Part shown: in pieces, positions 1-64,000 of the stretch
Layout: every line of letters starts with the position of its first letter
How positions within the stretch are numbered: position 1 is the stretch's first letter
Assembly (NCBI RefSeq): GCF_016863495.1
Contig: NZ_BOOZ01000025.1
Span: 62,001-126,000, forward strand
DNA: 64,000 nt
Reading direction: 5' to 3'
Origin: Micromonospora andamanensis
Lineage (GTDB): Bacteria; Actinomycetota; Actinomycetes; Mycobacteriales; Micromonosporaceae
Made by a program: the position numbers and the translations under genes
Notes under the pieces: model-generated
What the model was told of the DNA's origin: nothing
Seen by the model: the letters and a program-made list of their open reading frames with translations, nothing else
Database searches by the model: none

Positions 1-296
1 TTCGGGATGACCACGGCAATGAGGAAGATGGGGCCCATCGCGGCGGTGGTGCCGGCCCGGATCAGCCCGATGTCAGCGCGGGCCTGGTTACCCAGCCAGG
101 CGTAGATCAGCCAGGAGATCCACAGCAGCAGGACGACCAGGCCCTTGAGCAGGGTCAACGGCGAGGCGTGACCAACCATGTAGGCGGTGATCCGGGTCAG
201 GGCGAAGACGAACACCAGATCGAAGAAGATCTCGTACCGCGTCGTCCGGTGCGTCTCCGTGGTCGGCTCCACGCGCCCTCGGAGAAACGGCCCCAT
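1..296 (-). CDS. Low temperature requirement protein A (LtrA) family, C-terminus cut by window edge
   Basis: The minus strand opens with an ATG at 296 and reads 98 residues to the window edge. The N-terminus has the LtrA hallmark RYEIFFDLVFVFALTRIT (about residues 20-37), followed by hydrophobic segments (LLKGLVVLLLLWISWLIYAW and AAMGPIFLIAVVIP) that would be the first transmembrane helices. LtrA proteins are multi-pass membrane proteins whose biochemical role is not established. Full members run near 380-400 residues, so roughly three quarters lies outside the window. Family assignment rests on the FDLVFVFA motif and the membrane pattern; confidence is good for the family, none for function. 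Confidence 0.8.
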   Translation of the reverse strand, partial: MGPFLRGRVEPTTETHRTTRYEIFFDLVFVFALTRITAYMVGHASPLTLLKGLVVLLLWISWLIYAWLGNQARADIGLIRAGTTAAMGPIFLIAVVIP

Positions 297-327
297 GGAC
301 CCATCTTCATGGCCGCGACAGTCGCGC

Positions 328-876
328 TCACGGCGATTGGCCGAGCTCCACCCAGCGTGGCCCCTGCCGCAGGTAGTGATCGAGGGTGGCCCGCCCGTCG
401 GGGACGAACGGCCAGGCCGGGTCGGCGAGCCGGGCGACCAGCTCGGCCAGGTCGAGCCACCATCCGTCGGCGACCTCGCTGGGCTGATGCACCACCGGGC
501 CGCACCTGTGCCGTTCGTAGCGGGCCTCGAAGACGTACGCGAGGTAGTTGGTGCGCGCGTCGGTGTACCAGTACCGCAGGCAGGGCCGGATCTCGCAGTT
601 CGTGACGCCCAGTTCCTCGGTGAGTTCCCGGGCCGCCGCCTCGGTCGGGTCCTCGCCGGCCAGCACCACACCCCCGGCGAAGGCGTCGTGCATACCCGGG
701 TAGACGTCCTTCGTGTCGGTACGACGATGGACATAGACCCGGTCCCGCTCGTCACGCAGCAGCACCGCAGTCGCGGCGTGCGGCAGGTTGCCGGCCCGTA
801 CGGCACTGCGTGGTGCGGTGCCGGTGGCGGTTCCCGAGGTGTCACCTTGCCGGTAGAGCGCCACGAGTTCGTCCAT
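328..876 (-). CDS. Nudix hydrolase
   Basis: 182 residues from the ATG at 876; a longer in-frame extension to 957 is low-complexity and was rejected. The Nudix box is intact: GGVVLAGEDPTEAAARELTE then ELGV (about residues 64-87), matching GX5EX7REUXEEXGU, so the magnesium-binding glutamates are present. Layout (acidic N-terminal helix, box, C-terminal WWLDLAEL segment) resembles the YfcD/IPP-isomerase-like Nudix group, which hydrolyses nucleoside diphosphate derivatives; the substrate cannot be read from sequence. It stands alone between the LtrA gene and a kinase on the same strand. Confidence 0.85.
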   Translation of the reverse strand: MDELVALYRQGDTSGTATGTAPRSAVRAGNLPHAATAVLLRDERDRVYVHRRTDTKDVYPGMHDAFAGGVVLAGEDPTEAAARELTEELGVTNCEIRPCLRYWYTDARTNYLAYVFEARYERHRCGPVVHQPSEVADGWWLDLAELVARLADPAWPFVPDGRATLDHYLRQGPRWVELGQSP

Positions 877-969
877 CCGCCCACCGTAGCGTCGGCCTGC
901 TCCGGCAGCAGCACCCGTCCCGGGCACGCCGTCACGCCCGGCCGGACCTTGGCACACCTGGCCGATCCC

Positions 970-1503
970 TCACCGGGGCGGTAGGCCGGCCAGCCAGTGT
1001 TCGAGGGCCTCCGGAGAGTCGAGCAGCAGCACCGGCGGCCCGCTCGGGTCGCCGTGCCAGGCTCGCAGCCGCCGCCGCTCCCGACCGAACTCGGTGAGAT
1101 GCCACATCAGGACCGACTCGGTGGACAGCACACTCCCCAGCGACTCGCGGTTGCCGTTGCAGATCTCCTCCCCCGTCGACAGCCGGCGCAGCGTGCGCCG
1201 CAGCAACCAGCGGAAGGACAACCCACGCGGATAGTCCAGGCCGACGACCAGGTCCGCGCGGGCCAACGGCACGTCCCGCCAACCGTGGTACGCCCCGTCG
1301 AGGATCCAGCGGTCCTGTCGGCAGATCGTCTCGATCCGGCTGCGTTGCAACGCCACCGACACCTCGACCCAGTTCGGTTCCCAGAGCAGGTCGTCGACCG
1401 GGTACCAGGGCAGCCCGAGCCGCTCGGACAGGCACTGCGCGAGGGTGGACTTGCCGGAGCCGTGGACCCCGTAGACCAGGATGCGAGACAACCTCTTGCT
1501 CAT
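970..1503 (-). CDS. Small P-loop kinase (adenylate kinase/FlaR-like AAA protein)
   Basis: 177 residues from the ATG at 1503 (MSKRLSRILVYGVHGSGKST). A Walker A motif GVHGSGKST sits at residues about 12-20, next to a predicted first beta strand ILVYG. The segment LPWYPVDDLLWEPNW followed by DRWILDGAYHGW is typical of the small FlaR/topology-modulation-like adenylate kinase relatives found as lone genes in actinobacteria. It probably phosphorylates a small metabolite or nucleotide, but no substrate is known. The start was chosen because the region upstream to 1674 reads as arginine-rich noncoding sequence. Confidence 0.75.
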   Translation of the reverse strand: MSKRLSRILVYGVHGSGKSTLAQCLSERLGLPWYPVDDLLWEPNWVEVSVALQRSRIETICRQDRWILDGAYHGWRDVPLARADLVVGLDYPRGLSFRWLLRRTLRRLSTGEEICNGNRESLGSVLSTESVLMWHLTEFGRERRRLRAWHGDPSGPPVLLLDSPEALEHWLAGLPPR

Positions 1504-1583
1504 CGCGCGGCAGCCTAACCGGCCGGCGCCAGCAGCCCGGCGGAGGTGCCCGGGCGGCCGGTGACCGGCCGCCCGGACCGGGA

Positions 1584-2465
1584 TCAGCGGTTGCTGGTCA
1601 GGTCGCCGCAGTCGCTCTCGTCGGGCAGCAGTGGCCGCAGGGTCACCGTCCACCGCTTGCCGTCCGAGGTCCACGGGGTGGCCGCGTTCGCCGCCGCCGC
1701 GGCGGTGAGCAACCGCTGCGCCTCGTCACCGGTCACCGTGACACAGCCCAGTCCCACGCCCTCGCCGAGTTCAGGGCCGGGCAACGCCGGCCCGGGCCAG
1801 GCCACCTCGGGCTGCTGACCGACGTCGGCGTTGGCGACCCAGGGCTCCGCGACGGCCGCGACGGCGGTCGGCGCGTACGGCTGCGGGTCCGCCTGCGCGG
1901 CAGCGAGTGGGCCGGCCTCGGCGGTCAGCGAGTCGGCGAACTCGCGTAGCTTGTCCCGGCCCGCCCGCTGGTCGGCGGTGAGACCGGTCTCCGCGCCGCC
2001 AGACTCCGCGAGGGCGTACACCTCGAACTCCTCGACCCCGTTGTCCCCGAGGACGGTGAAGCGGGTCGAGGGGGCGTCGGCGACCGGTGGTCGGCCCAGG
2101 TCCACCGCGCCGCCCACCCCTGCGGCACGGGCCGCCTTGAGCAGATCCTCCACCTGGGTGGCGCTGATCGTGCCCAGCTGAAGGTTGGGCAGCGACGGCC
2201 CGGGATAGATCATCGGCACCGGCCCCTGCGTGATCACGCGACCGTCACCGTAGACACTTATCGCGGGTAGCCGGGTGGCCAGCATGGCCGGCGTCACGAA
2301 ACCGCCTGTGTGATCCATCCGGAACACCACCGCGTCGGCGGAGTAGGACCGCTCGGGCTGGTCCGCCTCTCCCGACCCGACACCACCGGCCTGCTGGCCG
2401 CAGGCCGCGGACGTCAGCAACAGCAGGGGGACGACCGCCAGCCGTCCGCTTCGACGAATGCTCAT
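1584..2465 (-). CDS. Secreted lipoprotein of unknown function
   Basis: 293 residues. The N-terminus MSIRRSGRLAVVPLLLLTSAACGQQ carries a basic start, a hydrophobic stretch and a lipobox (TSAAC), so the mature protein should be lipid-anchored at residue about 22 on the outer face of the membrane. The rest has no motif I recognise; the internal pattern FRMDHTGGFVTPAMLATRLP and a closing pair of cysteines (GCVTV, SDCGDL) recur in actinobacterial lipoproteins annotated only as hypothetical. Its ATG overlaps the TGA of the MFS transporter gene upstream (ATGA), so the two are probably translated together and may act on the same compound. Confidence 0.7.
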   Translation of the reverse strand: MSIRRSGRLAVVPLLLLTSAACGQQAGGVGSGEADQPERSYSADAVVFRMDHTGGFVTPAMLATRLPAISVYGDGRVITQGPVPMIYPGPSLPNLQLGTISATQVEDLLKAARAAGVGGAVDLGRPPVADAPSTRFTVLGDNGVEEFEVYALAESGGAETGLTADQRAGRDKLREFADSLTAEAGPLAAAQADPQPYAPTAVAAVAEPWVANADVGQQPEVAWPGPALPGPELGEGVGLGCVTVTGDEAQRLLTAAAAANAATPWTSDGKRWTVTLRPLLPDESDCGDLTSNR

Positions 2466-3703
2466 GCCGATCGGACGTCGGCGGGCGCCGTTCGGTTGCA
2501 CTGGACAGGCGTCGGCGCGGTCCGCCGTAGTCCGCGAGTGAGCAGCAGCGTCGTGACCAGCGACAGTCCGGCCATCACGGCCACCGCCCGGTGGGTCGGC
2601 AGCAGGTCGGCGACCGCACCGGCCAGCGCCGCGAACACCGCCTGTCCGGCCAGCATCCCGTTCTGTTGCAGGCCCAGCACCTGGCCCCGGTTCTGCGGCG
2701 GGGAGCAGGCGATCAGCCGCTCCTGCAACGGCAGCGAGACGGCGAACCCGACCGAGGCGACAAGCGCGAGAAGCATCGCCAGCGGCAGCGACGGGTGGAT
2801 CAGGAAGACCAGGTAGGGAACCGGAAGCAGCAGCCGCAGCGGCAGCACGGACCGCTGCCGCGCGGCGGCCGGCAGGAACCGTCCCACCAGCACGTCACCG
2901 GCGAGCATGCCGACGGCACCGGCGGCGAAGAGGAAACCGGCCCGGTCGCCCGCGTACGGCAGGAACAGCGCCTCGCAGCCGACGATCAGCCCGTTGGGCA
3001 GCCACAGGTTCAGGTAGAGCGATCGGCGTCCCGGGTCCGCCCACAACTCCCGGTTGACCCGCATGGTGCGGGCCGTCGAGGTACGCTCACCGGCCCGCGC
3101 CGGCCGCTCCCGCAGCCCGAGCCAGGTCACCGCCACGGCCAGCGCACGCAGCGCGGCGGCCACCAGGAACACCTGATACGGGCTCAGCCAGACCAGCAGC
3201 AACCCACCCGCCCCGAAGCCGGCGATCTGCATGACGCCGACGCTCACGTTCATCGTGGACCGGCCCAGCACGTACGCGTCGGCGGGCAGGATGTCGTTGA
3301 TCAGCGCCCATCGGGCGCCACCGGTGACCGAACCGACGTAGGCCACGAGCAGGATCAGCGCGAAGCGCACCCACAGCGGCAGACCGGGAACGGCCTGGAG
3401 CACCGCGCCGGCGAGGCCGACGAGCGCGGCGAGGGTCAGCGCCCGGCGCGGCGGCAGGCTGTCAGCCGCGGAGAGCAGGGTCAGGCTGCCGAGCACGCTG
3501 GCCAGCGGCGCGCCGAACATGCTCAGCGCGGTGAGCAGCGCCGAACCCGTCACTGCGTAGGTGAGCGAACCGAGGGCCAGCGACGACGTGGTGTGCGCCG
3601 CGATGGCGGCGCAGTTGGCCACGAAAAGGTGGCGGAATTCGGTCACGGCGAACAGTTCCGAGTACGTCCTCACGTCGACGATCGTCGGCTGTCGACGCGG
3701 CAC
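2462..3703 (-). CDS. MFS transporter
   Basis: Up to 413 residues with about twelve hydrophobic segments across its length and the loop GSVTGGARWALINDILPAD, the kind of conserved loop 4-5 segment seen in drug or metabolite exporters of the major facilitator superfamily. The GTG at 3703 is the longest start; a GTG at 3673 (reading VRTYSELFAVTEFRHLF) matches better where such transporters usually begin, and neither has a good ribosome binding site. The gene diverges from an ArsR-type regulator 28 bases away, which plausibly controls it, and overlaps the downstream lipoprotein gene by four bases. Confidence 0.85.
   Translation of the reverse strand: MPRRQPTIVDVRTYSELFAVTEFRHLFVANCAAIAAHTTSSLALGSLTYAVTGSALLTALSMFGAPLASVLGSLTLLSAADSLPPRRALTLAALVGLAGAVLQAVPGLPLWVRFALILLVAYVGSVTGGARWALINDILPADAYVLGRSTMNVSVGVMQIAGFGAGGLLLVWLSPYQVFLVAAALRALAVAVTWLGLRERPARAGERTSTARTMRVNRELWADPGRRSLYLNLWLPNGLIVGCEALFLPYAGDRAGFLFAAGAVGMLAGDVLVGRFLPAAARQRSVLPLRLLLPVPYLVFLIHPSLPLAMLLALVASVGFAVSLPLQERLIACSPPQNRGQVLGLQQNGMLAGQAVFAALAGAVADLLPTHRAVAVMAGLSLVTTLLLTRGLRRTAPTPVQCNRTAPADVRSA
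3676..3687. promoter_or_regulatory. 12-bp palindrome between/over divergent MFS and ArsR-family genes
   Basis: CGACGATCGTCG is a perfect palindrome just inside the 5' end of the MFS gene, flanked by GTCGACG copies, and 45 bases from the divergent DUF5937/ArsR gene. Its place fits an operator for the neighbouring ArsR-type repressor. In such G+C-rich DNA a 12-bp palindrome can arise by chance, so this is only a candidate. Confidence 0.3.
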
Positions 3704-3731
3704 GGCGTAGAGTTACGGCTGGGGGCGAAAG

Positions 3732-4727
3732 ATGTCGATGTGGCGGGTGCCTGTTGATCTGCTCGCGGGCAGTCGTTTCGTCATCTCGCCGATGACGGAC
3801 ACGGTGGCGGCGCTGAAGGCGCTGCACAACCCCCGGCACCCGTGGCAACACTCCTGGCGGCGGCCACACCTCGCGGCGTACCAGCGGATGCTGGCCCGGC
3901 GGCCGGCGCTTCCGGCGCTGCTGGCGGCGGCCTTCGCGCCCCGCTGGATGGCTGATTTCCTCACCCTGCCGCCTACGACGGCGACGCCGACCTTCGCCGA
4001 GGAACCGGCAGTCGTGGCCGCCCGTTCCGACGAGCGGATCCGCACCGACCTGCGGGTGACCCGGCCGGGGCCGCTGGCCGAGGTGCTGTGCCACGACGGT
4101 CTGACCGAGCAGGTGGTGTATCTGCTCGACTGGGTCTGGACCCACACGGTGCGCCCGGAGTGGCCGGAGCGGGAGCATCGGCTGCGGGCCGACGTGGTCG
4201 CCCGGACCGCGCGGCTGAGCGCTCAGGGCTGGGCGGGGCTCTTCGCCGACCTCAACCCAGGGATGCGGTGGCTGGGCGACGGCTGGCTCCAGGTCAACGA
4301 CCACCCCGCCGCCCCGCTGCCCCTCGACCGGGCCGGACAACTGGTGTTCGTCCCGGCGCATTGTCCCCGGGGCTGGGTGGTGTGGGACCAGGACCGCTTC
4401 GGCATGGTCTACCCGGCCAGCGGCATCCTCGCCGAGATGTCCCCGCCCACCCCGGACGGGTTGGACCGGCTGATCGGCCCGAACCGCGCCGCCATCCTGG
4501 TCCGGTTGGGCACGCCGCTGAGCACCTCGCACCTGGCCGCGCTCACCGGCCTGTCCCTGGGGGCGGTCGGGGACCACCTGCGGGTGCTGCTCGACGCGGG
4601 CATGGTGACCAAGCGCCGCTCGGGGCGCGAGGTGCTCTACTGGCACACCCCCCGGGGCGCCGCCCTGGCGACAGGTGATCCGGCGACCGCGGCCTCCTCG
4701 GCGGGCGAGGACGTCAGGCCAGGTTGA
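3732..4727 (+). CDS. ArsR/SmtB-type HTH regulator with DUF5937 domain
   Basis: 331 residues. Residues about 1-240 match the actinobacterial DUF5937 layout (opening VDLLAGSRFVISPMTDTVAAL, later FAPRWMADFLT and HCPRGWVVW), and the C-terminus holds a winged helix: LSTSHLAALTGLSLGAVGDHLRVLLDAG followed by KRRSGREVLYW. This arrangement, sensor-like N-terminus and ArsR helix-turn-helix at the end, is typical of DUF5937 regulators; ligand unknown. It is divergent from the MFS transporter and probably represses it. The 3' end overlaps the convergent CopC-fusion gene by 14 bases. Confidence 0.85.
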   Translation: MSMWRVPVDLLAGSRFVISPMTDTVAALKALHNPRHPWQHSWRRPHLAAYQRMLARRPALPALLAAAFAPRWMADFLTLPPTTATPTFAEEPAVVAARSDERIRTDLRVTRPGPLAEVLCHDGLTEQVVYLLDWVWTHTVRPEWPEREHRLRADVVARTARLSAQGWAGLFADLNPGMRWLGDGWLQVNDHPAAPLPLDRAGQLVFVPAHCPRGWVVWDQDRFGMVYPASGILAEMSPPTPDGLDRLIGPNRAAILVRLGTPLSTSHLAALTGLSLGAVGDHLRVLLDAGMVTKRRSGREVLYWHTPRGAALATGDPATAASSAGEDVRPG

Positions 4728-6669
4728 TCGTGAACGCCGCGGTGTGCACCTTCCCGTCGACCTGGAAGTCGAAGAACGCCCGGTAACGGCCGGTGCTAGG
4801 CGCGGTCAGCCAGAACGTGACGGCACCGTCGACCAGCTCCGGTTGCGGGTGGACGTGCAGGTAGCCCAGGTCGCCCTCGCGCACCACGACCAGATGCCCG
4901 TACGCGCCCAGGTAGCGCTCCAGCCGCGCCGGCCCGGCACGGTCGACCCGGAAGGTCAACGGAACGGTCATGCCGATGGTGGGCGTGCCGGCCATGGAGA
5001 CCGCGTACGGACCTGTGGTCGCCTGCGGCTGCGGCGGGGGCAGCCCGGCCGGTTCGTAGTTGCCCGGCACCTCGTGGTCGACGCCGAGCACCAGCGGCAG
5101 TTCCCGGCCGTCGCCGGTGATGACTGTGAAGTCCGCGTAGACGCGGTAGCCGCCGGGTCTGGTGAGTTTCAGCGGCACGCTCCAGGTGCCGTCGGTCGCC
5201 ATCGTCGGGTGCAGGTGTTGGTATCCGCCGAGGTCACGACCGACCACGATCAGGTGCAGCGGCTTGTCGTGCACCACCGCGAAGCGGGTCACCGGCTGCC
5301 CGTCCACAGCCACCACCCGGAACCGGTAGTCCTCGGTCGCGCCGGCCCTCTGGGCACGCAGCACCGGCTTCAGCGTGTACCCGGCGACGCTCACCGTCGT
5401 ACCGCCGGCCTGGTCCTGGCCGTCACCCGGATGCGAGTGCGGGCCGGTTCCCGGCGCGTGGTCGTGCCCGTCGCCGGCCGCCACCGCCTGGGCCGCGTCC
5501 GGGGTGGCACCGCCCGCTGCCGTGCCTGACGCTGGGGCGGTGGCTGTGGGTGCGTCGGCGGTGCCGATCCGGCCGAGGGCGAAGCCGGCCAACAGCGTCA
5601 GCACAAGTCCACCGACGAGCAGCGCGAGCCGGGTGTCGCCCATCCGGTGCCACCAGCCTGTCGGGGCGGATCCGCCAGTGGGTGTCTCGGGGGTGGCGGC
5701 TGCGGCTGCCGCAGGCGCGCCTGTCGGCACCGGTGCGGTGGTAACTGACCGCTGGGCCGGGGCCTCCGCCGGTGCCGCTTTGGCGCCACGCCGGGCGGCC
5801 GGTGCCGCCGCCGGGGCGCCGCGACTCGTGGCGGTCGCCGTGGTGCGGCGTCCCTTCGTGGGTGTGGTGGGCTTGACGCGCGACCGGGCGGCACCGCCCC
5901 GGCGTACCGACTTGCGACCGCGCTCGACCCGGGCCGGCCGGCGCCGCCAGGCGAGGAAGCCGGCGACCCCGACGACGGCCGCCGCCACGGCGGCCCAGGC
6001 CAACGGACCGGTGCCGCCCGAGTCGTCAGGGGTGGGCGCGGCGGCTACCGACGGGACCGGGGTGACGGGCGTGGCTCCGACGTCGCCGGTCACCCCGGGG
6101 ACCGGCTGCGATCCGGTGTTCCCGTGCTGCTCGGCGGCGGCGAGCAGGGTCGGATCCGGCTGGCCGGTGGGCGGTTGCCAGTTCGGTGGCGCGTCCGTCG
6201 GCTTTCCGGTGTACCGGAAGGTGACTGTGCCGCGTACCGGGTCACCGTCCGAGGCCACCGACAGGTAGCTCACCGAGTACTGACCGGCCGCCGGCAGGTG
6301 GGCGAGGGCCAGCACGACGGGAAATCCGGTGGTGTACTCGCGCGGCTCGAACACGCCGTCGACCAGGAAGTACTCCCGCACCGGGCGGTCCAGCTCGCGG
6401 GGTTCGCCATGCGTCCAGCCGTTGTCGACCCGGTCCCCCCCGGGCGCGGTGACCGTGAAGTACGCGTCCTCGCGGACCCGCTCGGTGAAGGTGAGCTGCA
6501 CGGCCGTCACGGCCTCGTCGACGGTGGCGCCGTCGGCAGGTGTGGACGTGGCGAGGGTGCCGTGTGCCGAGGCGGGCGTGGCCGGGCCGAGGAGGACGAC
6601 GCCGGCAGCGAGGGCCAGAGCCAGCAGGCCGGCGGCCACGCGGGCGCGAGCCCGAGGGAGATGACGCAT
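4714..6669 (-). CDS. CopC-domain membrane protein with C-terminal histidine-rich secreted domain
   Basis: 651 residues from the ATG at 6669, chosen because it starts a clear signal peptide (RARARVAAGLLALALAAGVV, cleavage after ASA) and the mature protein begins with the copper-binding His of CopC: HGTLATSTPADGATV. The CopC domain covers about residues 35-165. A proline-rich linker leads to a first membrane segment (LAWAAVAAAVVGVAGFLAW, about 215-235), a long basic Ala/Pro linker, a second segment (LALLVGGLVLTLLAGFALG, about 355-375) and a C-terminal domain of about 210 residues with paired histidine motifs (DKPLHLIVV, YQHLHP, YLHVHP). Both metal-binding domains would face outward. No CopD partner is adjacent. 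Probable role: extracytoplasmic copper binding; the C-terminal domain is unassigned. Confidence 0.8.
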   Translation of the reverse strand: MRHLPRARARVAAGLLALALAAGVVLLGPATPASAHGTLATSTPADGATVDEAVTAVQLTFTERVREDAYFTVTAPGGDRVDNGWTHGEPRELDRPVREYFLVDGVFEPREYTTGFPVVLALAHLPAAGQYSVSYLSVASDGDPVRGTVTFRYTGKPTDAPPNWQPPTGQPDPTLLAAAEQHGNTGSQPVPGVTGDVGATPVTPVPSVAAAPTPDDSGGTGPLAWAAVAAAVVGVAGFLAWRRRPARVERGRKSVRRGGAARSRVKPTTPTKGRRTTATATSRGAPAAAPAARRGAKAAPAEAPAQRSVTTAPVPTGAPAAAAAATPETPTGGSAPTGWWHRMGDTRLALLVGGLVLTLLAGFALGRIGTADAPTATAPASGTAAGGATPDAAQAVAAGDGHDHAPGTGPHSHPGDGQDQAGGTTVSVAGYTLKPVLRAQRAGATEDYRFRVVAVDGQPVTRFAVVHDKPLHLIVVGRDLGGYQHLHPTMATDGTWSVPLKLTRPGGYRVYADFTVITGDGRELPLVLGVDHEVPGNYEPAGLPPPQPQATTGPYAVSMAGTPTIGMTVPLTFRVDRAGPARLERYLGAYGHLVVVREGDLGYLHVHPQPELVDGAVTFWLTAPSTGRYRAFFDFQVDGKVHTAAFTINLA

Positions 6670-6683
6670 CGAATCATCCTCGC

Positions 6684-6715
6684 GATGACGGCGCTTTCCG
6701 CAATAGGCCGTCATC
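6684..6715. promoter_or_regulatory. 9-bp perfect inverted repeat in the leader of the CopC-fusion gene
   Basis: GATGACGGC and GCCGTCATC are perfect inverted copies separated by 14 bases, ending 15 bases before the CopC-fusion start codon. On the plus strand the repeat is followed by TTTTTGTT, which would look like an intrinsic terminator, but no plus-strand gene reads into it. On the minus strand it lies between a likely promoter (A/T-rich stretch up to about 6745) and the ATG, so an operator or leader hairpin is more likely. The regulator is unknown. Confidence 0.4.
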
Positions 6716-6788
6716 TTTTTGTTCAGATGGGAAAAGTTTCGGTTGTCCCGGCCGATTCCGGAATGGAGGTCCACCGCCGCCCGCCTGC

Positions 6789-7823
6789 TCAGTCGGCGGC
6801 GCGCACGGACTCGCGGCCCTCGACGCGGCCCTGGTCGCGAGCCTGATCGAGCAGCCGGGCGAGCTGCCGACGACGTCGGCGGACGATCGTTCGCCAGCCG
6901 AGCAGCAGCGCGCCGATCAGGACGATGACCGCCAGCTGTGCCCAGGGCACCGTCCACACGGTGACGGTGGTGGTCGTCGGCCGGATCTCGGCACCGCCCG
7001 GGTCACCGGAGAGCACCGCCGGTGTCACCTCGACCGTGGTGGTGATCCGTCCCAGCCCCCAGACGCCGCCGACGTGGGCCTCGACCTGTCGGCCGTCACC
7101 GGGCAGCAACTCCGGCACGGCGGCGGACGCGTTCCGATCCGCCAGGCCGAACATCTCGGTCACCCGCGCGGTGCTGTCGCCGATGACCGCGACGTTGCCG
7201 GTGTTGCGCGCGGTGTAGGTCAGGTGCACTCCGCCCGCGGCGAAGGGGTTCCACGACCTCTCGTACCTGACGGCCAGTCCCTCGACCGCCACCGCGGCGG
7301 CGGCGGTGCCACTGGCCCGCAGCATGACCCGGAAGCCGACCCGACTCTGCACCGCCACCGTGCCGCCGGTGCTCGTCACAGTGGCCGCGACACCGGCCGG
7401 GTGATCCCCGGGTGTCGCGTCCGGAGGCACGGTGATGGTGAACGGCACCACTGTCGTCTGTTTCGCCCCGACGGTCACCGTCTCGGGCAGCGTGATCCAG
7501 GTACCGCCGTCCACCGACTCCTGGCCGGAGGTCAGCATGTTGAACCGGCCCTTGTCGGTCAGGTAGCCGTCGGCAGCCTGCAGGGCGAACACCACAGGCG
7601 AGTCACCGAAGTTGCGCACCGCCAGGTGCTCGGTCACCACCGCGCCCGGATCCAGCGTGTGCTCGATCCACCGACGGCCGTCCGGCCCCTGCGCGTCCGC
7701 CGGCTGGACCGCCCAGGTCACCGTCGCCCCGGTCGGCTCCGCCGACGCGGCGACAGGTGCGACCGACACGATTGTCAGCACCGCGAGCGACACAGCCGAC
7801 CACCGGGACAGAAATCGGATCAT
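6789..7823 (-). CDS. WxL-interacting protein-like (DUF916) cell-surface protein
   Basis: 344 residues from the ATG at 7823, which starts a signal peptide (MIRFLSRWSAVSLAVLTIVS, cleavage near ASA). The ectodomain shows the DUF916/WxL-interacting pattern: VTWAVQPADAQGPDGR, RNFGDSPVVFALQAADGY, a central DATPGDHPAGVAATV and a second beta-sandwich region ending in VEVTPAV. A single C-terminal membrane helix (AQLAVIVLIGALLLGW) and a basic cytoplasmic tail follow. In Firmicutes such proteins anchor WxL proteins on the wall. Here it sits 90 bases downstream of a WxL-like gene, so the two probably form a surface pair. Confidence 0.8.
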   Translation of the reverse strand: MIRFLSRWSAVSLAVLTIVSVAPVAASAEPTGATVTWAVQPADAQGPDGRRWIEHTLDPGAVVTEHLAVRNFGDSPVVFALQAADGYLTDKGRFNMLTSGQESVDGGTWITLPETVTVGAKQTTVVPFTITVPPDATPGDHPAGVAATVTSTGGTVAVQSRVGFRVMLRASGTAAAAVAVEGLAVRYERSWNPFAAGGVHLTYTARNTGNVAVIGDSTARVTEMFGLADRNASAAVPELLPGDGRQVEAHVGGVWGLGRITTTVEVTPAVLSGDPGGAEIRPTTTTVTVWTVPWAQLAVIVLIGALLLGWRTIVRRRRRQLARLLDQARDQGRVEGRESVRAAD

Positions 7824-7913
7824 CACAGCCCTTCGAGGTTGCAACGGTGCGCCCCGGGGGCCGCCGAGCGGCGACCCCCGGGCGGTGCGGTGGTCCGGCC
7901 ACCGCACCGGGAC

Positions 7914-8546
7914 TCACTCGAACAGGGACAGGGTCAACGTCGAGGTGTACGAACCAGCCGCCACGTCCGCCGGGGTCCGCAGGAACAGGTCGGCGTCGAC
8001 CGAGTACGCGTCGCCGGCCACCGCGCCGGATTCGAACGTCGAGACCAGCAGTTCCTGGTCGACCAGGCCCACGTTGTTCCCCGGCTGCGACGGCTCGTCA
8101 AGCACCGTCACGACCTCTTCACCCGCGCTGACCGAGCCGGTGTCCCCGCCGTCGAGCAACCGCGGTTTCCAGCCCAGATGCCCGGCACCGATAGGTGTCT
8201 GACCAGCGCTTCCGACGAAGTCGGTGGCGCTGCCCAGCACCGCCCACGCCGCGCCCTCGGGCACCTCGTCGGCGGTCCGGGTGTCGGTGACGGTGACCGT
8301 CGGCAGCCCGCCCACGAACTGGCGTACCAGCAGGGTCGACCCGTTCTCGGTCAACGCCACCGAGTCACCGGCGATCGACATCGCCAGCACGCCCGGCTCC
8401 CGGATCTCCTCGATGTCGACTGTCACCTCCACCTCGCCGCTGTCACCCGGCTCGGCCAGGGCCGGCGACGGCACCACCGCCGACCCGGCCAGGAGGACGC
8501 CCGCGGCCCCCGCCGCGACCAACCGCTTGCGATTCCATCTGCTCAT
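7914..8546 (-). CDS. WxL-like surface protein
   Basis: 210 residues. Signal peptide at the N-terminus (RKRLVAAGAAGVLLAGSAVV, cleavage after ALA). The mature part is a predicted all-beta domain with AAWAVLGSATDFVG (about residues 97-110) and ends YTSTLTLSLFE, the closing pattern of WxL-type domains, which in low-G+C bacteria bind peptidoglycan. The canonical Trp-X-Leu is replaced by WAVL, so the assignment is to a WxL-like family. It lies 38 bases downstream of a GH43 glycosidase gene and 90 bases upstream of its likely partner DUF916 gene, all on one strand. Confidence 0.7.
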   Translation of the reverse strand: MSRWNRKRLVAAGAAGVLLAGSAVVPSPALAEPGDSGEVEVTVDIEEIREPGVLAMSIAGDSVALTENGSTLLVRQFVGGLPTVTVTDTRTADEVPEGAAWAVLGSATDFVGSAGQTPIGAGHLGWKPRLLDGGDTGSVSAGEEVVTVLDEPSQPGNNVGLVDQELLVSTFESGAVAGDAYSVDADLFLRTPADVAAGSYTSTLTLSLFE

Positions 8547-8584
8547 CCGTTGCTCCGTTTGTCATCTGGTGGAAGGACCGGGAG

Positions 8585-11002
8585 TCAGCCGCCGCAGGTG
8601 ACGGCGGGGTAATCGGCGGTACGCACTGTCGTGCCCGCGACGCCGTCGACGGTGACCCGGACGGTGGCCGCACCGGCTGGCACCGCAGGCGTCCGCGCGT
8701 TGAACTGCTGGTACGCGTTGGCGCCGGGCGCCACTCCGGTCACCGACCGCTGCCCGTACGCCGTCTCCAGCACCACGTCCACAGGCGCGTCATGGTCGTT
8801 GCGCGCCTGCACCGCCACGTAGGCGTTACCGCCGACGCACCGCGACTGGGCGCTGACCGTCACCGGCACCTCGGCCCCGGCGCCGGCCTCGAAGGCCCAG
8901 GTGTCCAGTTCGAAGAGGTCGACACCGGCCGGGCCGGCGTAGGTGAAGTACACGTCGTGCACGCCCGAGACGCCGTCGAGTTCGGCTGTCAGTTCCGTCC
9001 ACTCGCCCGGTGGCGCGTCGACCGGGATGGTCGCGACGACCGGCGCGGTGACCTCACCCAGTCGGATCTGGATCGACCCGCCGCTGGCGAGCGGCCGGAC
9101 CTTCGCCGTCACGCTGCCGGCACCGTCACCGAAGTCCACTGACGACAACGCCGTCCAGTCTCCGTCGTCGATGTCGCGCACGACCAGGTTCGGTGCGGCG
9201 TCGCCGAACTGCGCGGACCCGCCGTCGACCTTGGCGGTCGCCACGCCCTTGCTCCAGCCGAAGGTCTCCGCCTCGAACACCCGGTACGGGTCGAAGTCGC
9301 GGACCTGGTCGACACCGGCGTAGGTGCCCACCACCTGCTGGATCGTGCCGTCCGGGTTGAAGGCCAGTTCCTGGATGTGTGGGCTGCGGTACCCCTGGGT
9401 GGTGTTGCCGTTGATGCGCTTGTTCAACGTCGGGGCGTGGTACGTGAAGTAGTACCTGCCCTCGTACTCGAATACCGACTGGTGGTTGTTGCCGCCGGTG
9501 CCGGCGCCGAAGAACTGCGACTGGTTCGGGAACAGCACACCGGCGTAGGTCTCCTTCGGCCACTCCATCGGGTCGTCGGAGATCATGTAGCCGATCTGGC
9601 CACCACCGGGATAGCCGGGCAGCGGGGTCTGGTTGCCACCGAAGTCGTTGCCGCCGAAGTGCGACGAGTACGACAGGTAGTACCTGCCGTCGCGCTTGAA
9701 GACCTGGGCCGCCTCGAAGGCCACCGGGGCGTCCACCACCGCCGCAGTGCCCTCGGTCGACACCATGTCGTCACCGAGTTTGATGGCCCGCAGGTTCTTC
9801 GGGTTGTTGAAGCGCTCGGCCGGCGGCATGCTCGTCGACGCCGGGCCACCACCGAAGTAGAGGTACGCCTCTCCGTCGGAGTCCACGAGCGGCGCGGGGT
9901 CGAACTTCCAGGCGACGTCCTCGGCACCCGGGGTACGGCCGTCGATGAGCGTGCTCGTCCGCTCGCTGGTCCACGGGCCGACCGGCGACGCACCCGTGAT
10001 CACGTTGCTCGAACTGCCGTTGTTGGCGTAGTAGAGGAAGAACTTCTCCTGGCCGTCGACCACCTTCTTGGCCATGCCGGGGGCCCACGAGTTGGTGGTG
10101 AAGGGTGCCACGCCGTTCGGCCCGGCGACCTGGACCTCACCGTGGTCGGTCCAGTTGACCATGTCCGTCGTGGAGATCACGGTGATCTGGTTGATGTCGC
10201 CGTAGTTGATGCCCGGCGAGACGCCGGTGCTCGGGTTCGGCGCGTACCCCTGGGTGTCGTTCGTCAGGTACAGGTAGACCCGGCCGTCGTGGACGAAGCC
10301 GAAGCCGTCAGCGCCGAACTTGTGCCCGATCAAGGGGTTGTGCTCGCCGGGCAGCTTGCCGACCACCTCGATGGTCTTCGACGGTGCCGGCGGCGGTGCG
10401 GCACCGACCACCGACACGCCGTCCAGCTTGAAGTCCATCAGGTGCACCTCGGGGTCCGACGACGGCGTGCTCGTCCACGGCGTCTCGAAGAACAGCCGGG
10501 CGGTCGAGACGTTCTGCCCGGCCGGGATGGTGAAGGTCCCGTTGAACTGTGCCCACTGCCCCTTCGTGGCCACCACGCTCACCAGGTTCGTGTAGTTCGC
10601 CGCGCCGTAGTGCATCGTGGCGAAGAACTGCTTCGTCGCCGGTCCGTTCGGGTTCTCGTACTTGATCCGGGCGGTCAGGGAGTAGGTCTGCCCGGCCTGC
10701 ACCCGGCCGCTGAGGTCCTGCATAGGGCCGGACCCGGTGGTCGCCCGGTTGGTCACGAGCACGGCTGTCGATCCCGAGTGGGCGTCCGCCGTGAGCGACA
10801 GCGTGGCGCTGTCGGTCGCGTTGCCGTTGTTGACGAACCAGCCGGTGAGCCCGTCCTCGAATCCGCCGTTGACGACGAGATCGGTGTCGTCCGCCTGGGC
10901 CGGCGACCCGGCGCCGAGCCCCGTGGCCAGCATGAGCCCGACCGTGACGATAGCGGCGGCGCGTCGTACCGCCGCCCTTCGCACGCGATGTGTCACTGAC
11001 AT
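8585..11002 (-). CDS. Secreted GH43 family glycosidase with carbohydrate-binding modules
   Basis: 805 residues with signal peptide (RRAAAIVTVGLMLATGLGAG, cleavage near AQA). Order of parts: a CBM4/9-like domain (NGGFEDGLTGWFVNNGNATD onward, about 43-200); a GH43 five-bladed propeller (about 215-565) with GADGFGFVHDGRVYLY (base Asp region), FDPAPLVDSDGEAYLYFGG (pKa-modulating Asp) and EAAQVFKRDGRYYLSYS (acid Glu); a CBM6-like domain (FEAETFGWSKG..., about 575-700); and a C-terminal module shared with the next GH43 (712-805). The likely substrate is arabinose or xylose side chains of plant polysaccharides. It follows the other GH43 gene by 78 bases and probably shares its promoter. Confidence 0.9.
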   Translation of the reverse strand: MSVTHRVRRAAVRRAAAIVTVGLMLATGLGAGSPAQADDTDLVVNGGFEDGLTGWFVNNGNATDSATLSLTADAHSGSTAVLVTNRATTGSGPMQDLSGRVQAGQTYSLTARIKYENPNGPATKQFFATMHYGAANYTNLVSVVATKGQWAQFNGTFTIPAGQNVSTARLFFETPWTSTPSSDPEVHLMDFKLDGVSVVGAAPPPAPSKTIEVVGKLPGEHNPLIGHKFGADGFGFVHDGRVYLYLTNDTQGYAPNPSTGVSPGINYGDINQITVISTTDMVNWTDHGEVQVAGPNGVAPFTTNSWAPGMAKKVVDGQEKFFLYYANNGSSSNVITGASPVGPWTSERTSTLIDGRTPGAEDVAWKFDPAPLVDSDGEAYLYFGGGPASTSMPPAERFNNPKNLRAIKLGDDMVSTEGTAAVVDAPVAFEAAQVFKRDGRYYLSYSSHFGGNDFGGNQTPLPGYPGGGQIGYMISDDPMEWPKETYAGVLFPNQSQFFGAGTGGNNHQSVFEYEGRYYFTYHAPTLNKRINGNTTQGYRSPHIQELAFNPDGTIQQVVGTYAGVDQVRDFDPYRVFEAETFGWSKGVATAKVDGGSAQFGDAAPNLVVRDIDDGDWTALSSVDFGDGAGSVTAKVRPLASGGSIQIRLGEVTAPVVATIPVDAPPGEWTELTAELDGVSGVHDVYFTYAGPAGVDLFELDTWAFEAGAGAEVPVTVSAQSRCVGGNAYVAVQARNDHDAPVDVVLETAYGQRSVTGVAPGANAYQQFNARTPAVPAGAATVRVTVDGVAGTTVRTADYPAVTCGG
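8588..8869 (-). repeat. C-terminal module, copy A (GH43 protein, residues 712-805)
   Basis: This 94-residue module starts VPVTVSAQSRCVGGNAYVAV and has one cysteine near each end (probable disulfide). It matches the end of the neighbouring GH43 protein at 48 of the first 60 residues, also at DNA level, while the rest of the two proteins is unlike. The conserved core is QARNDHDAPVD and ETAYGQRSV. It looks like a duplicated all-beta surface or carbohydrate-binding module. Confidence 0.85.
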
Positions 11003-11080
11003 CCTCCTTGATCACTGCGGTGGATCCGGGGGTTCGGTAGCGACGGAGGTCGTGCCGGCCGACCGTCGTCGGGAAACAGG

Positions 11081-13504
11081 TCAGCAGTCCGCGGCCGGAT
11101 GGTTCGCGGTACGTACGGTGGTCACCGGCCGGCCGTCGACCGTGCCACTGACCCGGACTGTCACGGTGCCGGCGGGCACCGCCGCCGACCGGGTGTTGAA
11201 CTGCTGGTAGGCGTGGGCACCCGGCGCGACGTCCGACACCGACCGTTGGCCGTACGCGGTCTCCAGGACGATGTCGACAGGCGCGTCGTGGTCGTTACGG
11301 GCCTGCACGGCCAGGTACCCGCGGCCACCGACGCAGCGGGCCTGCGCCTCGACGGTCACCGGCAGTTCGGCCCGGTCGATCCGGAGTACGCCGAGCCGGG
11401 CGAGCTGGTAGCTCAGCGCCCGCTCCGGCGCGTCGATCTGGTTCTGGGTGCCGAACCCGCCGGCCTGTGCCGTTCGCGCCTCGGCCAGCCGGGCGAGCAT
11501 CGCGGCCCAGGCGTCGGCCGGATGTGCGGTCTCGTCGAGTGACCCGGCGTACGCGATGGCGGCTTCGAGCCGACTGGTGTCCAACGGCCGGCCCTGAGCC
11601 GTGAGCGTGTCGCTGAGCAGGAAGTGGTCGAAGTCGACATGCCCGCCGGTCTGCTGCGTCGCGTAGTTGAACAGGCCGACCCGGTGCCCCATGAAGTGGG
11701 CGAGACTGCCGTCGAGGGTCTGCGGGCCGACCCGGCTGCCCAACTGGGACCACTGGCGCCCGTCGAGGCTGTAGTGGAAGGTGGTCCAGAGCTGACCTGT
11801 CGGCGCGGCGAAGTCGAGGTCCGCCTTGAGGTGCACCTCGGTCGCCTCGCCCAGCGGTGCGGTGCTGCCGGGCAGGAAGTTCTCAAGCGTCGCCTGGTCC
11901 AGGTCGACAGCGAACGGCTGCCCCCGGTTCACCACGCCTATGGTGTTGACGCCACCGGTCCGCTTGACCGCCACGTACGAGAAGCCACGGTTGTAGGCGG
12001 CCAGACCGGCGACGTCGCCGTCCTTCATCCCGGAGATGTCCATCCTGGTCTCGACCGACTGCCGTGGCCCGAACGTCCGCTGCGACAGGGTGTTGCGGGC
12101 CTCCTCGAACCAGGCGAGTTCGGCACGGTTGGCGAGCTTGGTGTAGACGTAGTCGCCGGTGACCACCTTGCCGGCGGTGAGCCGCAGCCAGCCGGCGCGC
12201 TCGGTCAGTGACCAGTACCTGTTGTCCGGGGCGTGGTTCCACTGCCACGCCAGGTCCAGCCGCGAGCCGTTCGGCGCGATCTCCGCCTCGCCTCCCGGCG
12301 GTGCCGTCCACTGCTCGTCCAGGTACGACTTGTGTGGTGCGTCGTTGGCGAAGTCGTCGGAGACCACGATGCTCTGCTGCCGGGCGAACAGTTCCTCGGC
12401 GGGGCTGAGCCGGATCGGCTTGGCGAAGGTGCCGTCCACCGCCACGACCCCGTTGGCTCCGAAAGTCGGCCACCCGCCTGACCAGGTGGCGGGGATGAGC
12501 GCCGGGATGCGGCCGATCGGGAAGGTGTCCCGGAAGAACATGCCGTACCAGTCCGTCGCCCCGCCGTCGCGCGCGATCGGGACCAGGCTGCCCTGCGCGA
12601 AGCCGTTGGAGTTGAGCACGCCCCGTGCCTCGTAGGTGTTCACGCCGCCCGCCGCGGTGTAGCGACCGAGCAGTTCCCGGGAGCGGAACATGACGACCTG
12701 CCGGCCCTGGCCGGAGGGCCAGGTGATGATCACCGCGTAGTACCAGCCGTCGATGTGGTAGAACTGCGCGCCTTCGAACAGCCCGCCGATGAACGGCTGG
12801 CCGGCGTAGTCACCAGCGGTGAAGATGTTCGGGTAGTCCGCCGTGATCGCGGTCAGGTCGGCGTTGAGCCGCACCGCGCTGGTACCCCCGGAGCCGTGGA
12901 AGATGTACGGCGTGCCGTCGACGTCGAAGAAGAGCGACGGGTCGTGCAGGCCCCGACCGAGCGCGGTGCGCTGCCACGGGCCGTTCTCGATGTCGTCGGT
13001 GCGGTAGAGGTACGCTCCGCCGAGGTTGTTGGTGTTGAACACGACGTAGAAGACGCCGTCGTGGTAGCGCAGCGACGAGGCCCACTGGCCCTGTCCGTAC
13101 GAGTTCTGCCCGTTGCGCAACGAGAACGCGTCACCGACGCTCGCCCGGTTGAACACGTAGTTGACGATCTCCCAGTTGACGAGATCGTGGGACTTCATGA
13201 TCGGCGCCCCCGGGCTGAGGTGCATCGTCGTGCTGATCATGTAGTAGACGTCGCGGCCCTCGTCGTTCTCGGCCGCCGGCACCCGTTCCACGCTGATGTC
13301 CGGCACGTCGGAGCGCAGCAACGGCACGCTGTACGTGCCGTCCCCCCGGTCGGTCGAGGTGTAGGACGACGGAGGGGACCACTCGTCGGCGGCGTGCGCC
13401 ACACCACCTGGGGAGATGGTGGCGGCGCAGAGCAGCATGCCGGCCGCCACCCGAGGGATCCGGCGCGATGGGCGGAGGGCGGAAGGGCCGTCAGACACCT
13501 GCAT
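11081..13504 (-). CDS. Secreted GH43 family glycosidase (arabinanase/xylosidase type)
   Basis: 807 residues from the ATG at 13504. Earlier in-frame starts (13543, 13570) fall next to or before a LacI-type operator, while 13504 has a GGAG seven bases ahead. A Tat/Sec-like signal follows (SRRIPRVAAGMLLCAATISP). The propeller begins LLRSDVPDISVERVP (catalytic Asp near the start) and contains LHDPSLFFDVDGTPYIF and GLFEGAQFYHIDGWYYAV (acid Glu). A beta-sandwich GH43 C2-type domain (about 395-640, DEQWTAPPGG, WFEEARNTLSQR) and the shared C-terminal module (714-807) follow. Likely an arabino- or xylo-oligosaccharide hydrolase working with the downstream GH43. Confidence 0.9.
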   Translation of the reverse strand: MQVSDGPSALRPSRRIPRVAAGMLLCAATISPGGVAHAADEWSPPSSYTSTDRGDGTYSVPLLRSDVPDISVERVPAAENDEGRDVYYMISTTMHLSPGAPIMKSHDLVNWEIVNYVFNRASVGDAFSLRNGQNSYGQGQWASSLRYHDGVFYVVFNTNNLGGAYLYRTDDIENGPWQRTALGRGLHDPSLFFDVDGTPYIFHGSGGTSAVRLNADLTAITADYPNIFTAGDYAGQPFIGGLFEGAQFYHIDGWYYAVIITWPSGQGRQVVMFRSRELLGRYTAAGGVNTYEARGVLNSNGFAQGSLVPIARDGGATDWYGMFFRDTFPIGRIPALIPATWSGGWPTFGANGVVAVDGTFAKPIRLSPAEELFARQQSIVVSDDFANDAPHKSYLDEQWTAPPGGEAEIAPNGSRLDLAWQWNHAPDNRYWSLTERAGWLRLTAGKVVTGDYVYTKLANRAELAWFEEARNTLSQRTFGPRQSVETRMDISGMKDGDVAGLAAYNRGFSYVAVKRTGGVNTIGVVNRGQPFAVDLDQATLENFLPGSTAPLGEATEVHLKADLDFAAPTGQLWTTFHYSLDGRQWSQLGSRVGPQTLDGSLAHFMGHRVGLFNYATQQTGGHVDFDHFLLSDTLTAQGRPLDTSRLEAAIAYAGSLDETAHPADAWAAMLARLAEARTAQAGGFGTQNQIDAPERALSYQLARLGVLRIDRAELPVTVEAQARCVGGRGYLAVQARNDHDAPVDIVLETAYGQRSVSDVAPGAHAYQQFNTRSAAVPAGTVTVRVSGTVDGRPVTTVRTANHPAADC
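11084..11365 (-). repeat. C-terminal module, copy B (second GH43 protein)
   Basis: Second copy of the 94-residue module (LPVTVEAQARCVGGRGYLAV onward, ending HPAADC). It keeps both cysteines and the QARNDHDAPVD and ETAYGQRSV core of copy A, which is 2.5 kb away. The copy is preceded by a FIVAR-like helical stretch (SRLEAAIAYAGSLDETAHPA) that copy A lacks. Confidence 0.85.
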
Positions 13505-13545
13505 GGAGGGGCTCCAGACGCGAGTGTTACGGGGAGCCTCCATGC

Positions 13546-13559
13546 TGTTAGCGCTAACA
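13546..13559. promoter_or_regulatory. LacI-family operator
   Basis: TGTTAGCGCTAACA is a perfect 14-bp palindrome with the central CG step and flanking TTAGCGCTAA typical of actinobacterial LacI-family repressors of glycoside hydrolase genes. It lies 42 bases upstream of the chosen GH43 start and should control the two GH43 genes, perhaps also the WxL-type genes behind them. No lacI gene is in the window, so the repressor is encoded elsewhere. Confidence 0.8.
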
Positions 13560-13654
13560 TAGATCGTCAAGACCTTGGCCGAGATCGATCCGAAATATTC
13601 GGGAAACAGGCCCCGGCGGCGGGCGGCCCGGAGCGGCGCCGGACCGTCCAGTGG

Positions 13655-13672
13655 GGACCGCTCCTTCGGTCC
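13655..13672. terminator. Candidate hairpin downstream of the S4 gene
   Basis: GGACCG and CGGTCC pair around a CTCCTT loop, 64 bases past the S4 stop on the minus strand. There is no T-run, as usual in such G+C-rich genomes, so terminator activity is only inferred from position. Confidence 0.35.
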
Positions 13673-13735
13673 GCCGGGGGCCCGGACGGCTCCGTCACCG
13701 TCGAGAGCCGACCGGGCCGCACCGGCTATCCGGGT

Positions 13736-14344
13736 TCAGCGGGAGTAGTACTCGACGACCAACTGCTCGTCGCAGAGGACCGGCACCTCGGCGCGCTGAG
13801 GCAGCCGGGTCAGCCGCGCGGTCAACCCGGACAGGTCGACGTCCAGGTACGCGGCGGGGCGCTGCGGGGCATGGGTACCGGCGGCGGCGATCACGAAGGG
13901 CGTCTTGGCCCGGCTACCCTCGCGTACGGCGAGCACGTCTCCGGGGCCCAGCCGGGCGGACGGCCGGTCGACCCGCCGGCCGTTGACGCTGACGTGCCCG
14001 TGACTGACGGCCTGACGGGCCTGGTAGATGGTGCGGGCGAGGCCGGCGCGCAGGACGAGCGCGTCAAGTCGGCACTCCAGGTCGATCATCAATTCCTCGC
14101 CCGTCTTGCCCGGGCGCCGCACCGCCCGGTCGAACGCCCGCCGCAGCTGCCGTTCCCGCAGGTCGTACTGAGCCTTCAGGCGCTGCTTCTCCAGCAGTCG
14201 GACCTTGTAGTCGCTCTCCTTGCTGCGCGCCCGGCCGTGCACACCCGGCGGGTAGGGCCGTCGCTCGAAGTAGCGCACGCACTTGGGCGTCAGCGGGATG
14301 CCGAGCCGGCGGGAGCGCTTGATCTTAGGGCGGGACTGGTTCAT
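13736..14344 (-). CDS. rpsD: 30S ribosomal protein S4 (uS4), isolated gene
   Basis: 202 residues from the ATG at 14344 (GTG 14350 and ATG 14347 are also in frame but lie too close to the AGAGAGG ribosome binding site). The uS4 pattern is clear: [45 protein letters not shown], the S4 RNA-binding domain [20 protein letters not shown] with [17 protein letters not shown], and the terminal [12 protein letters not shown]. It binds 16S rRNA to nucleate 30S assembly. There are no ribosomal neighbours; instead an iron box lies 15 bases upstream. This suggests a paralogue made under iron shortage, but it may be the only S4. Confidence 0.9.
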
Positions 14345-14358
14345 CATCACCTCTCTAG

Positions 14359-14377
14359 TAAGGTAAGGCTAACCTAA
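14359..14377. promoter_or_regulatory. DtxR/IdeR-type iron box between divergent rpsD and DUF2470 genes
   Basis: TAAGGTAAGGCTAACCTAA matches the 19-bp DtxR/IdeR/DmdR consensus TTAGGTTAGCCTAACCTAA at nearly all positions. The whole intergenic space is 47 bases, so one bound iron-repressor dimer pair would cover the start regions of both genes. Predicted effect: repression when iron is plentiful. Confidence 0.8.
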
Positions 14378-14391
14378 ACGGAGGTGACACG

Positions 14392-15093
14392 TTGGACAAG
14401 ACGCTCCCGACGGTGACGGCCGGCACCCCGGCCGAGCGGCTGCGTACGCTGCTCGCGGTCACCGAGTCACTGACCCTGCGTACCCCGCTGCACCGCGCGG
14501 GCCTGGTCGGACGGCACACCGTCGCCGCCGACGGACGGTTGCGCCTGGCCCTGCCCGCCCGGGCCGCTGTGGCCCGGAACCTGCTCGACCTGGGCGAGAC
14601 ACCAGCGCTCGTCGACCTGACCGACCTCGCTCCCCTGCCCGTACGCGACCGGGTCCGCGCCCGTGCCACCCTGACCGGCTGGCTCGCCCTCGACGATCTC
14701 GACGGTGGCGAGGTGACGGCTCTGCTCGACCTGGCCAGCGCCGAGCTCGTCGACCCCGACGGCGATGCCAGCGTGGATCCGGACGCCCTGGCCGACGCGC
14801 GCCCCGATCCACTCGCCCGGTACGAGGCGGAACTGCTACGCCACCTGCACCGACATCCGGACGCGATGCGACGACTGAGCAGACGGGCCGTCGTCGACCT
14901 CGGCGGCCACGCCCGCGCCGTTCACCCACTCCGGCTCGACAGGTACGGGATCGTGCTGCGTCTGGAGTTGCCCACGCACCACCGGGACGTCCGGATCGCC
15001 TTCGACAGCCCGGCCACCGGGCCCCGGGAGGCGACGGCGCACCTGGTCCGGTTGACCGGCGCCCACCTGTCCTGCGTCACCTCGCACCCGTAG
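14392..15093 (+). CDS. DUF2470 domain protein, iron-regulated
   Basis: 233 residues from a TTG at 14392 with GGAGGTG seven bases ahead. The C-terminal half resembles DUF2470: HPDAMRRLSRRAVVDLG, then HPLRLDRYGIVLRLEL and VRIAFDSPATGPREATAHLV. The N-terminal half is a split-barrel-like alpha/beta region (RAGLVGRHTVAADGRLRLAL). DUF2470 occurs in HugZ-type haem-degrading or haem-binding proteins and in genes near siderophore systems. With the iron box 15 bases upstream, a role in haem or iron handling is likely. The catalytic chemistry is not shown by any visible motif. Confidence 0.65.
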   Translation: MDKTLPTVTAGTPAERLRTLLAVTESLTLRTPLHRAGLVGRHTVAADGRLRLALPARAAVARNLLDLGETPALVDLTDLAPLPVRDRVRARATLTGWLALDDLDGGEVTALLDLASAELVDPDGDASVDPDALADARPDPLARYEAELLRHLHRHPDAMRRLSRRAVVDLGGHARAVHPLRLDRYGIVLRLELPTHHRDVRIAFDSPATGPREATAHLVRLTGAHLSCVTSHP

Positions 15094-15127
15094 CGCGTCA
15101 CCACGTCCCTCCGCGAACGGAGTCTCC

Positions 15128-15895
15128 ATGCCGCCCAGCCGAATGCAGCCCAGCCGAGCAGAACTGGCCCGCACCCTGGTCAGCAGCACGACCCTGGCCA
15201 CAGTCGTGGCCGGGGACCTGCCCGCCGTCACCGGCGTACGACACGGCGCCGACGCCGACGGGCGCGTCCTGCTGATCTGTCACCGGGGCGACCCGCTGAC
15301 CACCGGAGCCCGCGACGTGTTCGTGGAGATCGCCGATGAACCACCGTTGCCGTTCTCGCCCGGCTGGGGCCGGGTCCGGATCGGCGGTCGGGCGATCCCG
15401 CTGAGCGGGACCGCGGCCCGGGTCGCCGCCGACGTGGTCGCCACCACCTTGCCCGATCCCGACCTGCTCGACATCGGCCACGGCACCGTCATCGTCGAGG
15501 TCGTGCCGAGCCGCGTCACGCTCCTTCCCCGCCGGTCCGAACCGCACGAGGCCCACGGATCTGAGCTGGTCATCGACCTCGCCGACTACCGCGACGCCGG
15601 CCCGGATCCGGTGGCACCCATGGAACGGCCGCTGCTTGTCGATCTGGTCGACCACCACGGTCCGCAGCTCTATCCGTTCCTTCGACGACAACTTGTCGCT
15701 TCGGGCGTCGACCTGCCCGCTGACTGCCTGCCGTGCCTACTGCGGCTCGACCGGTACGGAATGCTGGTCTCCGTGCCCGACGGCGACGGAACCGCCTGCT
15801 ACCGACTCTGCTTCACGCCACCGCTGGACGGCCAGCAGGATCTGCTGGACCGGCTGCACCCGGTGCTGTTCCACGATCGCTGCGACCACACCTGA
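15128..15895 (+). CDS. Second DUF2470 domain protein
   Basis: 255 residues, 34 bases after the previous gene and in the same direction, with CGGAG seven bases before the ATG. The N-terminal part (TLVSSTTLATVVAGDLPAVT, VLLICHRGDPLTTGARDVFV) looks like a pyridoxamine-oxidase-type split barrel, and the C-terminal part (LVDLVDHHGPQLYPFLRRQL, LLRLDRYGMLVSV) is DUF2470-like. The LRLDRYG motif is shared with the upstream protein, so the pair are distant tandem paralogues in one iron-regulated unit. Together they could form a heterodimeric haem- or siderophore-handling protein; this is inference. Confidence 0.65.
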   Translation: MPPSRMQPSRAELARTLVSSTTLATVVAGDLPAVTGVRHGADADGRVLLICHRGDPLTTGARDVFVEIADEPPLPFSPGWGRVRIGGRAIPLSGTAARVAADVVATTLPDPDLLDIGHGTVIVEVVPSRVTLLPRRSEPHEAHGSELVIDLADYRDAGPDPVAPMERPLLVDLVDHHGPQLYPFLRRQLVASGVDLPADCLPCLLRLDRYGMLVSVPDGDGTACYRLCFTPPLDGQQDLLDRLHPVLFHDRCDHT

Positions 15896-16019
15896 CGAGC
15901 CGCCCGCGCGACCACCCGGTAGACAGACGCAGCTGCGCCCCGAAAGCCGGCGCGACTGCCGCAGCTGCGAGGCCTGCAACGCCTTTGGGCTTGTGGATGC
16001 ATGGCGTAGGGTGAGCGCC

Positions 16020-16442
16020 GTGACGATGTTTCGCATGGGCGAGGCGGCGGACCTGCTGGGCGTCAGCGCGGACACGGTACGGCGCTGGGTCGACGCCGGC
16101 CGCCTCAGCGCCGCCCGCGACGAACAGGGACACCGGGTCATCGACGGCGTCGACCTGGCCGCTTTCGTCCGAGCGCAGGCTGACGACCCGGACGACCGGG
16201 CGGACGAGTCCTCGGCTCGTAACCGGTTGCGGGGCATCGTCACCGCCGTGGTCAAGGACGCCGTGATGGCCCAGGTGGACATCCAGGCCGGCAGGTTCCG
16301 GGTGGTGTCGCTGATGAGCCGCGAGGCCGTCGACGATCTGGGGCTCACCGTCGGCTCGGTGGCGATCGCGGTGATCAAGTCGACGACAGTCGTCGTGGAG
16401 AAACCCCCGGCCCACCCGGACATCAGGAGGAACGGCTCATGA
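16020..16442 (+). CDS. HTH-TOBE molybdate-binding regulator
   Basis: 140 residues from the GTG at 16020, which has AGGG about ten bases ahead. N-terminal MerR/excisionase-type helix-turn-helix: RMGEAADLLGVSADTVRRWVDAGRL (residues 4-28). After a short acidic linker a Mop/TOBE domain follows (about 72-130): RNRLRGIVTAVVKDAVMAQVDIQAG, VVSLMSREAVDDLGLTVGSV and AVIKSTTVVVE. Such proteins bind molybdate or tungstate and regulate or buffer uptake. The stop overlaps modA (ATGA), so it is the first gene of the molybdate operon. Confidence 0.88.
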   Translation: MTMFRMGEAADLLGVSADTVRRWVDAGRLSAARDEQGHRVIDGVDLAAFVRAQADDPDDRADESSARNRLRGIVTAVVKDAVMAQVDIQAGRFRVVSLMSREAVDDLGLTVGSVAIAVIKSTTVVVEKPPAHPDIRRNGS

Positions 16443-17221
16443 CGGCACGACTGTCGGTCCTGTTCTCCGTCATGACGATTGTCGCGTTGGTCGGCTGCGG
16501 CGGTGGCCAGCAGAGCAGCGACCCGCGCCCCGGGGCCGGTGCCGTGGCCGGCGACGTCACGGTCTTCGCCGCCGCCTCGCTCACCGAGTCGTTCACCCGG
16601 ATCGGCGAGGACTTCGAGGCGGCGAATCCGGGCTTGCGGGTCTCCTTCAGCTTCGCCGGCAGTTCCGCCCTCGCGACCCAGATCAACCAGGGGGCACCGG
16701 CGGACGTGTTCGCCTCCGCCTCGCCAGCGAACATGACCACTGTCATCGACGCCGGTAACGGCGACGGCAACCCGAGTGTCTTCATCCGCAATCAGCTCGT
16801 GATCGCGGTACCCGACGGCAACCCGGACGGGGTGAACGGCCTGGCCGACCTCAACCAGCCGGACGTCAAGGTGGCGCTCTGCGCCGAACAGGTCCCCTGT
16901 GGCGCGGCGGCGCGGAAGGCCCTGGACGCCGCCGGGGTGGCACTCACCCCGGTCACCCTGGAGCGGGACGTCAAGGCGGCGCTGTCCAAGGTGCGGCTGG
17001 GCGAGGTCGACGCGGCACTTGTCTACCGCACCGACGCACGGGCCGCCGACGACGACGTCGACGGCATCGAGTTCCCCGAATCGGCCGGGGCGACAAACGA
17101 CTATCCGATAGTCGTGGTGAAGAACGCCCCGAACAGACCGGCCGCCCGGGCGTTCGTCGACCATGTGCGCTCCAGCCCCGGTCAGTCGGTCCTCACCGCC
17201 GCCGGGTTCCAGGCCCCGTAG
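16439..17221 (+). CDS. modA: Molybdate ABC transporter substrate-binding lipoprotein ModA
   Basis: 260 residues. Lipobox VALVGC (Cys about 19) after a short hydrophobic signal. The ModA fold is marked by VTVFAAASLTESFTRIGEDF (Ser ligand of the oxyanion), SFAGSSALATQINQGAPADVFASAS and VKAALSKVRLGEVDAALVYRTDA with the conserved tyrosine. It captures molybdate outside the cell for ModBC. Overlaps the regulator gene by four bases and ends three bases before modB. Confidence 0.95.
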   Translation: MTARLSVLFSVMTIVALVGCGGGQQSSDPRPGAGAVAGDVTVFAAASLTESFTRIGEDFEAANPGLRVSFSFAGSSALATQINQGAPADVFASASPANMTTVIDAGNGDGNPSVFIRNQLVIAVPDGNPDGVNGLADLNQPDVKVALCAEQVPCGAAARKALDAAGVALTPVTLERDVKAALSKVRLGEVDAALVYRTDARAADDDVDGIEFPESAGATNDYPIVVVKNAPNRPAARAFVDHVRSSPGQSVLTAAGFQAP

Positions 17222-17224
17222 TCG

Positions 17225-18070
17225 ATGTCCCCGCGCGACGCCGTGGCGGCGCGGCCCGACCGGCCCGCGCCACCACCACGACCCCGGCGAACCGGTCCGG
17301 TACCCGTGGCACTGCTGCTGCCCGCCACCCTCGGCCTGCTCTTCCTGGTGCTGCCGCTGGCCGGTCTGCTGATCCGGACACCGTGGAGCACGCTCCCGCA
17401 GCGCCTCACCGAGCCGGGGGTGCTCACCGCGCTGCGCCTGTCCGTGCAGGCCGCCACCCTCGCCACGCTGCTCTGCCTCGTCCTCGGGGTGCCTCTGGCC
17501 TGGTTGCTCGCCCGCGTCGACTTCCCGGGCCGTCGCCTGGTGCGTGCCCTGGTCACCGTGCCGCTGGTGCTGCCGCCGGTGGTCGGCGGCGTGGCACTGC
17601 TGCTCGTCTTCGGCCGGCGGGGCATCGTCGGCGGCTGGCTCGACAGCACCTTCGGGCTCACCCTGCCGTTCACCACCACAGGCGTGGTTCTCGCCGAGGC
17701 CTTCGTCGCGATGCCGTTCCTGGTCATCGCCGTCGAGGGCGCGCTACGCGGCGCGGACGTGCGGTACGAGGAGGCGGCGGCCACCCTCGGCGCCGGCCGG
17801 TGGACCACCTTCACCCACGTCACGCTCCCGCTCGTCGCGCCGGGTATCGCCGCCGGAGCGGTGCTGTGCTGGGCCCGGGCGCTCGGCGAGTTCGGCGCCA
17901 CCATCACCTTCGCCGGTAACTTCCCCGGCCGTACCCAGACCATGCCGCTCGCGGTGTACCTCGCCCTCGAAACCGACCTGGAGGCGGCGATCGTGCTCAG
18001 TCTCGTCCTGCTCACCGTCTCGGTGGTGATTCTGGTCAGCCTCCGCGACCGCTGGCTCAGCAGCCCGTGA
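17225..18070 (+). CDS. modB: Molybdate ABC transporter permease ModB
   Basis: 281 residues with five to six membrane segments and the ABC permease EAA loop EEAAATLGAGRWTTFTHVTL (about residues 180-199), followed by GIAAGAVLCWARALGEFGATITFAGN, the typical ModB/CysT signature. The N-terminal 25 residues are proline- and arginine-rich and cytoplasmic. It forms the membrane channel for molybdate with ModC; the downstream modC start overlaps its stop (GTGA). Confidence 0.95.
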   Translation: MSPRDAVAARPDRPAPPPRPRRTGPVPVALLLPATLGLLFLVLPLAGLLIRTPWSTLPQRLTEPGVLTALRLSVQAATLATLLCLVLGVPLAWLLARVDFPGRRLVRALVTVPLVLPPVVGGVALLLVFGRRGIVGGWLDSTFGLTLPFTTTGVVLAEAFVAMPFLVIAVEGALRGADVRYEEAAATLGAGRWTTFTHVTLPLVAPGIAAGAVLCWARALGEFGATITFAGNFPGRTQTMPLAVYLALETDLEAAIVLSLVLLTVSVVILVSLRDRWLSSP

Positions 18071-19200
18071 CCGCCGACCCGAGCGTGCCCGGCGCCGACC
18101 CACGGCCCGCCGGTGCGGTGCTCGACGCCCACCTCGTCGTGGACCGTGGCACCTTCCGACTCGACCTGCCGCTGACCATCGGTCCCGGCGAGGTCGTCGC
18201 CCTCCTCGGGCCCAACGGCGCCGGCAAGACGACAGCGCTGCGTGCCCTCGCCGGCCTGATCCCCCTCACCGACGGGCACCTCAGCATCGAGGGCCGTCAC
18301 CTGGACGATCCCGCCCGTCGCCTGTGGACCCCGACCGAGCAGCGGCCGATCGGTGTCGTCTTCCAGGACTACCTGCTCTTCCCGCACCTGACCGCCCTGG
18401 ACAACATCGCGTTCGGGCCGCGTCGCCAGGGCCTCGACCGGCACCGGGCCCGACAGCGGGCAGCGGACTGGCTGGCCCGGGTCGGGCTCGCCGAACACGC
18501 CCGACGCAAACCTCGGCACCTCTCCGGCGGGCAGGCCCAACGGGTGGCGCTGGCTCGTGCGCTCGCCGTCGAACCTGCCCTGCTCCTGCTGGACGAGCCG
18601 CTCGCCGCCCTCGACGCCCGTACCCGACTCGACACTCGCGCCCAGCTCCAACACCACCTCGCCGGCCACTGCGGCGCCACCCTGCTGGTCACCCACGACC
18701 CGATCGACGCCGTCGTACTCGCCGACCGGCTCGTCATCATCGAGAACGGGCAGGTGGTGCAGGAGGGCGACGTCGCCACCGTCACCGCCCGGCCGCGCAC
18801 CGACTACGTCGCCCGGCTAGTCGGTCTCAACCTCTACCGAGGTCATGCCGACGGACACCGGGTCCTGCTCACCGACGGATTCCACCTCGTCACCGGTGAC
18901 CAGCACGCCGGTGACGTCTTCGTCGCGTTCGCGCCGTCGGCCGTGGCACTGCATCCCGGTCGTCCCGACGGCAGCCCCCGCAACACCTGGCCGGCCACCA
19001 TCACCGGGATTCAACGCCACGGCGACAACCTGCGGGTGCAGCTCGGTGGCCCGGTCACTGTGGCGGCCGACATCACCCCGGCCGCCGCCGCCCAGCTGAA
19101 CCTGGCCCCCGGGCGGACACTCTGGGCTGCCGTCAAGGCTGCCGAAACCCGGGTCTACCCGGCCGCGGCGGCCCCCGCCGACGTCGCGGCCGAGCCATGA
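18067..19200 (+). CDS. modC: Molybdate ABC transporter ATP-binding protein ModC
   Basis: 377 residues from a GTG overlapping modB. Walker A LLGPNGAGKTTA (about 47-58), Q-loop VVFQDYLLFPHLTALDNIAF, signature LSGGQAQRVALARALA, Walker B LLLLDEPLAALD and switch LVTHDPIDAV. The C-terminal third is a TOBE regulatory domain (NTWPATITGIQRHGDNLRVQL). Length and order agree with ModC. It energises molybdate import; the operon ends here, facing the convergent NACHT gene. Confidence 0.95.
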   Translation: MTADPSVPGADPRPAGAVLDAHLVVDRGTFRLDLPLTIGPGEVVALLGPNGAGKTTALRALAGLIPLTDGHLSIEGRHLDDPARRLWTPTEQRPIGVVFQDYLLFPHLTALDNIAFGPRRQGLDRHRARQRAADWLARVGLAEHARRKPRHLSGGQAQRVALARALAVEPALLLLDEPLAALDARTRLDTRAQLQHHLAGHCGATLLVTHDPIDAVVLADRLVIIENGQVVQEGDVATVTARPRTDYVARLVGLNLYRGHADGHRVLLTDGFHLVTGDQHAGDVFVAFAPSAVALHPGRPDGSPRNTWPATITGIQRHGDNLRVQLGGPVTVAADITPAAAAQLNLAPGRTLWAAVKAAETRVYPAAAAPADVAAEP

Positions 19201-19209
19201 GACCAACCG

Positions 19210-19229
19210 GTCCCCACCGCCGCGGGGAC
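19210..19229. terminator. Candidate bidirectional hairpin between modC and the NACHT gene
   Basis: GTCCCC and GGGGAC pair around an eight-base loop, in the 43-base gap between two convergent genes. The position favours termination from either side. No T-run is present. Confidence 0.4.
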
Positions 19230-19243
19230 ACTGTCCGCCCCGG

Positions 19244-22200
19244 TCACCCGGCGGCAGCCGGTCCCGGGAAGTCGTCCGGGCCGGTGCCGGGTAGCGTCGC
19301 CAGCAGTTGGCCGGCGAGACCCCGTACGGTGGGGTCGGGCTGACCGGCCAGCCGGACGAGGATCGGCCGGGTCCGGGTGTCCGCACCGTAGTGCCGGGCG
19401 AGTGCGAGCAGCGAGGTACGGCGGATCTCCCAGTCCTCGTCGTCGACCAGCCGCATCAGCAGCTCCCGCACCCCGGTCCGGTCAGCCAGGTGGGCCGCGA
19501 GTTGCTCCGCGGCCCGACGCCGCACCTCCAGCGCCGGATCGTCACGCACCAGCCCCACCAACAGCACCCGGACCTCCGGGTCGTTGCCGAAATGCTCGCC
19601 GAGCGCCGCCGCGATGCGGGCCCGGATCGCCGGATCCCGGTCGGCCAGTCGGCGCATCAACCGCAGCGTCACCGCCATCGCGGTCTCGCCCCGGGCGATC
19701 AGGCAGCACACCGCAGCGTCGAACGCCGCCGGGTCGGTGTCGGACTCGATGCGCTCCAGCAGCACGTCGGTCACCACGTCCGGGCCGCCGTACGCGCTGA
19801 GGGTCTCCACGGCGGCGAGTCGGATGCCGGCGTAGCTGTCCCGGCGGGCCCGCCGGGACAGGGTCTCCACAAGCGCCTCGGTGCCACCATGGCGGGCCAG
19901 CGCCTGCGCGGCGGCACGCAGCACGTTCGGATCGGGATCGCGGCGGACCTGTTCGGCGAGGCACTCGACAACTGCCGTGTCGAGCGGATCACCAAGGCGG
20001 GCCAGGCTGCGGGTGACCCGCAGCCGCACGATCGGGTCCCGCTCCCGGGCGGCCCGGCTGATGAGCAGCTCACGCGTGGCGTGCCCGAGCGGTGGCCGGC
20101 CGGTGAGCAGGTCGACGGCGGCGAGCCGGACGCCCGCTGTGGGATCCTGGCGGGCCCGTTCCAGCAGCAGCTCGCCGGTGCGGTGATCCGGGTACGCCTC
20201 GGCCAGCGCACGAACCGCGGCGAGCCGCACCGTGGCGTCGTCGTCGGTCCGTGCCGCCTGCGCGGCCACCACCCACCCGCTGTCGTCCACCCGGTACCTG
20301 TCGGTCAGCGCCACCACAGCGGCCGACCGCACCGAGGCGTCCTCGTCCTGCTCGATCCGGTCCACCAGCCGGTCCCGGCACCGTCCGTCCGGGTCGTTGA
20401 CCAGCACCAGTCGCTGTACCGCCACCGCACGCACCCGCGCCGAGGCGTCCGAGCCGGCAAGTTTGAGCAGCAGCTCGGTGCCGTCCGTGCCGCCCGGCAG
20501 CAGTTCGCACACCAGGCAACGTCGCACCTCGTCCTCGGAATCGCCGGAGATCCGCGACAGGGCCCGGCCACGGGCCGTCTCGCTCTGCTCGGGGAGGGTG
20601 AGCAGGCACCGCAGCGCGGACTGCACCACACCGGGGTCGGTGTCGGCGGCCAGCAGGCGGTGCAGCGTCTCGGTGACGTCGGGCAGGTCGAGGCAGCGAC
20701 CCGCGAGCACCGTCACGGCGGCCCGCCGGACACCTGTGTCCCGGTCGTCCGTGGCCCGCGTCAGCAGCAGTCGTCGGACGTCCTCGGCCAGCTCGGTCCG
20801 CCCGCCGAGGGACTGCACCGCCAGGGCGCGGACCGCCGCGTCGGGCGAGCCGGCGAGGTCGCGCAGCACCTCGACCAGGTCGCCGCCGGTGCCGAAGTTG
20901 GCGACGAGAGCACGCACCGCGGCCTGCCGTACCGCGGTCGAGCCTTCCGCCCGCGCCTGCGTCAGCAGCAGATCCTGACAGTGGCGGCGACTGCGCCCGG
21001 TGGTGTCCAACCTCCCGGCGGCCTCGGCCAGGCCGGCGACCAGGGCGATCCGCGCCTGCCGCTCCCGACCCTGGCCGAGCTCCCGGACCAGCAGGTCCTC
21101 CAGCTGCTCATCGGCGGTGGACAGCACCGCCGCCGCCCGGGTGGCGAACGTCGATCCGGAGCGCCAGCTGGTACGCACCCCTCGTCGGCGGTACCAGTGC
21201 AGGAAGACGGCCCGGCCGGGCCACTGCGGTCCGAGCGCCCGGATCGAGGAGAGCAGTTCCTGCTCGGTGACCTCGACGAGGTTCGGATCGTCGGCCGAGA
21301 TGCCGTGCTCGACGAGCAGCACGACCTGGCGCAGCACCGCCTCGCCGGCACCGGCCAGCCCAGCCGGCTGCGGCGCCTCCGCCACGCACTGCGCGGCCAG
21401 CACCAGGTTCCACGGTGGACTGGCCAGGTTCAGCGGCGGCCACGGCCGGTTGACCTCGGTGGCCAGCAGGGTGACCAGTTCGTTGGCGACCTCGGCGGGC
21501 AGCGCGCCGGCGACCAGCCGCAACACCTCCCGCCAGGACGGATCTGCCCAGTTCTCCCGGAACAGCGCACGCAACTGGTCGATCCCCCAGGTCTCCGGGT
21601 CGTGATCGAACCTGTCCACGATCTCCTCGGCACAGAAGAACTCCAGAAACGTACGGTGCACGAACCCGAACAGGCGCAGCCCGTACCGTTCCAGGATGAA
21701 ACTGCGCTGGCGCAATTTGTCGATCATCGAGTACGCCATGGCGTGTGCGCGTTCGTTCTCGAAACCGTAGAACTCGACCAGATGGTCCCGGAAGATCCGC
21801 GACAGTTCATCCGCCTCGATGTAATTGCCGGCCGGCCCCGACTCCCGGCACTGCATCCAGAACGCCAGGTGGCGCAGCAGTCGCAGCTTCGCCTGCGGGT
21901 CCAGCGGCGGCACGTCGCCGTGGCTCTCCCGCAGTTGCTTGGTCACGTCCCATTCCGAGATCAGCACATCTGTGACGTGTGCGTAGAGGCGGCGACGGTT
22001 CCGGGGCAACGGGCGGTCCCGACCGACGATCGCCATGAGCATCAGCAGCAACGGGTTGCCGGCGATCTCGTGCATCGCCCTGGACCTTCGCACCACGTCG
22101 AGGATCTGCCGCCGTTGCCGGTCCGCCTCGACCGACGGGGTCGGCATCACGTACTCGTACCAGTTGCCGAGGAAGCGGGCGATCCGCTCGTCGTCGAGAT

Positions 22201-23470
22201 CCTCCAGGGTGAAGTGGTCGAATCCGGCGTTGGCGAAGGTGTGCCGCAGGTACCCGGCCGCCCGCGAGGTCACCACGGTACGCACCCCGGGGTACTCGTT
22301 GGCGAAGGTGGCGATCTGCGCCGCCATCTCCTCCCGCTGCGCCGGGTCGAACACCTCGTCCAGCCCGTCGAAGAGGAACAGCGCCTGGCCGCCCTGCCGC
22401 AGGTACGCCTCCAGCACGTCCCGGTCGATGCCGGCCAGCCCCTGCTGGTGGCGGTGGCCTACGTAGTCGAGCAGGCCGTCGCAGCGGCCGTCACCGCGAT
22501 GCGCCGCGTACGACCGGAGTTCGACGAGGACGGGAAGGTATCTGTCCAGCGCCGCCAGCCTGGGCTCCTCGCAGACCCCGGCCAGCGCGAGGGCGAGGTA
22601 GCGGGCGGCAGCCGACTTGCCGGAACCGGGATCGCCGAGCAGCACGATGGCCCGGCGGGCCGGGTCGCAGACCACGTCGAACAGTGGCGACGCCTCCTTG
22701 GCCGCGTACTCCTCCCAGAGCCGCTCGACGTCCCTCGGGTCCACCACACCGGGCAGCGCGCCCCCGTCACCGTCCGGGCCGGATCCGGCCCAGCGCCACC
22801 AGGCCAGCGGCATCTCCGGCCGGGCGTCCTCGTGCACCCTCGGCTCGACGAAGACGTTGGACAACCCGACGGTGAGGTAGCCGATGGTGGGCCGTGGCGC
22901 CACCGCGTCCAGCGGCACCGCCTGGTACCGCAGCCGGAGTTGCTTGTGGTACTGGCTGCGGGCCGCCTCCGGCAGGTGGGTGTCGGGGTCGCCCGGCTCA
23001 CGCGCGGGTGACCGACCGCTGCGCACATCGGCAAGCGCCACGGTGACCTTCGCCGACAGATCGTCCACGCTGGAGAAGAAGGCGCACAGGTGGCGTTCCT
23101 TCAGCTCGTGCCGCAGGGCCACGATCTGCTGCCAGTCGCCGTTACGGTCGATCATGTCGACCGGCCACGGCGTCTCCTCGGCGAGCAGAAAGATCAGGCA
23201 CGGTTTGCCGGCGGCGAGTGCCTCCCGGTATTCCAGCTCGGTGATGGAGGACTCCTGGCCGGCCGGCCGGTAACCGTAGCGCCAGGCGAAGAGACCCACA
23301 TAGAGGTCACATCGGCGTACGTCGGTCAAACAGCGTTCCAGAGGTGGGCGGACGTCGGCCCCGTACGCCTCCATGGCGACGTCCTCGATCTCCAGGCGAC
23401 GCGCCACCGCGTGCACGGCCGCGCGGTATTCCAGCAGGTCCTTTTGGGTGGCCGAAATGTATACCTTCAT
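19244..23470 (-). CDS. DUF4062-NACHT-HEAT repeat protein (STAND NTPase)
   Basis: 1,408 residues from the ATG at 23470, where the DUF4062 domain begins (MKVYISATQKDLLEYRAAV); a 38-residue upstream extension is not convincing. DUF4062 covers about residues 1-100, a TIR-like fold (VRRCDLYVGLFAWRYGYRP) found in STAND proteins. The NACHT NTPase has Walker A GDPGSGKS (about 279-286), Walker B LFLFDGLDE (about 363-371) and sensor region VRTVVTSRAAGYLR; a winged-helix/helical region follows. From about residue 800 to the end are roughly twenty HEAT-like repeats of the form (A)VRxAAVxAL. Such proteins act as ligand-triggered switches, some of them antiviral. It faces the SCO2521 gene head to head. Confidence 0.88.
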   Translation of the reverse strand: MKVYISATQKDLLEYRAAVHAVARRLEIEDVAMEAYGADVRPPLERCLTDVRRCDLYVGLFAWRYGYRPAGQESSITELEYREALAAGKPCLIFLLAEETPWPVDMIDRNGDWQQIVALRHELKERHLCAFFSSVDDLSAKVTVALADVRSGRSPAREPGDPDTHLPEAARSQYHKQLRLRYQAVPLDAVAPRPTIGYLTVGLSNVFVEPRVHEDARPEMPLAWWRWAGSGPDGDGGALPGVVDPRDVERLWEEYAAKEASPLFDVVCDPARRAIVLLGDPGSGKSAAARYLALALAGVCEEPRLAALDRYLPVLVELRSYAAHRGDGRCDGLLDYVGHRHQQGLAGIDRDVLEAYLRQGGQALFLFDGLDEVFDPAQREEMAAQIATFANEYPGVRTVVTSRAAGYLRHTFANAGFDHFTLEDLDDERIARFLGNWYEYVMPTPSVEADRQRRQILDVVRRSRAMHEIAGNPLLLMLMAIVGRDRPLPRNRRRLYAHVTDVLISEWDVTKQLRESHGDVPPLDPQAKLRLLRHLAFWMQCRESGPAGNYIEADELSRIFRDHLVEFYGFENERAHAMAYSMIDKLRQRSFILERYGLRLFGFVHRTFLEFFCAEEIVDRFDHDPETWGIDQLRALFRENWADPSWREVLRLVAGALPAEVANELVTLLATEVNRPWPPLNLASPPWNLVLAAQCVAEAPQPAGLAGAGEAVLRQVVLLVEHGISADDPNLVEVTEQELLSSIRALGPQWPGRAVFLHWYRRRGVRTSWRSGSTFATRAAAVLSTADEQLEDLLVRELGQGRERQARIALVAGLAEAAGRLDTTGRSRRHCQDLLLTQARAEGSTAVRQAAVRALVANFGTGGDLVEVLRDLAGSPDAAVRALAVQSLGGRTELAEDVRRLLLTRATDDRDTGVRRAAVTVLAGRCLDLPDVTETLHRLLAADTDPGVVQSALRCLLTLPEQSETARGRALSRISGDSEDEVRRCLVCELLPGGTDGTELLLKLAGSDASARVRAVAVQRLVLVNDPDGRCRDRLVDRIEQDEDASVRSAAVVALTDRYRVDDSGWVVAAQAARTDDDATVRLAAVRALAEAYPDHRTGELLLERARQDPTAGVRLAAVDLLTGRPPLGHATRELLISRAARERDPIVRLRVTRSLARLGDPLDTAVVECLAEQVRRDPDPNVLRAAAQALARHGGTEALVETLSRRARRDSYAGIRLAAVETLSAYGGPDVVTDVLLERIESDTDPAAFDAAVCCLIARGETAMAVTLRLMRRLADRDPAIRARIAAALGEHFGNDPEVRVLLVGLVRDDPALEVRRRAAEQLAAHLADRTGVRELLMRLVDDEDWEIRRTSLLALARHYGADTRTRPILVRLAGQPDPTVRGLAGQLLATLPGTGPDDFPGPAAAG

Positions 23471-23681
23471 CGACGGCAAACTCCAGGGGTGGCTGGCGAC
23501 CGCATTCTTCAAAATATCAGCCGTTGTCACATCCATCGGTCCCGTGAGTCCGCACCCGAGGGCACATATCGGCTTTCCCACCACGGATGGGCCTATGATG
23601 ACCGCGGGACGGATTCGATCCGGTCACCGGCCGCAGGCCCATGCCCGCCGGTGTCCCCCGTGGTGCCGATGCGGAGGAACC
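23471..23681. promoter_or_regulatory. Divergent promoter region between NACHT and SCO2521-family genes
   Basis: No gene fits in these 211 bases, and A/T content is above the surroundings (for example AAAATATCAG at about 23510). A TATGAT hexamer at 23594-23599 lies 83 bases before the plus-strand start and could be its -10 element; the -35 match is weak. The minus-strand promoter was not found with confidence. Confidence 0.4.
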
Positions 23682-24719
23682 ATGCTCACGGTGGGCGAGG
23701 TGCACACCAGCCTGCTGCAGCACAGCACGGCGCTGGCGCAGGACCAGAGCGCCGAGGTGCTCAACCTGGTGGAGGGCGAGGCCGTGCTGACCTCGCGGCG
23801 TCCGTCGCTGTACGCGGTCTCGCCCGATGTCCGTACCGGTGTGGACTGCTGGCTGCCGAGCGCGAAGAACCGCCAACTGCGTGGGGTCGGTGCGGTGGTC
23901 ACCCGGGCGGTCATCACCGGCGGGCGGATCGTGCAGGCCTCCTCCATCATCCAGGTGGTCGCCGGGGAGCGCCGCCGACCGTGGTCGCACTACCTGGCCA
24001 ACTCGGGTGTGCTGGAGACGGTCGGCAAGCTGGACGCCGACGACCTGACAAACGGCTTCCTGCACGGCAACGCCGCCGACGTGCTGAACCTGGACGCGAT
24101 CACCGGTCGGGTGCTCGACAGTGTCCAGATGTCCGACCTGCTGGACCGGCGTCCGCCGCTGCGTGCGGCGCGTACCCGGCTGCGCTGGACCGCGCAGGTG
24201 CACCGGCAACCGGGCGAGCACGCCACGGCTGACGTCGCGGTGGACTCACCGACGTTGCGCACCGTACGGCTCACGGTGAGCCCGCAGGACGTGCCGGCGG
24301 CGGTCGCCGGCCTCTGCGAGGATCTCGCCCTGCACGACTGGCTGCTCACCATGCTGTCCGCCCTGGTGGAAGCCGCGGTGACCCGCGCCGGCTCGACGCA
24401 GGAGCACATCGAACGGCTGCGGCCGGTGCTGGAGCACCTGCTGCACCTGTGGCTGCCAGGTGCCCGGGTCGACCCGCGACTGCGGCCGATCTGGGACCGG
24501 CTGGAGCAGGTTCCGGGGTTCAGCCGGCAGTGGCAGTCCTCGGTCAACTGGATCCGGGATCAGATCACCGTCGGCAACATGGCCATCCTGCGCGACCTGG
24601 CCGCCCGGGCGGCGAGTCAGTCGTACGGGTCGGCCACGCTCACCGAACCCTTCTCGACCGCCGGCAGCGGCCCGTCGGACCGCAGGGTCGGGCGCGGTGC
24701 GCAGGCACCACGCGGCTGA
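23682..24719 (+). CDS. SCO2521 family protein
   Basis: 345 residues from the ATG at 23682, preceded by GGAGG. I recognise it as the SCO2521-type protein by its opening (MLTVGEVHTSLLQHSTALAQ) and its place beside the other four SCO2522-SCO2525-type genes. Other recognisable parts are LRGVGAVVTRAVITGGRIVQ and a C-terminal helical region (VEHLLHLWLPGARVD-like, ending WQSSVNWIRDQITVGNMAI). No enzyme motif or membrane segment is visible. Function is unknown in any organism as far as I know. It converges on the SCO2522 gene with no gap at all. Confidence 0.75.
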   Translation: MLTVGEVHTSLLQHSTALAQDQSAEVLNLVEGEAVLTSRRPSLYAVSPDVRTGVDCWLPSAKNRQLRGVGAVVTRAVITGGRIVQASSIIQVVAGERRRPWSHYLANSGVLETVGKLDADDLTNGFLHGNAADVLNLDAITGRVLDSVQMSDLLDRRPPLRAARTRLRWTAQVHRQPGEHATADVAVDSPTLRTVRLTVSPQDVPAAVAGLCEDLALHDWLLTMLSALVEAAVTRAGSTQEHIERLRPVLEHLLHLWLPGARVDPRLRPIWDRLEQVPGFSRQWQSSVNWIRDQITVGNMAILRDLAARAASQSYGSATLTEPFSTAGSGPSDRRVGRGAQAPRG

Positions 24720-25688
24720 TCACTCGCCGATGAACACGTAGCTCAGCCGGTCGACAAGTTCGTCGGGCAACTCCAGGCCCTCGCTGCCGGCCCGCTTGGC
24801 TACCTGCTTCGCGACAGCGGGTGGCACCGCCACCTGCCCGAGGATGGTCCGTACGGCCAACTCGACCGGGAGATAGCGGGTGTCCATGAGCGTCACCGTG
24901 CGGTACCCGCAGAACGGCGTGGCGTCCGGGTTCAACTGGACGATCGCGGGCAGCCGGTCCCAGTCGGTCGGCAGCGGCTCGTCGGGAGGCAGCCGGTACG
25001 GCTGGGTGATCGTCTGTCCCCGGTGCCGCAGGACGCCCAGCCGGGTCATCTGCCACACCGAGGCGAGCAGCGCGCACGCCCACACCCGACGGTCCGGCTC
25101 GTCGGACCACAGTTCGATGTCGACGAAAATCGAGTGCGGCGCGTCGCCGGACTGCAACGGCGGGGACCACGGCACCGGCAGCGTCATCGCGGGCGCATCG
25201 GCATGACCCGGGGTCCGCTTGCCGTTGGACAGCCAGCCCGACTCACTCAGCGGTGGGCGACTCCCCGTGGTGTGCCGTGGCGGTTCCACCACGAGCGTGT
25301 CCACCACCAGCCGGGCCAGTTCGACGTCGTCGTAGCGGGCGAAGCTGGACTCGCGCGCCACGTAGTCGAGCACCAGCCCGTGCTCCGCTGCGGCCTGCTG
25401 CACCTGCGGGATCACCTCGCGCGGTGTGGCGAACCGGTGGAAGTAGTCGTCGACGAGGAAGCAGGTGCTGATCCTGGGTTGCCGGTGGGGGCGCAGCCCT
25501 CGACGGGCGAGCGCCGGGACCGCCTGCGCCCAGTCGGCGATCCGGGCGAACTTGCGCCGCAGATCCCGGCACCCGTCGCCGAAGTCCTCGGCGTAGACGT
25601 GCCCCAACTCGACCGACAGATGCGAGTACGGCACGCTCTCCGTACGACGCACCGCAGCTGCCTCCTGAAACCTGACATCCACGCTCAT
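24720..25688 (-). CDS. SCO2522 family protein
   Basis: 322 residues from the ATG at 25688, which overlaps the stop of the SCO2523 gene by one base (TGATG). Recognisable family features are VPYSHLSVELGHVYAEDF near the N-terminus, HRQPRISTCFLVDDYFHRF and PREVIPQVQQAAAEHGLVLDY, and the C-terminal CGYRTVTLMDTRYLPVELAV with a short acidic helix at the end. The region TCFLVDDYF could be a strand with acidic ligands, but no known catalytic motif is visible. Last gene of the SCO2524-2523-2522 operon; function unknown. Confidence 0.72.
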   Translation of the reverse strand: MSVDVRFQEAAAVRRTESVPYSHLSVELGHVYAEDFGDGCRDLRRKFARIADWAQAVPALARRGLRPHRQPRISTCFLVDDYFHRFATPREVIPQVQQAAAEHGLVLDYVARESSFARYDDVELARLVVDTLVVEPPRHTTGSRPPLSESGWLSNGKRTPGHADAPAMTLPVPWSPPLQSGDAPHSIFVDIELWSDEPDRRVWACALLASVWQMTRLGVLRHRGQTITQPYRLPPDEPLPTDWDRLPAIVQLNPDATPFCGYRTVTLMDTRYLPVELAVRTILGQVAVPPAVAKQVAKRAGSEGLELPDELVDRLSYVFIGE

Positions 25689-26617
25689 CACACGGTCTCC
25701 CATGCGGTCTCGTCGAAGAGCTTCTCGGTCAGCCCCACGAAGGCGTCCACGGTCCGGGCATTGGCGATCTTGGCCTGGACGTCGTTGTCGGAGATGAGCT
25801 GCTCGCGCCATTGCAGCAGCGGATCCAACGGCACCGCGCCGAGCAGCGTGGTCCGGCCGGTGCCCCGCCTGCGAGCCAGCTCCGCCAGTTCCGCGTCACA
25901 CCTGCGCAGGAACGCCTGCTGCGCCAGGTCGAGATGGCCAACCTCGGGACCGCGTGCATCGATCACGGCGGTCCGCACGAACCGCAGCGACTCCCGTAGC
26001 CGGTCCGGCTCGTGGCCGTACTCCTTGCCCATGGCCAGGATCCCGCCGGACTCGAAGGCGAGGTCGGCCGCCGCCATCACGTGCTGCGGCGTCCAGCGAT
26101 GAAAGACCAGCCACCGCACCGTCACCTTGCGCAGGGTCCGGTTGGCGGTGGCGGCAAGCGCGATCTGGCTGGCGTACGAGCGACCGGCGCTCAGATCCAC
26201 AAGGGTCAGGTCGAACTCCTCCTCCAGCCGGAGGAACAGCTCGGCGCAGCGTCGGCCGATGTCGTCGGTGAAGCCGAACTCGCTGCCGCTGCGCTGCCCG
26301 GGCAGCAGCACCAACGAACCCGAGCCGGTCGGCCGTTGGCGCAGGCTGACCCGTTCCGAGGTGCCCCACACGTCCAGCTGCTCCGGTGACGGGATCTCAC
26401 CGCGCAGGTACCGGTGCAGGCCGCCGCCGTTCGGACCGGCGCCCTCGATGCCGTTCGTCGCCTGGGGGATCTGGAAGGTGATGCCGGCCGTCGGCGAGCC
26501 GAAGTCGTAGTCCAGATAGCAGGTGGAGCGGCCGGAGAGCGCACTGCGATAGGCGATGTTCGCCGCGGTCACCGAGCGCCCGGTGCCACCCTTGTGCGAC
26601 GTGACGAAGACCAGCAT
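25688..26617 (-). CDS. SCO2523 family variant P-loop ATPase (MinD/ParA-like)
   Basis: 309 residues. The fold is that of MinD/ParA/SIMIBI ATPases: MLVFVTSHKGGTGRSVTAAN at the start, then CYLDYDFGSPTAG (switch I region) and LTLVDLSAGRSYA (Walker B/switch II). The deviant Walker A KGGTGRS keeps the signature lysine (K9) but replaces the usual P-loop lysine by arginine (R14), hence the variant P-loop name. ParA-like proteins place or assemble partners by ATP-driven dimerisation; here the partners would be the SCO2524 and SCO2522 proteins, translated from the same message with junctions of zero bases and one base. Confidence 0.8.
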   Translation of the reverse strand: MLVFVTSHKGGTGRSVTAANIAYRSALSGRSTCYLDYDFGSPTAGITFQIPQATNGIEGAGPNGGGLHRYLRGEIPSPEQLDVWGTSERVSLRQRPTGSGSLVLLPGQRSGSEFGFTDDIGRRCAELFLRLEEEFDLTLVDLSAGRSYASQIALAATANRTLRKVTVRWLVFHRWTPQHVMAAADLAFESGGILAMGKEYGHEPDRLRESLRFVRTAVIDARGPEVGHLDLAQQAFLRRCDAELAELARRRGTGRTTLLGAVPLDPLLQWREQLISDNDVQAKIANARTVDAFVGLTEKLFDETAWETV

Positions 26618-28459
26618 TCAGATCCCCTCGCTGGCCTTCTGTTGGCCGGTGGTGATGTCGTTGAGCTGGAGCAGCAGGGTGCTCGCCAGCGCGGCGGCCG
26701 TACCCGGCTGGTCGTCCACAAGCGACTGCGCACGGCGCAGCGTAGCCCGGATGCTGCGCATGCTGCGCTGCATGGGCTCACCGGCGAACGTGCCGCTCAT
26801 CAGCTCACGGTCGAACACGTACTCGGCCTCGTCGATGAGGTCCTGGGCGTAGGTGGCAAGGTTCACCGCCCGGGGGAACTGCCGCTCCCAGAGCAGCTGA
26901 CCGGCGTTGACCAGGGCCTGGACGACGCGCTCGGTCAGGTACCAGGAGGGTGCCTCGGGCAGCGGGGCCAACTCGGGGAACGCGCCGCCGGCATGGTCCC
27001 ACAGCCCTCGGTGCCGGCCCTCGGGGATGCGCCGCAGCAGGAGGTGCTCCCACACCTCGTCGGCGAGTTCGAGCAGCTCGCTGCGGCGTCGGGCATTGTT
27101 CAGCAGGCCGGCGACGGTGGTCGCCCGTTGGAGCAGCACAGTGGAGAACTCGTTGACGTTCCACGTCATGATCGGCTTCGACGTGGCGTCGTTCAGGGTC
27201 ACCTGCTTGCCGGGGGCGTGCACGACCAGGGCGGCCTCGTTGGGCGAGGCTCGGCGGGTGATCCGGCCCCGCTGCGCCAGCTCGACGAGCACGTTCGCGA
27301 TCCGCCCGAACTCCTCGTCGCCGCCGCGCCCGCTGGCGACGAGCCCTTTGACCGCCAGCGAGGTGGCCTGCAACGTGTAGTAGTCCGTCCGGTCGCCGTC
27401 GGTGGTACGCCAGGGAATGTCCTCGATCGGCCACCGCCGCCGGTTGCCGAATGTCGCCACCGTCGCCCAGTAACGCCGGGTCAACTCCCACCGCAGTTGC
27501 AGAATCCGGAACAGCCGCTGCTGTTCCTCGTTGAGCAGACCGAGCAGCCGGGTACGTTCGGAGTTGAGATCGTCGATGGCGTCGACCGCGATCACCGTGA
27601 AGTAGAGATACGGGGCGTTCTCCGCGGTGCCCTCGCGCTGCCGGCCGATCGGGTCGGTCGTCGCGACCTCGTCGGCACCGGCGATGGTCCCCCACGACCA
27701 GCCACACTCGAAGAGCATCTCGCTGTTGTCCAGGTCCTCGGTGACCTGACCGGACCCGACCACCACGTTGCGCAGGCTCGCCATGGTGTCCCGCAACTGC
27801 GTACGCAACGCGGCCACCACCTCGCGGCGCGGCACCTCGTCCTGGTTGACCATGTCGCACAGCCGGATGCCGAACTCGTCGGTCGCGGCGAAGACCGAGG
27901 TGCTGAAGCTACGGAGCAGGCCGACCATGGCCGCGGTGAGGCGTACGCTCGCCATCTCCTCCAACGTGTCCAGTTGGGCGCGCAGGTCGGCCCGCTGGGT
28001 GGAGGGACGATAGATCTTGACGAAACCGATTGTCGCCAGGGTGAGCGTGACCGACACCGCGAAGGAGTCGACCACATCCATGGAGCGCTGCTCCTCGGTG
28101 AGATCCGGCCCACCCTCGACAGGGGTGAGGTAGCTGCCACCACCGAAGGTCGGCGCGCCGGTGTCGTCCGTGTAGCGGACGAAGTACTCGCTCATGATCC
28201 GGACCAGTCGGCGGGGAATCTCTATCGCGCCACCGATCGTGCCGAGGGCCTCGATGACCTCTTCGTCGATCCGGTCCGGGTCGTCCAGGGACAACACCGG
28301 GATCTTGGTCGCCGGCAGCAGCAGAGTCAGCAGTTGCTCCGCGTCGCTGATGGAATTGGAGCCGCTCCGGCCGCCCCAATCCCATTCACCGTCGCGTAGG
28401 CAGCTGCGCACCGTGGCTCGCCAGATGTCGAGAATCTCCTGGCGCGGCTGCATCCGCAT
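26618..28459 (-). CDS. SCO2524 family protein
   Basis: 613 residues, mostly helical, starting MRMQPRQEILDIWRATVRSC. The family is recognised by context and by segments such as LLTLLLPATKIPVLSLDDPD, RLVRIMSEYFVRYTD and LWERQFPRAVNLATYAQDLI. One moderately hydrophobic stretch (SFAVSVTLTLATIGFVKIY, about 130-150) might touch the membrane but is too weak to call. No catalytic motif is seen. Stop and the next start are directly adjacent (TGAATG), so this is the first and largest product of a three-gene operon. Confidence 0.72.
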   Translation of the reverse strand: MRMQPRQEILDIWRATVRSCLRDGEWDWGGRSGSNSISDAEQLLTLLLPATKIPVLSLDDPDRIDEEVIEALGTIGGAIEIPRRLVRIMSEYFVRYTDDTGAPTFGGGSYLTPVEGGPDLTEEQRSMDVVDSFAVSVTLTLATIGFVKIYRPSTQRADLRAQLDTLEEMASVRLTAAMVGLLRSFSTSVFAATDEFGIRLCDMVNQDEVPRREVVAALRTQLRDTMASLRNVVVGSGQVTEDLDNSEMLFECGWSWGTIAGADEVATTDPIGRQREGTAENAPYLYFTVIAVDAIDDLNSERTRLLGLLNEEQQRLFRILQLRWELTRRYWATVATFGNRRRWPIEDIPWRTTDGDRTDYYTLQATSLAVKGLVASGRGGDEEFGRIANVLVELAQRGRITRRASPNEAALVVHAPGKQVTLNDATSKPIMTWNVNEFSTVLLQRATTVAGLLNNARRRSELLELADEVWEHLLLRRIPEGRHRGLWDHAGGAFPELAPLPEAPSWYLTERVVQALVNAGQLLWERQFPRAVNLATYAQDLIDEAEYVFDRELMSGTFAGEPMQRSMRSIRATLRRAQSLVDDQPGTAAALASTLLLQLNDITTGQQKASEGI

Positions 28460-28515
28460 GGTCCACCACCGTCTGCTGTAGTCGTCGAAACGGAGCTGCT
28501 GATGTTGCCTGGCTC

Positions 28516-28549
28516 ACGATGATCCACGATGACGTGCACCCATCATCGT
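28516..28549. promoter_or_regulatory. Triple ACGATGA motif upstream of the SCO2524-2523-2522 operon
   Basis: The 205 bases 28460-28664 hold no gene. Within them ACGATGA occurs at 28516-28522 and 28526-28532 (10-bp step, one helical turn) and inverted as TCATCGT at 28543-28549. The cluster lies 57 bases upstream of the SCO2524 start. The spacing suggests a binding site for a regulator contacting one face of the helix. No known consensus is matched. Confidence 0.4.
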
Positions 28550-28664
28550 ATCCCTGTCGGTGCGTGACCTGAACGGCCGTGCGTACCGATGTCCTGGGGA
28601 AACCAGGTGAGCCAAGCGTCCAGGTGAGAGCGATGCGGGGATCCCCGGCGGACAATGTGCGACG

Positions 28665-29459
28665 TCAGCCGCGACTACGTCCGGTGACCAGCAACATGCC
28701 CTGATAGCCGTCCCGCAGCGACGGCGTGGGTCGCACCTCGTGCATGTCCACGTCGTACGCTCCGGCCGCGATGCTCACCACCACTTCCGCACGGTGCAGT
28801 TGCACGGCCGGGAACCAGTGCTGTCCGACGCGGTAACCGTTCGAGCCCAGCATGAAGGCCGCGGCGAACGGCGAACCGGGGTGCAGGGCCCCCAGGAACC
28901 GGCCGATCGCGTGCTCGGCCTCGCTGCGGTCAGCCGAGATCGAGCAGGCCACGAAGAACATGGTGCCCGCGCCCCAGGCCCGTCTGGGCAGGTCGAAGAC
29001 GCTGAGCTGGGACACGTGACCCACCCGGGCCAGGTGACTGCGGGGGTCGGCCAACGCCGCGTACGCCGGGTGCTCCGCGCACACCTGCCAGTACGCATCC
29101 CAGCACTCGTCATAGCCACTGATCTGGTGACGCAACCAGCGCACATTCGCCGTGGAATATTCGCACAGTTCGACGCTGCGCGCGAATGGCAGAAGGGACA
29201 GCGCCGGGTAGAGGTTCGCGCCCGATCCCACATCGACGCAGTGCGCGCCAGTAATCTTCGCTTCCGCGAAAAAGTCTCTGATCCGACAGAGAATTTCGCG
29301 ATCATCGTCGCGCAGGACCGAGTAGTTGTGCTGGACGTAGGCGCGCGGGTCGAAGCCGTCCCACTCGACCTCGGAATTGACCGTTCCGGGGGACTCGACT
29401 CGTGGCGGTGGGGTCGACGGCCCACTACAACCTGCACCAGCCGCCGGAATCAATGCCAT
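28665..29459 (-). CDS. SCO2525 family SAM-dependent methyltransferase
   Basis: 264 residues from the ATG at 29459; the first 30 residues are proline-rich and a GTG at residue 27 could be the true start. The NNMT/PNMT-like class I fold is visible: YVQHNYSVLRDDDREIL, motif I CVDVGSGANLYPALSLLP (about 73-90), motif II-like VELCEYSTANVRWL, and ISADRSEAEHAIGRFLGALH. It should transfer a methyl group from S-adenosylmethionine to a small amine or a protein; the substrate is unknown. Separated from SCO2524 by 205 bases with its own leader. Confidence 0.82.
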   Translation of the reverse strand: MALIPAAGAGCSGPSTPPPRVESPGTVNSEVEWDGFDPRAYVQHNYSVLRDDDREILCRIRDFFAEAKITGAHCVDVGSGANLYPALSLLPFARSVELCEYSTANVRWLRHQISGYDECWDAYWQVCAEHPAYAALADPRSHLARVGHVSQLSVFDLPRRAWGAGTMFFVACSISADRSEAEHAIGRFLGALHPGSPFAAAFMLGSNGYRVGQHWFPAVQLHRAEVVVSIAAGAYDVDMHEVRPTPSLRDGYQGMLLVTGRSRG

Positions 29460-29473
29460 GGAGGTGCCTCCAT
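29458..29473. promoter_or_regulatory. Palindrome covering Shine-Dalgarno and start codon of the SCO2525-type gene
   Basis: ATGGAGG and CCTCCAT are perfect inverted copies separated by two bases. On the minus strand the GGAGG is the ribosome binding site seven bases before the ATG, and the CCTCC touching the start codon can pair with it. A six-pair hairpin with a four-base loop would hide the site and lower translation unless opened. The remainder of the gap up to 29679 (about 200 bases, relatively A/T-rich) shows no gene. Confidence 0.4.
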
Positions 29474-29679
29474 TGAAGTCGGCAGATCACTTTTGGTACT
29501 TGCCCCGACGCGCTCAGCCCGTCGCCCATTATGCATCGGATGCGATACCGATTCGCAAGTGCCGACGCAGCTGCGAACGCGATCATCCGGTCAGGACGGT
29601 CTCGTCGACGACGATGACCTGTCGATAGGACGCGCTGATTCCGGTGGCCGGTAAAGTGGATCAGCCGGGAGGCGGGTGG

Positions 29680-30357
29680 TCAGCCGCCGGTGCCCTCGGC
29701 CGAGCCGTCCGGACCGAGCGCACCGTCCACCTCGCCCACATCGAGGTGGACGTGCTTGTGGCCCTGGCCGGCGTCGATGTTGATCTGGTCGAGCTGGGTC
29801 GCGGCGACCGACCATGTGGTGACGGCGAGGGTCGCCTGGCGCCCCGCCAGTTCCATCGCCTCCGCGCGCCCGGCACTCGGTCCGGCCAGCGCGAGAACGA
29901 CCGAGTCGACAGCCACGGCCGCCTGGTCGACGGCGCTCCGCAGGCCGCCCCGGGCGACGTTGGTGGCGGTCATACCCGACGGCGGGTCGGCGAACTGGGC
30001 GGTCAGCCGCCGCATGGTCTGCTGCCACGTGTCGACCTGGGCCTGCTCAGGCGTACGTCCCGCCTCGGCATCCTGCCGCACCGCCCGGATGATCGGCGCG
30101 AGTTCCTCGCCCGTGCGTTGGGCCATCTCGGTGAGCTCGACGATCTGCTGCGCGTCCCGCTCGGCGTCCGCCTGGCGCAACTGCGCCACTGTCGCCTCGG
30201 TCGGATCCGGTCGACCGACAGCATGCCCGACCAGACCGCCGACCGGAGCCGCCACCAGGACCGCTGCCGCCGCGACCGCGACGATCCACGTCCTCGAGCG
30301 GTTCTGCCGCGCAGGCGGAGTGACCAGGTATGAGGGCTTTCCGGTTCGACGGGACAT
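29680..30357 (-). CDS. Membrane-anchored hypothetical protein with histidine-rich tail
   Basis: 225 residues from the ATG at 30357. A basic cytoplasmic N-terminus is followed by one membrane segment (WIVAVAAAAVLVAAPVGGLV, about 24-43) and an extracytoplasmic, largely helical domain (TVAQLRQADAERDAQQIVEL, EEAAPIIRAV-like, TWQQTMRRLTAQFADPP). The C-terminus contains GHKHVHLDVGE, which could bind a metal. A helical bundle with histidines resembles DUF305-like metal or oxidation sensors only loosely, so no function is given. It is a single gene between the SCO2525-type gene and a nucleotidyltransferase. Confidence 0.65.
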   Translation of the reverse strand: MSRRTGKPSYLVTPPARQNRSRTWIVAVAAAAVLVAAPVGGLVGHAVGRPDPTEATVAQLRQADAERDAQQIVELTEMAQRTGEELAPIIRAVRQDAEAGRTPEQAQVDTWQQTMRRLTAQFADPPSGMTATNVARGGLRSAVDQAAVAVDSVVLALAGPSAGRAEAMELAGRQATLAVTTWSVAATQLDQINIDAGQGHKHVHLDVGEVDGALGPDGSAEGTGG

Positions 30358-30467
30358 GACACCCCTCGCATCGACGGCTGTTGCCTGGGAGCGTAGCCCT
30401 TGCAACCAGCGACGTCGATAGTTTCAGAACCGTGGACCGAACTTTCGCCTGGAGCAACGAAAGCCGG

Positions 30468-31079
30468 TCAGGATGTGCCGCGGACGACACCGGGTGGGAA
30501 GCTGACCCGGTCGGCCTCGGTGTCGAGGTCGCCGCCGACGGCGACGTCGTCGCACGGTACGACCCGCAGTTCCGCCGCCCGCCGCCGCAGATAGCCACGG
30601 GCTCCGGTGTCGCCGACGGCCGAGGCCGCCACCTCCGTCCAGTGCGTCCGGCCGAGCAGGACCGGATGACCGCGCCCGGCACCGTAGCCCGCCACGGCGA
30701 GCGCGTCCGGGGCGGCGAACGCGGCCAGCCGGCGTACCGCCGCCGCGGTGACACCCGGCATGTCGACAAGCAGAACCACCACGGCGACCGCCTCGGTCGC
30801 CCGCAGCGCGGCGAGACCTGCCCGCAACGACGAGCCCATGCCGCTCGCCCAGTCGGGATTGTCGACAGGCACGGCGGCGGCGAGGTCGGCCCGGGCACGC
30901 ACCACCGGCGCCTGCGCACCGAGGACCACCTGAACCGGCCGACAGCCGGCCGCGCGGGCAGTGTCGACAGCCCGCTCCACGAGCAGCCGGCCGCCGAACT
31001 CCAGCAGGGCCTTGGGGCGTCCGTAGCGACGGCCGGCACCGGCGGCGAGGATCAGCGCCGCCGGCTGTCCCACGTCCAC
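30468..31079 (-). CDS. MobA-like NTP transferase (molybdenum cofactor cytidylyltransferase type)
   Basis: 203 residues. Signature of the GT-A-like nucleotidyltransferases: ALILAAGAGRRYGRPKALLE (about 8-27), then PVDNPDWASGMGSSLRAGLA and VVVLLVDMPGVTAAAV with the metal-binding Asp, and GYGAGRGHPVLLGRTHW. The GMGSSL and DMPG motifs are those of MocA/PucB-type enzymes, which add CMP to molybdopterin cofactor. It stands 11 kb from the modABC operon, so a molybdoenzyme link is supported by family rather than by position. Confidence 0.82.
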   Translation of the reverse strand: MDVGQPAALILAAGAGRRYGRPKALLEFGGRLLVERAVDTARAAGCRPVQVVLGAQAPVVRARADLAAAVPVDNPDWASGMGSSLRAGLAALRATEAVAVVVLLVDMPGVTAAAVRRLAAFAAPDALAVAGYGAGRGHPVLLGRTHWTEVAASAVGDTGARGYLRRRAAELRVVPCDDVAVGGDLDTEADRVSFPPGVVRGTS

Positions 31080-31194
31080 CGTCGCACGCTAACACCGCCG
31101 CTGAGGGTGACCAGCACGATCCTGACGTCCGGCGGGACCGGAGCGGGAAGGTCGGGCGTGGCGGATGTCGACGCCCGGGTGAGCCGGCGGTCGG

Positions 31195-33570
31195 CTACCC
31201 GTCGACCGGCGCGCCCAGCCGGGCGAGCGCGCCTCGGGCACGAGCCTGCTCCTCGGGTCTGTCGATCTCCGTGGCCAGGGCCAGCGCCTCGACGTGCCGG
31301 GCGACCGCCTCGTCCCGTACACCCTGCCCGGTGAGCGCCCGCCCCAGTCCGTTGAGTACGCACGCCTCGCCGTACCGTTCGCCGATGTCCCGGAAGAGGG
31401 CGAGGGCCGGTTCGTAACACTCGACGGCGTCCGCGAACCTGCCAAGTGCCACGTAGGTGTCGCCCAGGTTGTTCAGTGCGGTCGCCTCTCCGCCGAGATG
31501 CCGCAGCTCACGGAAGATCGCCAGGGCGCGGCTGTTCTGTTCGACAGCGGTGCCGGGGCGGCCCAACCGTTCGTGCACGGCGCCCAGATTCGTCAGGGTG
31601 TTGGCCTCGCCGACCCGGTCGCCGATCTGGACGAAGCGGTCGAGCGCCAGCTCGTGGTACCCACCGGCACGCTCCCAGTACCCGGCCGCACTGTGCACGA
31701 CGCCGAGGTTGCCCAGCACCCGGGCCTCACCACGCCCGTCACCTGCCGCGCGGAACAGCGGCAGCGCGCGTTCCAGATGCCCGATCCCCTCCGGATAGCG
31801 ACCCAGCTGCCAGCACACCACGCCCAGGTTGGTCAGGGCGGTGGCCTCGGCGACGGTGTCGCCGAGCAGCCGGGCAGCGCGCTCGGCCTCGGTGTGCACC
31901 GTGATCGCGTCGGCCGGGTACCCACCGTTGTCGAGGTAGACGTACAGGGTGCCGGCGAGCCACACGGCGTGCTGCGGCCAGCCGTTACGCGCCGCGTGTA
32001 CGCACACCGCGACGAGGGTCGCCCGCTCCGCGTCCAGCCAACGCAGTGCGGTCCTGGGCTTGTCGAGCAGCGGACCGGCCGGGGGGCGCGGTGGCAGCGG
32101 TGGCCGGCGGTGTCGCTCGGCGGGGTACAGCGCCTCCATGGCCGCCGCCGCGCTGTACAGGTAGTGATCGAGCAGACGGGTCAGGGCGGCCCGCCGGTCC
32201 GCCGGCCGGTCCTCCTCCCGGCCCCGCTCCCCCGCGTAGGCGCGGACGAGGTCGTGCAGCGCGTACCGGCTGAGGACGGGCTGCTGGACCAGATACTCGG
32301 CGGCGAGATGACGCAGGTCGACGGCGGCGGTGGCCGGTTCGCTGTCCAGCAGGGCGGCGGCACCGTGCTCGTCCAGATCCGCGCCGGGATGCGCGGCCAT
32401 CCGGCGCAGCAGCGTCTGCCGGCGCTCCGGCAGATGCTGGTACGACAGGTGCAGCGCCAGCTCGACACCGCTGTCGAGCCGGCGGTGCCGGTGACGCTCG
32501 TCCAGCCGGTCCGCGTGGTCGGTGACCGTCCATCCGGGCCTGGTCGCCATCTGCCCGACAACCACGCTCAGCGCCAGCGGCAGGTAACCGCAGCGCAGCG
32601 CGACCCGCGCGGGTGCCGACGGGTCGCTGCCCACCGGCACGCCGGGGTTCGACCTGACGAGCAGCCGCGCCGCCTCCTCCGGGCTGAACAGGTCGAGGTC
32701 GAGATGGACCGCCTCATCCAGGTCGGCGAGCCGACGACGGGAGGTGACGAGGGTCAGGGTGCCGGCCGACCGGGCCAGGAGCGGACGCACCTGCTCCGCA
32801 CCGGCCGCGTTGTCGAGCACCACGAGCACCCGCCGGCCCGCCAGCCGCTCCCGGAACGCCGTCGCACGCTCCACCAGGCCGTACGGGATCTCGTGGCCGG
32901 ACATGCCGAGCAGACGCAGGAAGCCGTCGAGCACCGCGCCCGGCTCGGCCGGCGGCTGCCCCGGATCCGGATGGTAGCCACGCAGGTCGACGAAGAGAGT
33001 CGTGTCGAAACGACTGTCGTCGACAAGCGACTGGCCGGCGTGGACCGCGAGGTGGGTCTTGCCGACCCCGGCCATGCCGGCGATCACGCAGACCTGCGCG
33101 CCGTGCCCGGTCCCGGAGGTGGCGGTGTCCGGCGCCGCGGTCAGCGCGGCAAGTTCCCGCAGCCGGGTCAGCTCCGCCTGGCGGCCCGTGAAGGCGCCCG
33201 CGTCGTCGGGCAGCCGGTCGAGCACTCGCACCTGGGCGGCCGCGGTCGTCTCGGCGAGGCTCACCCGCAGCGCCTGTCGCCAGTGCGCGAGGTAACCCGT
33301 CTCGTCGTGCAACGCTTGCACGACGGCGAGCACCAGGTCGACGTTGATCCTCCGGCGCCCGGTCTTGAAGCAGTCCACGACGGTGCCTCGGCGGGCCAAC
33401 TCGTCGGTGGGCCGACGGTCGGCCTGCCACCGCTCGTTCACCCGCCGGGTGATCGTCTCGAACGAGGGATCACCGGCCCAGAGTTTGAGTGCGCGCAGGC
33501 AGCCGATCAACTCGTCGAGGCTGTGGGCCGTGCCCGGGTCGGGTGGCCCATCGGACACGGCAGCCTTCAT
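31195..33570 (-). CDS. NB-ARC/TPR regulator (AfsR/SARP-like without SARP domain)
   Basis: 791 residues from the ATG at 33570. The N-terminus (about 15-100) resembles the divergent helix-turn-helix head of actinobacterial STAND regulators (LDELIGCLRALKLWAGDPSF, ITRRVNERW). The NB-ARC ATPase follows: FTGRQAELTRL, Walker A GMAGVGKT (165-172), Walker B RRVLVVLDNA and the GLPL-like YLPLALSVV. The C-terminal 250 residues hold about six TPRs (ALTNLGVVCWQLGRYPEGIG, TLTNLGAVHERLG, ALNNLGDTYVALGRFADAVE). Such proteins are ATP-dependent switches, often of secondary metabolism. No biosynthetic target lies next to it. Confidence 0.88.
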   Translation of the reverse strand: MKAAVSDGPPDPGTAHSLDELIGCLRALKLWAGDPSFETITRRVNERWQADRRPTDELARRGTVVDCFKTGRRRINVDLVLAVVQALHDETGYLAHWRQALRVSLAETTAAAQVRVLDRLPDDAGAFTGRQAELTRLRELAALTAAPDTATSGTGHGAQVCVIAGMAGVGKTHLAVHAGQSLVDDSRFDTTLFVDLRGYHPDPGQPPAEPGAVLDGFLRLLGMSGHEIPYGLVERATAFRERLAGRRVLVVLDNAAGAEQVRPLLARSAGTLTLVTSRRRLADLDEAVHLDLDLFSPEEAARLLVRSNPGVPVGSDPSAPARVALRCGYLPLALSVVVGQMATRPGWTVTDHADRLDERHRHRRLDSGVELALHLSYQHLPERRQTLLRRMAAHPGADLDEHGAAALLDSEPATAAVDLRHLAAEYLVQQPVLSRYALHDLVRAYAGERGREEDRPADRRAALTRLLDHYLYSAAAAMEALYPAERHRRPPLPPRPPAGPLLDKPRTALRWLDAERATLVAVCVHAARNGWPQHAVWLAGTLYVYLDNGGYPADAITVHTEAERAARLLGDTVAEATALTNLGVVCWQLGRYPEGIGHLERALPLFRAAGDGRGEARVLGNLGVVHSAAGYWERAGGYHELALDRFVQIGDRVGEANTLTNLGAVHERLGRPGTAVEQNSRALAIFRELRHLGGEATALNNLGDTYVALGRFADAVECYEPALALFRDIGERYGEACVLNGLGRALTGQGVRDEAVARHVEALALATEIDRPEEQARARGALARLGAPVDG

Positions 33571-33715
33571 GACACCCACGAGTTGCGACGATAACAATCG
33601 ATGCCACGCCACCCCGTACGGGATCGTTTGGACTTCACCTGGCGGACAGACCGTCGTGCTGGGATCAGGCGGGGTGACGGCCGCCACGGGGTACGGGGGC
33701 GTGGCGGCCAGCCGT

Positions 33716-33744
33716 CGTCCGGCCGCCGTCGGCGCGGCCGGACG
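33716..33744. terminator. Strong hairpin downstream of the YciO/Sua5 gene
   Basis: CGTCCGGCCGC and GCGGCCGGACG form a perfect 11-bp stem with a seven-base loop, 15 bases past the stop of the minus-strand gene at 33759. Stem strength and position support a terminator. The rest of the 188-base gap to 33570 contains nothing else recognisable. Confidence 0.6.
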
Positions 33745-33758
33745 GCCCCGCCGGAACC

Positions 33759-34379
33759 TCAGGCGAAACGGGCCGGGTCACCAGCGCCCACCCGGACGAT
33801 CTCCGGCTCTCCGTCGGAGAAGTCGACGACAGTTGTCGGTTCGGTACCGCAGTCGCCCGCGTCGACCACCGCGTCAACGGCGTGGTCGAGACGCTCCTTG
33901 ATCTCCCAACCCTGGGTCATCGGCTCCTCGTCGTCGGGCAGCAGCAGCGTGCTCGACAGCAGCGGCTCACCGAGCGCGTCGAGCAGCGCGCGGGTGACCG
34001 GATGCGCGGGGATGCGTACCCCGACTGTCTTCTTGCGGGGGTGCCACAGCCGCCGGGGCACCTCCTTGGTGGCGGGTAGGATGAAGGTGTAGCGCCCGGG
34101 GGTGGCCGCCTTCACCGCCCGGAACACCGCGTTGTCCAGCTGCACGAACTGCCCGAGCTGGGCGAAGTCGCGGCAGACGAGCGTGAAGTGGTGGCCGCTG
34201 TCGAGCTGGCGGATCTCCCGGATCCGGTCCATGCCTTCCTTGTTGCCCAGCCGGCTGCCCAGGGCGTAGCAGGAGTCGGTGGGGTAGGCGATCAACCCGT
34301 CGCCACGGATGATCTCGACCAGCTGGCCGATGATGCGCGGTTGCGGGTTGTCCGGGTGCACGTCGAAGTACCTCGCCAT
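33759..34379 (-). CDS. L-threonylcarbamoyladenylate synthase family (Sua5/YciO/YrdC)
   Basis: 206 residues. YrdC-fold signatures: IIRGDGLIAYPTDSCYALGS (about 24-43), RIREIRQLDSGHHFTLVCRD, PGRYTFILPATKEVPR and TVGVRIPAHPVTRALLDALG with SSTLLLPDD. The KRPxxxP motif of true TsaC/Sua5 is replaced by IRQLDSGHHFT, as in the YciO branch, so whether it makes threonylcarbamoyl-AMP for tRNA t6A is uncertain. YciO-type proteins have weak activity in that reaction. The gene is transcribed alone and ends in a strong hairpin. Confidence 0.85.
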   Translation of the reverse strand: MARYFDVHPDNPQPRIIGQLVEIIRGDGLIAYPTDSCYALGSRLGNKEGMDRIREIRQLDSGHHFTLVCRDFAQLGQFVQLDNAVFRAVKAATPGRYTFILPATKEVPRRLWHPRKKTVGVRIPAHPVTRALLDALGEPLLSSTLLLPDDEEPMTQGWEIKERLDHAVDAVVDAGDCGTEPTTVVDFSDGEPEIVRVGAGDPARFA

Positions 34380-34394
34380 GGGCCGAAGCTTAGG

Positions 34395-34441
34395 CCGCCC
34401 GGGTCCGGTGTCGCGTTGCCGACAGTGACACCCCCGGGCGG
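34395..34441. promoter_or_regulatory. Nested inverted repeat between divergent genes
   Basis: CCGCCCGGG and CCCGGGCGG are perfect inverted copies 29 bases apart, with GTGTC and GACAC nested inside. The element occupies the 122-base divergent gap between the YciO gene and a small membrane protein. Being upstream of both genes, it is more likely an operator or cruciform-forming site than a terminator. Confidence 0.3.
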
Positions 34442-34501
34442 ACGTAGACGTCCATCGTTGTCTTTATGGTCGTACGCGCACCCGGCGGCGGCTACGGGGA
34501 C

Positions 34502-34864
34502 ATGCTCCGACCCCCCACGACGCCGACCCCGGTACGGGTAACCGTGCTCGCCTTCGCCCTGCTGTCACTACTGTTCGCCCTGGCGACCGCGCACCGGGCG
34601 CTGGCCGCGACCGGCTCCCTCGGCGCGGTCGCCTTCTTCGCCGTGATGGCCGCCGCGTGCGCGCTTGTCGCGGTGGGCCTGGCCACCCGCCGCCGCTGGT
34701 CGCCCTACCCCGCGTACGCCCTGGCGGGCCTGTTGGCCGCCGCCTCGCTCGGCCTTTTCGGCGCGATCACGATCGTCGGCCTGGGCCTGCTGGCCTGGGT
34801 GGTCGTGGCGCTGAACACCCGCGTCTCGCGGGACTGGTTCAGCGGGCGTCGTCGACTGCGCTGA
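34502..34864 (+). CDS. Small four-helix membrane protein of unknown function
   Basis: 120 residues from the ATG at 34502 (a GTG-like or ATG start at 34466 would add 12 residues). Four hydrophobic segments: VTVLAFALLSLLFALATAH, LGAVAFFAVMAAACALVAVG, YPAYALAGLLAAASLGLFGA and ITIVGLGLLAWVVVALNT. The C-terminus is basic (SGRRRLR), so both ends probably face the cytoplasm. No family is recognised. It converges on the sigma-factor-linked gene 21 bases away. Confidence 0.6.
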   Translation: MLRPPTTPTPVRVTVLAFALLSLLFALATAHRALAATGSLGAVAFFAVMAAACALVAVGLATRRRWSPYPAYALAGLLAAASLGLFGAITIVGLGLLAWVVVALNTRVSRDWFSGRRRLR

Positions 34865-34885
34865 CCTCCTCGCTCCGTCACCGGC

Positions 34886-35620
34886 TCAGAGCGGTCGGCC
34901 CTGCGTGTCACGCGCCGAGATGCCGTCCAGCCGCCGCCCCGGCTTCACCGTCTGCGGGTCGAACCAGAAGATCACCACGTCGGTGTCCATGCTCCACCGC
35001 GCCAGTCGGGCCGTGACCCGGCGACCGTCGACGGTACCGATGATCCCGTCGGCGGGCCCCACGAAGTAGCCGAAGGTCGGCACCGGGGCGTACGTCGGAG
35101 CGGCCGGGGACGATTCATAGCCGATCTCGTGGAAGCCGGGCCGGCGATCCGAGCCCGCGACATCGTTGACCAGATAGTCCGCGATCAACGTGCCGTCGGC
35201 CAGTCGGCGGCCGGCGACCAGCCCGATCGTGACGTCCGGCACCGCGGGCAGGTCCACCGGCACGAAGTAGAAGACCCGTTCCTCGGTGCCGTACCTGATT
35301 CCGCTCGACACCACCTCGCCGATCGGTTTCCGGCTCTCGGTGCCGGGAATCGGGGTGGACGTCACGGGAGCGGAGGTCGTCGGCGCGCTGACCGCCGGAG
35401 CCGGCGGTGGAAGCTGCCCGGGTGGACGAGCGAACCGGACGCCGACCGTGACGCCGACGACGACGAGCGCCGCCGACAACACCACAGCTCCGCCGGCCGC
35501 GGCCCGGCGACGGCGACGCAACGACCGGCCCTGACGCATCACCGCGTCGAGGTCCAGCGATTCCCACAGGTCAGGTTCCGTCGCCCGCATGGCCGCGCGC
35601 AGCCGCTCCACCTCGTTCAC
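34886..35620 (-). CDS. Membrane protein coupled to a SigE-family sigma factor
   Basis: 244 residues from a GTG at 35620, with GGAGG ahead and a GTGA overlap with the sigma factor stop. N-terminal cytoplasmic part VNEVERLRAAMRATEPDLWE with an acidic helix, one membrane segment (AAAGGAVVLSAALVVVGVTV, about 48-67), a proline/threonine-rich linker and a beta-rich outer domain (ERVFYFVPVDLPAVPDVTIG, YFVGPADGIIGTVDG). The tight coupling and topology suggest an anti-sigma-like or signal-sensing role, but no zinc-finger anti-sigma motif is present. Confidence 0.7.
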   Translation of the reverse strand: MNEVERLRAAMRATEPDLWESLDLDAVMRQGRSLRRRRRAAAGGAVVLSAALVVVGVTVGVRFARPPGQLPPPAPAVSAPTTSAPVTSTPIPGTESRKPIGEVVSSGIRYGTEERVFYFVPVDLPAVPDVTIGLVAGRRLADGTLIADYLVNDVAGSDRRPGFHEIGYESSPAAPTYAPVPTFGYFVGPADGIIGTVDGRRVTARLARWSMDTDVVIFWFDPQTVKPGRRLDGISARDTQGRPL

Positions 35621-36126
35621 CTGCGCCTCCCCTCGACGGTCTGCGGCTGTCCGCCAGCGGTACGCAGCTTCTCGAGGGCCCGGGAGCTGGTGCTCTTCAC
35701 GGTGCCCAGGGAGACATCGAGTTCCCGGGCGACCTGCGCCTCCGGGAGGTCGAAGTAATACCGCAGCACCACGATGGCCCGTTCCCGGGGCGACAGGGCG
35801 CCGAGGACACCGAGCAACCAGCGCCGGGTGGTCACCTCGTCGGCGACGTCGCCACGGCGCTGCTCCGGAATGTCGTCGCTCGGGTACTCCCTGATCGGAC
35901 GTCGCCAGCCGTCGACGAGGTGGTTGACGAGCACGGTGCGGGCGTACCCGTAGGCATCGTCGTCGCGTACCCGTGACCATGCCGCGTAGGTGCGTACCAG
36001 GGCGGTCTGCGCGGCGTCCTCGGCCTGATGGTGGTCGCCGGTCATCAGGAACGCCGCGTGCACCAGCCGTCCGGACGCCACCCGGGCGAACTCCGCGAAC
36101 TCCGTGTCACCCCGGGCCATGGCCAC
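35617..36126 (-). CDS. SigE-family ECF RNA polymerase sigma factor
   Basis: 169 residues. Sigma region 2: FAEFARVASGRLVHAAFLMT and HHQAEDAAQTALVRTYAAW with ARTVLVNHLVDGWRR. Sigma region 4: LLGVLGALSPRERAIVVLRY, DLPEAQVARELDVSLGTVKS and TSSRALEKLR. The length and the NHLVDxxRR motif are those of the actinobacterial SigE-type ECF subfamily, not E. coli sigma-E. ATG at 36126; MAR at 36120 also possible. It directs RNA polymerase to a stress or surface regulon and is translationally coupled to its membrane partner. Confidence 0.9.
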   Translation of the reverse strand: MAMARGDTEFAEFARVASGRLVHAAFLMTGDHHQAEDAAQTALVRTYAAWSRVRDDDAYGYARTVLVNHLVDGWRRPIREYPSDDIPEQRRGDVADEVTTRRWLLGVLGALSPRERAIVVLRYYFDLPEAQVARELDVSLGTVKSTSSRALEKLRTAGGQPQTVEGRRR

Positions 36127-36263
36127 CTCTTGCGCACCTCACGCCGGACAGGACGGGTGAGACGACGAAAAGGTTGAGCGCTCGGTAGATCAACTCTTCG
36201 GACCTGTCGGCCGTCCTTCCTCCTGCGTGCCACCGGTCGGCGGCGCGTGCCGAGGGAGGAATC

Positions 36264-37079
36264 ATGTCGCGGAACCCTACGCGGGCCCGGGCCGGCGGCT
36301 GGCGGGCCCGGCCGCTGGCGGCGGTGCTGCTCACCGGACTGTTCGCCGGTTGCGCCCCACCGGCCACCGCCGAGTCGAACCCGCCGTCGGCCGGCGCGAC
36401 GAGGAGCGGGTCGGTCGCGTCGACCCCGGCCGGGCCGGTGCGGTCGTCCCCGGTCGCGCCGCCGCCGGTGAGCTATCCCGCCGATGGCGGTGGCCGCTGG
36501 GCGGTCGCCGACGGCGAGCCGCCGACCGCGGCTGGTCCGGGGCGTCTGTTGCGCTACCGGGTCGCCGTGGAACGCGACATCCGCGGCCTGCCGGTGGCCG
36601 ATTTCGCCGCCGAGGTCACCCGGACGCTCGCCGATCCTCAGGGTTGGACCGCCGGTGGGGCCTGGCGGCTGCGCCGGGTCGGGCCGCGCCAGCCTGCGGA
36701 TTTCACCGTCTACCTGGCAACCCCCGGCACCCGGGACGTGCTGTGCCAGGACACCCCGGACGGCTACACCTCCTGCCGCAACGGCGATCGGGTGGTGATC
36801 AACGTGGCTCGCTGGGTCAAGGGGGTGCCGGACTACGGCGCGAGCCTTGCCGTCTACCGGCGGTACGTGATCAACCACGAGGTCGGGCACCGGCTCGGCC
36901 TGGGCCACGAGCGCTGCCCGGGGCGGGGCAGACCCGCACCGGTGATGCAGCAGCAGACCCTCGGGTTGCACGGCTGCACCGCCAACGCGATGCCGTACCT
37001 GGACGGCAGGCGACACTCCGGACCTCCCGGTTCCTACGCCGACCCGATCCCGCCCCGGGAGCGCGGCCGGCCCGGCTGA
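36264..37079 (+). CDS. DUF3152 lipoprotein with metzincin-type zinc motif
   Basis: 271 residues. Signal with lipobox (LTGLFAGC, Cys about 30), a 40-residue Ser/Pro linker, then DUF3152: RLLRYRVAVERDIRGLPVAD, DFAAEVTRTLADPQGW, ADFTVYLATPGTRDVLC and RVVINVARWVKG. The motif INHEVGHRLGLGHERC (HEXGHXXGXXH, about 213-226) is the metzincin zinc site, and VMQQQT lies where the Met-turn would be. Family members are called hypothetical but probably cut peptides outside the cell. It is divergent from the sigma factor gene, 137 bases away. Confidence 0.85.
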   Translation: MSRNPTRARAGGWRARPLAAVLLTGLFAGCAPPATAESNPPSAGATRSGSVASTPAGPVRSSPVAPPPVSYPADGGGRWAVADGEPPTAAGPGRLLRYRVAVERDIRGLPVADFAAEVTRTLADPQGWTAGGAWRLRRVGPRQPADFTVYLATPGTRDVLCQDTPDGYTSCRNGDRVVINVARWVKGVPDYGASLAVYRRYVINHEVGHRLGLGHERCPGRGRPAPVMQQQTLGLHGCTANAMPYLDGRRHSGPPGSYADPIPPRERGRPG

Positions 37080-37118
37080 CCTTGGATGGTGACGTCACAC
37101 TTGACGGCGGACTTTAGG

Positions 37119-37132
37119 TCAACAATAGTTGA
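37119..37132. promoter_or_regulatory. Candidate ArsR operator
   Basis: TCAAC and GTTGA flank AATA in a 14-bp inverted repeat that ends four bases before the ArsR-ArsC start codon at 37137. The TCAA(N)TTGA half-site type and position suit an ArsR/SmtB repressor. It is one of the few A/T-rich patches here. Confidence 0.55.
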
Positions 37133-37136
37133 GTCT

Positions 37137-37823
37137 ATGGAGGTTGAGCTTTCTTCGTTGGCCGCGCGGGCCCGCGTCCACGCGGCGCTCGGCGATCCGG
37201 CGCGCCTGGCGATCGTGGACGCGCTCACCCTCGGTGACGCCTCTCCCGGCGAGGTCGCAGGCCGCCTCGACATGCCGACAAACCTGGTCGCCCATCACGT
37301 CAAGGTCCTCACCCAGGCGGGCCTGGTGGCAAAGGTCCGTTCCGAGGGTGACAGGCGTCGCACCTACCTCCAGCTGCTCCCCGACACACTCGCCGCGCTC
37401 GCCACTCCCCGGCTGACCGGAGTCGGCCGGGTGGTCTTCGTCTGCACCCACAACTCGGCCCGCTCGCAGCTGGCCGCCGCGCTGTGGCGACACCGCACCC
37501 GGGGTGCCGCCGCCTCGGCCGGCACCCAGCCCGCGGCCCGGGTCCACCCCCGCGCGATCGCCGTCGCCCACCGTCACCAGCTCGACCTCGACCCGGCCGG
37601 CACCGCCCACGTCGCCGATGTCGTACGCAGCGACGACCTCGTCATCGCCGTCTGCGACAACGCCCACGAGGGGCTGACCGACCAGCTACGCCCCCGGTTG
37701 CACTGGTCGGTTCCGGACCCGGCCCGGGTGGACACCGACGAGGCGTTCGAGTCCGCCTACGCCGACCTCGCCGACCGGGTCGCCCGGCTCGCTCCCGCCG
37801 TCCTACCCGGAGACCAACGATGA
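37137..37823 (+). CDS. ArsR repressor fused to low-molecular-weight phosphatase/arsenate reductase domain
   Basis: 228 residues from the ATG at 37137, just after a candidate operator. Residues about 5-80 are an ArsR winged helix (HAALGDPARLAIVDALTLGD, NLVAHHVKVLTQAGLVAKVR, EGDRRRTYLQL). Residues about 97-225 are an LMW-PTP/ArsC fold with the CX5R loop VVFVCTHNSARSQLAAALW and the later DLVIAVCDNAHEGL and HWSVPDPARV. The second ArsC cysteine pattern (GCGDAC) is missing, so the domain may sense or bind rather than reduce arsenate. First gene of the arsenic operon; overlaps the next by ATGA. Confidence 0.88.
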   Translation: MEVELSSLAARARVHAALGDPARLAIVDALTLGDASPGEVAGRLDMPTNLVAHHVKVLTQAGLVAKVRSEGDRRRTYLQLLPDTLAALATPRLTGVGRVVFVCTHNSARSQLAAALWRHRTRGAAASAGTQPAARVHPRAIAVAHRHQLDLDPAGTAHVADVVRSDDLVIAVCDNAHEGLTDQLRPRLHWSVPDPARVDTDEAFESAYADLADRVARLAPAVLPGDQR

Positions 37824-38479
37824 CCCACCTCGCCCGTAGCCCCCGCCCCGACCTCTCGGTCGATCAACGTCTCGCCCTGCGTACCGCCGCGACCCGGCTC
37901 GCCGGGGAATTCCACGGCACGTACGGCACCGAGACGATCGAGCGCTTCCTGCACAGCAGCTACGACCAGTTCGCCGTCGACGGCCGGATCCCCCACTACC
38001 TGCCCCTGCTCGCCGAACGCTTCGCCCGTCAGCGGTTACAGGCGCTGGCCCGGGTCGAGGGCCACCACCGTGACGGCCGGCCGGTCGTCCTGTTCCTGTG
38101 CACCCACAACGCCGGCCGCTCGCAGATGGCCCTCGGGTTCCTCACCCACCTGGCCGGCGACCGGGCCGTGGCCTGGTCCGGCGGCAGCGAGCCGGGCACC
38201 GAGATCAATCCCGCCGCCGTGGCGGCCATGGCCGAACGCGGCATCGACATCTCCGACGAGTTCCCCAAGCCCTGGACCGACGAGGTGGTCCGAGCGGCAG
38301 ACGTGGTGGTCACCATGGGCTGCGGTGACGCCTGCCCGGTCTTCCCCGGCACCCGCTACGAGAACTGGGATCTCGCCGACCCGGCCGGCCGCGACGTCGA
38401 CGACGTCCGGCCGATCCGGGACGAGATCGAACGGCGGGTACGGCGTCTCCTCGACGAGTTGAACGTCCCCACCCGATAG
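37820..38479 (+). CDS. arsC: Arsenate reductase ArsC with N-terminal three-helix extension
   Basis: 219 residues. Residues 1-80 form a helical region (LRTAATRLAGEFHGTYGTET, FAVDGRIPHYLPLLAERFAR) seen in front of many actinobacterial ArsC proteins. The catalytic domain has the nucleophile in LFLCTHNAGRSQMALGF (Cys94) and VVVTMGCGDACPVFPGTRYE (Cys168, Cys172), the mycothiol/mycoredoxin-type actinobacterial ArsC pattern. It reduces arsenate to arsenite. Overlaps the ArsR fusion and precedes the channel gene by 22 bases. Confidence 0.9.
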   Translation: MTHLARSPRPDLSVDQRLALRTAATRLAGEFHGTYGTETIERFLHSSYDQFAVDGRIPHYLPLLAERFARQRLQALARVEGHHRDGRPVVLFLCTHNAGRSQMALGFLTHLAGDRAVAWSGGSEPGTEINPAAVAAMAERGIDISDEFPKPWTDEVVRAADVVVTMGCGDACPVFPGTRYENWDLADPAGRDVDDVRPIRDEIERRVRRLLDELNVPTR

Positions 38480-38501
38480 CCATCGAGGAGAAGCACAACC
38501 G

Positions 38502-39245
38502 ATGACCATCGCACTTCCACGGCGCCTGCTGGCCGAGTTCGCCGGCACCGCCCTGCTGGTCACCGCCGTGGTCGGCTCCGGCATCATGGCCGCCACCCTG
38601 TCCCCGGGCGACGTCGGCCTGCAACTGCTGGAAAACTCGATCGCCACGGCCTTCGCGCTGGGCGTGCTGATCCTGATGTTCGGACCGGTCTCCGGCGCGC
38701 ACTTCAACCCGGTCGTCTCCGTCGCCGACTGGTGGCTCGGCCGACGTTCGGGCACCGGTCTCACCGCCGCCGACCTGGCCGGCTACGTCGCGGCGCAGGT
38801 GCTGGGCGGCATCGCCGGGGCGGTCCTGGCGAACCTGATGTTCGGCCTCAGCGCCGTCAACTTCGCCGGCACGGACCGTACCGGCGGGCACCTGTGGCTC
38901 GGTGAGGTCGTCGCCACGGCCGGCCTGGTGCTGCTGATCTTTGCGCTGGCCCGGTCCGGCCGCGCCACGGTGGCACCGGCCGCCGTGGGCGCCTACATCG
39001 GAGCGGCGTACTGGTTCACCTCGTCCACCTCGTTCGCCAACCCGGCGGTCACCGTCGGCCGCGCCTTCACCGACACCTTCGCCGGCATCGCTCCCGGCTC
39101 CGTGCCGGGCTTCGTGGTGGCACAGGTTGTCGGTCTCGCCGTCGGAGTCGGCCTGTTGGCGGCCCTCTACGCCGACGCCGGTGCCGCCGCCGACCAGGTG
39201 GTCGTGCCCGCCGACGACCAGGCGACCGGAAGCCGGCGCCCATGA
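38502..39245 (+). CDS. MIP-family aquaglyceroporin (AqpS-like arsenite channel)
   Basis: 247 residues with six membrane segments and two half-helix loops. The first loop reads GAHFNPVVSVADW (NPV instead of NPA), the second TSFANPAVTVGRAFTD (canonical NPA followed by Arg of the selectivity filter). Inside an ars operon with no ArsB or Acr3 pump, it most likely lets arsenite leave down its gradient, as AqpS does in rhizobial operons. GAGGAGAAGC lies upstream as ribosome binding site. Confidence 0.88.
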   Translation: MTIALPRRLLAEFAGTALLVTAVVGSGIMAATLSPGDVGLQLLENSIATAFALGVLILMFGPVSGAHFNPVVSVADWWLGRRSGTGLTAADLAGYVAAQVLGGIAGAVLANLMFGLSAVNFAGTDRTGGHLWLGEVVATAGLVLLIFALARSGRATVAPAAVGAYIGAAYWFTSSTSFANPAVTVGRAFTDTFAGIAPGSVPGFVVAQVVGLAVGVGLLAALYADAGAAADQVVVPADDQATGSRRP

Positions 39246-39300
39246 TCTGCCCGCACGCTCGACAGTCAGCCGCCACCCCCGTACCGCAGAGAGGCATCTC

Positions 39301-39708
39301 ATGACCGACAAGCCCAGCGTCCTGTTCGTCTGCGTCCACAACGCCGGCCGCTCCCAGATGGCTGCCGGCTGGCTGCGCCACCTGGCCGGCGACGCCGTCG
39401 AGGTCCGCTCCGCCGGCTCCGCTCCCGCCGAGGCGGTCAACCCGGCCGCCGTCGAGGCCATGCGGGAGGTCGGCATCGACATCACCGATCAGACCCCCAA
39501 GCTCCTGGAGTACGCCACCGCCGAGTCCTCCGACGTGATCGTCACCATGGGCTGCGGCGACGCCTGCCCCGTCTTTCCCGGCAAGCGCTACGAGGACTGG
39601 AAACTCGCGGACCCGGCCGGCAAGGGCGTCGAGGCGGTGCGCCCGATCCGCGACGAGATCCGCCACCGGGTCGAACGGCTGCTCACCGAGCTGCCGGTGA
39701 CCGCCTGA
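39301..39708 (+). CDS. arsC: Arsenate reductase ArsC
   Basis: 135 residues, compact form. VLFVCVHNAGRSQMAAGWLR carries the nucleophile Cys11, and VIVTMGCGDACPVFPGKRYE carries Cys85 and Cys89. It is close to the catalytic half of the ArsC two genes upstream (both share TMGCGDACPVFPG and a WxLADPAG segment), so the pair arose by duplication, and this copy lacks the helical N-terminus. Last gene of the operon, 55 bases after the channel gene, with GAGAGG as ribosome binding site. Confidence 0.92.
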   Translation: MTDKPSVLFVCVHNAGRSQMAAGWLRHLAGDAVEVRSAGSAPAEAVNPAAVEAMREVGIDITDQTPKLLEYATAESSDVIVTMGCGDACPVFPGKRYEDWKLADPAGKGVEAVRPIRDEIRHRVERLLTELPVTA

Positions 39709-39753
39709 CGGCTCCGTCGGCCTCAGCCACTGTGGCAGCCGCCCACCTACCGG

Positions 39754-40401
39754 TCAGCATCCGTCTGGTGTCCGCACACCGCGGACCATGCGGATCTCCC
39801 GTACCCCGTCCTCGACCTGGACCACTCCGTCGGCGATGAACCCGTGCTTACGGTAGAACGCCTGGGCCCGAGGGTTGGGATCGGCGACCCACAGCGCCGC
39901 CGACTCCGTCGGGTCGATGACGGCCCGCAACAGTGCCGGCCCCGCACCCGTACCGTGGTCGGCCGCCCGCACGTAGAGCAGATGGAGCTGCCGCACCCAC
40001 TCGGCGGCGGCATCCGGCGGCGGGCCCGACATCGCGATTCCGATCACCTTGCCGTCCCGCTCGGCCACAGCCGCCCGGTTCCGGCGATATCGCTCATCGG
40101 AAAGTGCGACGGTCCAGAACCGCTCCCGCGCGGCCGGCAAACTCGGATCGTCGAGCACCGCATCCGACATGAGTCCGCGGTACGTCTCCTGCCAGCAACG
40201 AACATGCACCCACGCCATCTGGGCGGCGTCCTCGACTCGGGCCAACCGAACTGTCAGCGGGGATCCCACCACCGGAGCGTAGGCCGCGATCAGCTGCTCG
40301 CCGAACCTGACCCGTGGCGGCCGGTCGCCGCCGGGCCAGGTGGCGTGTCGGCCGACACCGCGAACGTACCCTGGTCGCCGCGGTTCCGTCGGCGCGTTCA
40401 C
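39754..40401 (-). CDS. GNAT family N-acetyltransferase
   Basis: 215 residues from a GTG that overlaps the upstream membrane-protein stop (GTGA). The GNAT fold spans about 48-205: LTVRLARVEDAAQMAWVHVR, the VRQLHLLYVRAADHGTGAGP motif A (acetyl-CoA pyrophosphate loop, here HGTGAG), LWVADPNPRAQAFYRKHGFI and GVREIRMVR. The first 45 residues are basic and disordered-looking. It acetylates an unknown small molecule or protein and converges on the arsC gene. Confidence 0.85.
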   Translation of the reverse strand: MNAPTEPRRPGYVRGVGRHATWPGGDRPPRVRFGEQLIAAYAPVVGSPLTVRLARVEDAAQMAWVHVRCWQETYRGLMSDAVLDDPSLPAARERFWTVALSDERYRRNRAAVAERDGKVIGIAMSGPPPDAAAEWVRQLHLLYVRAADHGTGAGPALLRAVIDPTESAALWVADPNPRAQAFYRKHGFIADGVVQVEDGVREIRMVRGVRTPDGC

Positions 40402-40973
40402 GTGGCGTCCTGTCGTTGACCGTCGTCGGCGGTCGGCGCCGGAACACCGGAGGCGGTCGTCACGGCAGCCGGCTCGGTGTTCGCCTCGGCGAAGTACTCA
40501 AGCATGGCCAGGAGCAGGAACGCTCTCGTGAGCAATGCGAACGTCACGACGTACAGCACTGCGAAAAGGCCGTCGTAGAGGGCAATGCCGATCGCGCTGT
40601 CGGGACTTTCGGTGATCAGTACCCGGTACAGGCCACTGGGTGCCAGAACGTAGCCGGCGAGCGCGGCGAGCGCCCCGGCGAAACAGATCCGCGCGGACCG
40701 GGCGTAGCGTCCGCGATATCTCGGACCGGTGAACCGGTCCCGGCGGCTGAATGTGGCAAACGTCAGGAAGATGCAGGTCAGCATCGTCACCGCACTCACC
40801 ACAGCCGGCGGAAGATCCTGGAAGGGCCGGCCGCCGTCGTCGACCGGGATGACGGCGAGGAATGCGTTCGACAGCGGGAACAGCACCGAAATTCCCGCGA
40901 GAACGCCCCAGAGACTCCGCAGGAACTGGAGGAAATCGCGCAGGTCCTTGAGGAACGTGTGTTCGGGCTCCAC
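40398..40973 (-). CDS. Four-helix membrane protein of unknown function
   Basis: 191 residues from a GTG at 40973. Hydrophobic segments at LWGVLAGISVLFPLSNAFLA, AVVSAVTMLTCIFLTFATF, ICFAGALAALAGYVLAP and GLFAVLYVVTFALLTRAFLL; amphipathic N-terminal helix (FLKDLRDFLQFLRSL). No family recognised. It is translationally coupled to the downstream GNAT gene. Base composition is slightly richer in A/T than its neighbours. Its 5' side shares the 172-base divergent gap with the iron-box-controlled siderophore locus. Confidence 0.62.
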   Translation of the reverse strand: MEPEHTFLKDLRDFLQFLRSLWGVLAGISVLFPLSNAFLAVIPVDDGGRPFQDLPPAVVSAVTMLTCIFLTFATFSRRDRFTGPRYRGRYARSARICFAGALAALAGYVLAPSGLYRVLITESPDSAIGIALYDGLFAVLYVVTFALLTRAFLLLAMLEYFAEANTEPAAVTTASGVPAPTADDGQRQDAT

Positions 40974-41109
40974 GTTGGTCCCCTACCTCGTGTCCGTGCT
41001 GTCGAGAATAGCCCCGCACAGGCGGGAACGGAGCACACGTTCCCGGGGCCTGGCGGTCGGTCCCTGGCGAGGCCGGGTCCGGGGACTTGCCCGACCGACG
41101 TCCTCCTGG

Positions 41110-41128
41110 TTAGGTATGCCTAACCAAA
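41110..41128. promoter_or_regulatory. DtxR/IdeR-type iron box heading the siderophore locus
   Basis: TTAGGTATGCCTAACCAAA matches the 19-bp iron-box consensus at about 16 positions, and GGTTAGG/CCTAACC around it form a perfect seven-base inverted repeat (41108-41125). It ends 17 bases before the ATG of the first gene, at 41146. It predicts repression of the siderophore genes in iron-replete cells. Confidence 0.85.
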
Positions 41129-41145
41129 CTAACGGGGAGGGCGCG

Positions 41146-41724
41146 ATGGCGTCGCCTGTCGCCACGGCCATGACCATCAGCGGCCTGGCCAGCACTGTCG
41201 TCGTCACCGACCAGGTCGACGTCGAGCAGCTCGCCGAGGTCTACCGGCAGGTGCACGCGGCAGATCTGCACCTGCCCGACCACCAGGTGCCGAGCGTGCA
41301 GGATCGTCTCCGGTGGACCGTGGCAGCCCCGGGCTTCCAGGCGGCGCTCGGCTACGTCGACGGCCGTCTGGCGGGAGCGGTGCTGGGTTGTCCACTACCA
41401 CCCGAGACCGTGTGGTGGCGTGACCTGTCGTCGACCGACGATCCCGACCTGGCCGTCGAGTGGGTCGGACGCACGTTCGCGGTGTGCGAGGCGTTCGTGC
41501 TGCCCGAGCACCGCCGGCACCGCCTCGGCCTGCGGATGACCACCCAACTGTTGGACGGGCGCGGCGAGGAACGGGTCGCCCTGGCGGTCGCCGAGACGAA
41601 CACCCGGGTCTGGCACGCGCTGCAACGAATCCGGTTCGACCATGTCGGCGACCTCGTCCCGTTTCCGGGCTGGCGTACGCACCGGATGCTGGTGCGGTCG
41701 CTGCCGCTGAGCCCCACGGCGTGA
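41146..41724 (+). CDS. GNAT family acyltransferase of the siderophore locus
   Basis: 192 residues, ATG at 41146 with GGGGAGG ahead. GNAT features: VDVEQLAEVYRQVHAADLHL near the start, CEAFVLPEHRRHRLGLRMTT as the acyl-CoA-binding loop (RRHRLG in place of the usual Q/RxxGxG/A) and AVAETNTRVWHALQRIRFDH. First gene behind the iron box. It could acylate an amine or hydroxylamine building block of the siderophore; alternatively it protects against the product. Confidence 0.75.
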   Translation: MASPVATAMTISGLASTVVVTDQVDVEQLAEVYRQVHAADLHLPDHQVPSVQDRLRWTVAAPGFQAALGYVDGRLAGAVLGCPLPPETVWWRDLSSTDDPDLAVEWVGRTFAVCEAFVLPEHRRHRLGLRMTTQLLDGRGEERVALAVAETNTRVWHALQRIRFDHVGDLVPFPGWRTHRMLVRSLPLSPTA

Positions 41725-41815
41725 GCACAGAGATCAACGCGACAGGCGTCGACCGGCACGGGGCACCGACCATCCGGCTCGTCGTCACCGGGACGCGCAC
41801 ACAGTGGAGGCACAC

Positions 41816-42529
41816 GTGAAAAGGAACTGGGAAGCTCTCGTCCTCAAGGCGTTCGGGGGCCGGAGTTTCCAGCTGACCGTCCTGGAGAACGAACCCGTCG
41901 GCGACTGCTACCAACGGCTGCTCGTCGACGGGGGCGACCTCCTACGCGACTGCGGCGTCCACCCCACCATGTGGATCCGGTTGTGGTTCGACAACGAGGG
42001 CCGACCTCACCAGCGGGCCTACACGCTCGTCGACCCGGACGCCGGCAGCGGACGCTTCCACCTCGTGTTCGCCCTGCACGACGGCTGTGCGGCGCGCTGG
42101 GCCACGACCGCTCGGCCGGGAGACACCATCGAGGCGACCGTGCAGGGCAGCTCGTTCGCGCTGCCCGAGCCGACACCCGGGCGGCTCTACCTGGTCGGCG
42201 ACGCGGCGTCGCTGCCGGCGGTCAACAGCCTGCTCGACGCCGCCGGGCCCGCGTCGGCGAAGATCTGGCTCGAGTACGCCCACGACGGTGAGCGCAATCT
42301 GCCGCTGCGTATCCGCCCGCACGACGAGGTGGTGTGGGTGCCGCGCCGCGACGAGGGTCAGCACCTGGTGGACACCGTCACCGCCGCCTTGACCACAGGG
42401 CGGGAGGACGGGCTGTACTGGGTGGCCTGCGAGGCGGCCAGCACCCGCAGCATCGTCAAGCACCTGCGACGCGGCCTGGGCGTCGGCAAGGAACAGGTGG
42501 CCTCGCTCGCCTACTGGCGCGCCCGGTGA
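41816..42529 (+). CDS. Siderophore-interacting protein (FAD-dependent ferri-siderophore reductase)
   Basis: 237 residues from a GTG at 41816 with GGAGG five bases ahead. ViuB/SIP-type fold: FAD-binding barrel (RLLVDGGDLLRDCGVHPTMW, RPHQRAYTLVDPDAGSGRFH, ARWATTARPGDTIEATVQGS) and NAD(P)H-type domain (GRLYLVGDAASLPAVNSLLD, GLYWVACEAASTRSIVKHLR, GVGKEQVASLAYWRAR). The RAYTLVDP segment corresponds to the FAD-contacting RxYTxR region, here without the second arginine. It releases iron from the imported siderophore inside the cell. Confidence 0.9.
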   Translation: MKRNWEALVLKAFGGRSFQLTVLENEPVGDCYQRLLVDGGDLLRDCGVHPTMWIRLWFDNEGRPHQRAYTLVDPDAGSGRFHLVFALHDGCAARWATTARPGDTIEATVQGSSFALPEPTPGRLYLVGDAASLPAVNSLLDAAGPASAKIWLEYAHDGERNLPLRIRPHDEVVWVPRRDEGQHLVDTVTAALTTGREDGLYWVACEAASTRSIVKHLRRGLGVGKEQVASLAYWRAR

Positions 42530-42551
42530 CGGCCCACCGCCGGGCCGGCTC

Positions 42552-43724
42552 GTGATGCTGTACCTGACCGCCCTCAATCCGACCGACTCCGTCCTTGACG
42601 GTCTGCTGCCGGCCGCCGACGCCCTCGGCGTGCCGGTGACCGTCCTGACCGACCGGCCCGACGACTGGCCCGGCACAGTGCCGGTGCGGGGCTGCCCGGT
42701 GCGGGACCCGCGCGCCGTCACCGAGGTGGTCCGGGACGGGCCTGCCGCGGCGGGGCTGTTCTCCAACAGCGATCACCTCCAGGCCGCCACGGCGCTCGCC
42801 GCCCGCCGCCTCGGCCTGCCCGGTAAGAACCCCGAGTCGGCCCGGCGCTGCAAGGACAAGGCCGCCACCCGGCGAGCTGTCGCCGACGCCGGTCTCGACG
42901 TGGTCCACGCCCGGGTGCTCGCCCCGGAGCAACCACCGACGTTCGACATCTTTCCGGCGGTGGTGAAGCCCCGGGACGGTGTCGCCAGCGAGGATGCCTA
43001 CCTGGTGACCGACGAGGCCGACCTGGCCCGTCGGGTGACCGAGATCCGCCGTCGCCGACCGGACGCGCCGCTGGTGGTGGAGGAGTACCTGCCCGGCGAC
43101 GTCCGCACCCACGACACCCTCGGTGACGCCGACACGCTCGCCGTGCTCGGCGGCTGGCGTACCACGCTCGGCCCACCACCCACCTTCACCGAGCTGCGCC
43201 TGGAATGGGCACCGGCCGACCCGGCGACTGTCGACGGGCTGCGGGCCCAACTGGACGCGCTCGGCGTACGGTTCGGCGCGTGCCACACCGAGTTCGTCGC
43301 GCACCGGGAACGGCCCCGCCTCATCGAGGTCAACGACCGGCTGATCGGTGACCGGATGGACCTCATCCTCGCCGAACTGCTCGGGGTGCCGCTGTTCGAG
43401 TACGTCATCCGGCTGCACCTCGGCGAGCCCGTGGCCACCCTCGGTCTGCCCAACCCGACCACTGTCGGTCAGACCGCCCGGGTCGAGTACGTCTGCGCCG
43501 ACCGCGGCGGCACTCTGGTCGCCGCCCCCGGGCCCGTCGACGCGGTACGCGACGGGGTGCGACTCGGCTGCCGCCCGCTGCGGGCGGTCGGGACCACCGC
43601 CGAGCAGACCGGCACCAACCGCGACTACCTGGCCGTCCTGCACGCCATCGGGCCGGACCCGGTCACCGTCGGCCGCGCGCTCGTCGAGTTCCGCGCCGGA
43701 CTCGACTGGGTGATCGCCAGGTGA
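42552..43724 (+). CDS. ATP-grasp ligase of the siderophore locus
   Basis: 390 residues from a GTG at 42552 (ATG at 42555 equally likely). ATP-grasp layout: N-terminal Rossmann-like part (MLYLTALNPTDSVLDGLLPA, LFSNSDHLQAATALAARRLG), central NPESARRCKDKAATRRAVAD, ATP lid FPAVVKPRDGVASEDAYLVT and PLVVEEYLPGDVRTHDT, and metal-binding RPRLIEVNDRLIGDRMDLIL. It should join a carboxylate to an amine with ATP. Next to two IucA/IucC enzymes it supplies a third amide-forming activity. Overlaps the next gene by GTGA. Confidence 0.85.
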   Translation: MMLYLTALNPTDSVLDGLLPAADALGVPVTVLTDRPDDWPGTVPVRGCPVRDPRAVTEVVRDGPAAAGLFSNSDHLQAATALAARRLGLPGKNPESARRCKDKAATRRAVADAGLDVVHARVLAPEQPPTFDIFPAVVKPRDGVASEDAYLVTDEADLARRVTEIRRRRPDAPLVVEEYLPGDVRTHDTLGDADTLAVLGGWRTTLGPPPTFTELRLEWAPADPATVDGLRAQLDALGVRFGACHTEFVAHRERPRLIEVNDRLIGDRMDLILAELLGVPLFEYVIRLHLGEPVATLGLPNPTTVGQTARVEYVCADRGGTLVAAPGPVDAVRDGVRLGCRPLRAVGTTAEQTGTNRDYLAVLHAIGPDPVTVGRALVEFRAGLDWVIAR

Positions 43725-45346
43725 CCGACCCGGTAGAGCAGGACCTGTTCCGCCGGGTGCTGGACGCCCTGCTGCGCGAGGACCACCTCGGCCTGAGCAG
43801 CGGTGGCGGCCTCGTCGGCCCCGGCTGGTGGCAGGTGCCGCACCGCGCCGGCCGGTTACGCCTTCCGGTGCGTCCCGACGGCTTCCAGCACGCCGTCCGC
43901 CTCGCCCGCGCCGAGTTGCACGTGCAGCCGTCCGGTCCGGCGGAGGCCCGTCGGGTGGGCACCCTGGCGGAGCTGTTGGACCTGCTCGCGCCGCACGACG
44001 ACGCCGACGCCGAGCAGGGATGGCACGCCTTCACCGACGAATGCCGGCAGGACCTGCTCGCCCGCCTCCTGGCCACGACCACCCGGTCGCACACCTACGC
44101 CCGGGTCGCCGCCGCCCGGGTCAGCACGCCCACCGGCTTCGGCGGCGCCCTCCTCGACGACGTACTCGCCGCCCACGCCGGCCACGCCGTGTACCCCACC
44201 GACAGGTGCCGGCACGGTCTGGACGCAGACGACCTGCTCCGGTACGCACCGGAGCACGCCCCCGCGTTCACCCTCCGGTGGCTGCCCGTCCCGGCCCGGA
44301 CGCTGGAGCTGAACGGCCGACTGCCCAGCTGGTGGCCGACATCCCGCCGGGCCGGCGAGGTGCTGCTGCCGGTGCATCCGTTCACCGCCGACCGCTCGGC
44401 CCTGCCGGCGCTCGACCGGCCGGAGATCGTCGTGCGGCCCACGTTGTCGATGCGGACCGTCGCCCTGGACGGCGATACGACGACGCACCTGAAGCTGCCG
44501 CTGTCGACCGCGACCCTGGGTGCCCGCAACCGCCGTACCCTCACGCCCGACTCGCTCGGCGACGGCGCGGCGGTGGCGGCGCTGCTCGGCCGGATCGCCG
44601 CGGAGCAGCCGCGCTTCGCCGACCGGATCACGCACGCCGACGAGCGCACCTTCGGACACTGCGGCGACGACGAGCTGCGGTCCTTTCTGCTGCGCCGACT
44701 GCCCGCCGGGCTGGACCGGGCGACAGTGGTGCCGGTGGCCGCGCTCGCCGCCACGGATCCCACCGCCGGCACTGTCGCCCAGCGGGTCGGCGGCGACAAC
44801 CCGACCCGGCTGCTGGGGTCCTATCTGGATCTCCTGCTCGACTGGCACGTGTGCCTGTGGTTACGGTACGGAGTGGCGTTGGAAGCACATCCGCAGAACA
44901 TTCATCTGGTCCTGCCGGTCGACGGTCCGGTCGGACTGCTGTACAAGGACAACGACGGTGCCCGGCTCGACCCTCGGCACGCCGACCTGGTCCGGCTGCG
45001 TGACAAGCGGATGTGGATCCGCCACCCCGGGGAGTTGGCCGACATGTTCGTCACGATCACTCTCCACCTGGCGGCGGCGGCACCCCTGCTCGCCCTGGCG
45101 GAGCAGGGCGTCGCCGTGCCCTCCCCCGCCGAGGCGCTGGTGCCCCGGCTGCGCGCCGCCCGCGACAGGTGGGGCGACACACCCGACGCGCGACGGCTCG
45201 TCGACCGGCTCCTGACCGCTGACCGGTTGCCGGTGAAGGCGATGCTCACCGCCGGCACGCTGCTGCCCAAACAGCGGATCGGCTGCACCGACGTGAACAA
45301 GTTCTACCACCGCACCGGACCCAACTACCTGCGGAGCGCCTCGTGA
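43721..45346 (+). CDS. IucA/IucC family NIS siderophore synthetase (first)
   Basis: 541 residues from a GTG overlapping the ATP-grasp gene. NIS synthetase motifs in order: HPFTADRSALPALDRPEIVV (HPWQ-like), RPTLSMRTVALDGDTTTHLK (SxRT and HxKL), ATLGARNRRTL, then LRYGVALEAHPQNIHLVLPV (EAHxQN) and LLYKDNDGARLDP (RDxxG-like). The C-terminal ferric-reductase-like FhuF segment is IGCTDVNKFYHRTGPNYL. It adenylates a carboxylate such as citrate and condenses it with an amine or alcohol. Substrate cannot be read from sequence. Confidence 0.93.
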   Translation: MTDPVEQDLFRRVLDALLREDHLGLSSGGGLVGPGWWQVPHRAGRLRLPVRPDGFQHAVRLARAELHVQPSGPAEARRVGTLAELLDLLAPHDDADAEQGWHAFTDECRQDLLARLLATTTRSHTYARVAAARVSTPTGFGGALLDDVLAAHAGHAVYPTDRCRHGLDADDLLRYAPEHAPAFTLRWLPVPARTLELNGRLPSWWPTSRRAGEVLLPVHPFTADRSALPALDRPEIVVRPTLSMRTVALDGDTTTHLKLPLSTATLGARNRRTLTPDSLGDGAAVAALLGRIAAEQPRFADRITHADERTFGHCGDDELRSFLLRRLPAGLDRATVVPVAALAATDPTAGTVAQRVGGDNPTRLLGSYLDLLLDWHVCLWLRYGVALEAHPQNIHLVLPVDGPVGLLYKDNDGARLDPRHADLVRLRDKRMWIRHPGELADMFVTITLHLAAAAPLLALAEQGVAVPSPAEALVPRLRAARDRWGDTPDARRLVDRLLTADRLPVKAMLTAGTLLPKQRIGCTDVNKFYHRTGPNYLRSAS

Positions 45347-46980
45347 CGCCGCGCACGGCCGAGACCACCGCCCATCCGGCGGAACGCGCCGCCGACCGTG
45401 CCGCCGCGCACACCCTGCTCTCCTGCTACCTGCGGGAGGTCGCCGCGCCCGACGGTGCAGCCGACACCCTGGGTGGGCGTCTCCGGATCCGGTTGCCGCA
45501 TCTCGGACTGACGCTCTCCTGCCGACTGGCGCGGGTCTCCCCCGTGCTGGCGCACCGCTACGTCGGGCCGGTCCACTGTCGGCAGACGGCGGGGTCCACC
45601 CCCCGCCGCCATCCGGCCCTCCCGGAACCGCCGGCCACCGACACACCTGTCGACGGCGGGCAGCTCGCCCGGCTGCTCGCCGCCGAGCTGGCCGCCCGCA
45701 CCGGGCTGGCCAACGACGAGTTCGTCGAGCAGGTGCTCGGTAGCCGGGACGCACTGGCCGCCCTGCTGCGGCGACGCCCGCCGAGCGACCCCACCCCGAC
45801 CGGTGACCCGGTGGTGGACAGCTACGTCGACTCCGAACAGTCCCTGGTGCACGGGCACCCGCACCATCCCAGTCCGAAGTGGCGCAGTGGTGATCCGGCG
45901 AGCTGGGGTCGCTACGCGCCGGAGCTGCGCAGCACCTTCCGGCTGAGCTGGCTGGCCGTGCCCGCCGAGCTGGTGGCCGGCGACGGGCCTGTCGACGAGC
46001 TGATCGCGCCGCTGGATCCGCCGGCCGCGCCACCCGGGCACCACCTGCTGCCGGTGCACCCGTGGCAGCTGACCCTGATGCCACCGGCCGACCCGAGGTT
46101 GCGCCAGCTCGGTGCGGGCGGCGTGCCGATCCGCCCGACCGCCAGTGTGCGGACGCTCTACGCCCCCTCGGTGGACCTGTTCCTCAAGACCAGCTTGCAC
46201 GTACGCATCACCAACTGTCTGCGGAAGAACGCCAGGTACGAGTTGGCCGGGGCGGTGGCGCTCACCCGTTTCCTGGCCACAGTGCCGCTGCCGGGACGGG
46301 TCGGACTGCTCCGCGAGCCCGGCTACCGCACCGTCGACCTGCCCGGAGCTGACGAGGCGTACGGCACCATCCTGCGGACCGGGGTGTGCGAGCATCTGCG
46401 GCCGGGCGAACGGGTGGTGCTGGCGGCGGCGTTGGCCGCCGCGCCGCTGACCGTGCCGGATCCGTTCGACTGGTGGCGGGACTACGTCGAGCTGCTGGTC
46501 CCCACAGTTCTGCGACTGTGGCTCGACCATGGCGTGATTCACGAGGCGCACCTGCAGAACGTGCTCGTGGTCCTGGACCCGGACGGCCGCCCGGTGCGCC
46601 TGATCCTGCGTGACCTGGAGGGACTGAAGCTGGATCTCGGCCGGTTGGCGGCCTGGCCCGAGCGCGTGCCCCGGCAGGCCGCCTACACGCCCGCGCAGGC
46701 GGCCCGGCGCGTCATCTACTGCCTGTTCGTCAACCATCTCGCCGGGCTCGCCGGTGCGCTCGCCGACGGTCACCCCGGCGCCGAACCCCGGCTGTGGCAG
46801 ACGGTCCGGCGCGCCGTGGAGACGGCGTACACGCAGCTGGATGAGCCGGCCGAGCTGACCCCGCTGCTCGACGGCACGCCGCTGGCCGCGAAGGCAAACC
46901 TGCTGGTCCGCTGGCACCGGGCGGCTGACCAGCAGGCACCCTACGTGGCGGTGCCCAACCCGCTGGGCGGTGCCGGTTGA
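45343..46980 (+). CDS. IucA/IucC family NIS siderophore synthetase (second)
   Basis: 545 residues from a GTG overlapping the first synthetase. Motifs: SLVHGHPHHPSPKWRSG (H-G-H-P-x-H-P-x-x-K, ATP site), LLPVHPWQLTL, IRPTASVRTLYAPSVDLFLK, TSLHVRITNCLRKNARYELA, WLDHGVIHEAHLQNVLVVLD and LILRDLEGLKLD. All catalytic signatures of a full NIS synthetase are intact. Its closest pattern is the branch acting on a free citrate carboxylate, but the branch call is tentative. Overlaps the decarboxylase gene by TTGA. Confidence 0.94.
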   Translation: MTPRTAETTAHPAERAADRAAAHTLLSCYLREVAAPDGAADTLGGRLRIRLPHLGLTLSCRLARVSPVLAHRYVGPVHCRQTAGSTPRRHPALPEPPATDTPVDGGQLARLLAAELAARTGLANDEFVEQVLGSRDALAALLRRRPPSDPTPTGDPVVDSYVDSEQSLVHGHPHHPSPKWRSGDPASWGRYAPELRSTFRLSWLAVPAELVAGDGPVDELIAPLDPPAAPPGHHLLPVHPWQLTLMPPADPRLRQLGAGGVPIRPTASVRTLYAPSVDLFLKTSLHVRITNCLRKNARYELAGAVALTRFLATVPLPGRVGLLREPGYRTVDLPGADEAYGTILRTGVCEHLRPGERVVLAAALAAAPLTVPDPFDWWRDYVELLVPTVLRLWLDHGVIHEAHLQNVLVVLDPDGRPVRLILRDLEGLKLDLGRLAAWPERVPRQAAYTPAQAARRVIYCLFVNHLAGLAGALADGHPGAEPRLWQTVRRAVETAYTQLDEPAELTPLLDGTPLAAKANLLVRWHRAADQQAPYVAVPNPLGGAG

Positions 46981-48104
46981 CCCGACCGACGTACGTCTAC
47001 GATCTCGCCGCCCTGGCCACGCACGCCGCCGCCGTCCGGGCGGCGCTGCCGGACCGGGTCGAGCTGCTCTACGCGGTAAAGGCCAATCCCGACCCGGGGA
47101 TGCTGCGCACCCTCGCGGCCACTGTCGACGGTTTCGAGGCGGCCAGCCGGGGCGAGCTGCGGCATCTGGCTGCCGTGCTGCCCGACCGGCGGGTGGCCGC
47201 CTTCGCCGGACCGGGCAAGACCGACGCGGATCTCGTGGCCGCGTTGGCCGCCGACGTGCACCGGGTGCACGTCGAGTCCGCCGCCGAACTGCACCGGCTG
47301 GCCGCCCTGGCCCGGGCCGCGGGGCGTACCGTCGAGGTGCTGTTGCGGGTGAACCTGCCGGTCGCCACACCCGGCGCGGTCCTGGTGATGGGCGGGCGAC
47401 CGAGCCCGTTCGGGATGGACCCGCAGGAGGCGGTCCGGCTCGCCGCCGACCCGCCGGCCGGGGTCCGGATCCGGGGCGTGCACGCCCACCTGGCCAGCGG
47501 GCTCGACGCGGCGAGCGCCGCCGCGGTGGCGCGCGAGGTGACCGACTGGGCGGTGCGGCAGGTACGCGCCGAGGAGGTGAACGTCGGCGGCGGCATGGCC
47601 GTCGACTACGACCGTCCGGAGCGCCGGTTCGACTGGCCGGGCTACGGTCGGCTGCTCGGCGAGGTGTCGGACGCCCACCCGACGGTCCGGCTCCGGATCG
47701 AACCCGGCCGGGCCGTGGCCGTCTACTGCGGGTCGTACGTGACCGAGGTGATCGACGTGAAGCGGTCCCAGGGACGGTGGTTCGTGATCGTGGCCGGCGG
47801 CACCCACCATCTGCGTACCCCGGCGGCCAAGGGACACTCGCAGCCGTACGCGGTGGTGCCCCGGGGTGGCGACGGGCCGCGCACCGACGGCGGGCCGGTC
47901 ACGGTGGTCGGTCAGCTCTGCACCCCGAAGGACGTCCTCGCGTACGCCACCGACGGCCCCGCCATCGCGGTCGGCGACGTCCTGGTGTTCGCGATGGCCG
48001 GCGCCTACGCCTGGAACATCAGCCACCGCGACTTCCTCCTGCACGAGCCACCCGAGTTCCGGGCCGGAGATCCACTCGCCGTCGCGCATGACTGGGGTCG
48101 TTGA
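46977..48104 (+). CDS. Type III (alanine racemase-fold) PLP-dependent decarboxylase
   Basis: 375 residues from a TTG overlapping the second synthetase. Fold-type III features: VELLYAVKANPDPGMLRTLA with the PLP lysine (Lys35), VDGFEAASRGELRHLAA, GVHAHLASGLD, EEVNVGGGMAVDYDRPERRF, RLRIEPGRAVAVYCGSYVTE and the C-terminal LCTPKDVLA (catalytic Cys and Asp). It decarboxylates an amino acid or an amino-acid-citrate adduct, as SbnH does in staphyloferrin B synthesis, giving the diamine part of the siderophore. Confidence 0.92.
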   Translation: MTRPTYVYDLAALATHAAAVRAALPDRVELLYAVKANPDPGMLRTLAATVDGFEAASRGELRHLAAVLPDRRVAAFAGPGKTDADLVAALAADVHRVHVESAAELHRLAALARAAGRTVEVLLRVNLPVATPGAVLVMGGRPSPFGMDPQEAVRLAADPPAGVRIRGVHAHLASGLDAASAAAVAREVTDWAVRQVRAEEVNVGGGMAVDYDRPERRFDWPGYGRLLGEVSDAHPTVRLRIEPGRAVAVYCGSYVTEVIDVKRSQGRWFVIVAGGTHHLRTPAAKGHSQPYAVVPRGGDGPRTDGGPVTVVGQLCTPKDVLAYATDGPAIAVGDVLVFAMAGAYAWNISHRDFLLHEPPEFRAGDPLAVAHDWGR

Positions 48105-48121
48105 TCACCGTGATCCGGTGA
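48105..48121 (+). terminator. Hairpin directly after the decarboxylase gene
   Basis: TCACCG and CGGTGA form a six-pair stem with a five-base loop starting at the base after the stop codon. It could end or attenuate the biosynthetic transcript before the transport genes. No T-run follows. Confidence 0.35.
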
Positions 48122-48239
48122 CGCCCTCAGCTCGACAGGGCCGACACCCGGTGTGACGACCCTCGGCGTCACCACGTCCAAGCGGCCACGTGCCACGCCG
48201 ACCAGGTGGTGAACAACGACTCATCCGCTTTCCGCTGCC

Positions 48240-48303
48240 CTGATCTTGCTGGTAGCTTTTGCCAATACTTTGCAAGAGCCAAGTTAGTGCAGATGGAGGT
48301 GCG
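48240..48303 (+). promoter_or_regulatory. A/T-rich leader before the ferri-siderophore permease gene
   Basis: The 199-base gap after the decarboxylase ends in a locally A/T-rich stretch with TTTTGCCAA and CTTTGCAAG as imperfect direct repeats (about 48256-48274) and TTGC/GCAA in inverted order. It suggests a separate promoter with its own operator for the transport genes. It does not match the iron-box consensus. GGAGG stands just before the GTG at 48304. Confidence 0.4.
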
Positions 48304-49392
48304 GTGACCACCACCGCCCTGCCCGAGAGCCGGGCGGACCTGCTCGGCGTCGCGGCGCAGCGCCGCCGCACCGGGATCTGGCTGCTCGCGCTGACGGTCG
48401 GGCTGATCGTCACCGGGGTGATAGCGGTCGGGTCCGGCGCGATCGGCATCCCGCCGATCACGGTGGCCCGGATCATCGGGCATCAGCTCGTCGGCCTGCC
48501 CGGCCAGGTGACCTGGACCCCGGCGCAGGAAGCCATCGTCTGGCAGGTACGGCTGCCCCGGGTGCTGCTCGGCATGCTTGTCGGTGCCGGCCTGGCCGCC
48601 TGCGGGGTGGCGTTGCAGGCCATGGTGCGCAACGTGCTGGCCGACCCGTACCTGCTGGGGATCAACTCCGGGGCCTCCAGCGGCGCCGCCGCCGCGATCC
48701 TGTTCGGCGCGGGCGCCGGCTTCGGACAGTACGCCCTGTCCAGCAGCGCCTTCCTCGGCGCGCTCGGCGCGTCGCTGCTGGTCTTCCTGATCGCCCGCAG
48801 CGGCGGACGGGTGACCTCGATCCGGCTGCTGTTGTCCGGCGTCGCCGTCGGATACGCCCTCTACGCCACCACCAGCTTCCTGATCTTCGCCTCGGGCTCC
48901 GCCGAGGGGGCCCGTTCGGTGATGTTCTGGCTCCTCGGCTCCCTGGGCCTGGCCCGGTGGAACGTCCTGCTGCTGGTCGCCGCGGTCGTGCTGGGCGGCA
49001 TGATCTGCTACCTGACCGTCGTCGGCCGTCGCCTCGACGTGCTGGCCATCGGCGACGAGACCGCGCAGACCCTGGGCGTGTCACCCGACCGGTTCCGGCT
49101 CCGGCTGCTCGTGCTGGTGTCGCTGAGCGTCGGCGTGCTGGTTTCCGCCGCCGGCAGCATCGGCTTCGTCGGCCTCGTCGTGCCGCACCTGGCGCGCCGC
49201 ATCGTCGGCGCCCCGCACGTCCGGGTGGTGCCGGTGGCCGCCCTGCTCGGCGCCATCCTGCTGGTCTGGGCCGACGTGCTCGCCCGGGTGCTGCTGGCCC
49301 CGCAGGAGATCCCGATCGGCATCATCACCGCCCTGCTCGGCGCCCCCTTCCTGCTCGTCCTGATCCGCCGTCTGCACGCCACCGGCGCCTGA
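48304..49392 (+). CDS. FecCD-type ferri-siderophore ABC permease
   Basis: 362 residues from a GTG at 48304, about ten membrane helices. FecCD/BtuC signatures: QVRLPRVLLGMLVGAGLAAC, LADPYLLGINSGASSGAAAA, LLSGVAVGYALYATTSFLIF, GDETAQTLGVSPDRFRL (loop touching the ATPase) and GSIGFVGLVVPHLARRIVG. The usual importer uses two permease genes; only one is present, so a homodimeric channel is likely. Followed by the binding protein gene after 25 bases. Confidence 0.93.
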   Translation: MTTTALPESRADLLGVAAQRRRTGIWLLALTVGLIVTGVIAVGSGAIGIPPITVARIIGHQLVGLPGQVTWTPAQEAIVWQVRLPRVLLGMLVGAGLAACGVALQAMVRNVLADPYLLGINSGASSGAAAAILFGAGAGFGQYALSSSAFLGALGASLLVFLIARSGGRVTSIRLLLSGVAVGYALYATTSFLIFASGSAEGARSVMFWLLGSLGLARWNVLLLVAAVVLGGMICYLTVVGRRLDVLAIGDETAQTLGVSPDRFRLRLLVLVSLSVGVLVSAAGSIGFVGLVVPHLARRIVGAPHVRVVPVAALLGAILLVWADVLARVLLAPQEIPIGIITALLGAPFLLVLIRRLHATGA

Positions 49393-49417
49393 GCGCCAGT
49401 TGAGCCGAGGAGCACCG

Positions 49418-50404
49418 ATGAAGGCAACACGTCTCGCCGTCACCGCGACCACGTCCGCCCTGGCGTTGCTGGTCGCCGCCTGCGGCGGCGGCACCGACGA
49501 GCCGACGGCGGCCGGCCCGGGGTACCCGGTCACCGTCACCAACTGCGGCGTCGACGTGACATTCGACGCCGCGCCGGAGCGGGTCGTACTGCTCAAGAGC
49601 GCTGCGGTGCCGTACCTGCACGCGCTCGGGGTGATGGACCGGGTGACCGCCCGCGCCGGGCAGTACCCCAGGGACTACTACGACGCCGCGACCCTCACCG
49701 AATTGGACCGGATCCCGCTGCTGACCGACAAGACCGACACCAGCGGCCACCTGCAGATCTCCAAGGAGGTGGTGATCAGCCAGGAGCCTGACCTGGTGCT
49801 CGGGGAGGTCGACAACCTGTCCCGCGACACCCTCTCGGCTGTGGACATCCCGCTGCTGGAGGAGCCCGCCATGTGCCCGGGCAACACCGCCACCCCCAGC
49901 TTCGACGACATCTACCGGCAGATGGAAACCTACGGTCGGGTGTTCGGCCGCGAGGCGCAGGCGGCCACGGCGGTAGGCGCGCTCAAGGACCGGATGACTG
50001 CGGTCCAGACCGCAGCGGGTACGGCGTCGGGCCGTACCGCCGCCGTGCTGTACCCGACAATCGGCGGCGGCACCACGTACGCGTACGGCTCCGCCAGCAT
50101 GGCCCACCCGCAACTGGAGGCGGCCGGCTTCCGCAACGTCTTTGGCGACACGTCGGAGCGCGTCTTCGAGGTCACCGTCGAGGAACTGCTCGGCCGTAAC
50201 CCCGACGTGCTGATCCTGCTGTACAGCGACGGCGACCCCGCCGCGGTCGAGCAGGGTCTGACCGGACTTCCCGGCGCGGAGAAGCTCAACGCGGTCCGCA
50301 ACGGCGCGGTGATGACCCAGCTGTTCAACTTCACCGAGCCGCCGACCCCGCTGTCGATCGACGGTCTGGAGCGGATCGTGCAGCGGTTCCGGGACGACTC
50401 GTGA
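49418..50404 (+). CDS. Siderophore-binding lipoprotein (FepB/BtuF class III fold)
   Basis: 328 residues from the ATG at 49418. Lipobox LLVAAC (Cys22). The periplasmic-binding type III fold shows GVDVTFDAAPERVVLLKSAA, LHALGVMDRVTARAGQYPRD, VVISQEPDLVLGEVDNLS, a long central helix (YRQMETYGRVFGREAQAATA) and LGRNPDVLILLYSDGDPAAV. It captures the ferric siderophore and hands it to the FecCD permease. The ATPase gene start overlaps its stop (GTGA). Confidence 0.93.
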   Translation: MKATRLAVTATTSALALLVAACGGGTDEPTAAGPGYPVTVTNCGVDVTFDAAPERVVLLKSAAVPYLHALGVMDRVTARAGQYPRDYYDAATLTELDRIPLLTDKTDTSGHLQISKEVVISQEPDLVLGEVDNLSRDTLSAVDIPLLEEPAMCPGNTATPSFDDIYRQMETYGRVFGREAQAATAVGALKDRMTAVQTAAGTASGRTAAVLYPTIGGGTTYAYGSASMAHPQLEAAGFRNVFGDTSERVFEVTVEELLGRNPDVLILLYSDGDPAAVEQGLTGLPGAEKLNAVRNGAVMTQLFNFTEPPTPLSIDGLERIVQRFRDDS

Positions 50405-51186
50405 TCCAGGCGACCCAGGTTTCCTGGCGCTCTGGCACCAACCCGGTGATCGACGGGGTCAGCGTGACAGCGCGACCCGGCCGGGTCCTCGGCCTGATCG
50501 GCCCCAACGGCAGTGGCAAGACGACGTTGCTGCGGCTGCTCTACGGCGCGCTGCGCAGCGGCACCGGTCGGGTCGCCGTCGACGGTGACGACCTGACCAC
50601 GCTGCCGTCGCGGGAGGCCGCGCGCCGGCTGGCCGTGGTGGTGCAGGAGACCGGCGGCGAGACCGCCCTCACCGTGGCGGAGCTGGTGCTGCTCGGGCGT
50701 GGTCCGCACCTGAACACCTTCCAGCGCACCGGGCCGGCCGATCACCGGATCGCGGCGGAGTGCCTGACCCGGGTCGGTGCCGCCCACCTGGGGTCACGCC
50801 CGTTCGCCGGCCTCTCCGGCGGTGAACGGCAACGCGTGCTGATCGCCCGGGCGCTGGCCCAGCAGGCCACCCACCTGCTGCTCGACGAACCCACGAACCA
50901 CCTCGACATCCGCTACCAGCACGAGATCCTGCGGCTGGTGCGGGACCTCGGCACCTGTGCCGTCGTCGTCCTGCACGATCTGAACCTCGCCGCCCGCTAC
51001 TGCGACGACCTGGTGCTGCTCGGCCAGGGCGGCGTCGCCGCCGCCGGCACCGTCGCCGAGGTGCTGGACCCCGCGATACTCGAAACCGTCTACGGCATCG
51101 GCATCCAGCGTCTCGACCTCGACGGCGCGATTCACCTGCTGTACCACCCGCACGATCAGCCCGCCGTCCAAAGGAGCGCCGCATGA
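50401..51186 (+). CDS. Ferri-siderophore ABC transporter ATP-binding protein
   Basis: 261 residues. Walker A LIGPNGSGKTTLLRLLYGA, Q-loop VVVQETGGETALTVAELVLL, FepC-type GRGPHLNTFQR segment, signature LSGGERQRVLIARALA, Walker B LLLDEPTNHLDI and switch VVVLHDLNLAARYCDDLVLL. Length and the LTVAELVLLGRxPH motif identify the iron/B12 importer branch. It powers the adjacent permease; start and stop both overlap neighbours. Confidence 0.94.
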   Translation: MIQATQVSWRSGTNPVIDGVSVTARPGRVLGLIGPNGSGKTTLLRLLYGALRSGTGRVAVDGDDLTTLPSREAARRLAVVVQETGGETALTVAELVLLGRGPHLNTFQRTGPADHRIAAECLTRVGAAHLGSRPFAGLSGGERQRVLIARALAQQATHLLLDEPTNHLDIRYQHEILRLVRDLGTCAVVVLHDLNLAARYCDDLVLLGQGGVAAAGTVAEVLDPAILETVYGIGIQRLDLDGAIHLLYHPHDQPAVQRSAA

Positions 51187-51905
51187 GCCAAAGTCAGGAA
51201 AGTGCCGTCATGGGCGCACAGGAACGCATCAACACGTACTGGACCGGCCGGGCACCCGGTTACGACGAATACCAGCAGCGTCCCGACCGCCTGGCCGACG
51301 ACACCCGGGCCTGGTCGAAGATCTGGGCCGAGGCGCTGCCCACGGCGCCACTGGAGGTGCTCGACGTCGGCACCGGCACCGGGCAGGTCGCCATGGTGCT
51401 GGCCGGACTCGGCCACCGGGTCACCGGTATCGACCTCGCCGAGGGCATGCTCGACCAGGCCCGCCGGCACGCCGCCGCGATCACGAACGGTCCGGTCATC
51501 CGGCACGGCGACGCCGTGCACCCGGACTTCCCACCCGCCAGCTTCGACGCCGTGGTCAGCCGCTACCTGATGTGGACGCTGCGCGAGCCGGAAACCGCGG
51601 TGGCGAACTGGGTCCGCCTGCTGCGCCCCGGCGGCACCGTCGCGGTGGTCGACAGCACCTGGTTTCCCGACGGCCTGGACAACGCCTCGGAGAACTTCGC
51701 CGACCACTACGACAGCCAGGTACGGGCGGCGTTGCCGCTGGCCGCCGCGACCTCCATCGACCAGACCGTGGCGGTGCTCGAACGGGCGGGGCTCACCGGC
51801 GTCACCGCCACGCCGCTGACATCGATCTTCGAGCTGGACCGGCGGTTCGGTGTCGCACCGAACCACGAACACCGGATGCAGTACCTGGTCAGCGGCTGGG
51901 TCTGA
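51183..51905 (+). CDS. Class I SAM-dependent methyltransferase
   Basis: 240 residues, start overlapping the ATPase gene (ATGA). Methyltransf_11/25 pattern: motif I LEVLDVGTGTGQVAMVLAGL, GIDLAEGMLDQARRHA (motif II), VVSRYLMWTLREPETAVANW and LLRPGGTVAVVDSTWFPDG. It is the last gene of the siderophore locus. It could methylate the siderophore or a precursor, although transport-linked methyltransferases of unknown role are also common in such operons. Confidence 0.85.
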   Translation: MSQSQESAVMGAQERINTYWTGRAPGYDEYQQRPDRLADDTRAWSKIWAEALPTAPLEVLDVGTGTGQVAMVLAGLGHRVTGIDLAEGMLDQARRHAAAITNGPVIRHGDAVHPDFPPASFDAVVSRYLMWTLREPETAVANWVRLLRPGGTVAVVDSTWFPDGLDNASENFADHYDSQVRAALPLAAATSIDQTVAVLERAGLTGVTATPLTSIFELDRRFGVAPNHEHRMQYLVSGWV

Positions 51906-52155
51906 CCGTCTCCTGGCTCGCGAAGATGACAGGTGCGTCGAAGGCAGCCCGCTGGCCGGCCACCACCTGGTCAGTCATCCGGGTGGACGGCCCGGCAACA
52001 ACCGATCCGCGCCTCGACTCGCCCGGTGTCGCCAGAACCTGTTAGCCGGCCGGCCGGGAACCGTCCAGGCACCCGCCCGACTATCTGCGGTGAGTGGCAG
52101 TTTCCCGCCGTGCTGCGGCTGGCCGACTGTCTCGGGCGACACTGATCGGAAGAAC

Positions 52156-52676
52156 ATGACAATCGCGCCCCTTGCCGCCGATCCGGTCCCGGTGAGCCTC
52201 ACCATCGCCGGACTGCTGGCGACGGTCGTCGCCCTGGTCTGCGTGATGCGGCAGTTCCGCCGACGCTCCGTGAGGTCTTCATTCACGCGGCGGGCGGACG
52301 GGAGCGGCGGGCTGTCGACCTGCTCAACAGGCTGCTGTCCCGTCAGCGGATCCGGCCGGCGATCGTCGGAACCTCCTCGACCGACAGGCAGCTGCGCCTC
52401 GGCACCGACCCCACCCACACCTGCGCCGGCTATCTCGCGGCGGTGGTGTGGGGACTGGCGACGTGGTCGTGTGAACGGGGGTTCGACCGACTCGGGGTCT
52501 GCCCCGAGGACGGGTGCCAGGCGGTGTTCCTGGACGAGGGCAGCAGCCGACGACGCCAGTTCTGCTCCGATCGCTGTGGCACACGCTCCCACGTCCGGGC
52601 GTATCGGGCCCGGCGTCGAGCGGCGTCGCTGACCGCCGCCGGGCAGTTGAGTCGGGCGGGCGGCCCGGCAAGATGA
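52156..52676 (+). pseudogene. Frameshifted CGNR zinc-finger protein remnant
   Basis: From an ATG at 52156 one frame gives MTIAPLAADPVPVSLTIAGL and on to MRQFRRR; after about 52260 the similarity continues in the next frame as LREVFIHAAGRERRAVDLLN, GYLAAVVWGLATWSCERGFD and the zinc finger RLGVCPEDGCQAVFLDEGSS with CSDRCGTRSHVRAY, ending at 52676. This is the usual end of actinobacterial CGNR (ABATE) proteins, but CGNR itself reads CGTR. The N-terminal half is short compared with full members (about 180 residues or more). A real frameshift or a sequencing error would both fit. The 250 bases before it (51906-52155) hold no gene. Confidence 0.5.
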
Positions 52677-52704
52677 GAGGTGGACAGATGCCGGAGGAGC
52701 ACAG

Positions 52705-53349
52705 GTGAGCAAGGCAGCCGCCACCCGGACAGTGTCGGCTCGTGCCGGTGCCGACTCCGTGGCTGATCCACCCTTCGCCGTTCGCGCTGTCAGCTGGGTA
52801 CTGGCCGTCGGCGGCGGGATGGGACTGCTCGCCGCGCTCACCCTCACCATCGAGAAGATCAATCTGCTCGCCGACCCCGGCTACCGGCCGACGTGCAGCA
52901 TCAACCCCATCCTCTCCTGCGGTTCGGTCATGACCACCCCGCAGGCGGCAGCCTTCGGCTTCCCCAACCCGCTGATCGGCATCGCCGGGTTCAGCGTGGT
53001 GACCACGATCGGCGTCCTGCTGCTCGCCCGGGTCCGGCTGCCCCGCTGGGTCTGGCTCGGCCTCCAGGCCGGGGCCACCTTCGGTGTCCTGTTCGTCCAC
53101 TGGCTGATCTACCAGAGCCTCTACCGCATCGGGGCGCTCTGCCCCTACTGCATGGTGGTGTGGATGGCCACCATAGCCGTGTTCTGGTACGTGACCCTGC
53201 ACAACCTGCACCAGCGGCACCTTCCGATCCCTGTCGACACCGATCCGCTGGTCCGGCTGCACACCGCAGGTCTCACTGTCTGGTACCTCACCATCGCCGC
53301 GCTCATCGGTCACCAGTTCTGGTTCTACTGGCGCACCCTGCTCACCTGA
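52705..53349 (+). CDS. Vitamin K epoxide reductase (VKOR) family protein
   Basis: 214 residues from a GTG at 52705 with GGAGGAGC ahead. Five hydrophobic segments. The loop cysteines are in RPTCSINPILSCGSVMTTPQ (Cys64, Cys72) and the redox CXXC in GALCPYCMVV (Cys146, Cys149), with GFPNPLIGIAGF between them. Bacterial VKOR passes electrons from a DsbA-like oxidase to menaquinone, forming disulfides in secreted proteins. It stands alone, ending before a strong hairpin shared with nrdB. Confidence 0.93.
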   Translation: MSKAAATRTVSARAGADSVADPPFAVRAVSWVLAVGGGMGLLAALTLTIEKINLLADPGYRPTCSINPILSCGSVMTTPQAAAFGFPNPLIGIAGFSVVTTIGVLLLARVRLPRWVWLGLQAGATFGVLFVHWLIYQSLYRIGALCPYCMVVWMATIAVFWYVTLHNLHQRHLPIPVDTDPLVRLHTAGLTVWYLTIAALIGHQFWFYWRTLLT

Positions 53350-53360
53350 TAGATGCCTGC

Positions 53361-53400
53361 CGCGTAGCCGGTGGGCCGGAACCGGTCCACCGGCTACGCG
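53361..53400. terminator. Bidirectional terminator between VKOR and nrdB genes
   Basis: CGCGTAGCCGGTGG and CCACCGGCTACGCG form a perfect 14-bp stem with a 12-base inner sequence that can itself pair (CCGG/CCGG). It lies 11 bases past the VKOR stop and 43 bases past the nrdB stop, between convergent genes. Confidence 0.75.
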
Positions 53401-53443
53401 CCTCCCTGCCCCGCACCCGCGCGGCGCGGCGACAGGGCGGGCG

Positions 53444-54478
53444 TCAGAAGTCGTCGTCGAACGCGACGGTGCCGGTGACCCCGACCTGGTAGGCGGAGAC
53501 CCGCCGTTCGAAGAAGTTGGACAGCTCCTGCACGTCCTGCAACTCCATGAAGGCGAACGGGTTCTTCGACCCGTACAGCGGTTCGATCTCCAGCTGCGCC
53601 AACCGGCGGTCGGCGACGTGCTGAAGGTACTCGCGCATGTCGACAAGGGAGAGCCCGGACACGCCCTGTTCGAGCAGGTCGGCGGCGAACTGCACCTCGC
53701 ACTCGACGGCTTCGGCGAGCATGTCCCGGACCTGCTGTCGCATCTCGTCGTCGAACAGCTCCGGCTCCTCGGCGCGTACGGTGTCGACCACGTCGAAGGC
53801 GAAGGCCATGTGCATCGACTCGTCCCGGAACACCCAGTTGGTGCCGGAGGCCAGGCCGTGCAGCAGTCCCCGGGACCGCAGGAAGTACACGTAGGCGAAG
53901 GCGCCGTAGAAGAACAGCCCTTCGATGCAGGCGGCGAAGCAGATCAGGTTCAGCAGGAACGCCCGCCGGTCCTCGCGGGTCCTCAGCTCCCGCAGTTCGA
54001 AGATCGAGTCGATCCACTTGAAGCAGAACTCGGCCTTGCGGGCGATCGACGGGATGTTCTCCACCGCCGCGAACGCCGCGAACCGTTCCCGCTCGTCCGG
54101 CACGTACGTGTCGAGGAGGTTCAGGTAGAACTGGACGTGCACCGCCTCCTCGAACAGTTGCCGGGACAGGTAGAGCCGCCCCTCCGGGGAGTTGACGTGC
54201 TGGTAGAGGTTGAGCACGAGGTTGTTGGCGACGATGGTGTCGCCGGTGGCGAAGAACGCGACAAGCCGGGACACCAGGTGCTGCTCCGCCGGGGACAGCT
54301 TGGCCAGGTCGGCGAGGTCGGAGTGCAGGTCGACCTCCTCGACGGTCCAGGTGTTCTTGATGGCGTCCTTGAACCTGTCGAAGAACTGCGGGTAGCGCAT
54401 CGGCCGCAGGGTCAGGTCCATGCCGGGGTCGAGCAGCATCTGCCGCCTGTCGGTGCTGGTCTCGGAAACAGTTGTCAC
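53444..54478 (-). CDS. nrdB: Ribonucleotide reductase class I beta subunit
   Basis: 344 residues from a GTG overlapping the nrdA stop (GTGA). All diiron ligands fit the E. coli NrdB spacing: Asp80, Glu111 and His114 (FEEAVHVQFY), Glu186, Glu220 and His223 (RDESMHMAF), and Tyr118 stands where the radical tyrosine should be. This supports a tyrosyl-radical enzyme rather than the Tyr-less class Ic. It supplies the radical to NrdA for making deoxynucleotides. The last residues (VAFDDDF) form the tail that docks onto NrdA. Confidence 0.95.
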   Translation of the reverse strand: MTTVSETSTDRRQMLLDPGMDLTLRPMRYPQFFDRFKDAIKNTWTVEEVDLHSDLADLAKLSPAEQHLVSRLVAFFATGDTIVANNLVLNLYQHVNSPEGRLYLSRQLFEEAVHVQFYLNLLDTYVPDERERFAAFAAVENIPSIARKAEFCFKWIDSIFELRELRTREDRRAFLLNLICFAACIEGLFFYGAFAYVYFLRSRGLLHGLASGTNWVFRDESMHMAFAFDVVDTVRAEEPELFDDEMRQQVRDMLAEAVECEVQFAADLLEQGVSGLSLVDMREYLQHVADRRLAQLEIEPLYGSKNPFAFMELQDVQELSNFFERRVSAYQVGVTGTVAFDDDF

Positions 54479-56853
54479 TGGCACGCCTCGCAGCTCTCGG
54501 GGTTTTCCAGGGAGCAGGCCAACGCCTCGTCGTCGCTGACCGCGACGATCGGCTTCACGGCGACGGTGGCCTGCTGGATCCGGGTCGCCGGACGCGACCG
54601 CAGGTAGTAGGTGGTCTTCAGCCCGGACTTCCAGGCGTACAGGTACATCGAGGAGAGCTTGCCGATTGTCGGCGCGCCCAGGAACAGGTTCAGCGACTGT
54701 GACTGGTCGATGAACGGGGCACGGGCGGCGGCCAGGTCGACGAGCGCCCGCTGCGGCAGCTCCCACGCGGTACGGAACAGCTCCCGCACCTCCGCCGGCA
54801 GCTCGGTGATGCCCTGCACCGACCCTTCGGCCCGCTTGATCTGCTCCCGGATCGGCGCGGTCCACAGTCCGCGCGCCTTCAACTCCCGGACCAGGTACGT
54901 GTTGATCTGGAGGAACTCACCGGACATCGTCTCCCGCTTGAACAGGTTGGACACCTGCGGCTCGATGCACTCGTAACAACCGGCGATCGAGGCGATCGTG
55001 GCGGTCGGCGCGATCGCGACAAGCAGCGAATTGCGCAGACCGTGGCGGGCGATCCGGTCCCGCACCTCGGTCCACCGCTGCGCCTGCGTCACCTCCGCAC
55101 CCCACAGGTGCGGATGCAGCTCACCCTTCGCGGCCCGGGTTTCGGCGTACGCGGGGTGCGGGCCGAACCGCTCGGCCAGCCCGGCCGACGTCTCCAGCGC
55201 GGTCAGGAAGATCTCCTCCTGCACCCGGGTCGACAGCTCCCGTGCCGGTGCCGAGTCGAACGGCAGCCGCAGCGTGAACAACGCGTCCTGCAAACCCATC
55301 AGCCCGAGCCCGACCGGACGCCAGCGCGGGTTCGACACCGCCGTCTGCTCGGCCGGGTAGTAGTTGATGTCGATCACCCGGTCGAGGAACACCACAGCCG
55401 TGCGTACCGTGGCGCGCAGCTTCTCCCAGTCAACGCCGTCGGCGCTGACGTGCGCGCCCAGGTTCACCGACCCGAGGTTGCACACCGCCGTCTCGGTGTC
55501 ACTGTTGACCTCCAGGATCTCCGTGCACAGGTTCGACAGGTGGATCGTGTTGCCGGGCGCGCCGGTCTGGTTGGACAGCCGGTTCGCCGCGTCCTTGAAC
55601 GTCATCCACCCGTTGCCGGTCTGCGCGAGCGTACGCATCATCCGGCCGTACAGGTCGCGGGCCTTCACCGTTCGGACGGCCTTCTTCTCCGCCGCCCGGT
55701 ACGCCTCGTCGAAAGCCTCACCGAACAGGTCCGGCAGCTCGGGCGCGTCCGACGGGTCGATGAGCGACCAGTCGCCGTCCGCCTCGACGCGGCGCATGAA
55801 CTCGTCGGGGATCCAGTTGGCCAGGTTCAGGTTGTGGGTACGCCGGGACTCCTCACCGGTGTTGTCCCGCAACTCCAGGAACTCCTCGATGTCCGGGTGC
55901 CACGGCTCCAGGTACACGCAGGCCGCACCCTTGCGACGACCACCCTGGTTGACCGCCGCCACCCCCGCGTCGAGGGTCTTGAGGAACGGCACGATGCCGT
56001 TTGACCTGCCGTTCGTGCCCCGGATCAACGCGCCCCGACCCCGGACCCGCGACCAGGAGATGCCGATCCCACCGGAGAACTTCGACAGCTTCGCCACCTG
56101 GTGGTAGCGCTCGTAGATCGAGTCGAGTTCGTCGCGCGGCGAGTCGACAAGGAAACACGACGACATCTGGGTGTGCCGGGTGCCCGAGTTGAACAGCGTC
56201 GGCGAACTCGGCAGGTATGCCAGGCTCGACATCAGCCGGTAGAACCCGATCGCCTCACCCGGCGTCTGCGACAGCCCACAGGCCACCCGCAGCAGCCAGT
56301 ACTGCGGTGTCTCCACCACCAGGCGGGTCTGCGGATGCCGCAACAGGTAGCGGTCCGCGACGGTGCGCAGTCCGAAGTACTCGAACCGCAGGTCACCGTC
56401 CGGGTCCACGGCGTCGTCCAGCTTGCGCGCGTTGCGGGCCACGAACGCGGCTGTCGCGTCCCCGATCAGCCCGAGGCCGTGGGCGTACCGGATGGACTGG
56501 CTGAAGCTGGCCACCTGCTGCCCACGGACCTCCTTGTCCACGTACGCGGCCAGCAGCCGCGCCGCCAGCTTCGAGTACTGCGGCTCCGTACCGATCAGCT
56601 CGGCGGCCGTCTGGATGGACAGCTTGTCCAGCTCGGCGGTGGTGGCACCGTCGTACAGACCGCTGATGGTCTTGGTGGCCACCCGCAGCGGGTCGACCTC
56701 GTCGAGGTCGGTCACCCACCGCTCCACCGCCCGGACGATCTTGTTGACGTCCACCGGTTCCGTGGCGCCGTCGCGTTTGCGGACCTGCATCACCTGCCGG
56801 CGCTGCTCCGACACACCCACGTCGGAGGCCGGCATCTCCCGCACGACCGTCAC
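54475..56853 (-). CDS. nrdA: Ribonucleotide reductase class I alpha subunit
   Basis: 792 residues from a GTG at 56853, chosen because GAGGAG lies ahead and the region beyond is riboswitch leader. An ATP-cone starts the protein (MQVRKRDGATEPVDVNKIVR). Active-site residues are present: MSSCFLVDSPRDE (first redox Cys), LSNLCTEILEVNS (Asn-X-Cys-X-Glu), AVCNLGSVNLG (second redox Cys), TTYYLRSRPA (radical-path tyrosine pair) and the C-terminal CEACQ shuttle. It reduces ribonucleoside diphosphates. The leader carries a cobalamin riboswitch and the promoter paired NrdR boxes. Confidence 0.95.
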   Translation of the reverse strand: MTVVREMPASDVGVSEQRRQVMQVRKRDGATEPVDVNKIVRAVERWVTDLDEVDPLRVATKTISGLYDGATTAELDKLSIQTAAELIGTEPQYSKLAARLLAAYVDKEVRGQQVASFSQSIRYAHGLGLIGDATAAFVARNARKLDDAVDPDGDLRFEYFGLRTVADRYLLRHPQTRLVVETPQYWLLRVACGLSQTPGEAIGFYRLMSSLAYLPSSPTLFNSGTRHTQMSSCFLVDSPRDELDSIYERYHQVAKLSKFSGGIGISWSRVRGRGALIRGTNGRSNGIVPFLKTLDAGVAAVNQGGRRKGAACVYLEPWHPDIEEFLELRDNTGEESRRTHNLNLANWIPDEFMRRVEADGDWSLIDPSDAPELPDLFGEAFDEAYRAAEKKAVRTVKARDLYGRMMRTLAQTGNGWMTFKDAANRLSNQTGAPGNTIHLSNLCTEILEVNSDTETAVCNLGSVNLGAHVSADGVDWEKLRATVRTAVVFLDRVIDINYYPAEQTAVSNPRWRPVGLGLMGLQDALFTLRLPFDSAPARELSTRVQEEIFLTALETSAGLAERFGPHPAYAETRAAKGELHPHLWGAEVTQAQRWTEVRDRIARHGLRNSLLVAIAPTATIASIAGCYECIEPQVSNLFKRETMSGEFLQINTYLVRELKARGLWTAPIREQIKRAEGSVQGITELPAEVRELFRTAWELPQRALVDLAAARAPFIDQSQSLNLFLGAPTIGKLSSMYLYAWKSGLKTTYYLRSRPATRIQQATVAVKPIVAVSDDEALACSLENPESCEACQ

Positions 56854-56965
56854 GTCTCTCTCCTCGCGCCGTCTGCTCAGGGCCTCGGACACGCGGGAGG
56901 ACGCCACGGGATCCGCGCAGCAGGCACGGCCCGTTGATGGCGTCGACCGTCCCACGCGGCCTGCG

Positions 56966-56990
56966 GCCGCCGCCCACGAGTGCGGGCGGC
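56966..56990 (-). promoter_or_regulatory. GC-rich hairpin between riboswitch and nrdA
   Basis: GCCGCCC and GGGCGGC pair around an eight-base loop directly after the riboswitch on the minus strand, about 113 bases before the nrdA start. It is a candidate expression platform (terminator-like) for the riboswitch, but has no T-run. Confidence 0.4.
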
Positions 56991-56993
56991 GTG

Positions 56994-57145
56994 CTGGCAG
57001 GTCTTCGGACTCGTGGGCGTGCTCGCGCGCTCCTACTGGCCGTCGCTTCCCAGGCCGGAGCCCAGTGCTGTGTGACGGCTGTCGTTCCCACTCACCGCTG
57101 CGGGGCAGCCCCGGATTCACACCGGGTTCCCTCTTGCCTCGGCCG
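56994..57145 (-). ncRNA. Cobalamin riboswitch upstream of nrdAB
   Basis: Reading the minus strand, the conserved parts appear in order: GGGAACCCGGTGTGAATCCG then GGGCTGCCCCGCAGCGGTGA (the core with the GGTGNNAATCC and CCCGC pieces), a variable arm, and ACGAGTCCGAAGACCTGCC (the 3' B12-box side). This is the standard AdoCbl riboswitch core. It precedes nrdA by about 140 bases. By analogy with the nrdABS operon of Streptomyces it should lower class I reductase expression when B12 is available and the B12-dependent class II enzyme can work. Confidence 0.93.
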
Positions 57146-57177
57146 CCCCGGATGGGCACCCGAACCAGCTACGAGTG

Positions 57178-57224
57178 ACACCATATATGGGCCACCCGCG
57201 AACGCAAGACACCAGATGGTGTGT
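57178..57224. promoter_or_regulatory. Paired NrdR boxes in the nrdAB promoter
   Basis: ACACCATATATGGGCC (57178-57193) and ACACCAGATGGTGTGT (57209-57224) resemble the NrdR consensus (ACAC, A/T-rich centre, GTGT). Their starts are 31 bases apart, the three-helical-turn spacing typical of NrdR sites. They lie just upstream of the riboswitch leader, where the promoter should be. The rest of the gap up to 57346 shows no gene. Confidence 0.8.
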
Positions 57225-57346
57225 CGGCGTGTCCATGCAACAGACGTCACACCCGGCTGCGCCGTCCGGCCGGTCCGTGCTTGGCCGGTCGCAGACAGGC
57301 GGGCGTACGAAGAGGACGACGGATGCGACGGAGTGCCGATCGTCGG

Positions 57347-57694
57347 TCACGCCCCGGCGTGGCCACCCGCCCCGCAGGTGCACCGCAGCCACGCGAGGAA
57401 CCGGGTCGTCAGCTCGCCGGGATCCTCGCGCGGCAGGTCGTCCAACGCCGCGGTCAACAAGGCACCCGCGTACATCGACAGGCCCATCCGGTCCCGGCCG
57501 TACGCCTCGGCGAGCCGCACCCGCGCTGGGGCGCACGGCCACGACGGATCGCCCTCGCAACTGGCGCACGTCCACTCCGGCCGGCGCGGCAGGTGCTCGT
57601 CAGCGAGCCGGGCCGGCAGGGCGTCGACGGCCCGACCGATTCGCACCGCCTCGGCGGCCATCGCGTCCCGATAGCTGACGGCACGCCCAGTCAT
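57347..57694 (-). CDS. Small cysteine-containing protein of unknown function
   Basis: 115 residues from the ATG at 57694. It begins MTGRAVSYRDAMAAEAVRIG and has EWTCASCEGDPSWPCAPARV in the middle (CXXC plus a third Cys) and LRCTCGAGGH at the end, so one zinc site made from both ends is possible. ALLTAALDDLPREDPGELTT is a helical stretch. Such genes are common next to XRE regulators in Micromonospora-like genomes. Overlaps the 49-residue gene upstream by ATGA. Confidence 0.6.
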   Translation of the reverse strand: MTGRAVSYRDAMAAEAVRIGRAVDALPARLADEHLPRRPEWTCASCEGDPSWPCAPARVRLAEAYGRDRMGLSMYAGALLTAALDDLPREDPGELTTRFLAWLRCTCGAGGHAGA

Positions 57695-57840
57695 GCCGGC
57701 CACCGGGCGTTGCGCCTGGCCTGGTCGAGCAGGCGTTGCCGGGCGGCCTCCTGCTCGACGGTCTCCCGCCACTGCCCGCCGTCCGCCAGCGGTATCGGCC
57801 GCCGCCGCAGCCACCACCACAACCTCTGCCACCTGGTCAC
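57691..57840 (-). CDS. Very small Trp/Arg-rich protein
   Basis: 49 residues from a GTG at 57840 with GGAGGTGATGGC ahead, a strong ribosome binding site. The sequence starts VTRWQRLWWWLRRRPIPLAD and ends QRLLDQARRNARWPA. The first half is amphipathic and membrane-active-looking (four Trp, five Arg), the second half helical. Coupled by ATGA to the following cysteine protein, so it is probably really translated. Function unknown. Confidence 0.5.
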   Translation of the reverse strand: MTRWQRLWWWLRRRPIPLADGGQWRETVEQEAARQRLLDQARRNARWPA

Positions 57841-57986
57841 GCCATCACCTCCGCCAGAGTTCGGGGACGGGGGCGGCGGTACGTGGGGGCGCACCGCCAC
57901 CACCCACCAGAATCGTGCGATGGCCGCGGGCACTCAGGGCAGGTGCGAGGCGTCCGGCGTCCTGTCCGGGACGGTTGACGGACAGC

Positions 57987-58994
57987 TCAGCCGGTGGCGA
58001 CCGCGAGTGCCTGCCGATACTCCTGCGTCCATCCGGCGTCCCGCTGGTCAGGCGGCAACCCGGCCAACCCGGCCCGCAGGTTGTCGATGCCAACCGACGT
58101 GTCGCCGAGCGCCAGATAGGCCAGCCCGAGACCCATCCTGCTGAACGTGGGCGTCAGCCAGTAGGCCAGGACCGGTGCCTGCTCGCGCTCGGCCGCCTCG
58201 GTGAGGTCGCTGGCCTCACCGAGGAGCCCTGCCGCTGAGCGCCGATCGCCGAGTAGCGCGTACCCGTGGGCGGCCTGGACCGCGTCGCCGACGCGTTGCA
58301 GGGCCGTCGCCCCGGGTGTGTGGTACGCGGTGAGGAAATGTCGCACGATGCCGCGCGGGTTGCCTCGCTGCCGCTCCAGGTAGCCTCGGAAGTTCTCCAC
58401 CTGCGCCGCGAGCGGGCCAACGTCAACGGCGTCGGCCTGCCTGGCGGCCTCGATCAGCACCTGTATCGCCTCACCGTCGTTGCGGGCTTCCGCATGCAAC
58501 CAGCCGACGAACTGCGTCCACTCCGCTACCAACTCGTGCAACTGGCCGACGTGCGGCCCAGCGGCCCGCTCGGCGAGGTGCTGCACAGCGGACCACTGCG
58601 CCACCATGGCCGGCAGTGTCACCGGAGCCGGCAGGACGTCGTCAAGGCGGCGTTGCGCAGCCAGCACCTCGGCGAGCAGCCGCACCGCAGCGGCGTCGAG
58701 GCGGGTCGGTTCGGCGAGCACGTACGCCAGGCGGTCATCGTCGTCGGGGGTGGTGACGGTCGGTGCATCGACCACCATCGCGGCAAGCTGCCCGCCGGCC
58801 TGCAACGTGTCGTCAAGGTGCGCGGCGAGTTCTCGGGACGGTCGGGTACGGCCCGTCTCGAGGTCGTGCACGTAGCTCTTCCCGACGTACGCAAGGCGGG
58901 CCAGGTCGCGCAGTGACAGGCCACGGACACGTCGAATTCGGGCAAGCTCAGCGGGGAACCGTGGGTCAACGATGGTGCGCGCGCTCGGCGGCAT
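57987..58994 (-). CDS. XRE-family helix-turn-helix regulator with TPR-like sensor region
   Basis: 335 residues from the ATG at 58994. HTH at about 13-66: FPAELARIRRVRGLSLRDLA, RLAYVGKSYVHDLETGRTRP. The remainder is helical, with TPR-like stretches (AQVENFRGYLERQRGNPRGI, LGLAYLALGDTSVGIDNLRA) and a conserved WTQFVGWLHAEARN segment, as in actinobacterial regulators next to DUF397-like or small-protein genes. It is likely to control the two tiny genes downstream (146 bases away). The ligand is unknown. Confidence 0.82.
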   Translation of the reverse strand: MPPSARTIVDPRFPAELARIRRVRGLSLRDLARLAYVGKSYVHDLETGRTRPSRELAAHLDDTLQAGGQLAAMVVDAPTVTTPDDDDRLAYVLAEPTRLDAAAVRLLAEVLAAQRRLDDVLPAPVTLPAMVAQWSAVQHLAERAAGPHVGQLHELVAEWTQFVGWLHAEARNDGEAIQVLIEAARQADAVDVGPLAAQVENFRGYLERQRGNPRGIVRHFLTAYHTPGATALQRVGDAVQAAHGYALLGDRRSAAGLLGEASDLTEAAEREQAPVLAYWLTPTFSRMGLGLAYLALGDTSVGIDNLRAGLAGLPPDQRDAGWTQEYRQALAVATG

Positions 58995-59246
58995 GGCGAA
59001 GCTCCCGGGTGAAGGACTAGGCGACGATCTGCTGGCCTCCCACCAGCGAGCCGCCACAATCGACGGTACCCGGCTCCGACGTGCAGCGGCAGGAGCCGCC
59101 GGACGAGCCGGGCCGTGTCGGCGACACGGCGACTCGCGCGGACCTGTCGAATTCAGTCATCGACGGCGGGTTGGCTACGCGTCTTCGTCACCGTCCTGAA
59201 ACCCAACCGAGGTGGAATGTCGACGCCGCGCTGCGATCGTCAGAGC
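58995..59246. other. Divergent intergenic region, no gene seen
   Basis: About 250 bases between the XRE gene and a plus-strand lipoprotein gene. I see no convincing small gene, repeat or hairpin. An in-frame upstream start for the lipoprotein (59217) lies within it and cannot be excluded. Confidence 0.4.
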
Positions 59247-59789
59247 ATGGTCGCTCGAATGCGCGCGAGGACACGGCGGATCGTCGCCACGCTGGCCGCC
59301 GCGTTCCTCGTGCTGACCGCGCTGACCGCCTGCACACCGGCGATCGAGGGCATCACCGGCCTCACCGTGGATGCTGACGGCCGGCCGCTCGCGGCACTGG
59401 CCTGGTGCGCGGACGAGCCGCCGGACGTGATAGTCCTGGCCACTGCAAACGCGGTCTCGCCCACCCCGTCCGGGGCGCCGGCACCGTCCGCGAACTGGCC
59501 GAGCTGGCCGGGCCGGGACTACGACGTACCCCGGGACGTGACCTCGCCGACCACCGTCCAACTGCCGGGATTCCCGCCCGATCCTGCCCCTGATCGGCGC
59601 GCCGCCTTCCGCATGTACGGCGTCGCCGACAACAGCAGCTTCACCACCCACGCGGTGACCTTCCGGCTCCCCGAACTGGCCGGCCTTCGACCAGGTTCGG
59701 TCTTGATCACCACCGTGGTGCGCAACGACGAGGTACCGAGGTACGTCTCCCTCGACGAGTTCGCGCGCCTGGGCAGCGACGAGTGCTGA
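59247..59789 (+). CDS. Putative lipoprotein of unknown function
   Basis: 180 residues from the ATG at 59247. Basic N-terminus (MVARMRARTRRIVATLAAAF) then LVLTALTAC, a lipobox with Cys about 29. The mature protein has a short carboxypeptidase-like opening (EGITGLTVDADGRPLAALAW), a Pro/Ser linker and a beta-rich domain (AVTFRLPELAGLRPGSVLIT). No family is recognised. The stop lies inside the start region of the next gene, so the two probably share a transcript. Confidence 0.6.
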   Translation: MVARMRARTRRIVATLAAAFLVLTALTACTPAIEGITGLTVDADGRPLAALAWCADEPPDVIVLATANAVSPTPSGAPAPSANWPSWPGRDYDVPRDVTSPTTVQLPGFPPDPAPDRRAAFRMYGVADNSSFTTHAVTFRLPELAGLRPGSVLITTVVRNDEVPRYVSLDEFARLGSDEC

Positions 59790-60280
59790 ACCTCGCGCGG
59801 TTCTGCCATCCTGTCCGGGTGAAGCCCAACCTGGAGCGAATCCCAGGAGAGCAGGACCGGCTCGCGGAGGCGATCCTCGCCCGCGCGCCGCGACGCATCG
59901 AGCCGAGTTTCGTCCGCTCCCTCGACCCCGCCTCCGCGCTCGCCCTCGGCCGCTACGGCGCCCGCCTCGCCACCCTGGCGTTGCGGCAGAACTCCGTCGA
60001 TCTGCTACGCCGCGCGGTGCTGGCGACCAGCCTCGCCCGATGCCTGGCGTCCGATGACGACCGGGACTTCATGGTGGCCCTGGCGGTGCCGTGGATCGTG
60101 GCACAGCAGCTCGGCGAAGCCCCGGCCGAGGTCTTCGCCACGGTCGGCGACAGCCTGCTGGACGGGTCGGTCGCCAGACTGGTTCAGACCTTCGGTGCCC
60201 GTACCGACATCACGCTTGAGGCTTTCGGGTGGGAACTGGTGAGGACAGCCGAAGGCCCGGACTTCCGACCGACGTACTGA
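59783..60280 (+). CDS. Helical hypothetical protein
   Basis: 165 residues if the GTG at 59783 is used; a GTG at 59819 gives 153. Neither has a strong ribosome binding site. The content is mainly helical: EQDRLAEAILARAPRRIEPS, LGRYGARLATLALRQNSVDL and LLDGSVARLVQTFGARTDIT. It resembles immunity-like or DUF-type helical proteins encoded singly in actinobacteria, but no named family can be given. Confidence 0.55.
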   Translation: MLNLARFCHPVRVKPNLERIPGEQDRLAEAILARAPRRIEPSFVRSLDPASALALGRYGARLATLALRQNSVDLLRRAVLATSLARCLASDDDRDFMVALAVPWIVAQQLGEAPAEVFATVGDSLLDGSVARLVQTFGARTDITLEAFGWELVRTAEGPDFRPTY

Positions 60281-60305
60281 TCACCGGAGCGCCTCGGAGC
60301 GCCTG

Positions 60306-61163
60306 TCATTCCCTCGGCGAATTCGCCGCTACGGCCTGATCGGGTCGTTCGCGCACCGCCTGCCCGAAGAAGTAACCCAGAATGACCAGGAATGCGTTGG
60401 AGATGATGTCGGAAACTGTCGTCCCTGCGAACATGGCGACGATCATCGTTGTGGCAAGGACCATGAGTAGAAGGCCGCCGACGAGACTGGCTACCGATTC
60501 GCGGGCAAACCAGCTCTGCCGGATCGCTGTTTTGCGAGCCTGCAACTCAACCTGAAAAAGCAACTCCTCCCGGCCCGAGTTGGCGACCCCGGCACCACCG
60601 GTCAGGCGCTCCTGGAGGAGGGTCTCCTCACCCCGCTTCTCTTCCAGCTCATCCTCGATGAGGCGCGACTTCTCGGCGTCGTCGGAACTCTGCGCGAGTT
60701 CCTCTTCCAGATTTGAAACCTCCTGCTCGACCTCCAGCGCCCGAATTCTGGCGAGAATGTGCATCCGGCGCTCCAGCAGAATGGGAAGTATTCCCACCTC
60801 GAAGTGCGCCGACGTCTCATCCTTCACGATTATCGCGCCGGATTGAGGGGTGATGCTCACCCGCAGCTTCCCGAAAGAATCTGGATGATCAGCTGCTTTG
60901 TCGATCACTTCCAGACTTATCTTGAGCTCATCAAGCGTCTGACGTTGTATCTGGTCTTTACCGAGTCCGAGTTGACTGAGCTGAGGCTCGAAGAACTTAC
61001 GGGCGACTTCGAGGGCATCCGTGGACTGCTGCAGCGCGCGTACATCCCTGTAGGCTGCCAATGTTCCTCCCCAGGACTCTCCATTGCTCCGTACAGCCGC
61101 CTCGAACGGGCGGGGCTTCGGGCTGCACTGATCCTCGCGTGAGTCGTCATCCGGGGCAACCAT
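60306..61163 (-). CDS. Coiled-coil protein with two C-terminal membrane segments, lower G+C
   Basis: 285 residues. A central coiled coil (RRMHILARIRALEVEQEVSN, LEEELAQSSDDAEKSRLIED, about 133-190) leads to two membrane helices (VASLVGGLLLMVLATTMIV and ISNAFLVILGYFFGQAV, about 227-275). The N-terminal half (ALEVARKFFEPQLSQLGLGK, LRVSITPQSGAIIVKDETSA) looks like an effector-associated or sensor domain. The gene is visibly richer in A/T than its surroundings, which suggests horizontal acquisition. No family recognised. It is divergent from the DUF6000 gene with a 10-base gap. Confidence 0.65.
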   Translation of the reverse strand: MVAPDDDSREDQCSPKPRPFEAAVRSNGESWGGTLAAYRDVRALQQSTDALEVARKFFEPQLSQLGLGKDQIQRQTLDELKISLEVIDKAADHPDSFGKLRVSITPQSGAIIVKDETSAHFEVGILPILLERRMHILARIRALEVEQEVSNLEEELAQSSDDAEKSRLIEDELEEKRGEETLLQERLTGGAGVANSGREELLFQVELQARKTAIRQSWFARESVASLVGGLLLMVLATTMIVAMFAGTTVSDIISNAFLVILGYFFGQAVRERPDQAVAANSPRE

Positions 61164-61173
61164 TCACGCGGCG

Positions 61174-61728
61174 ATGCCGCGCTGGCTCACCGCATGCGTC
61201 AGCTATCGTGCGTCGGTGGATCAAGGAAGTAGTGACGGGCTGATCGCCCGGTGCGTCGTACCGTTCTACCTCGACATGATGGGAACCAACGCCGTCAGGT
61301 ACGGACGTCCCCTGCTTCCCGCCCTGGCAGAAGCGAGCCGAGCGACAACCGCAGCCGAGGTGATGACCCTCTTGCGGGACAGCTGGCGTAGCCGGGTCAT
61401 GGGCGCCTGGTACTCAATCAGGGTCGGCGGAGCCGACGTGGCTGCCGCCGTTCTGCACGCCCTGGCCACCTCGCGGGGCGCCCTCGACGCGCCGCCGCTC
61501 GCGACGGCCGCCGTGGTGCTGGCCGGCCCCGACCCCGCCGAGCCCCTAGAGCAGTACTTCACCGCCGATCAGACCCACCGCTGGGGAGCAGGTGGCGTGA
61601 TCGCCGCCGCGGCGGACCACCTCCGTCAGCACCATCAGGTCGCCACGCCGCTCCCACCGCCAACCGACGCAGACCGAGACACCGTCAACGCACTCATCGA
61701 CATCGCGCATCACTTGGCGTTGAAGTAG
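61174..61728 (+). CDS. DUF6000 family protein
   Basis: 184 residues from the ATG at 61174; a start nearer residue 25 is also possible because the family normally begins shortly before VVPFYLDMMG. Features resembling DUF6000 are LTLLRDSWRSRVMGAWYS-like (LLRDSWRSRVMGAWYSIRVG), AAAVLHALATSRGALDAPPL and LEQYFTADQTHRWGAGGVIA. Helical, no catalytic motif. The 3' end overlaps metH by 19 bases in convergent orientation. Function unknown. Confidence 0.6.
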   Translation: MPRWLTACVSYRASVDQGSSDGLIARCVVPFYLDMMGTNAVRYGRPLLPALAEASRATTAAEVMTLLRDSWRSRVMGAWYSIRVGGADVAAAVLHALATSRGALDAPPLATAAVVLAGPDPAEPLEQYFTADQTHRWGAGGVIAAAADHLRQHHQVATPLPPPTDADRDTVNALIDIAHHLALK

Positions 61729-64000
61729 CTAGCCTCGGGGTGGTGCACGACGATGGCGTCGGTGGCCTGCTCCGGCATCAGCTGGAACTCCTCGGACAGC
61801 TGCACCCCGATCCGTTCGGCACCGAGCAGCTCCACGATCTTCGCCCGGTCCTCCAGGTCGGGACAGGCCGGGTAGCCGAACGCGTACCGGCAGCCCCGGT
61901 AGTCGGTGCGCAGCAGGCCGGCCAGGTCGGTCGGGTCGTCATCGGCGACGGTACGGCCGTCGGGCAGCTTAAGCTCGGAGCGCACCCGCTTGTGCCAGTA
62001 CTCCGCGAGAGCCTCGGTGAGCTGCACCGACAGGCCGTGCACCTCCAGGTAGTCGCGGTACTCGTTACGGGCGAAGAGCTTCGCCGCGTACTCGCTGACC
62101 GGCTGGCCGACGGTGACCAGCTGCAACGCGACCACGTCCAGGTCCTCGCCACGGGGCCGGAAGAAGTCGGCCAGGCACAGCCGCCGCTCCTGCCGCTGCC
62201 GGGGGAAGGTGAACCGGGCCCGCTCGGCGTGCCCGTTCTCGTCCAGGACGACCAGGTCGTTGCCCTCGGAGTAGGCCGGGAAGTAGCCGTACACCACGGC
62301 CGCCTCCAACACCTGGTCGGCGATCAGCCGGTCCAGCCAGTAGCGCAACCTCGGCCGGCCCTCAGTCTCCACGAGTTCCTCGTACGACGGGCCCTTGCCA
62401 CCGCGCGCACCGCGCAGCCCCCACTGGCCCATGAAGGTGGCCCGCTCGTCCAGCAGCGCCGCGTAGTCGGCAAGCGGCACCCCCTTGACCACCCGGGTGC
62501 CGTGGAACGGCGCGATCGGCACCGGCACGTCGACGGCGACGTCGGAGCGTACCGAGGTGTCGTGCAGCTCCGGCAGCGACTCGGCGACCACCGCGCGTTG
62601 CCGTTCCCGACGGGCCCGCCGGGCGGCCAGGGCCGCCTCCCGCTCGGCGTCCACCACCGGGGCACCGCCACGCTTGGCGGCCATCACCCGGTCCATCAGG
62701 GACAGCCCCTCGAAGGCGTCGCGGGCGTAGTGCACCTGGCCGGGGAACATCGACCGCAGGTCGTCCTCGACGTACGCCCGGGTCAGCGCCGCGCCACCCA
62801 GCAGGACCGGCCAGCGCTCCGCGACCCCGCGCGACGCCATCTCGACAAGGTTCTCCTTCATGATGACTGTGCTCTTGACCAGCAGGCCCGACATGCCGAT
62901 GGCGTCGGCGCGGTGCTGCTCGGCGGCGTCGAGGATGGCGGAGATCGGCTGCTTGATGCCGATGTTCACCACCTCGTAGCCGTTGTTGGACAGGATGATG
63001 TCGACCAGGTTCTTGCCGATGTCGTGCACGTCGCCCTTGACCGTGGCGAGCACGATGCGGCCCTTGCCGCCGTCGTCGGCCTTCTCCATGTGCGGTTCGA
63101 GGTACGCCACAGCGGTCTTCATCACCTCGGCGGACTGGAGCACGAACGGCAGCTGCATCTGACCGGAGCCGAACAGCTCACCGACGACCTTCATGCCGTC
63201 CAGCAGGATGTCGTTGATGATGAGCAGCGGGGCGGTGCCGGCCGCCATCGCCGCGTCGAGGTCGGCCTCCAGGCCGTTGCGCTCCCCGTCGATGATCCGC
63301 CGCTTGAGCCGCTCGTTGAGCGGCAGGGCCGCCAACTCCTCGGCCCGGGTGGCGCGCGCCGAGGCGGCGTCCACGCCTTCGTACAGCTCGATGAACCGCT
63401 GCAACGGGTCGTAGCCCTCGCGGCGGCGGTCGTAGACCATGTCGAGGGCGACCTCGCGCTGCTCGTCGGGGATCTTCGACATCGGCAGGATCTTGCTGGC
63501 GTGCACGATCGCCGAGGTGAGCCCGGCCTGCACGCACTCGTGCAGGAAGACCGAGTTGAGCACCTGCCGGGCGGCGGCGTTGAGTCCGAAGGAGACATTG
63601 GAGATGCCCAGGGTGAAGTTGATTCCCGGGTAACGTCGGGCGATCTCACGGATCGCCTCGATGGTCTCCATTGCGTCGCGGCGGGTCTCCTCCTGACCTG
63701 TGGAGATCGGGAAGGTCAACGCGTCGACCATGATGTCCGGCAGCCGCATCCCCCAGCGTCCGGTCAGGTCGTCGACGATCCGGGAGGCGATGCGGACCTT
63801 GTCCGCTGCGGTGCGGGCCTGCCCCTCCTCGTCGATGCACATCACCACGACGGCAGCGCCGTGCTCCATGATCACCGGCATCACCCGGCCGAAGCGGGAC
63901 TCCGGGCCGTCGCCGTCCTCATAGTTGACCGAGTTGACCACGCACCGCCCGCCGAGCATCTCCAGACCGGCCTCGATCACCGCCGGCTCGGTCGAGTCCA
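61710..64000 (-). CDS. metH: Cobalamin-dependent methionine synthase, N-terminal part beyond window
   Basis: About 763 C-terminal residues. The frame is open to the window edge, reading DSTEPAVIEAGLEMLGGR at the edge, which is the folate (pterin-binding) domain. Then come NSVNYEDGDGPESRF, the B12 cap and cobalamin domain with VKGDVHDIGKNLVDIILSNN (His ligand of cobalt in DXHXXG) and IGMSGLLVKSTVIMKENLVE, and the SAM activation domain (VVYGYFPAYSEGNDLVVLDE, YRGCRYAFGYPACPDLEDRA). It moves methyl from methyltetrahydrofolate to homocysteine. The homocysteine domain lies outside. Confidence 0.95.
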   Translation of the reverse strand, partial: DSTEPAVIEAGLEMLGGRCVVNSVNYEDGDGPESRFGRVMPVIMEHGAAVVVMCIDEEGQARTAADKVRIASRIVDDLTGRWGMRLPDIMVDALTFPISTGQEETRRDAMETIEAIREIARRYPGINFTLGISNVSFGLNAAARQVLNSVFLHECVQAGLTSAIVHASKILPMSKIPDEQREVALDMVYDRRREGYDPLQRFIELYEGVDAASARATRAEELAALPLNERLKRRIIDGERNGLEADLDAAMAAGTAPLLIINDILLDGMKVVGELFGSGQMQLPFVLQSAEVMKTAVAYLEPHMEKADDGGKGRIVLATVKGDVHDIGKNLVDIILSNNGYEVVNIGIKQPISAILDAAEQHRADAIGMSGLLVKSTVIMKENLVEMASRGVAERWPVLLGGAALTRAYVEDDLRSMFPGQVHYARDAFEGLSLMDRVMAAKRGGAPVVDAEREAALAARRARRERQRAVVAESLPELHDTSVRSDVAVDVPVPIAPFHGTRVVKGVPLADYAALLDERATFMGQWGLRGARGGKGPSYEELVETEGRPRLRYWLDRLIADQVLEAAVVYGYFPAYSEGNDLVVLDENGHAERARFTFPRQRQERRLCLADFFRPRGEDLDVVALQLVTVGQPVSEYAAKLFARNEYRDYLEVHGLSVQLTEALAEYWHKRVRSELKLPDGRTVADDDPTDLAGLLRTDYRGCRYAFGYPACPDLEDRAKIVELLGAERIGVQLSEEFQLMPEQATDAIVVHHPEASYFNAK

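What the first reader, a model, noticed from the sequence alone, without database searches (positions are those of the whole stretch)
19244..29459. DUF4062-NACHT-HEAT protein joined to the SCO2521-SCO2525 gene set
Seen: a 1,408-residue STAND NTPase (Walker A GDPGSGKS, Walker B LFLFDGLDE, about twenty HEAT-like repeats) is head to head with a SCO2521-type gene, which abuts SCO2522-2523-2524 with zero spacing, followed by a SCO2525 methyltransferase. Known: NACHT-repeat proteins are often trigger switches, some antiviral; the SCO252x genes travel together in actinobacteria without a known role. Inference: the five small genes plus the STAND protein may form one regulated system in which a ParA-like variant ATPase and a methyltransferase act on helical partners. 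Whether the NACHT gene is a constant member is the key question.
Basis: partly seen in the sequence, partly recalled or inferred. Interest (0 to 1): 0.8.

Follow-up and report, generated by a model that had tools for sequence, protein, structure and literature searches.

The report
NADase-type NACHT partner of SCO2521-2525 cassette
A large switch protein that probably destroys the cell's NAD+ when triggered travels as a unit with five little-studied genes in filamentous soil bacteria, and relatives of those genes carry other output proteins in its place, which points to a modular alarm system of unknown trigger.

Summary
In this Micromonospora window a 1,408-aa DUF4062-NACHT-HEAT protein stands head to head with SCO2521, which converges on SCO2522-2523-2524, followed by SCO2525. 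The NACHT gene is not a constant member of the SCO252x set but is a dedicated partner: 65 of 76 DUF4062-NACHT genes found at E<=1e-30 in 354 family genomes lie in this cassette. Of 124 fetched loci with a full SCO2521-2524 core, 64 carry the NACHT gene, 49 a protein with hydrophobic start and DUF6879-like end (c1), 4 a different NACHT-WD40 protein, 7 none of these, and none carries two. On a quick SCO2524 tree the NACHT rows are 63 of 66 on one side of a branch; NACHT and SCO2524 distances correlate at r=0.96. SCO2521 and NACHT stay divergent in 64 of 64 loci although the pair is inverted in 27. The DUF4062 profile matches the antiphage NADase KpSwz (E=4.6e-11); the catalytic-position Glu is in 95 of 95 sequences. 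Best reading: a modular alarm/cell-fate system with exchangeable output, here NAD+ destruction. Against defence: mostly ordinary flanks, no plasmid or phage copy of SCO2524, and a reported SCO2525 growth/development role in Streptomyces.

The parts
19244..23470 (-). DUF4062-NACHT-HEAT STAND protein, 1,408 aa (ATG start)
   Evidence: relatives
23219..23467 (-). DUF4062 (TIR-like NADase) domain, residues 2-84; Glu80 at 23231-23233
   Evidence: PF13271 73.2 bits; Glu80 in 95 of 95 sequences; aligns with an Ala of the KpSwz chain 10wc that I infer to be the E97A position
22160..22654 (-). NACHT domain, residues 273-437, Walker A GDPGSGKS, Walker B LFLFDGLDE
   Evidence: PF05729 42.2 bits; motif conservation
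19280..21073 (-). HEAT-repeat region, about residues 800-1397 (limits approximate)
   Evidence: PF13646 168 bits, 8 stretches
23471..23681 (.). divergent intergenic region between the NACHT gene and SCO2521, 211 bp
   Evidence: 194-303 bp in 31 Micromonospora loci, 165-348 bp in other loci without DAO between
23682..24719 (+). SCO2521 family protein, about 345 aa
   Evidence: NF040565 369 bits; AlphaFold model pLDDT 91.7 without a clear fold match
24720..25688 (-). SCO2522 family protein, 322 aa
   Evidence: NF040566 449 bits; no PDB relative by profile
25688..26617 (-). SCO2523 family MinD/ParA-like protein with P-loop KGGTGRS
   Evidence: NF040564 428 bits; KGG[TA]GR[ST] in 123 of 123
26618..28459 (-). 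SCO2524 family protein, 613 aa, predicted (alpha/alpha)6 toroid
   Evidence: NF040567 797 bits; model pLDDT 93.3, pTM 0.90; Z 20.4, rmsd 4.0, 336 aligned to 5x32; Foldseek best E 9.3e-3
28665..29459 (-). SCO2525 family SAM methyltransferase (NNMT/PNMT/TEMT type); start uncertain
   Evidence: NF040568 311 bits from residue 28; PF01234 49.5 bits

Best explanation
SCO2521-2524 is the fixed core of a modular alarm (cell-fate or conflict) system of filamentous actinobacteria, and the neighbouring large gene is its exchangeable output. In the variant seen here the output is a STAND switch: HEAT repeats hold the NACHT ATPase off; a signal passed through or gated by the core (SCO2521 as the cognate adaptor, SCO2522-2523-2524 as a sensing or thresholding complex with an altered MinD-like protein) releases it; the NACHT domains assemble with ATP and bring DUF4062 domains together, which hydrolyse NAD+ and arrest or kill the hyphal compartment. 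Shown here: gene content, dedicated linkage, co-inheritance, partner exchange, conservation of the catalytic-position Glu and of the Walker motifs. Inferred from families: NAD+ hydrolysis and oligomerisation. Inferred without direct evidence: that the core gates the NACHT protein, what it senses, and that the outcome is death or arrest.
For: Linkage: 65 of 76 DUF4062-NACHT genes (E<=1e-30, 354 genomes) lie in a SCO252x cassette. In the genus, 33 of 35 genomes with SCO2524 (32 linked, one not) and none of the other 125 have a DUF4062-NACHT gene at that limit; in the family only 1 of 188 genomes without SCO2524 has one (G438). Output exchange: NACHT 64, c1 49, NACHT-WD40 4, none 7, two together 0, of 124. 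Partner type follows core subtype: 7 label changes on the SCO2524 tree, shuffled mean 47.3. Co-inheritance r=0.958, 0 of 2000 permutations as high. Head-to-head SCO2521/NACHT in 64 of 64, pair inverted in 27. About nine NACHT-side contexts in 31 Micromonospora loci. In L055 both the NACHT gene and SCO2523 are frame-split. DUF4062 profile hits KpSwz at 4.6e-11 and TEP1 at 3.8e-8; Glu80 95 of 95. NADase and antiphage action of DUF4062 from PMC13174449. MinD/ParA-like domains predicted inactive, some with AP-ATPases, in conflict systems: PMC7159879.
Against: Flanks are mostly ordinary: 114 of 145 selected flanking proteins gave scattered PADLOC hits (12 models, at most 2 members each; the strongest are the MADS models mad3 at 2.6e-38 and mad8 at 5.8e-22; Pfam); no control set was scanned. 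SCO2524 has no match in plasmids, phages or viral contigs. The window proteins have no relevant PADLOC hit. SCO2525 is cited as needed for normal growth of S. coelicolor, and sco2521-2526 belongs to the HupS regulon. Eleven DUF4062-NACHT genes stand outside a cassette, one (G638) in a genome whose only SCO2524 is displaced and has an internal stop, so the NACHT protein may act without the core. In L078 the NACHT gene is frame-split and in L137 truncated while the core genes are open. A single-sequence PDB search with the DUF4062 part gave TEP1 only at E 0.089 and no KpSwz. Partner exclusivity rests on about 7 events, on a quick tree with long-branch warnings.
Confidence: 0.5

Rival explanations
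1. The core is a growth or developmental module of filamentous actinobacteria (hyphal growth, envelope or chromosome handling), and the NACHT protein is a lineage-specific regulator of it, not a killing output.
For: SCO2525 is cited as necessary for normal growth and as having a morphogenetic role in S. coelicolor. sco2521-2526 is in the HupS regulon. No plasmid, phage or viral match of SCO2524, flanks mostly ordinary. All 5 fetched loci of genus g7 keep c1.
Against: SCO2524 is absent from 188 of 354 family genomes and 125 of 160 in the genus, and one search lists g7 genomes without a SCO2523 match, so the set is dispensable. Output partners are exchanged, and one bears a TIR-like NADase domain with a conserved catalytic-position Glu.
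Confidence: 0.3
2. The core makes or modifies a small molecule (epimerase-like toroid SCO2524, methyltransferase SCO2525, and the D-amino-acid-oxidase-like gene often present), and the NACHT, c1 or NACHT-WD40 protein is its receptor or safeguard.
For: SCO2524 model closest to sugar 2-epimerases/isomerases (Z about 20). SCO2525 is NNMT-type. The DAO gene is in 44 of 49 c1 loci and 17 of 64 NACHT loci. Invariant Trp, His and Arg in SCO2524.
Against: No Pfam match of SCO2524 at E<=0.001, Foldseek best E only 9.3e-3, and the same fold serves many functions. SCO2525 and DAO were not found in 29 and 47 of 64 NACHT loci.
Confidence: 0.15
3. Neutral linkage: the NACHT gene merely happens to sit beside the core and was inherited with it.
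For: One origin of the association, with few later changes, explains the loci on the tree, and closely related loci are not independent.
Against: The SCO2521/NACHT pair is kept through inversion, DAO insertion, changes of flanking genes and identities down to about 40%, with co-inheritance r=0.96. None of the 125 genus members without SCO2524 has the gene.
Confidence: 0.05

Closest known systems
Swarozyc (KpSwz), DUF4062 antiphage NADase (PMC13174449)
   Same: DUF4062 TIR-like domain; catalytic-position Glu conserved; profile match E=4.6e-11 to 10wc
   Different: The deposited KpSwz chain has 326 residues; here DUF4062 is joined to NACHT and HEAT and linked to a five-gene set; flanks mostly ordinary
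Eukaryotic DUF4062-NACHT proteins (TEP1, NWD1, NWD2, NPHP3)
   Same: DUF4062 next to NACHT (preprint); TEP1 TIR domain matched at 3.8e-8
   Different: HEAT instead of the WD40 repeats that several of them have; bacterial; linked to SCO252x
SCO2521-SCO2525 gene set (NCBIfam NF040564-NF040568)
   Same: All five families over cut-off
   Different: Partner is NACHT instead of the c1 protein found in genus g7
NTP-dependent conflict systems of multicellular prokaryotes (PMC7159879)
   Same: STAND-type ATPases and MinD/ParA-like domains predicted inactive occur there (passages)
   Different: No MoxR or vWA family among the ten window neighbours scanned; the term SCO2 does not occur in the main text

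Membership tests
SCO2521-2525 gene set | Each protein over its NCBIfam cut-off, in the usual neighbourhood | tested here: met
STAND NTPase (NACHT clade) | NACHT profile, Walker A and B, C-terminal repeats | tested here: met
   among 64 linked proteins Walker A in 62 and Walker B in 60, four of the 64 frames being short
STAND NTPase (NACHT clade) | ATP-driven oligomerisation on a signal | not testable with these tools
   needs purified protein
DUF4062 TIR-like NADase | DUF4062 domain over cut-off, related to characterised members | tested here: met
   profile (4.6e-11); the single sequence alone gave no KpSwz hit
DUF4062 TIR-like NADase | Catalytic Glu equivalent to KpSwz E97 | tested here: met
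   Glu80 in 95 of 95 rows, 19 of them named loci that partly repeat unnamed ones; aligned with an Ala of 10wc, inferred to be the E97A site
DUF4062 TIR-like NADase | NAD+ hydrolysis | not testable with these tools
   needs an assay
Swarozyc antiphage system | Short DUF4062 protein with the Swarozyc C-terminal auxiliary domain | tested here: not met
   1,408 aa with NACHT and HEAT against a 326-residue KpSwz chain
Swarozyc antiphage system | Frequent residence in defence islands (about 20% of DUF4062 homologues in the preprint) | tested here: inconclusive
   114 flanking proteins, scattered PADLOC hits, mad3 and mad8 among them, no control set
Known defence systems of PADLOC-DB 2.0.0 | Profile match of the window proteins | tested here: not met
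   only SCO2523 to PDC-M28B at 16.4 bits
TEP1/NWD1-type DUF4062-NACHT-WD40 | WD40 repeats after NACHT | tested here: not met
   HEAT repeats instead
(alpha/alpha)6 toroid fold class (SCO2524) | Overall fold | tested here: met
   predicted model only: Z 20.4, rmsd 4.0, 336 aligned to 5x32; Foldseek has no match at E<=0.001, best 9.3e-3
Sugar 2-epimerases of that fold (SCO2524) | Catalytic residues of the superfamily | not tested
   no model coordinates or residue alignment were available

The most novel reading that the evidence does not exclude
SCO2521-2524 is a general control chassis of an undescribed class of actinobacterial alarm systems: one core, with an Arg-substituted MinD-like protein and a toroid protein, commands interchangeable outputs (a NADase-STAND protein, a membrane protein with a DUF6879-like end, or a NACHT-WD40 protein with a degenerate nuclease domain), each core subtype having co-evolved with its output.
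Probability: 0.35. Interest if true: 0.85.

Novelty: new variant of a known kind. Interest (0 to 1): 0.68.

Why it matters
The SCO252x families carry names but no assigned function. Linking one branch of them to a NADase-type STAND protein, and showing that the output is exchanged beside the same core, gives a testable handle on the whole set, including the Streptomyces version, where a growth/development role is reported for SCO2525. It would also extend DUF4062 NADases in bacteria from short proteins to a multi-gene system with a DUF4062-NACHT-repeat layout like that of TEP1 and NWD1.

Tried and rejected
Neutral neighbours: held unlikely because SCO2521/NACHT adjacency survives inversion and changes of context.

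Plasmid, phage or viral origin of the core: SCO2524 has no match in plasmids or phages and none in viral contigs by a pattern scan. The first 800 residues of the NACHT protein have distant plasmid matches (76 records, none covering 80% of the query, all under 60% identical).

Defence-island location: only scattered hits; a flank list for c1 loci was prepared as a control but never scanned.

Fold of SCO2521: best matches are CorA cytosolic domains at Z 7.3 (rmsd 3.4, 99 aligned), within the range the tool gives for models without a clear match, and Foldseek found nothing at E<=0.001; no fold claimed. Profiles of SCO2522, SCO2521 and c1 gave no convincing PDB relative.

RNA elements: the only Rfam match in the window at the gathering threshold is a cobalamin riboswitch far from the cassette.

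My own gene caller sometimes called antisense frames, for example over c1, and put L067 on the wrong side; the presence table therefore uses tblastn with thresholds of my choice, and contexts were regrouped by eye. The draft also said that the core of L055 is open; one search shows SCO2523 split there.

Rows left out before counts: L001-L030 (short) and L031-L050 (named, partly the same species as unnamed ones) are not in the 124. Five of 129 fetched core loci lacked part of the core (L072, L108, L138, L145, L146). L152 and L162 had no whole SCO2524 frame and are not in the SCO2524 tree. Four short NACHT frames are not in the NACHT tree (L055, L078, L137, L162). Of 222 flanking proteins, 146 remained after removing similar ones, 145 were selected and I passed on 114. 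SCO2524-positive genomes that I did not fetch are not in the 124.
Full report
What is there. The window belongs, by its nearest named records, to a Micromonospora genome: SCO2523 is 97-99% identical in four records of Micromonospora and Verrucosispora. Order on the + strand: NACHT gene (-, 19244-23470), SCO2521 (+, 23682-24719), SCO2522 (-, 24720-25688), SCO2523 (-, 25688-26617), SCO2524 (-, 26618-28459), SCO2525 (-, 28665-29459). The NACHT protein and SCO2521 diverge over 211 bp, SCO2521 and SCO2522 are tail to tail, and SCO2522-2523-2524 are tightly coupled.

Is the NACHT gene a constant member? SCO2524 occurs in 166 of 354 genomes of the family (165 over the cut-off). The first 800 residues of the NACHT protein, searched in the same 354 genomes, match in 95 genomes at E<=1e-30. 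Counting by hand the matches that include the DUF4062 part gives 76 genes: 65 (the window and 64 fetched loci) lie in a SCO252x cassette; 11 have no core gene within the roughly 20 kb fetched around them. A chance place within 8 kb in an 8-Mb genome would be about 0.2% (my arithmetic; no random-locus control was run). Within the genus (160 genomes), 35 have SCO2524: 32 have a linked NACHT gene, G638 has a stand-alone NACHT gene and a displaced SCO2524 with an internal stop, G587 has the c23 partner, and G634 (partial SCO2524 matches, not fetched) has no DUF4062-NACHT match. None of the other 125 has a DUF4062-NACHT gene at that limit. In the family, one genome without SCO2524 (G438) has one. 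Among 20 named loci 19 have it; the exception, L049, shows no SCO2524 either.

The reverse is weaker. Of 129 fetched loci found with a core gene, 124 have all of SCO2521-2524, in 30 genera (118 in the family, 6 outside). They carry the NACHT gene (64), c1 (49), c23 (4), or none of these (7); no locus carries two. c1 is a protein of about 320 residues with one to three hydrophobic segments near its start (two in 32 of 49); its C-terminal part matches DUF6879 over cut-off in two of the four members scanned. c23 (1,804 aa in L106) holds NA-iREase3, pentapeptide and WD40 repeats and a NACHT-like region seen only as matches below the cut-offs of NACHT antiphage families. A D-amino-acid-oxidase-like gene (PF01266) is in 44 of 49 c1 loci and 17 of 64 NACHT loci. 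All 5 fetched loci of genus g7, which I take to be Streptomyces from family code and genome size, have SCO2525-2524-2523-2522-2521-c1 on one strand; one search also lists g7 genomes without SCO2523.

Is the link more than inheritance? The SCO2524 tree (123 rows, quick method, with long-branch warnings) puts the 63 NACHT rows with two c1 rows and one without partner on one side of a branch (SH-aLRT 99). The four c23 rows stand together (100). All labels need 7 changes; shuffled labels 47.3. So partner type tracks core subtype, and the strict exclusivity rests on about 7 events. Genera g1, g239 and g249 are split, which suggests transfer of the cassette between lineages. NACHT and SCO2524 tree distances for 60 shared rows correlate at r=0.958 (0 of 2000 permutations as high). 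On the NACHT tree several stand-alone copies are offshoots of linked ones, and deeper stand-alone branches exist too. SCO2521 and NACHT are divergent in 64 of 64 loci, with the DAO gene between them in 12; the pair is inverted relative to SCO2522-2524 in 27. The 31 Micromonospora NACHT loci fall into about nine groups by the genes beyond NACHT (my grouping; the largest, c20/c19, holds 12 loci and the window-like site 9), and genes beyond SCO2525 differ within the largest group. modC, next to the cassette here, is found in 152 of 160 genus members, but among the places listed it is next to the cassette only in the window's genome and six relatives. The cassette thus behaves as a unit that usually runs from NACHT to SCO2525. 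In L055 both the NACHT gene and SCO2523 are frame-split; in L078 and L137 only the NACHT gene is broken. Sequencing error is not excluded.

What the parts do. A DUF4062 profile of 31 rows matches the KpSwz structure 10wc at 4.6e-11 and the TEP1 TIR domain 11gz at 3.8e-8; the window sequence alone reached TEP1 only at E 0.089 and did not find KpSwz. Glu80 is in 95 of 95 DUF4062 rows (75 unnamed loci, 19 named loci and the window). In the alignment it falls on an Ala of the deposited KpSwz chain, which I infer to be the E97A position of the construct described in PMC13174449 (first of six parts read; passages). That preprint reports that DUF4062 proteins hydrolyse NAD+, defend E. coli against phages and need this Glu, and notes DUF4062 next to NACHT in human TEP1, NWD1, NWD2 and NPHP3. 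Walker A is found in 62 and Walker B in 60 of 64 linked NACHT proteins, four of which have short frames. SCO2523 has KGG[TA]GR[ST] in 123 of 123, so the P-loop Lys is Arg; PMC7159879 (passages) describes MinD/ParA-like domains predicted inactive in conflict systems, some with AP-ATPases in actinobacteria. SCO2524 is predicted with high confidence as an (alpha/alpha)6 toroid, closest to sugar epimerases/isomerases by VIA-align, although Foldseek gave no match at E<=0.001; fold does not show function. SCO2521 gives a confident model without a clear match.

Defence or development? For an immunity-type output: a NADase domain with its catalytic residue, a STAND switch, exchange of outputs, patchy presence. 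Against: 114 flanking proteins look mostly ordinary, with a few strong exceptions such as mad3 and mad8 model hits, SCO2524 has no plasmid, phage or viral match, and the window proteins match no PADLOC system. In S. coelicolor, PMC11472566 (passage) puts the operon sco2521-sco2526 in the HupS regulon and cites Gehring 2004 for SCO2525 being necessary for normal growth; PMC6344877 (passage) gives it a morphogenetic role; PMC3017869 (passage) mentions its mutagenesis. Gehring 2004 itself was not available. I commit to the modular alarm reading with NAD+ destruction as the output at 0.5, with the developmental reading as the main rival at 0.3.

Novelty. The held library has three papers naming any of SCO2521-2525, seven with DUF4062 and NACHT, and none with DUF6879, KGGVGR or NA-iREase. 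The listings of two further searches show no title about this gene set. The term SCO2 does not occur in the main texts of PMC7159879 and PMC8195603, nor DUF4062 in the latter; of PMC13092281 I saw passages on NACHT only. Most subscription papers are not in that library. Each ingredient is a known kind; the combination and the exchange of outputs on one core are, as far as these searches show, undescribed.

Noticed in passing
window 31195-33687 (-): A second STAND-type protein (NB-ARC with TPR repeats, 830 aa) lies three genes beyond SCO2525.
   Followed up: no
window 16439-19200 (+) and 30468-31079 (-): Molybdate-type ABC transporter genes on one side and a MobA-like gene on the other side of the cassette (modC position).
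   Followed up: partly
L153:8589-14771: A stand-alone copy in a genome that also holds a linked copy is longer (2,061 aa) and adds an nSTAND5 ATPase and a classical TIR domain.
   Followed up: partly
L106:181-5595, also L058, L140, L183: A protein with NA-iREase3, pentapeptide and WD40 repeats and a NACHT-like region stands beside SCO2524 in a separate core group.
   Followed up: partly
L055, L078, L137: Broken NACHT genes; in L055 SCO2523 is frame-split as well: joint decay or sequencing error.
   Followed up: partly
L100 and L101 (genome G503): One genome holds two NACHT cassettes from different parts of the tree.
   Followed up: no
window 19307-23011 (+): A 1,234-aa open frame antisense to the NACHT gene, probably a by-product of high GC.
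   Followed up: no
window 56979-57184 (-): Cobalamin riboswitch.
   Followed up: no
window 39110-39203 (+): tRNA-Ser (gga).
   Followed up: no
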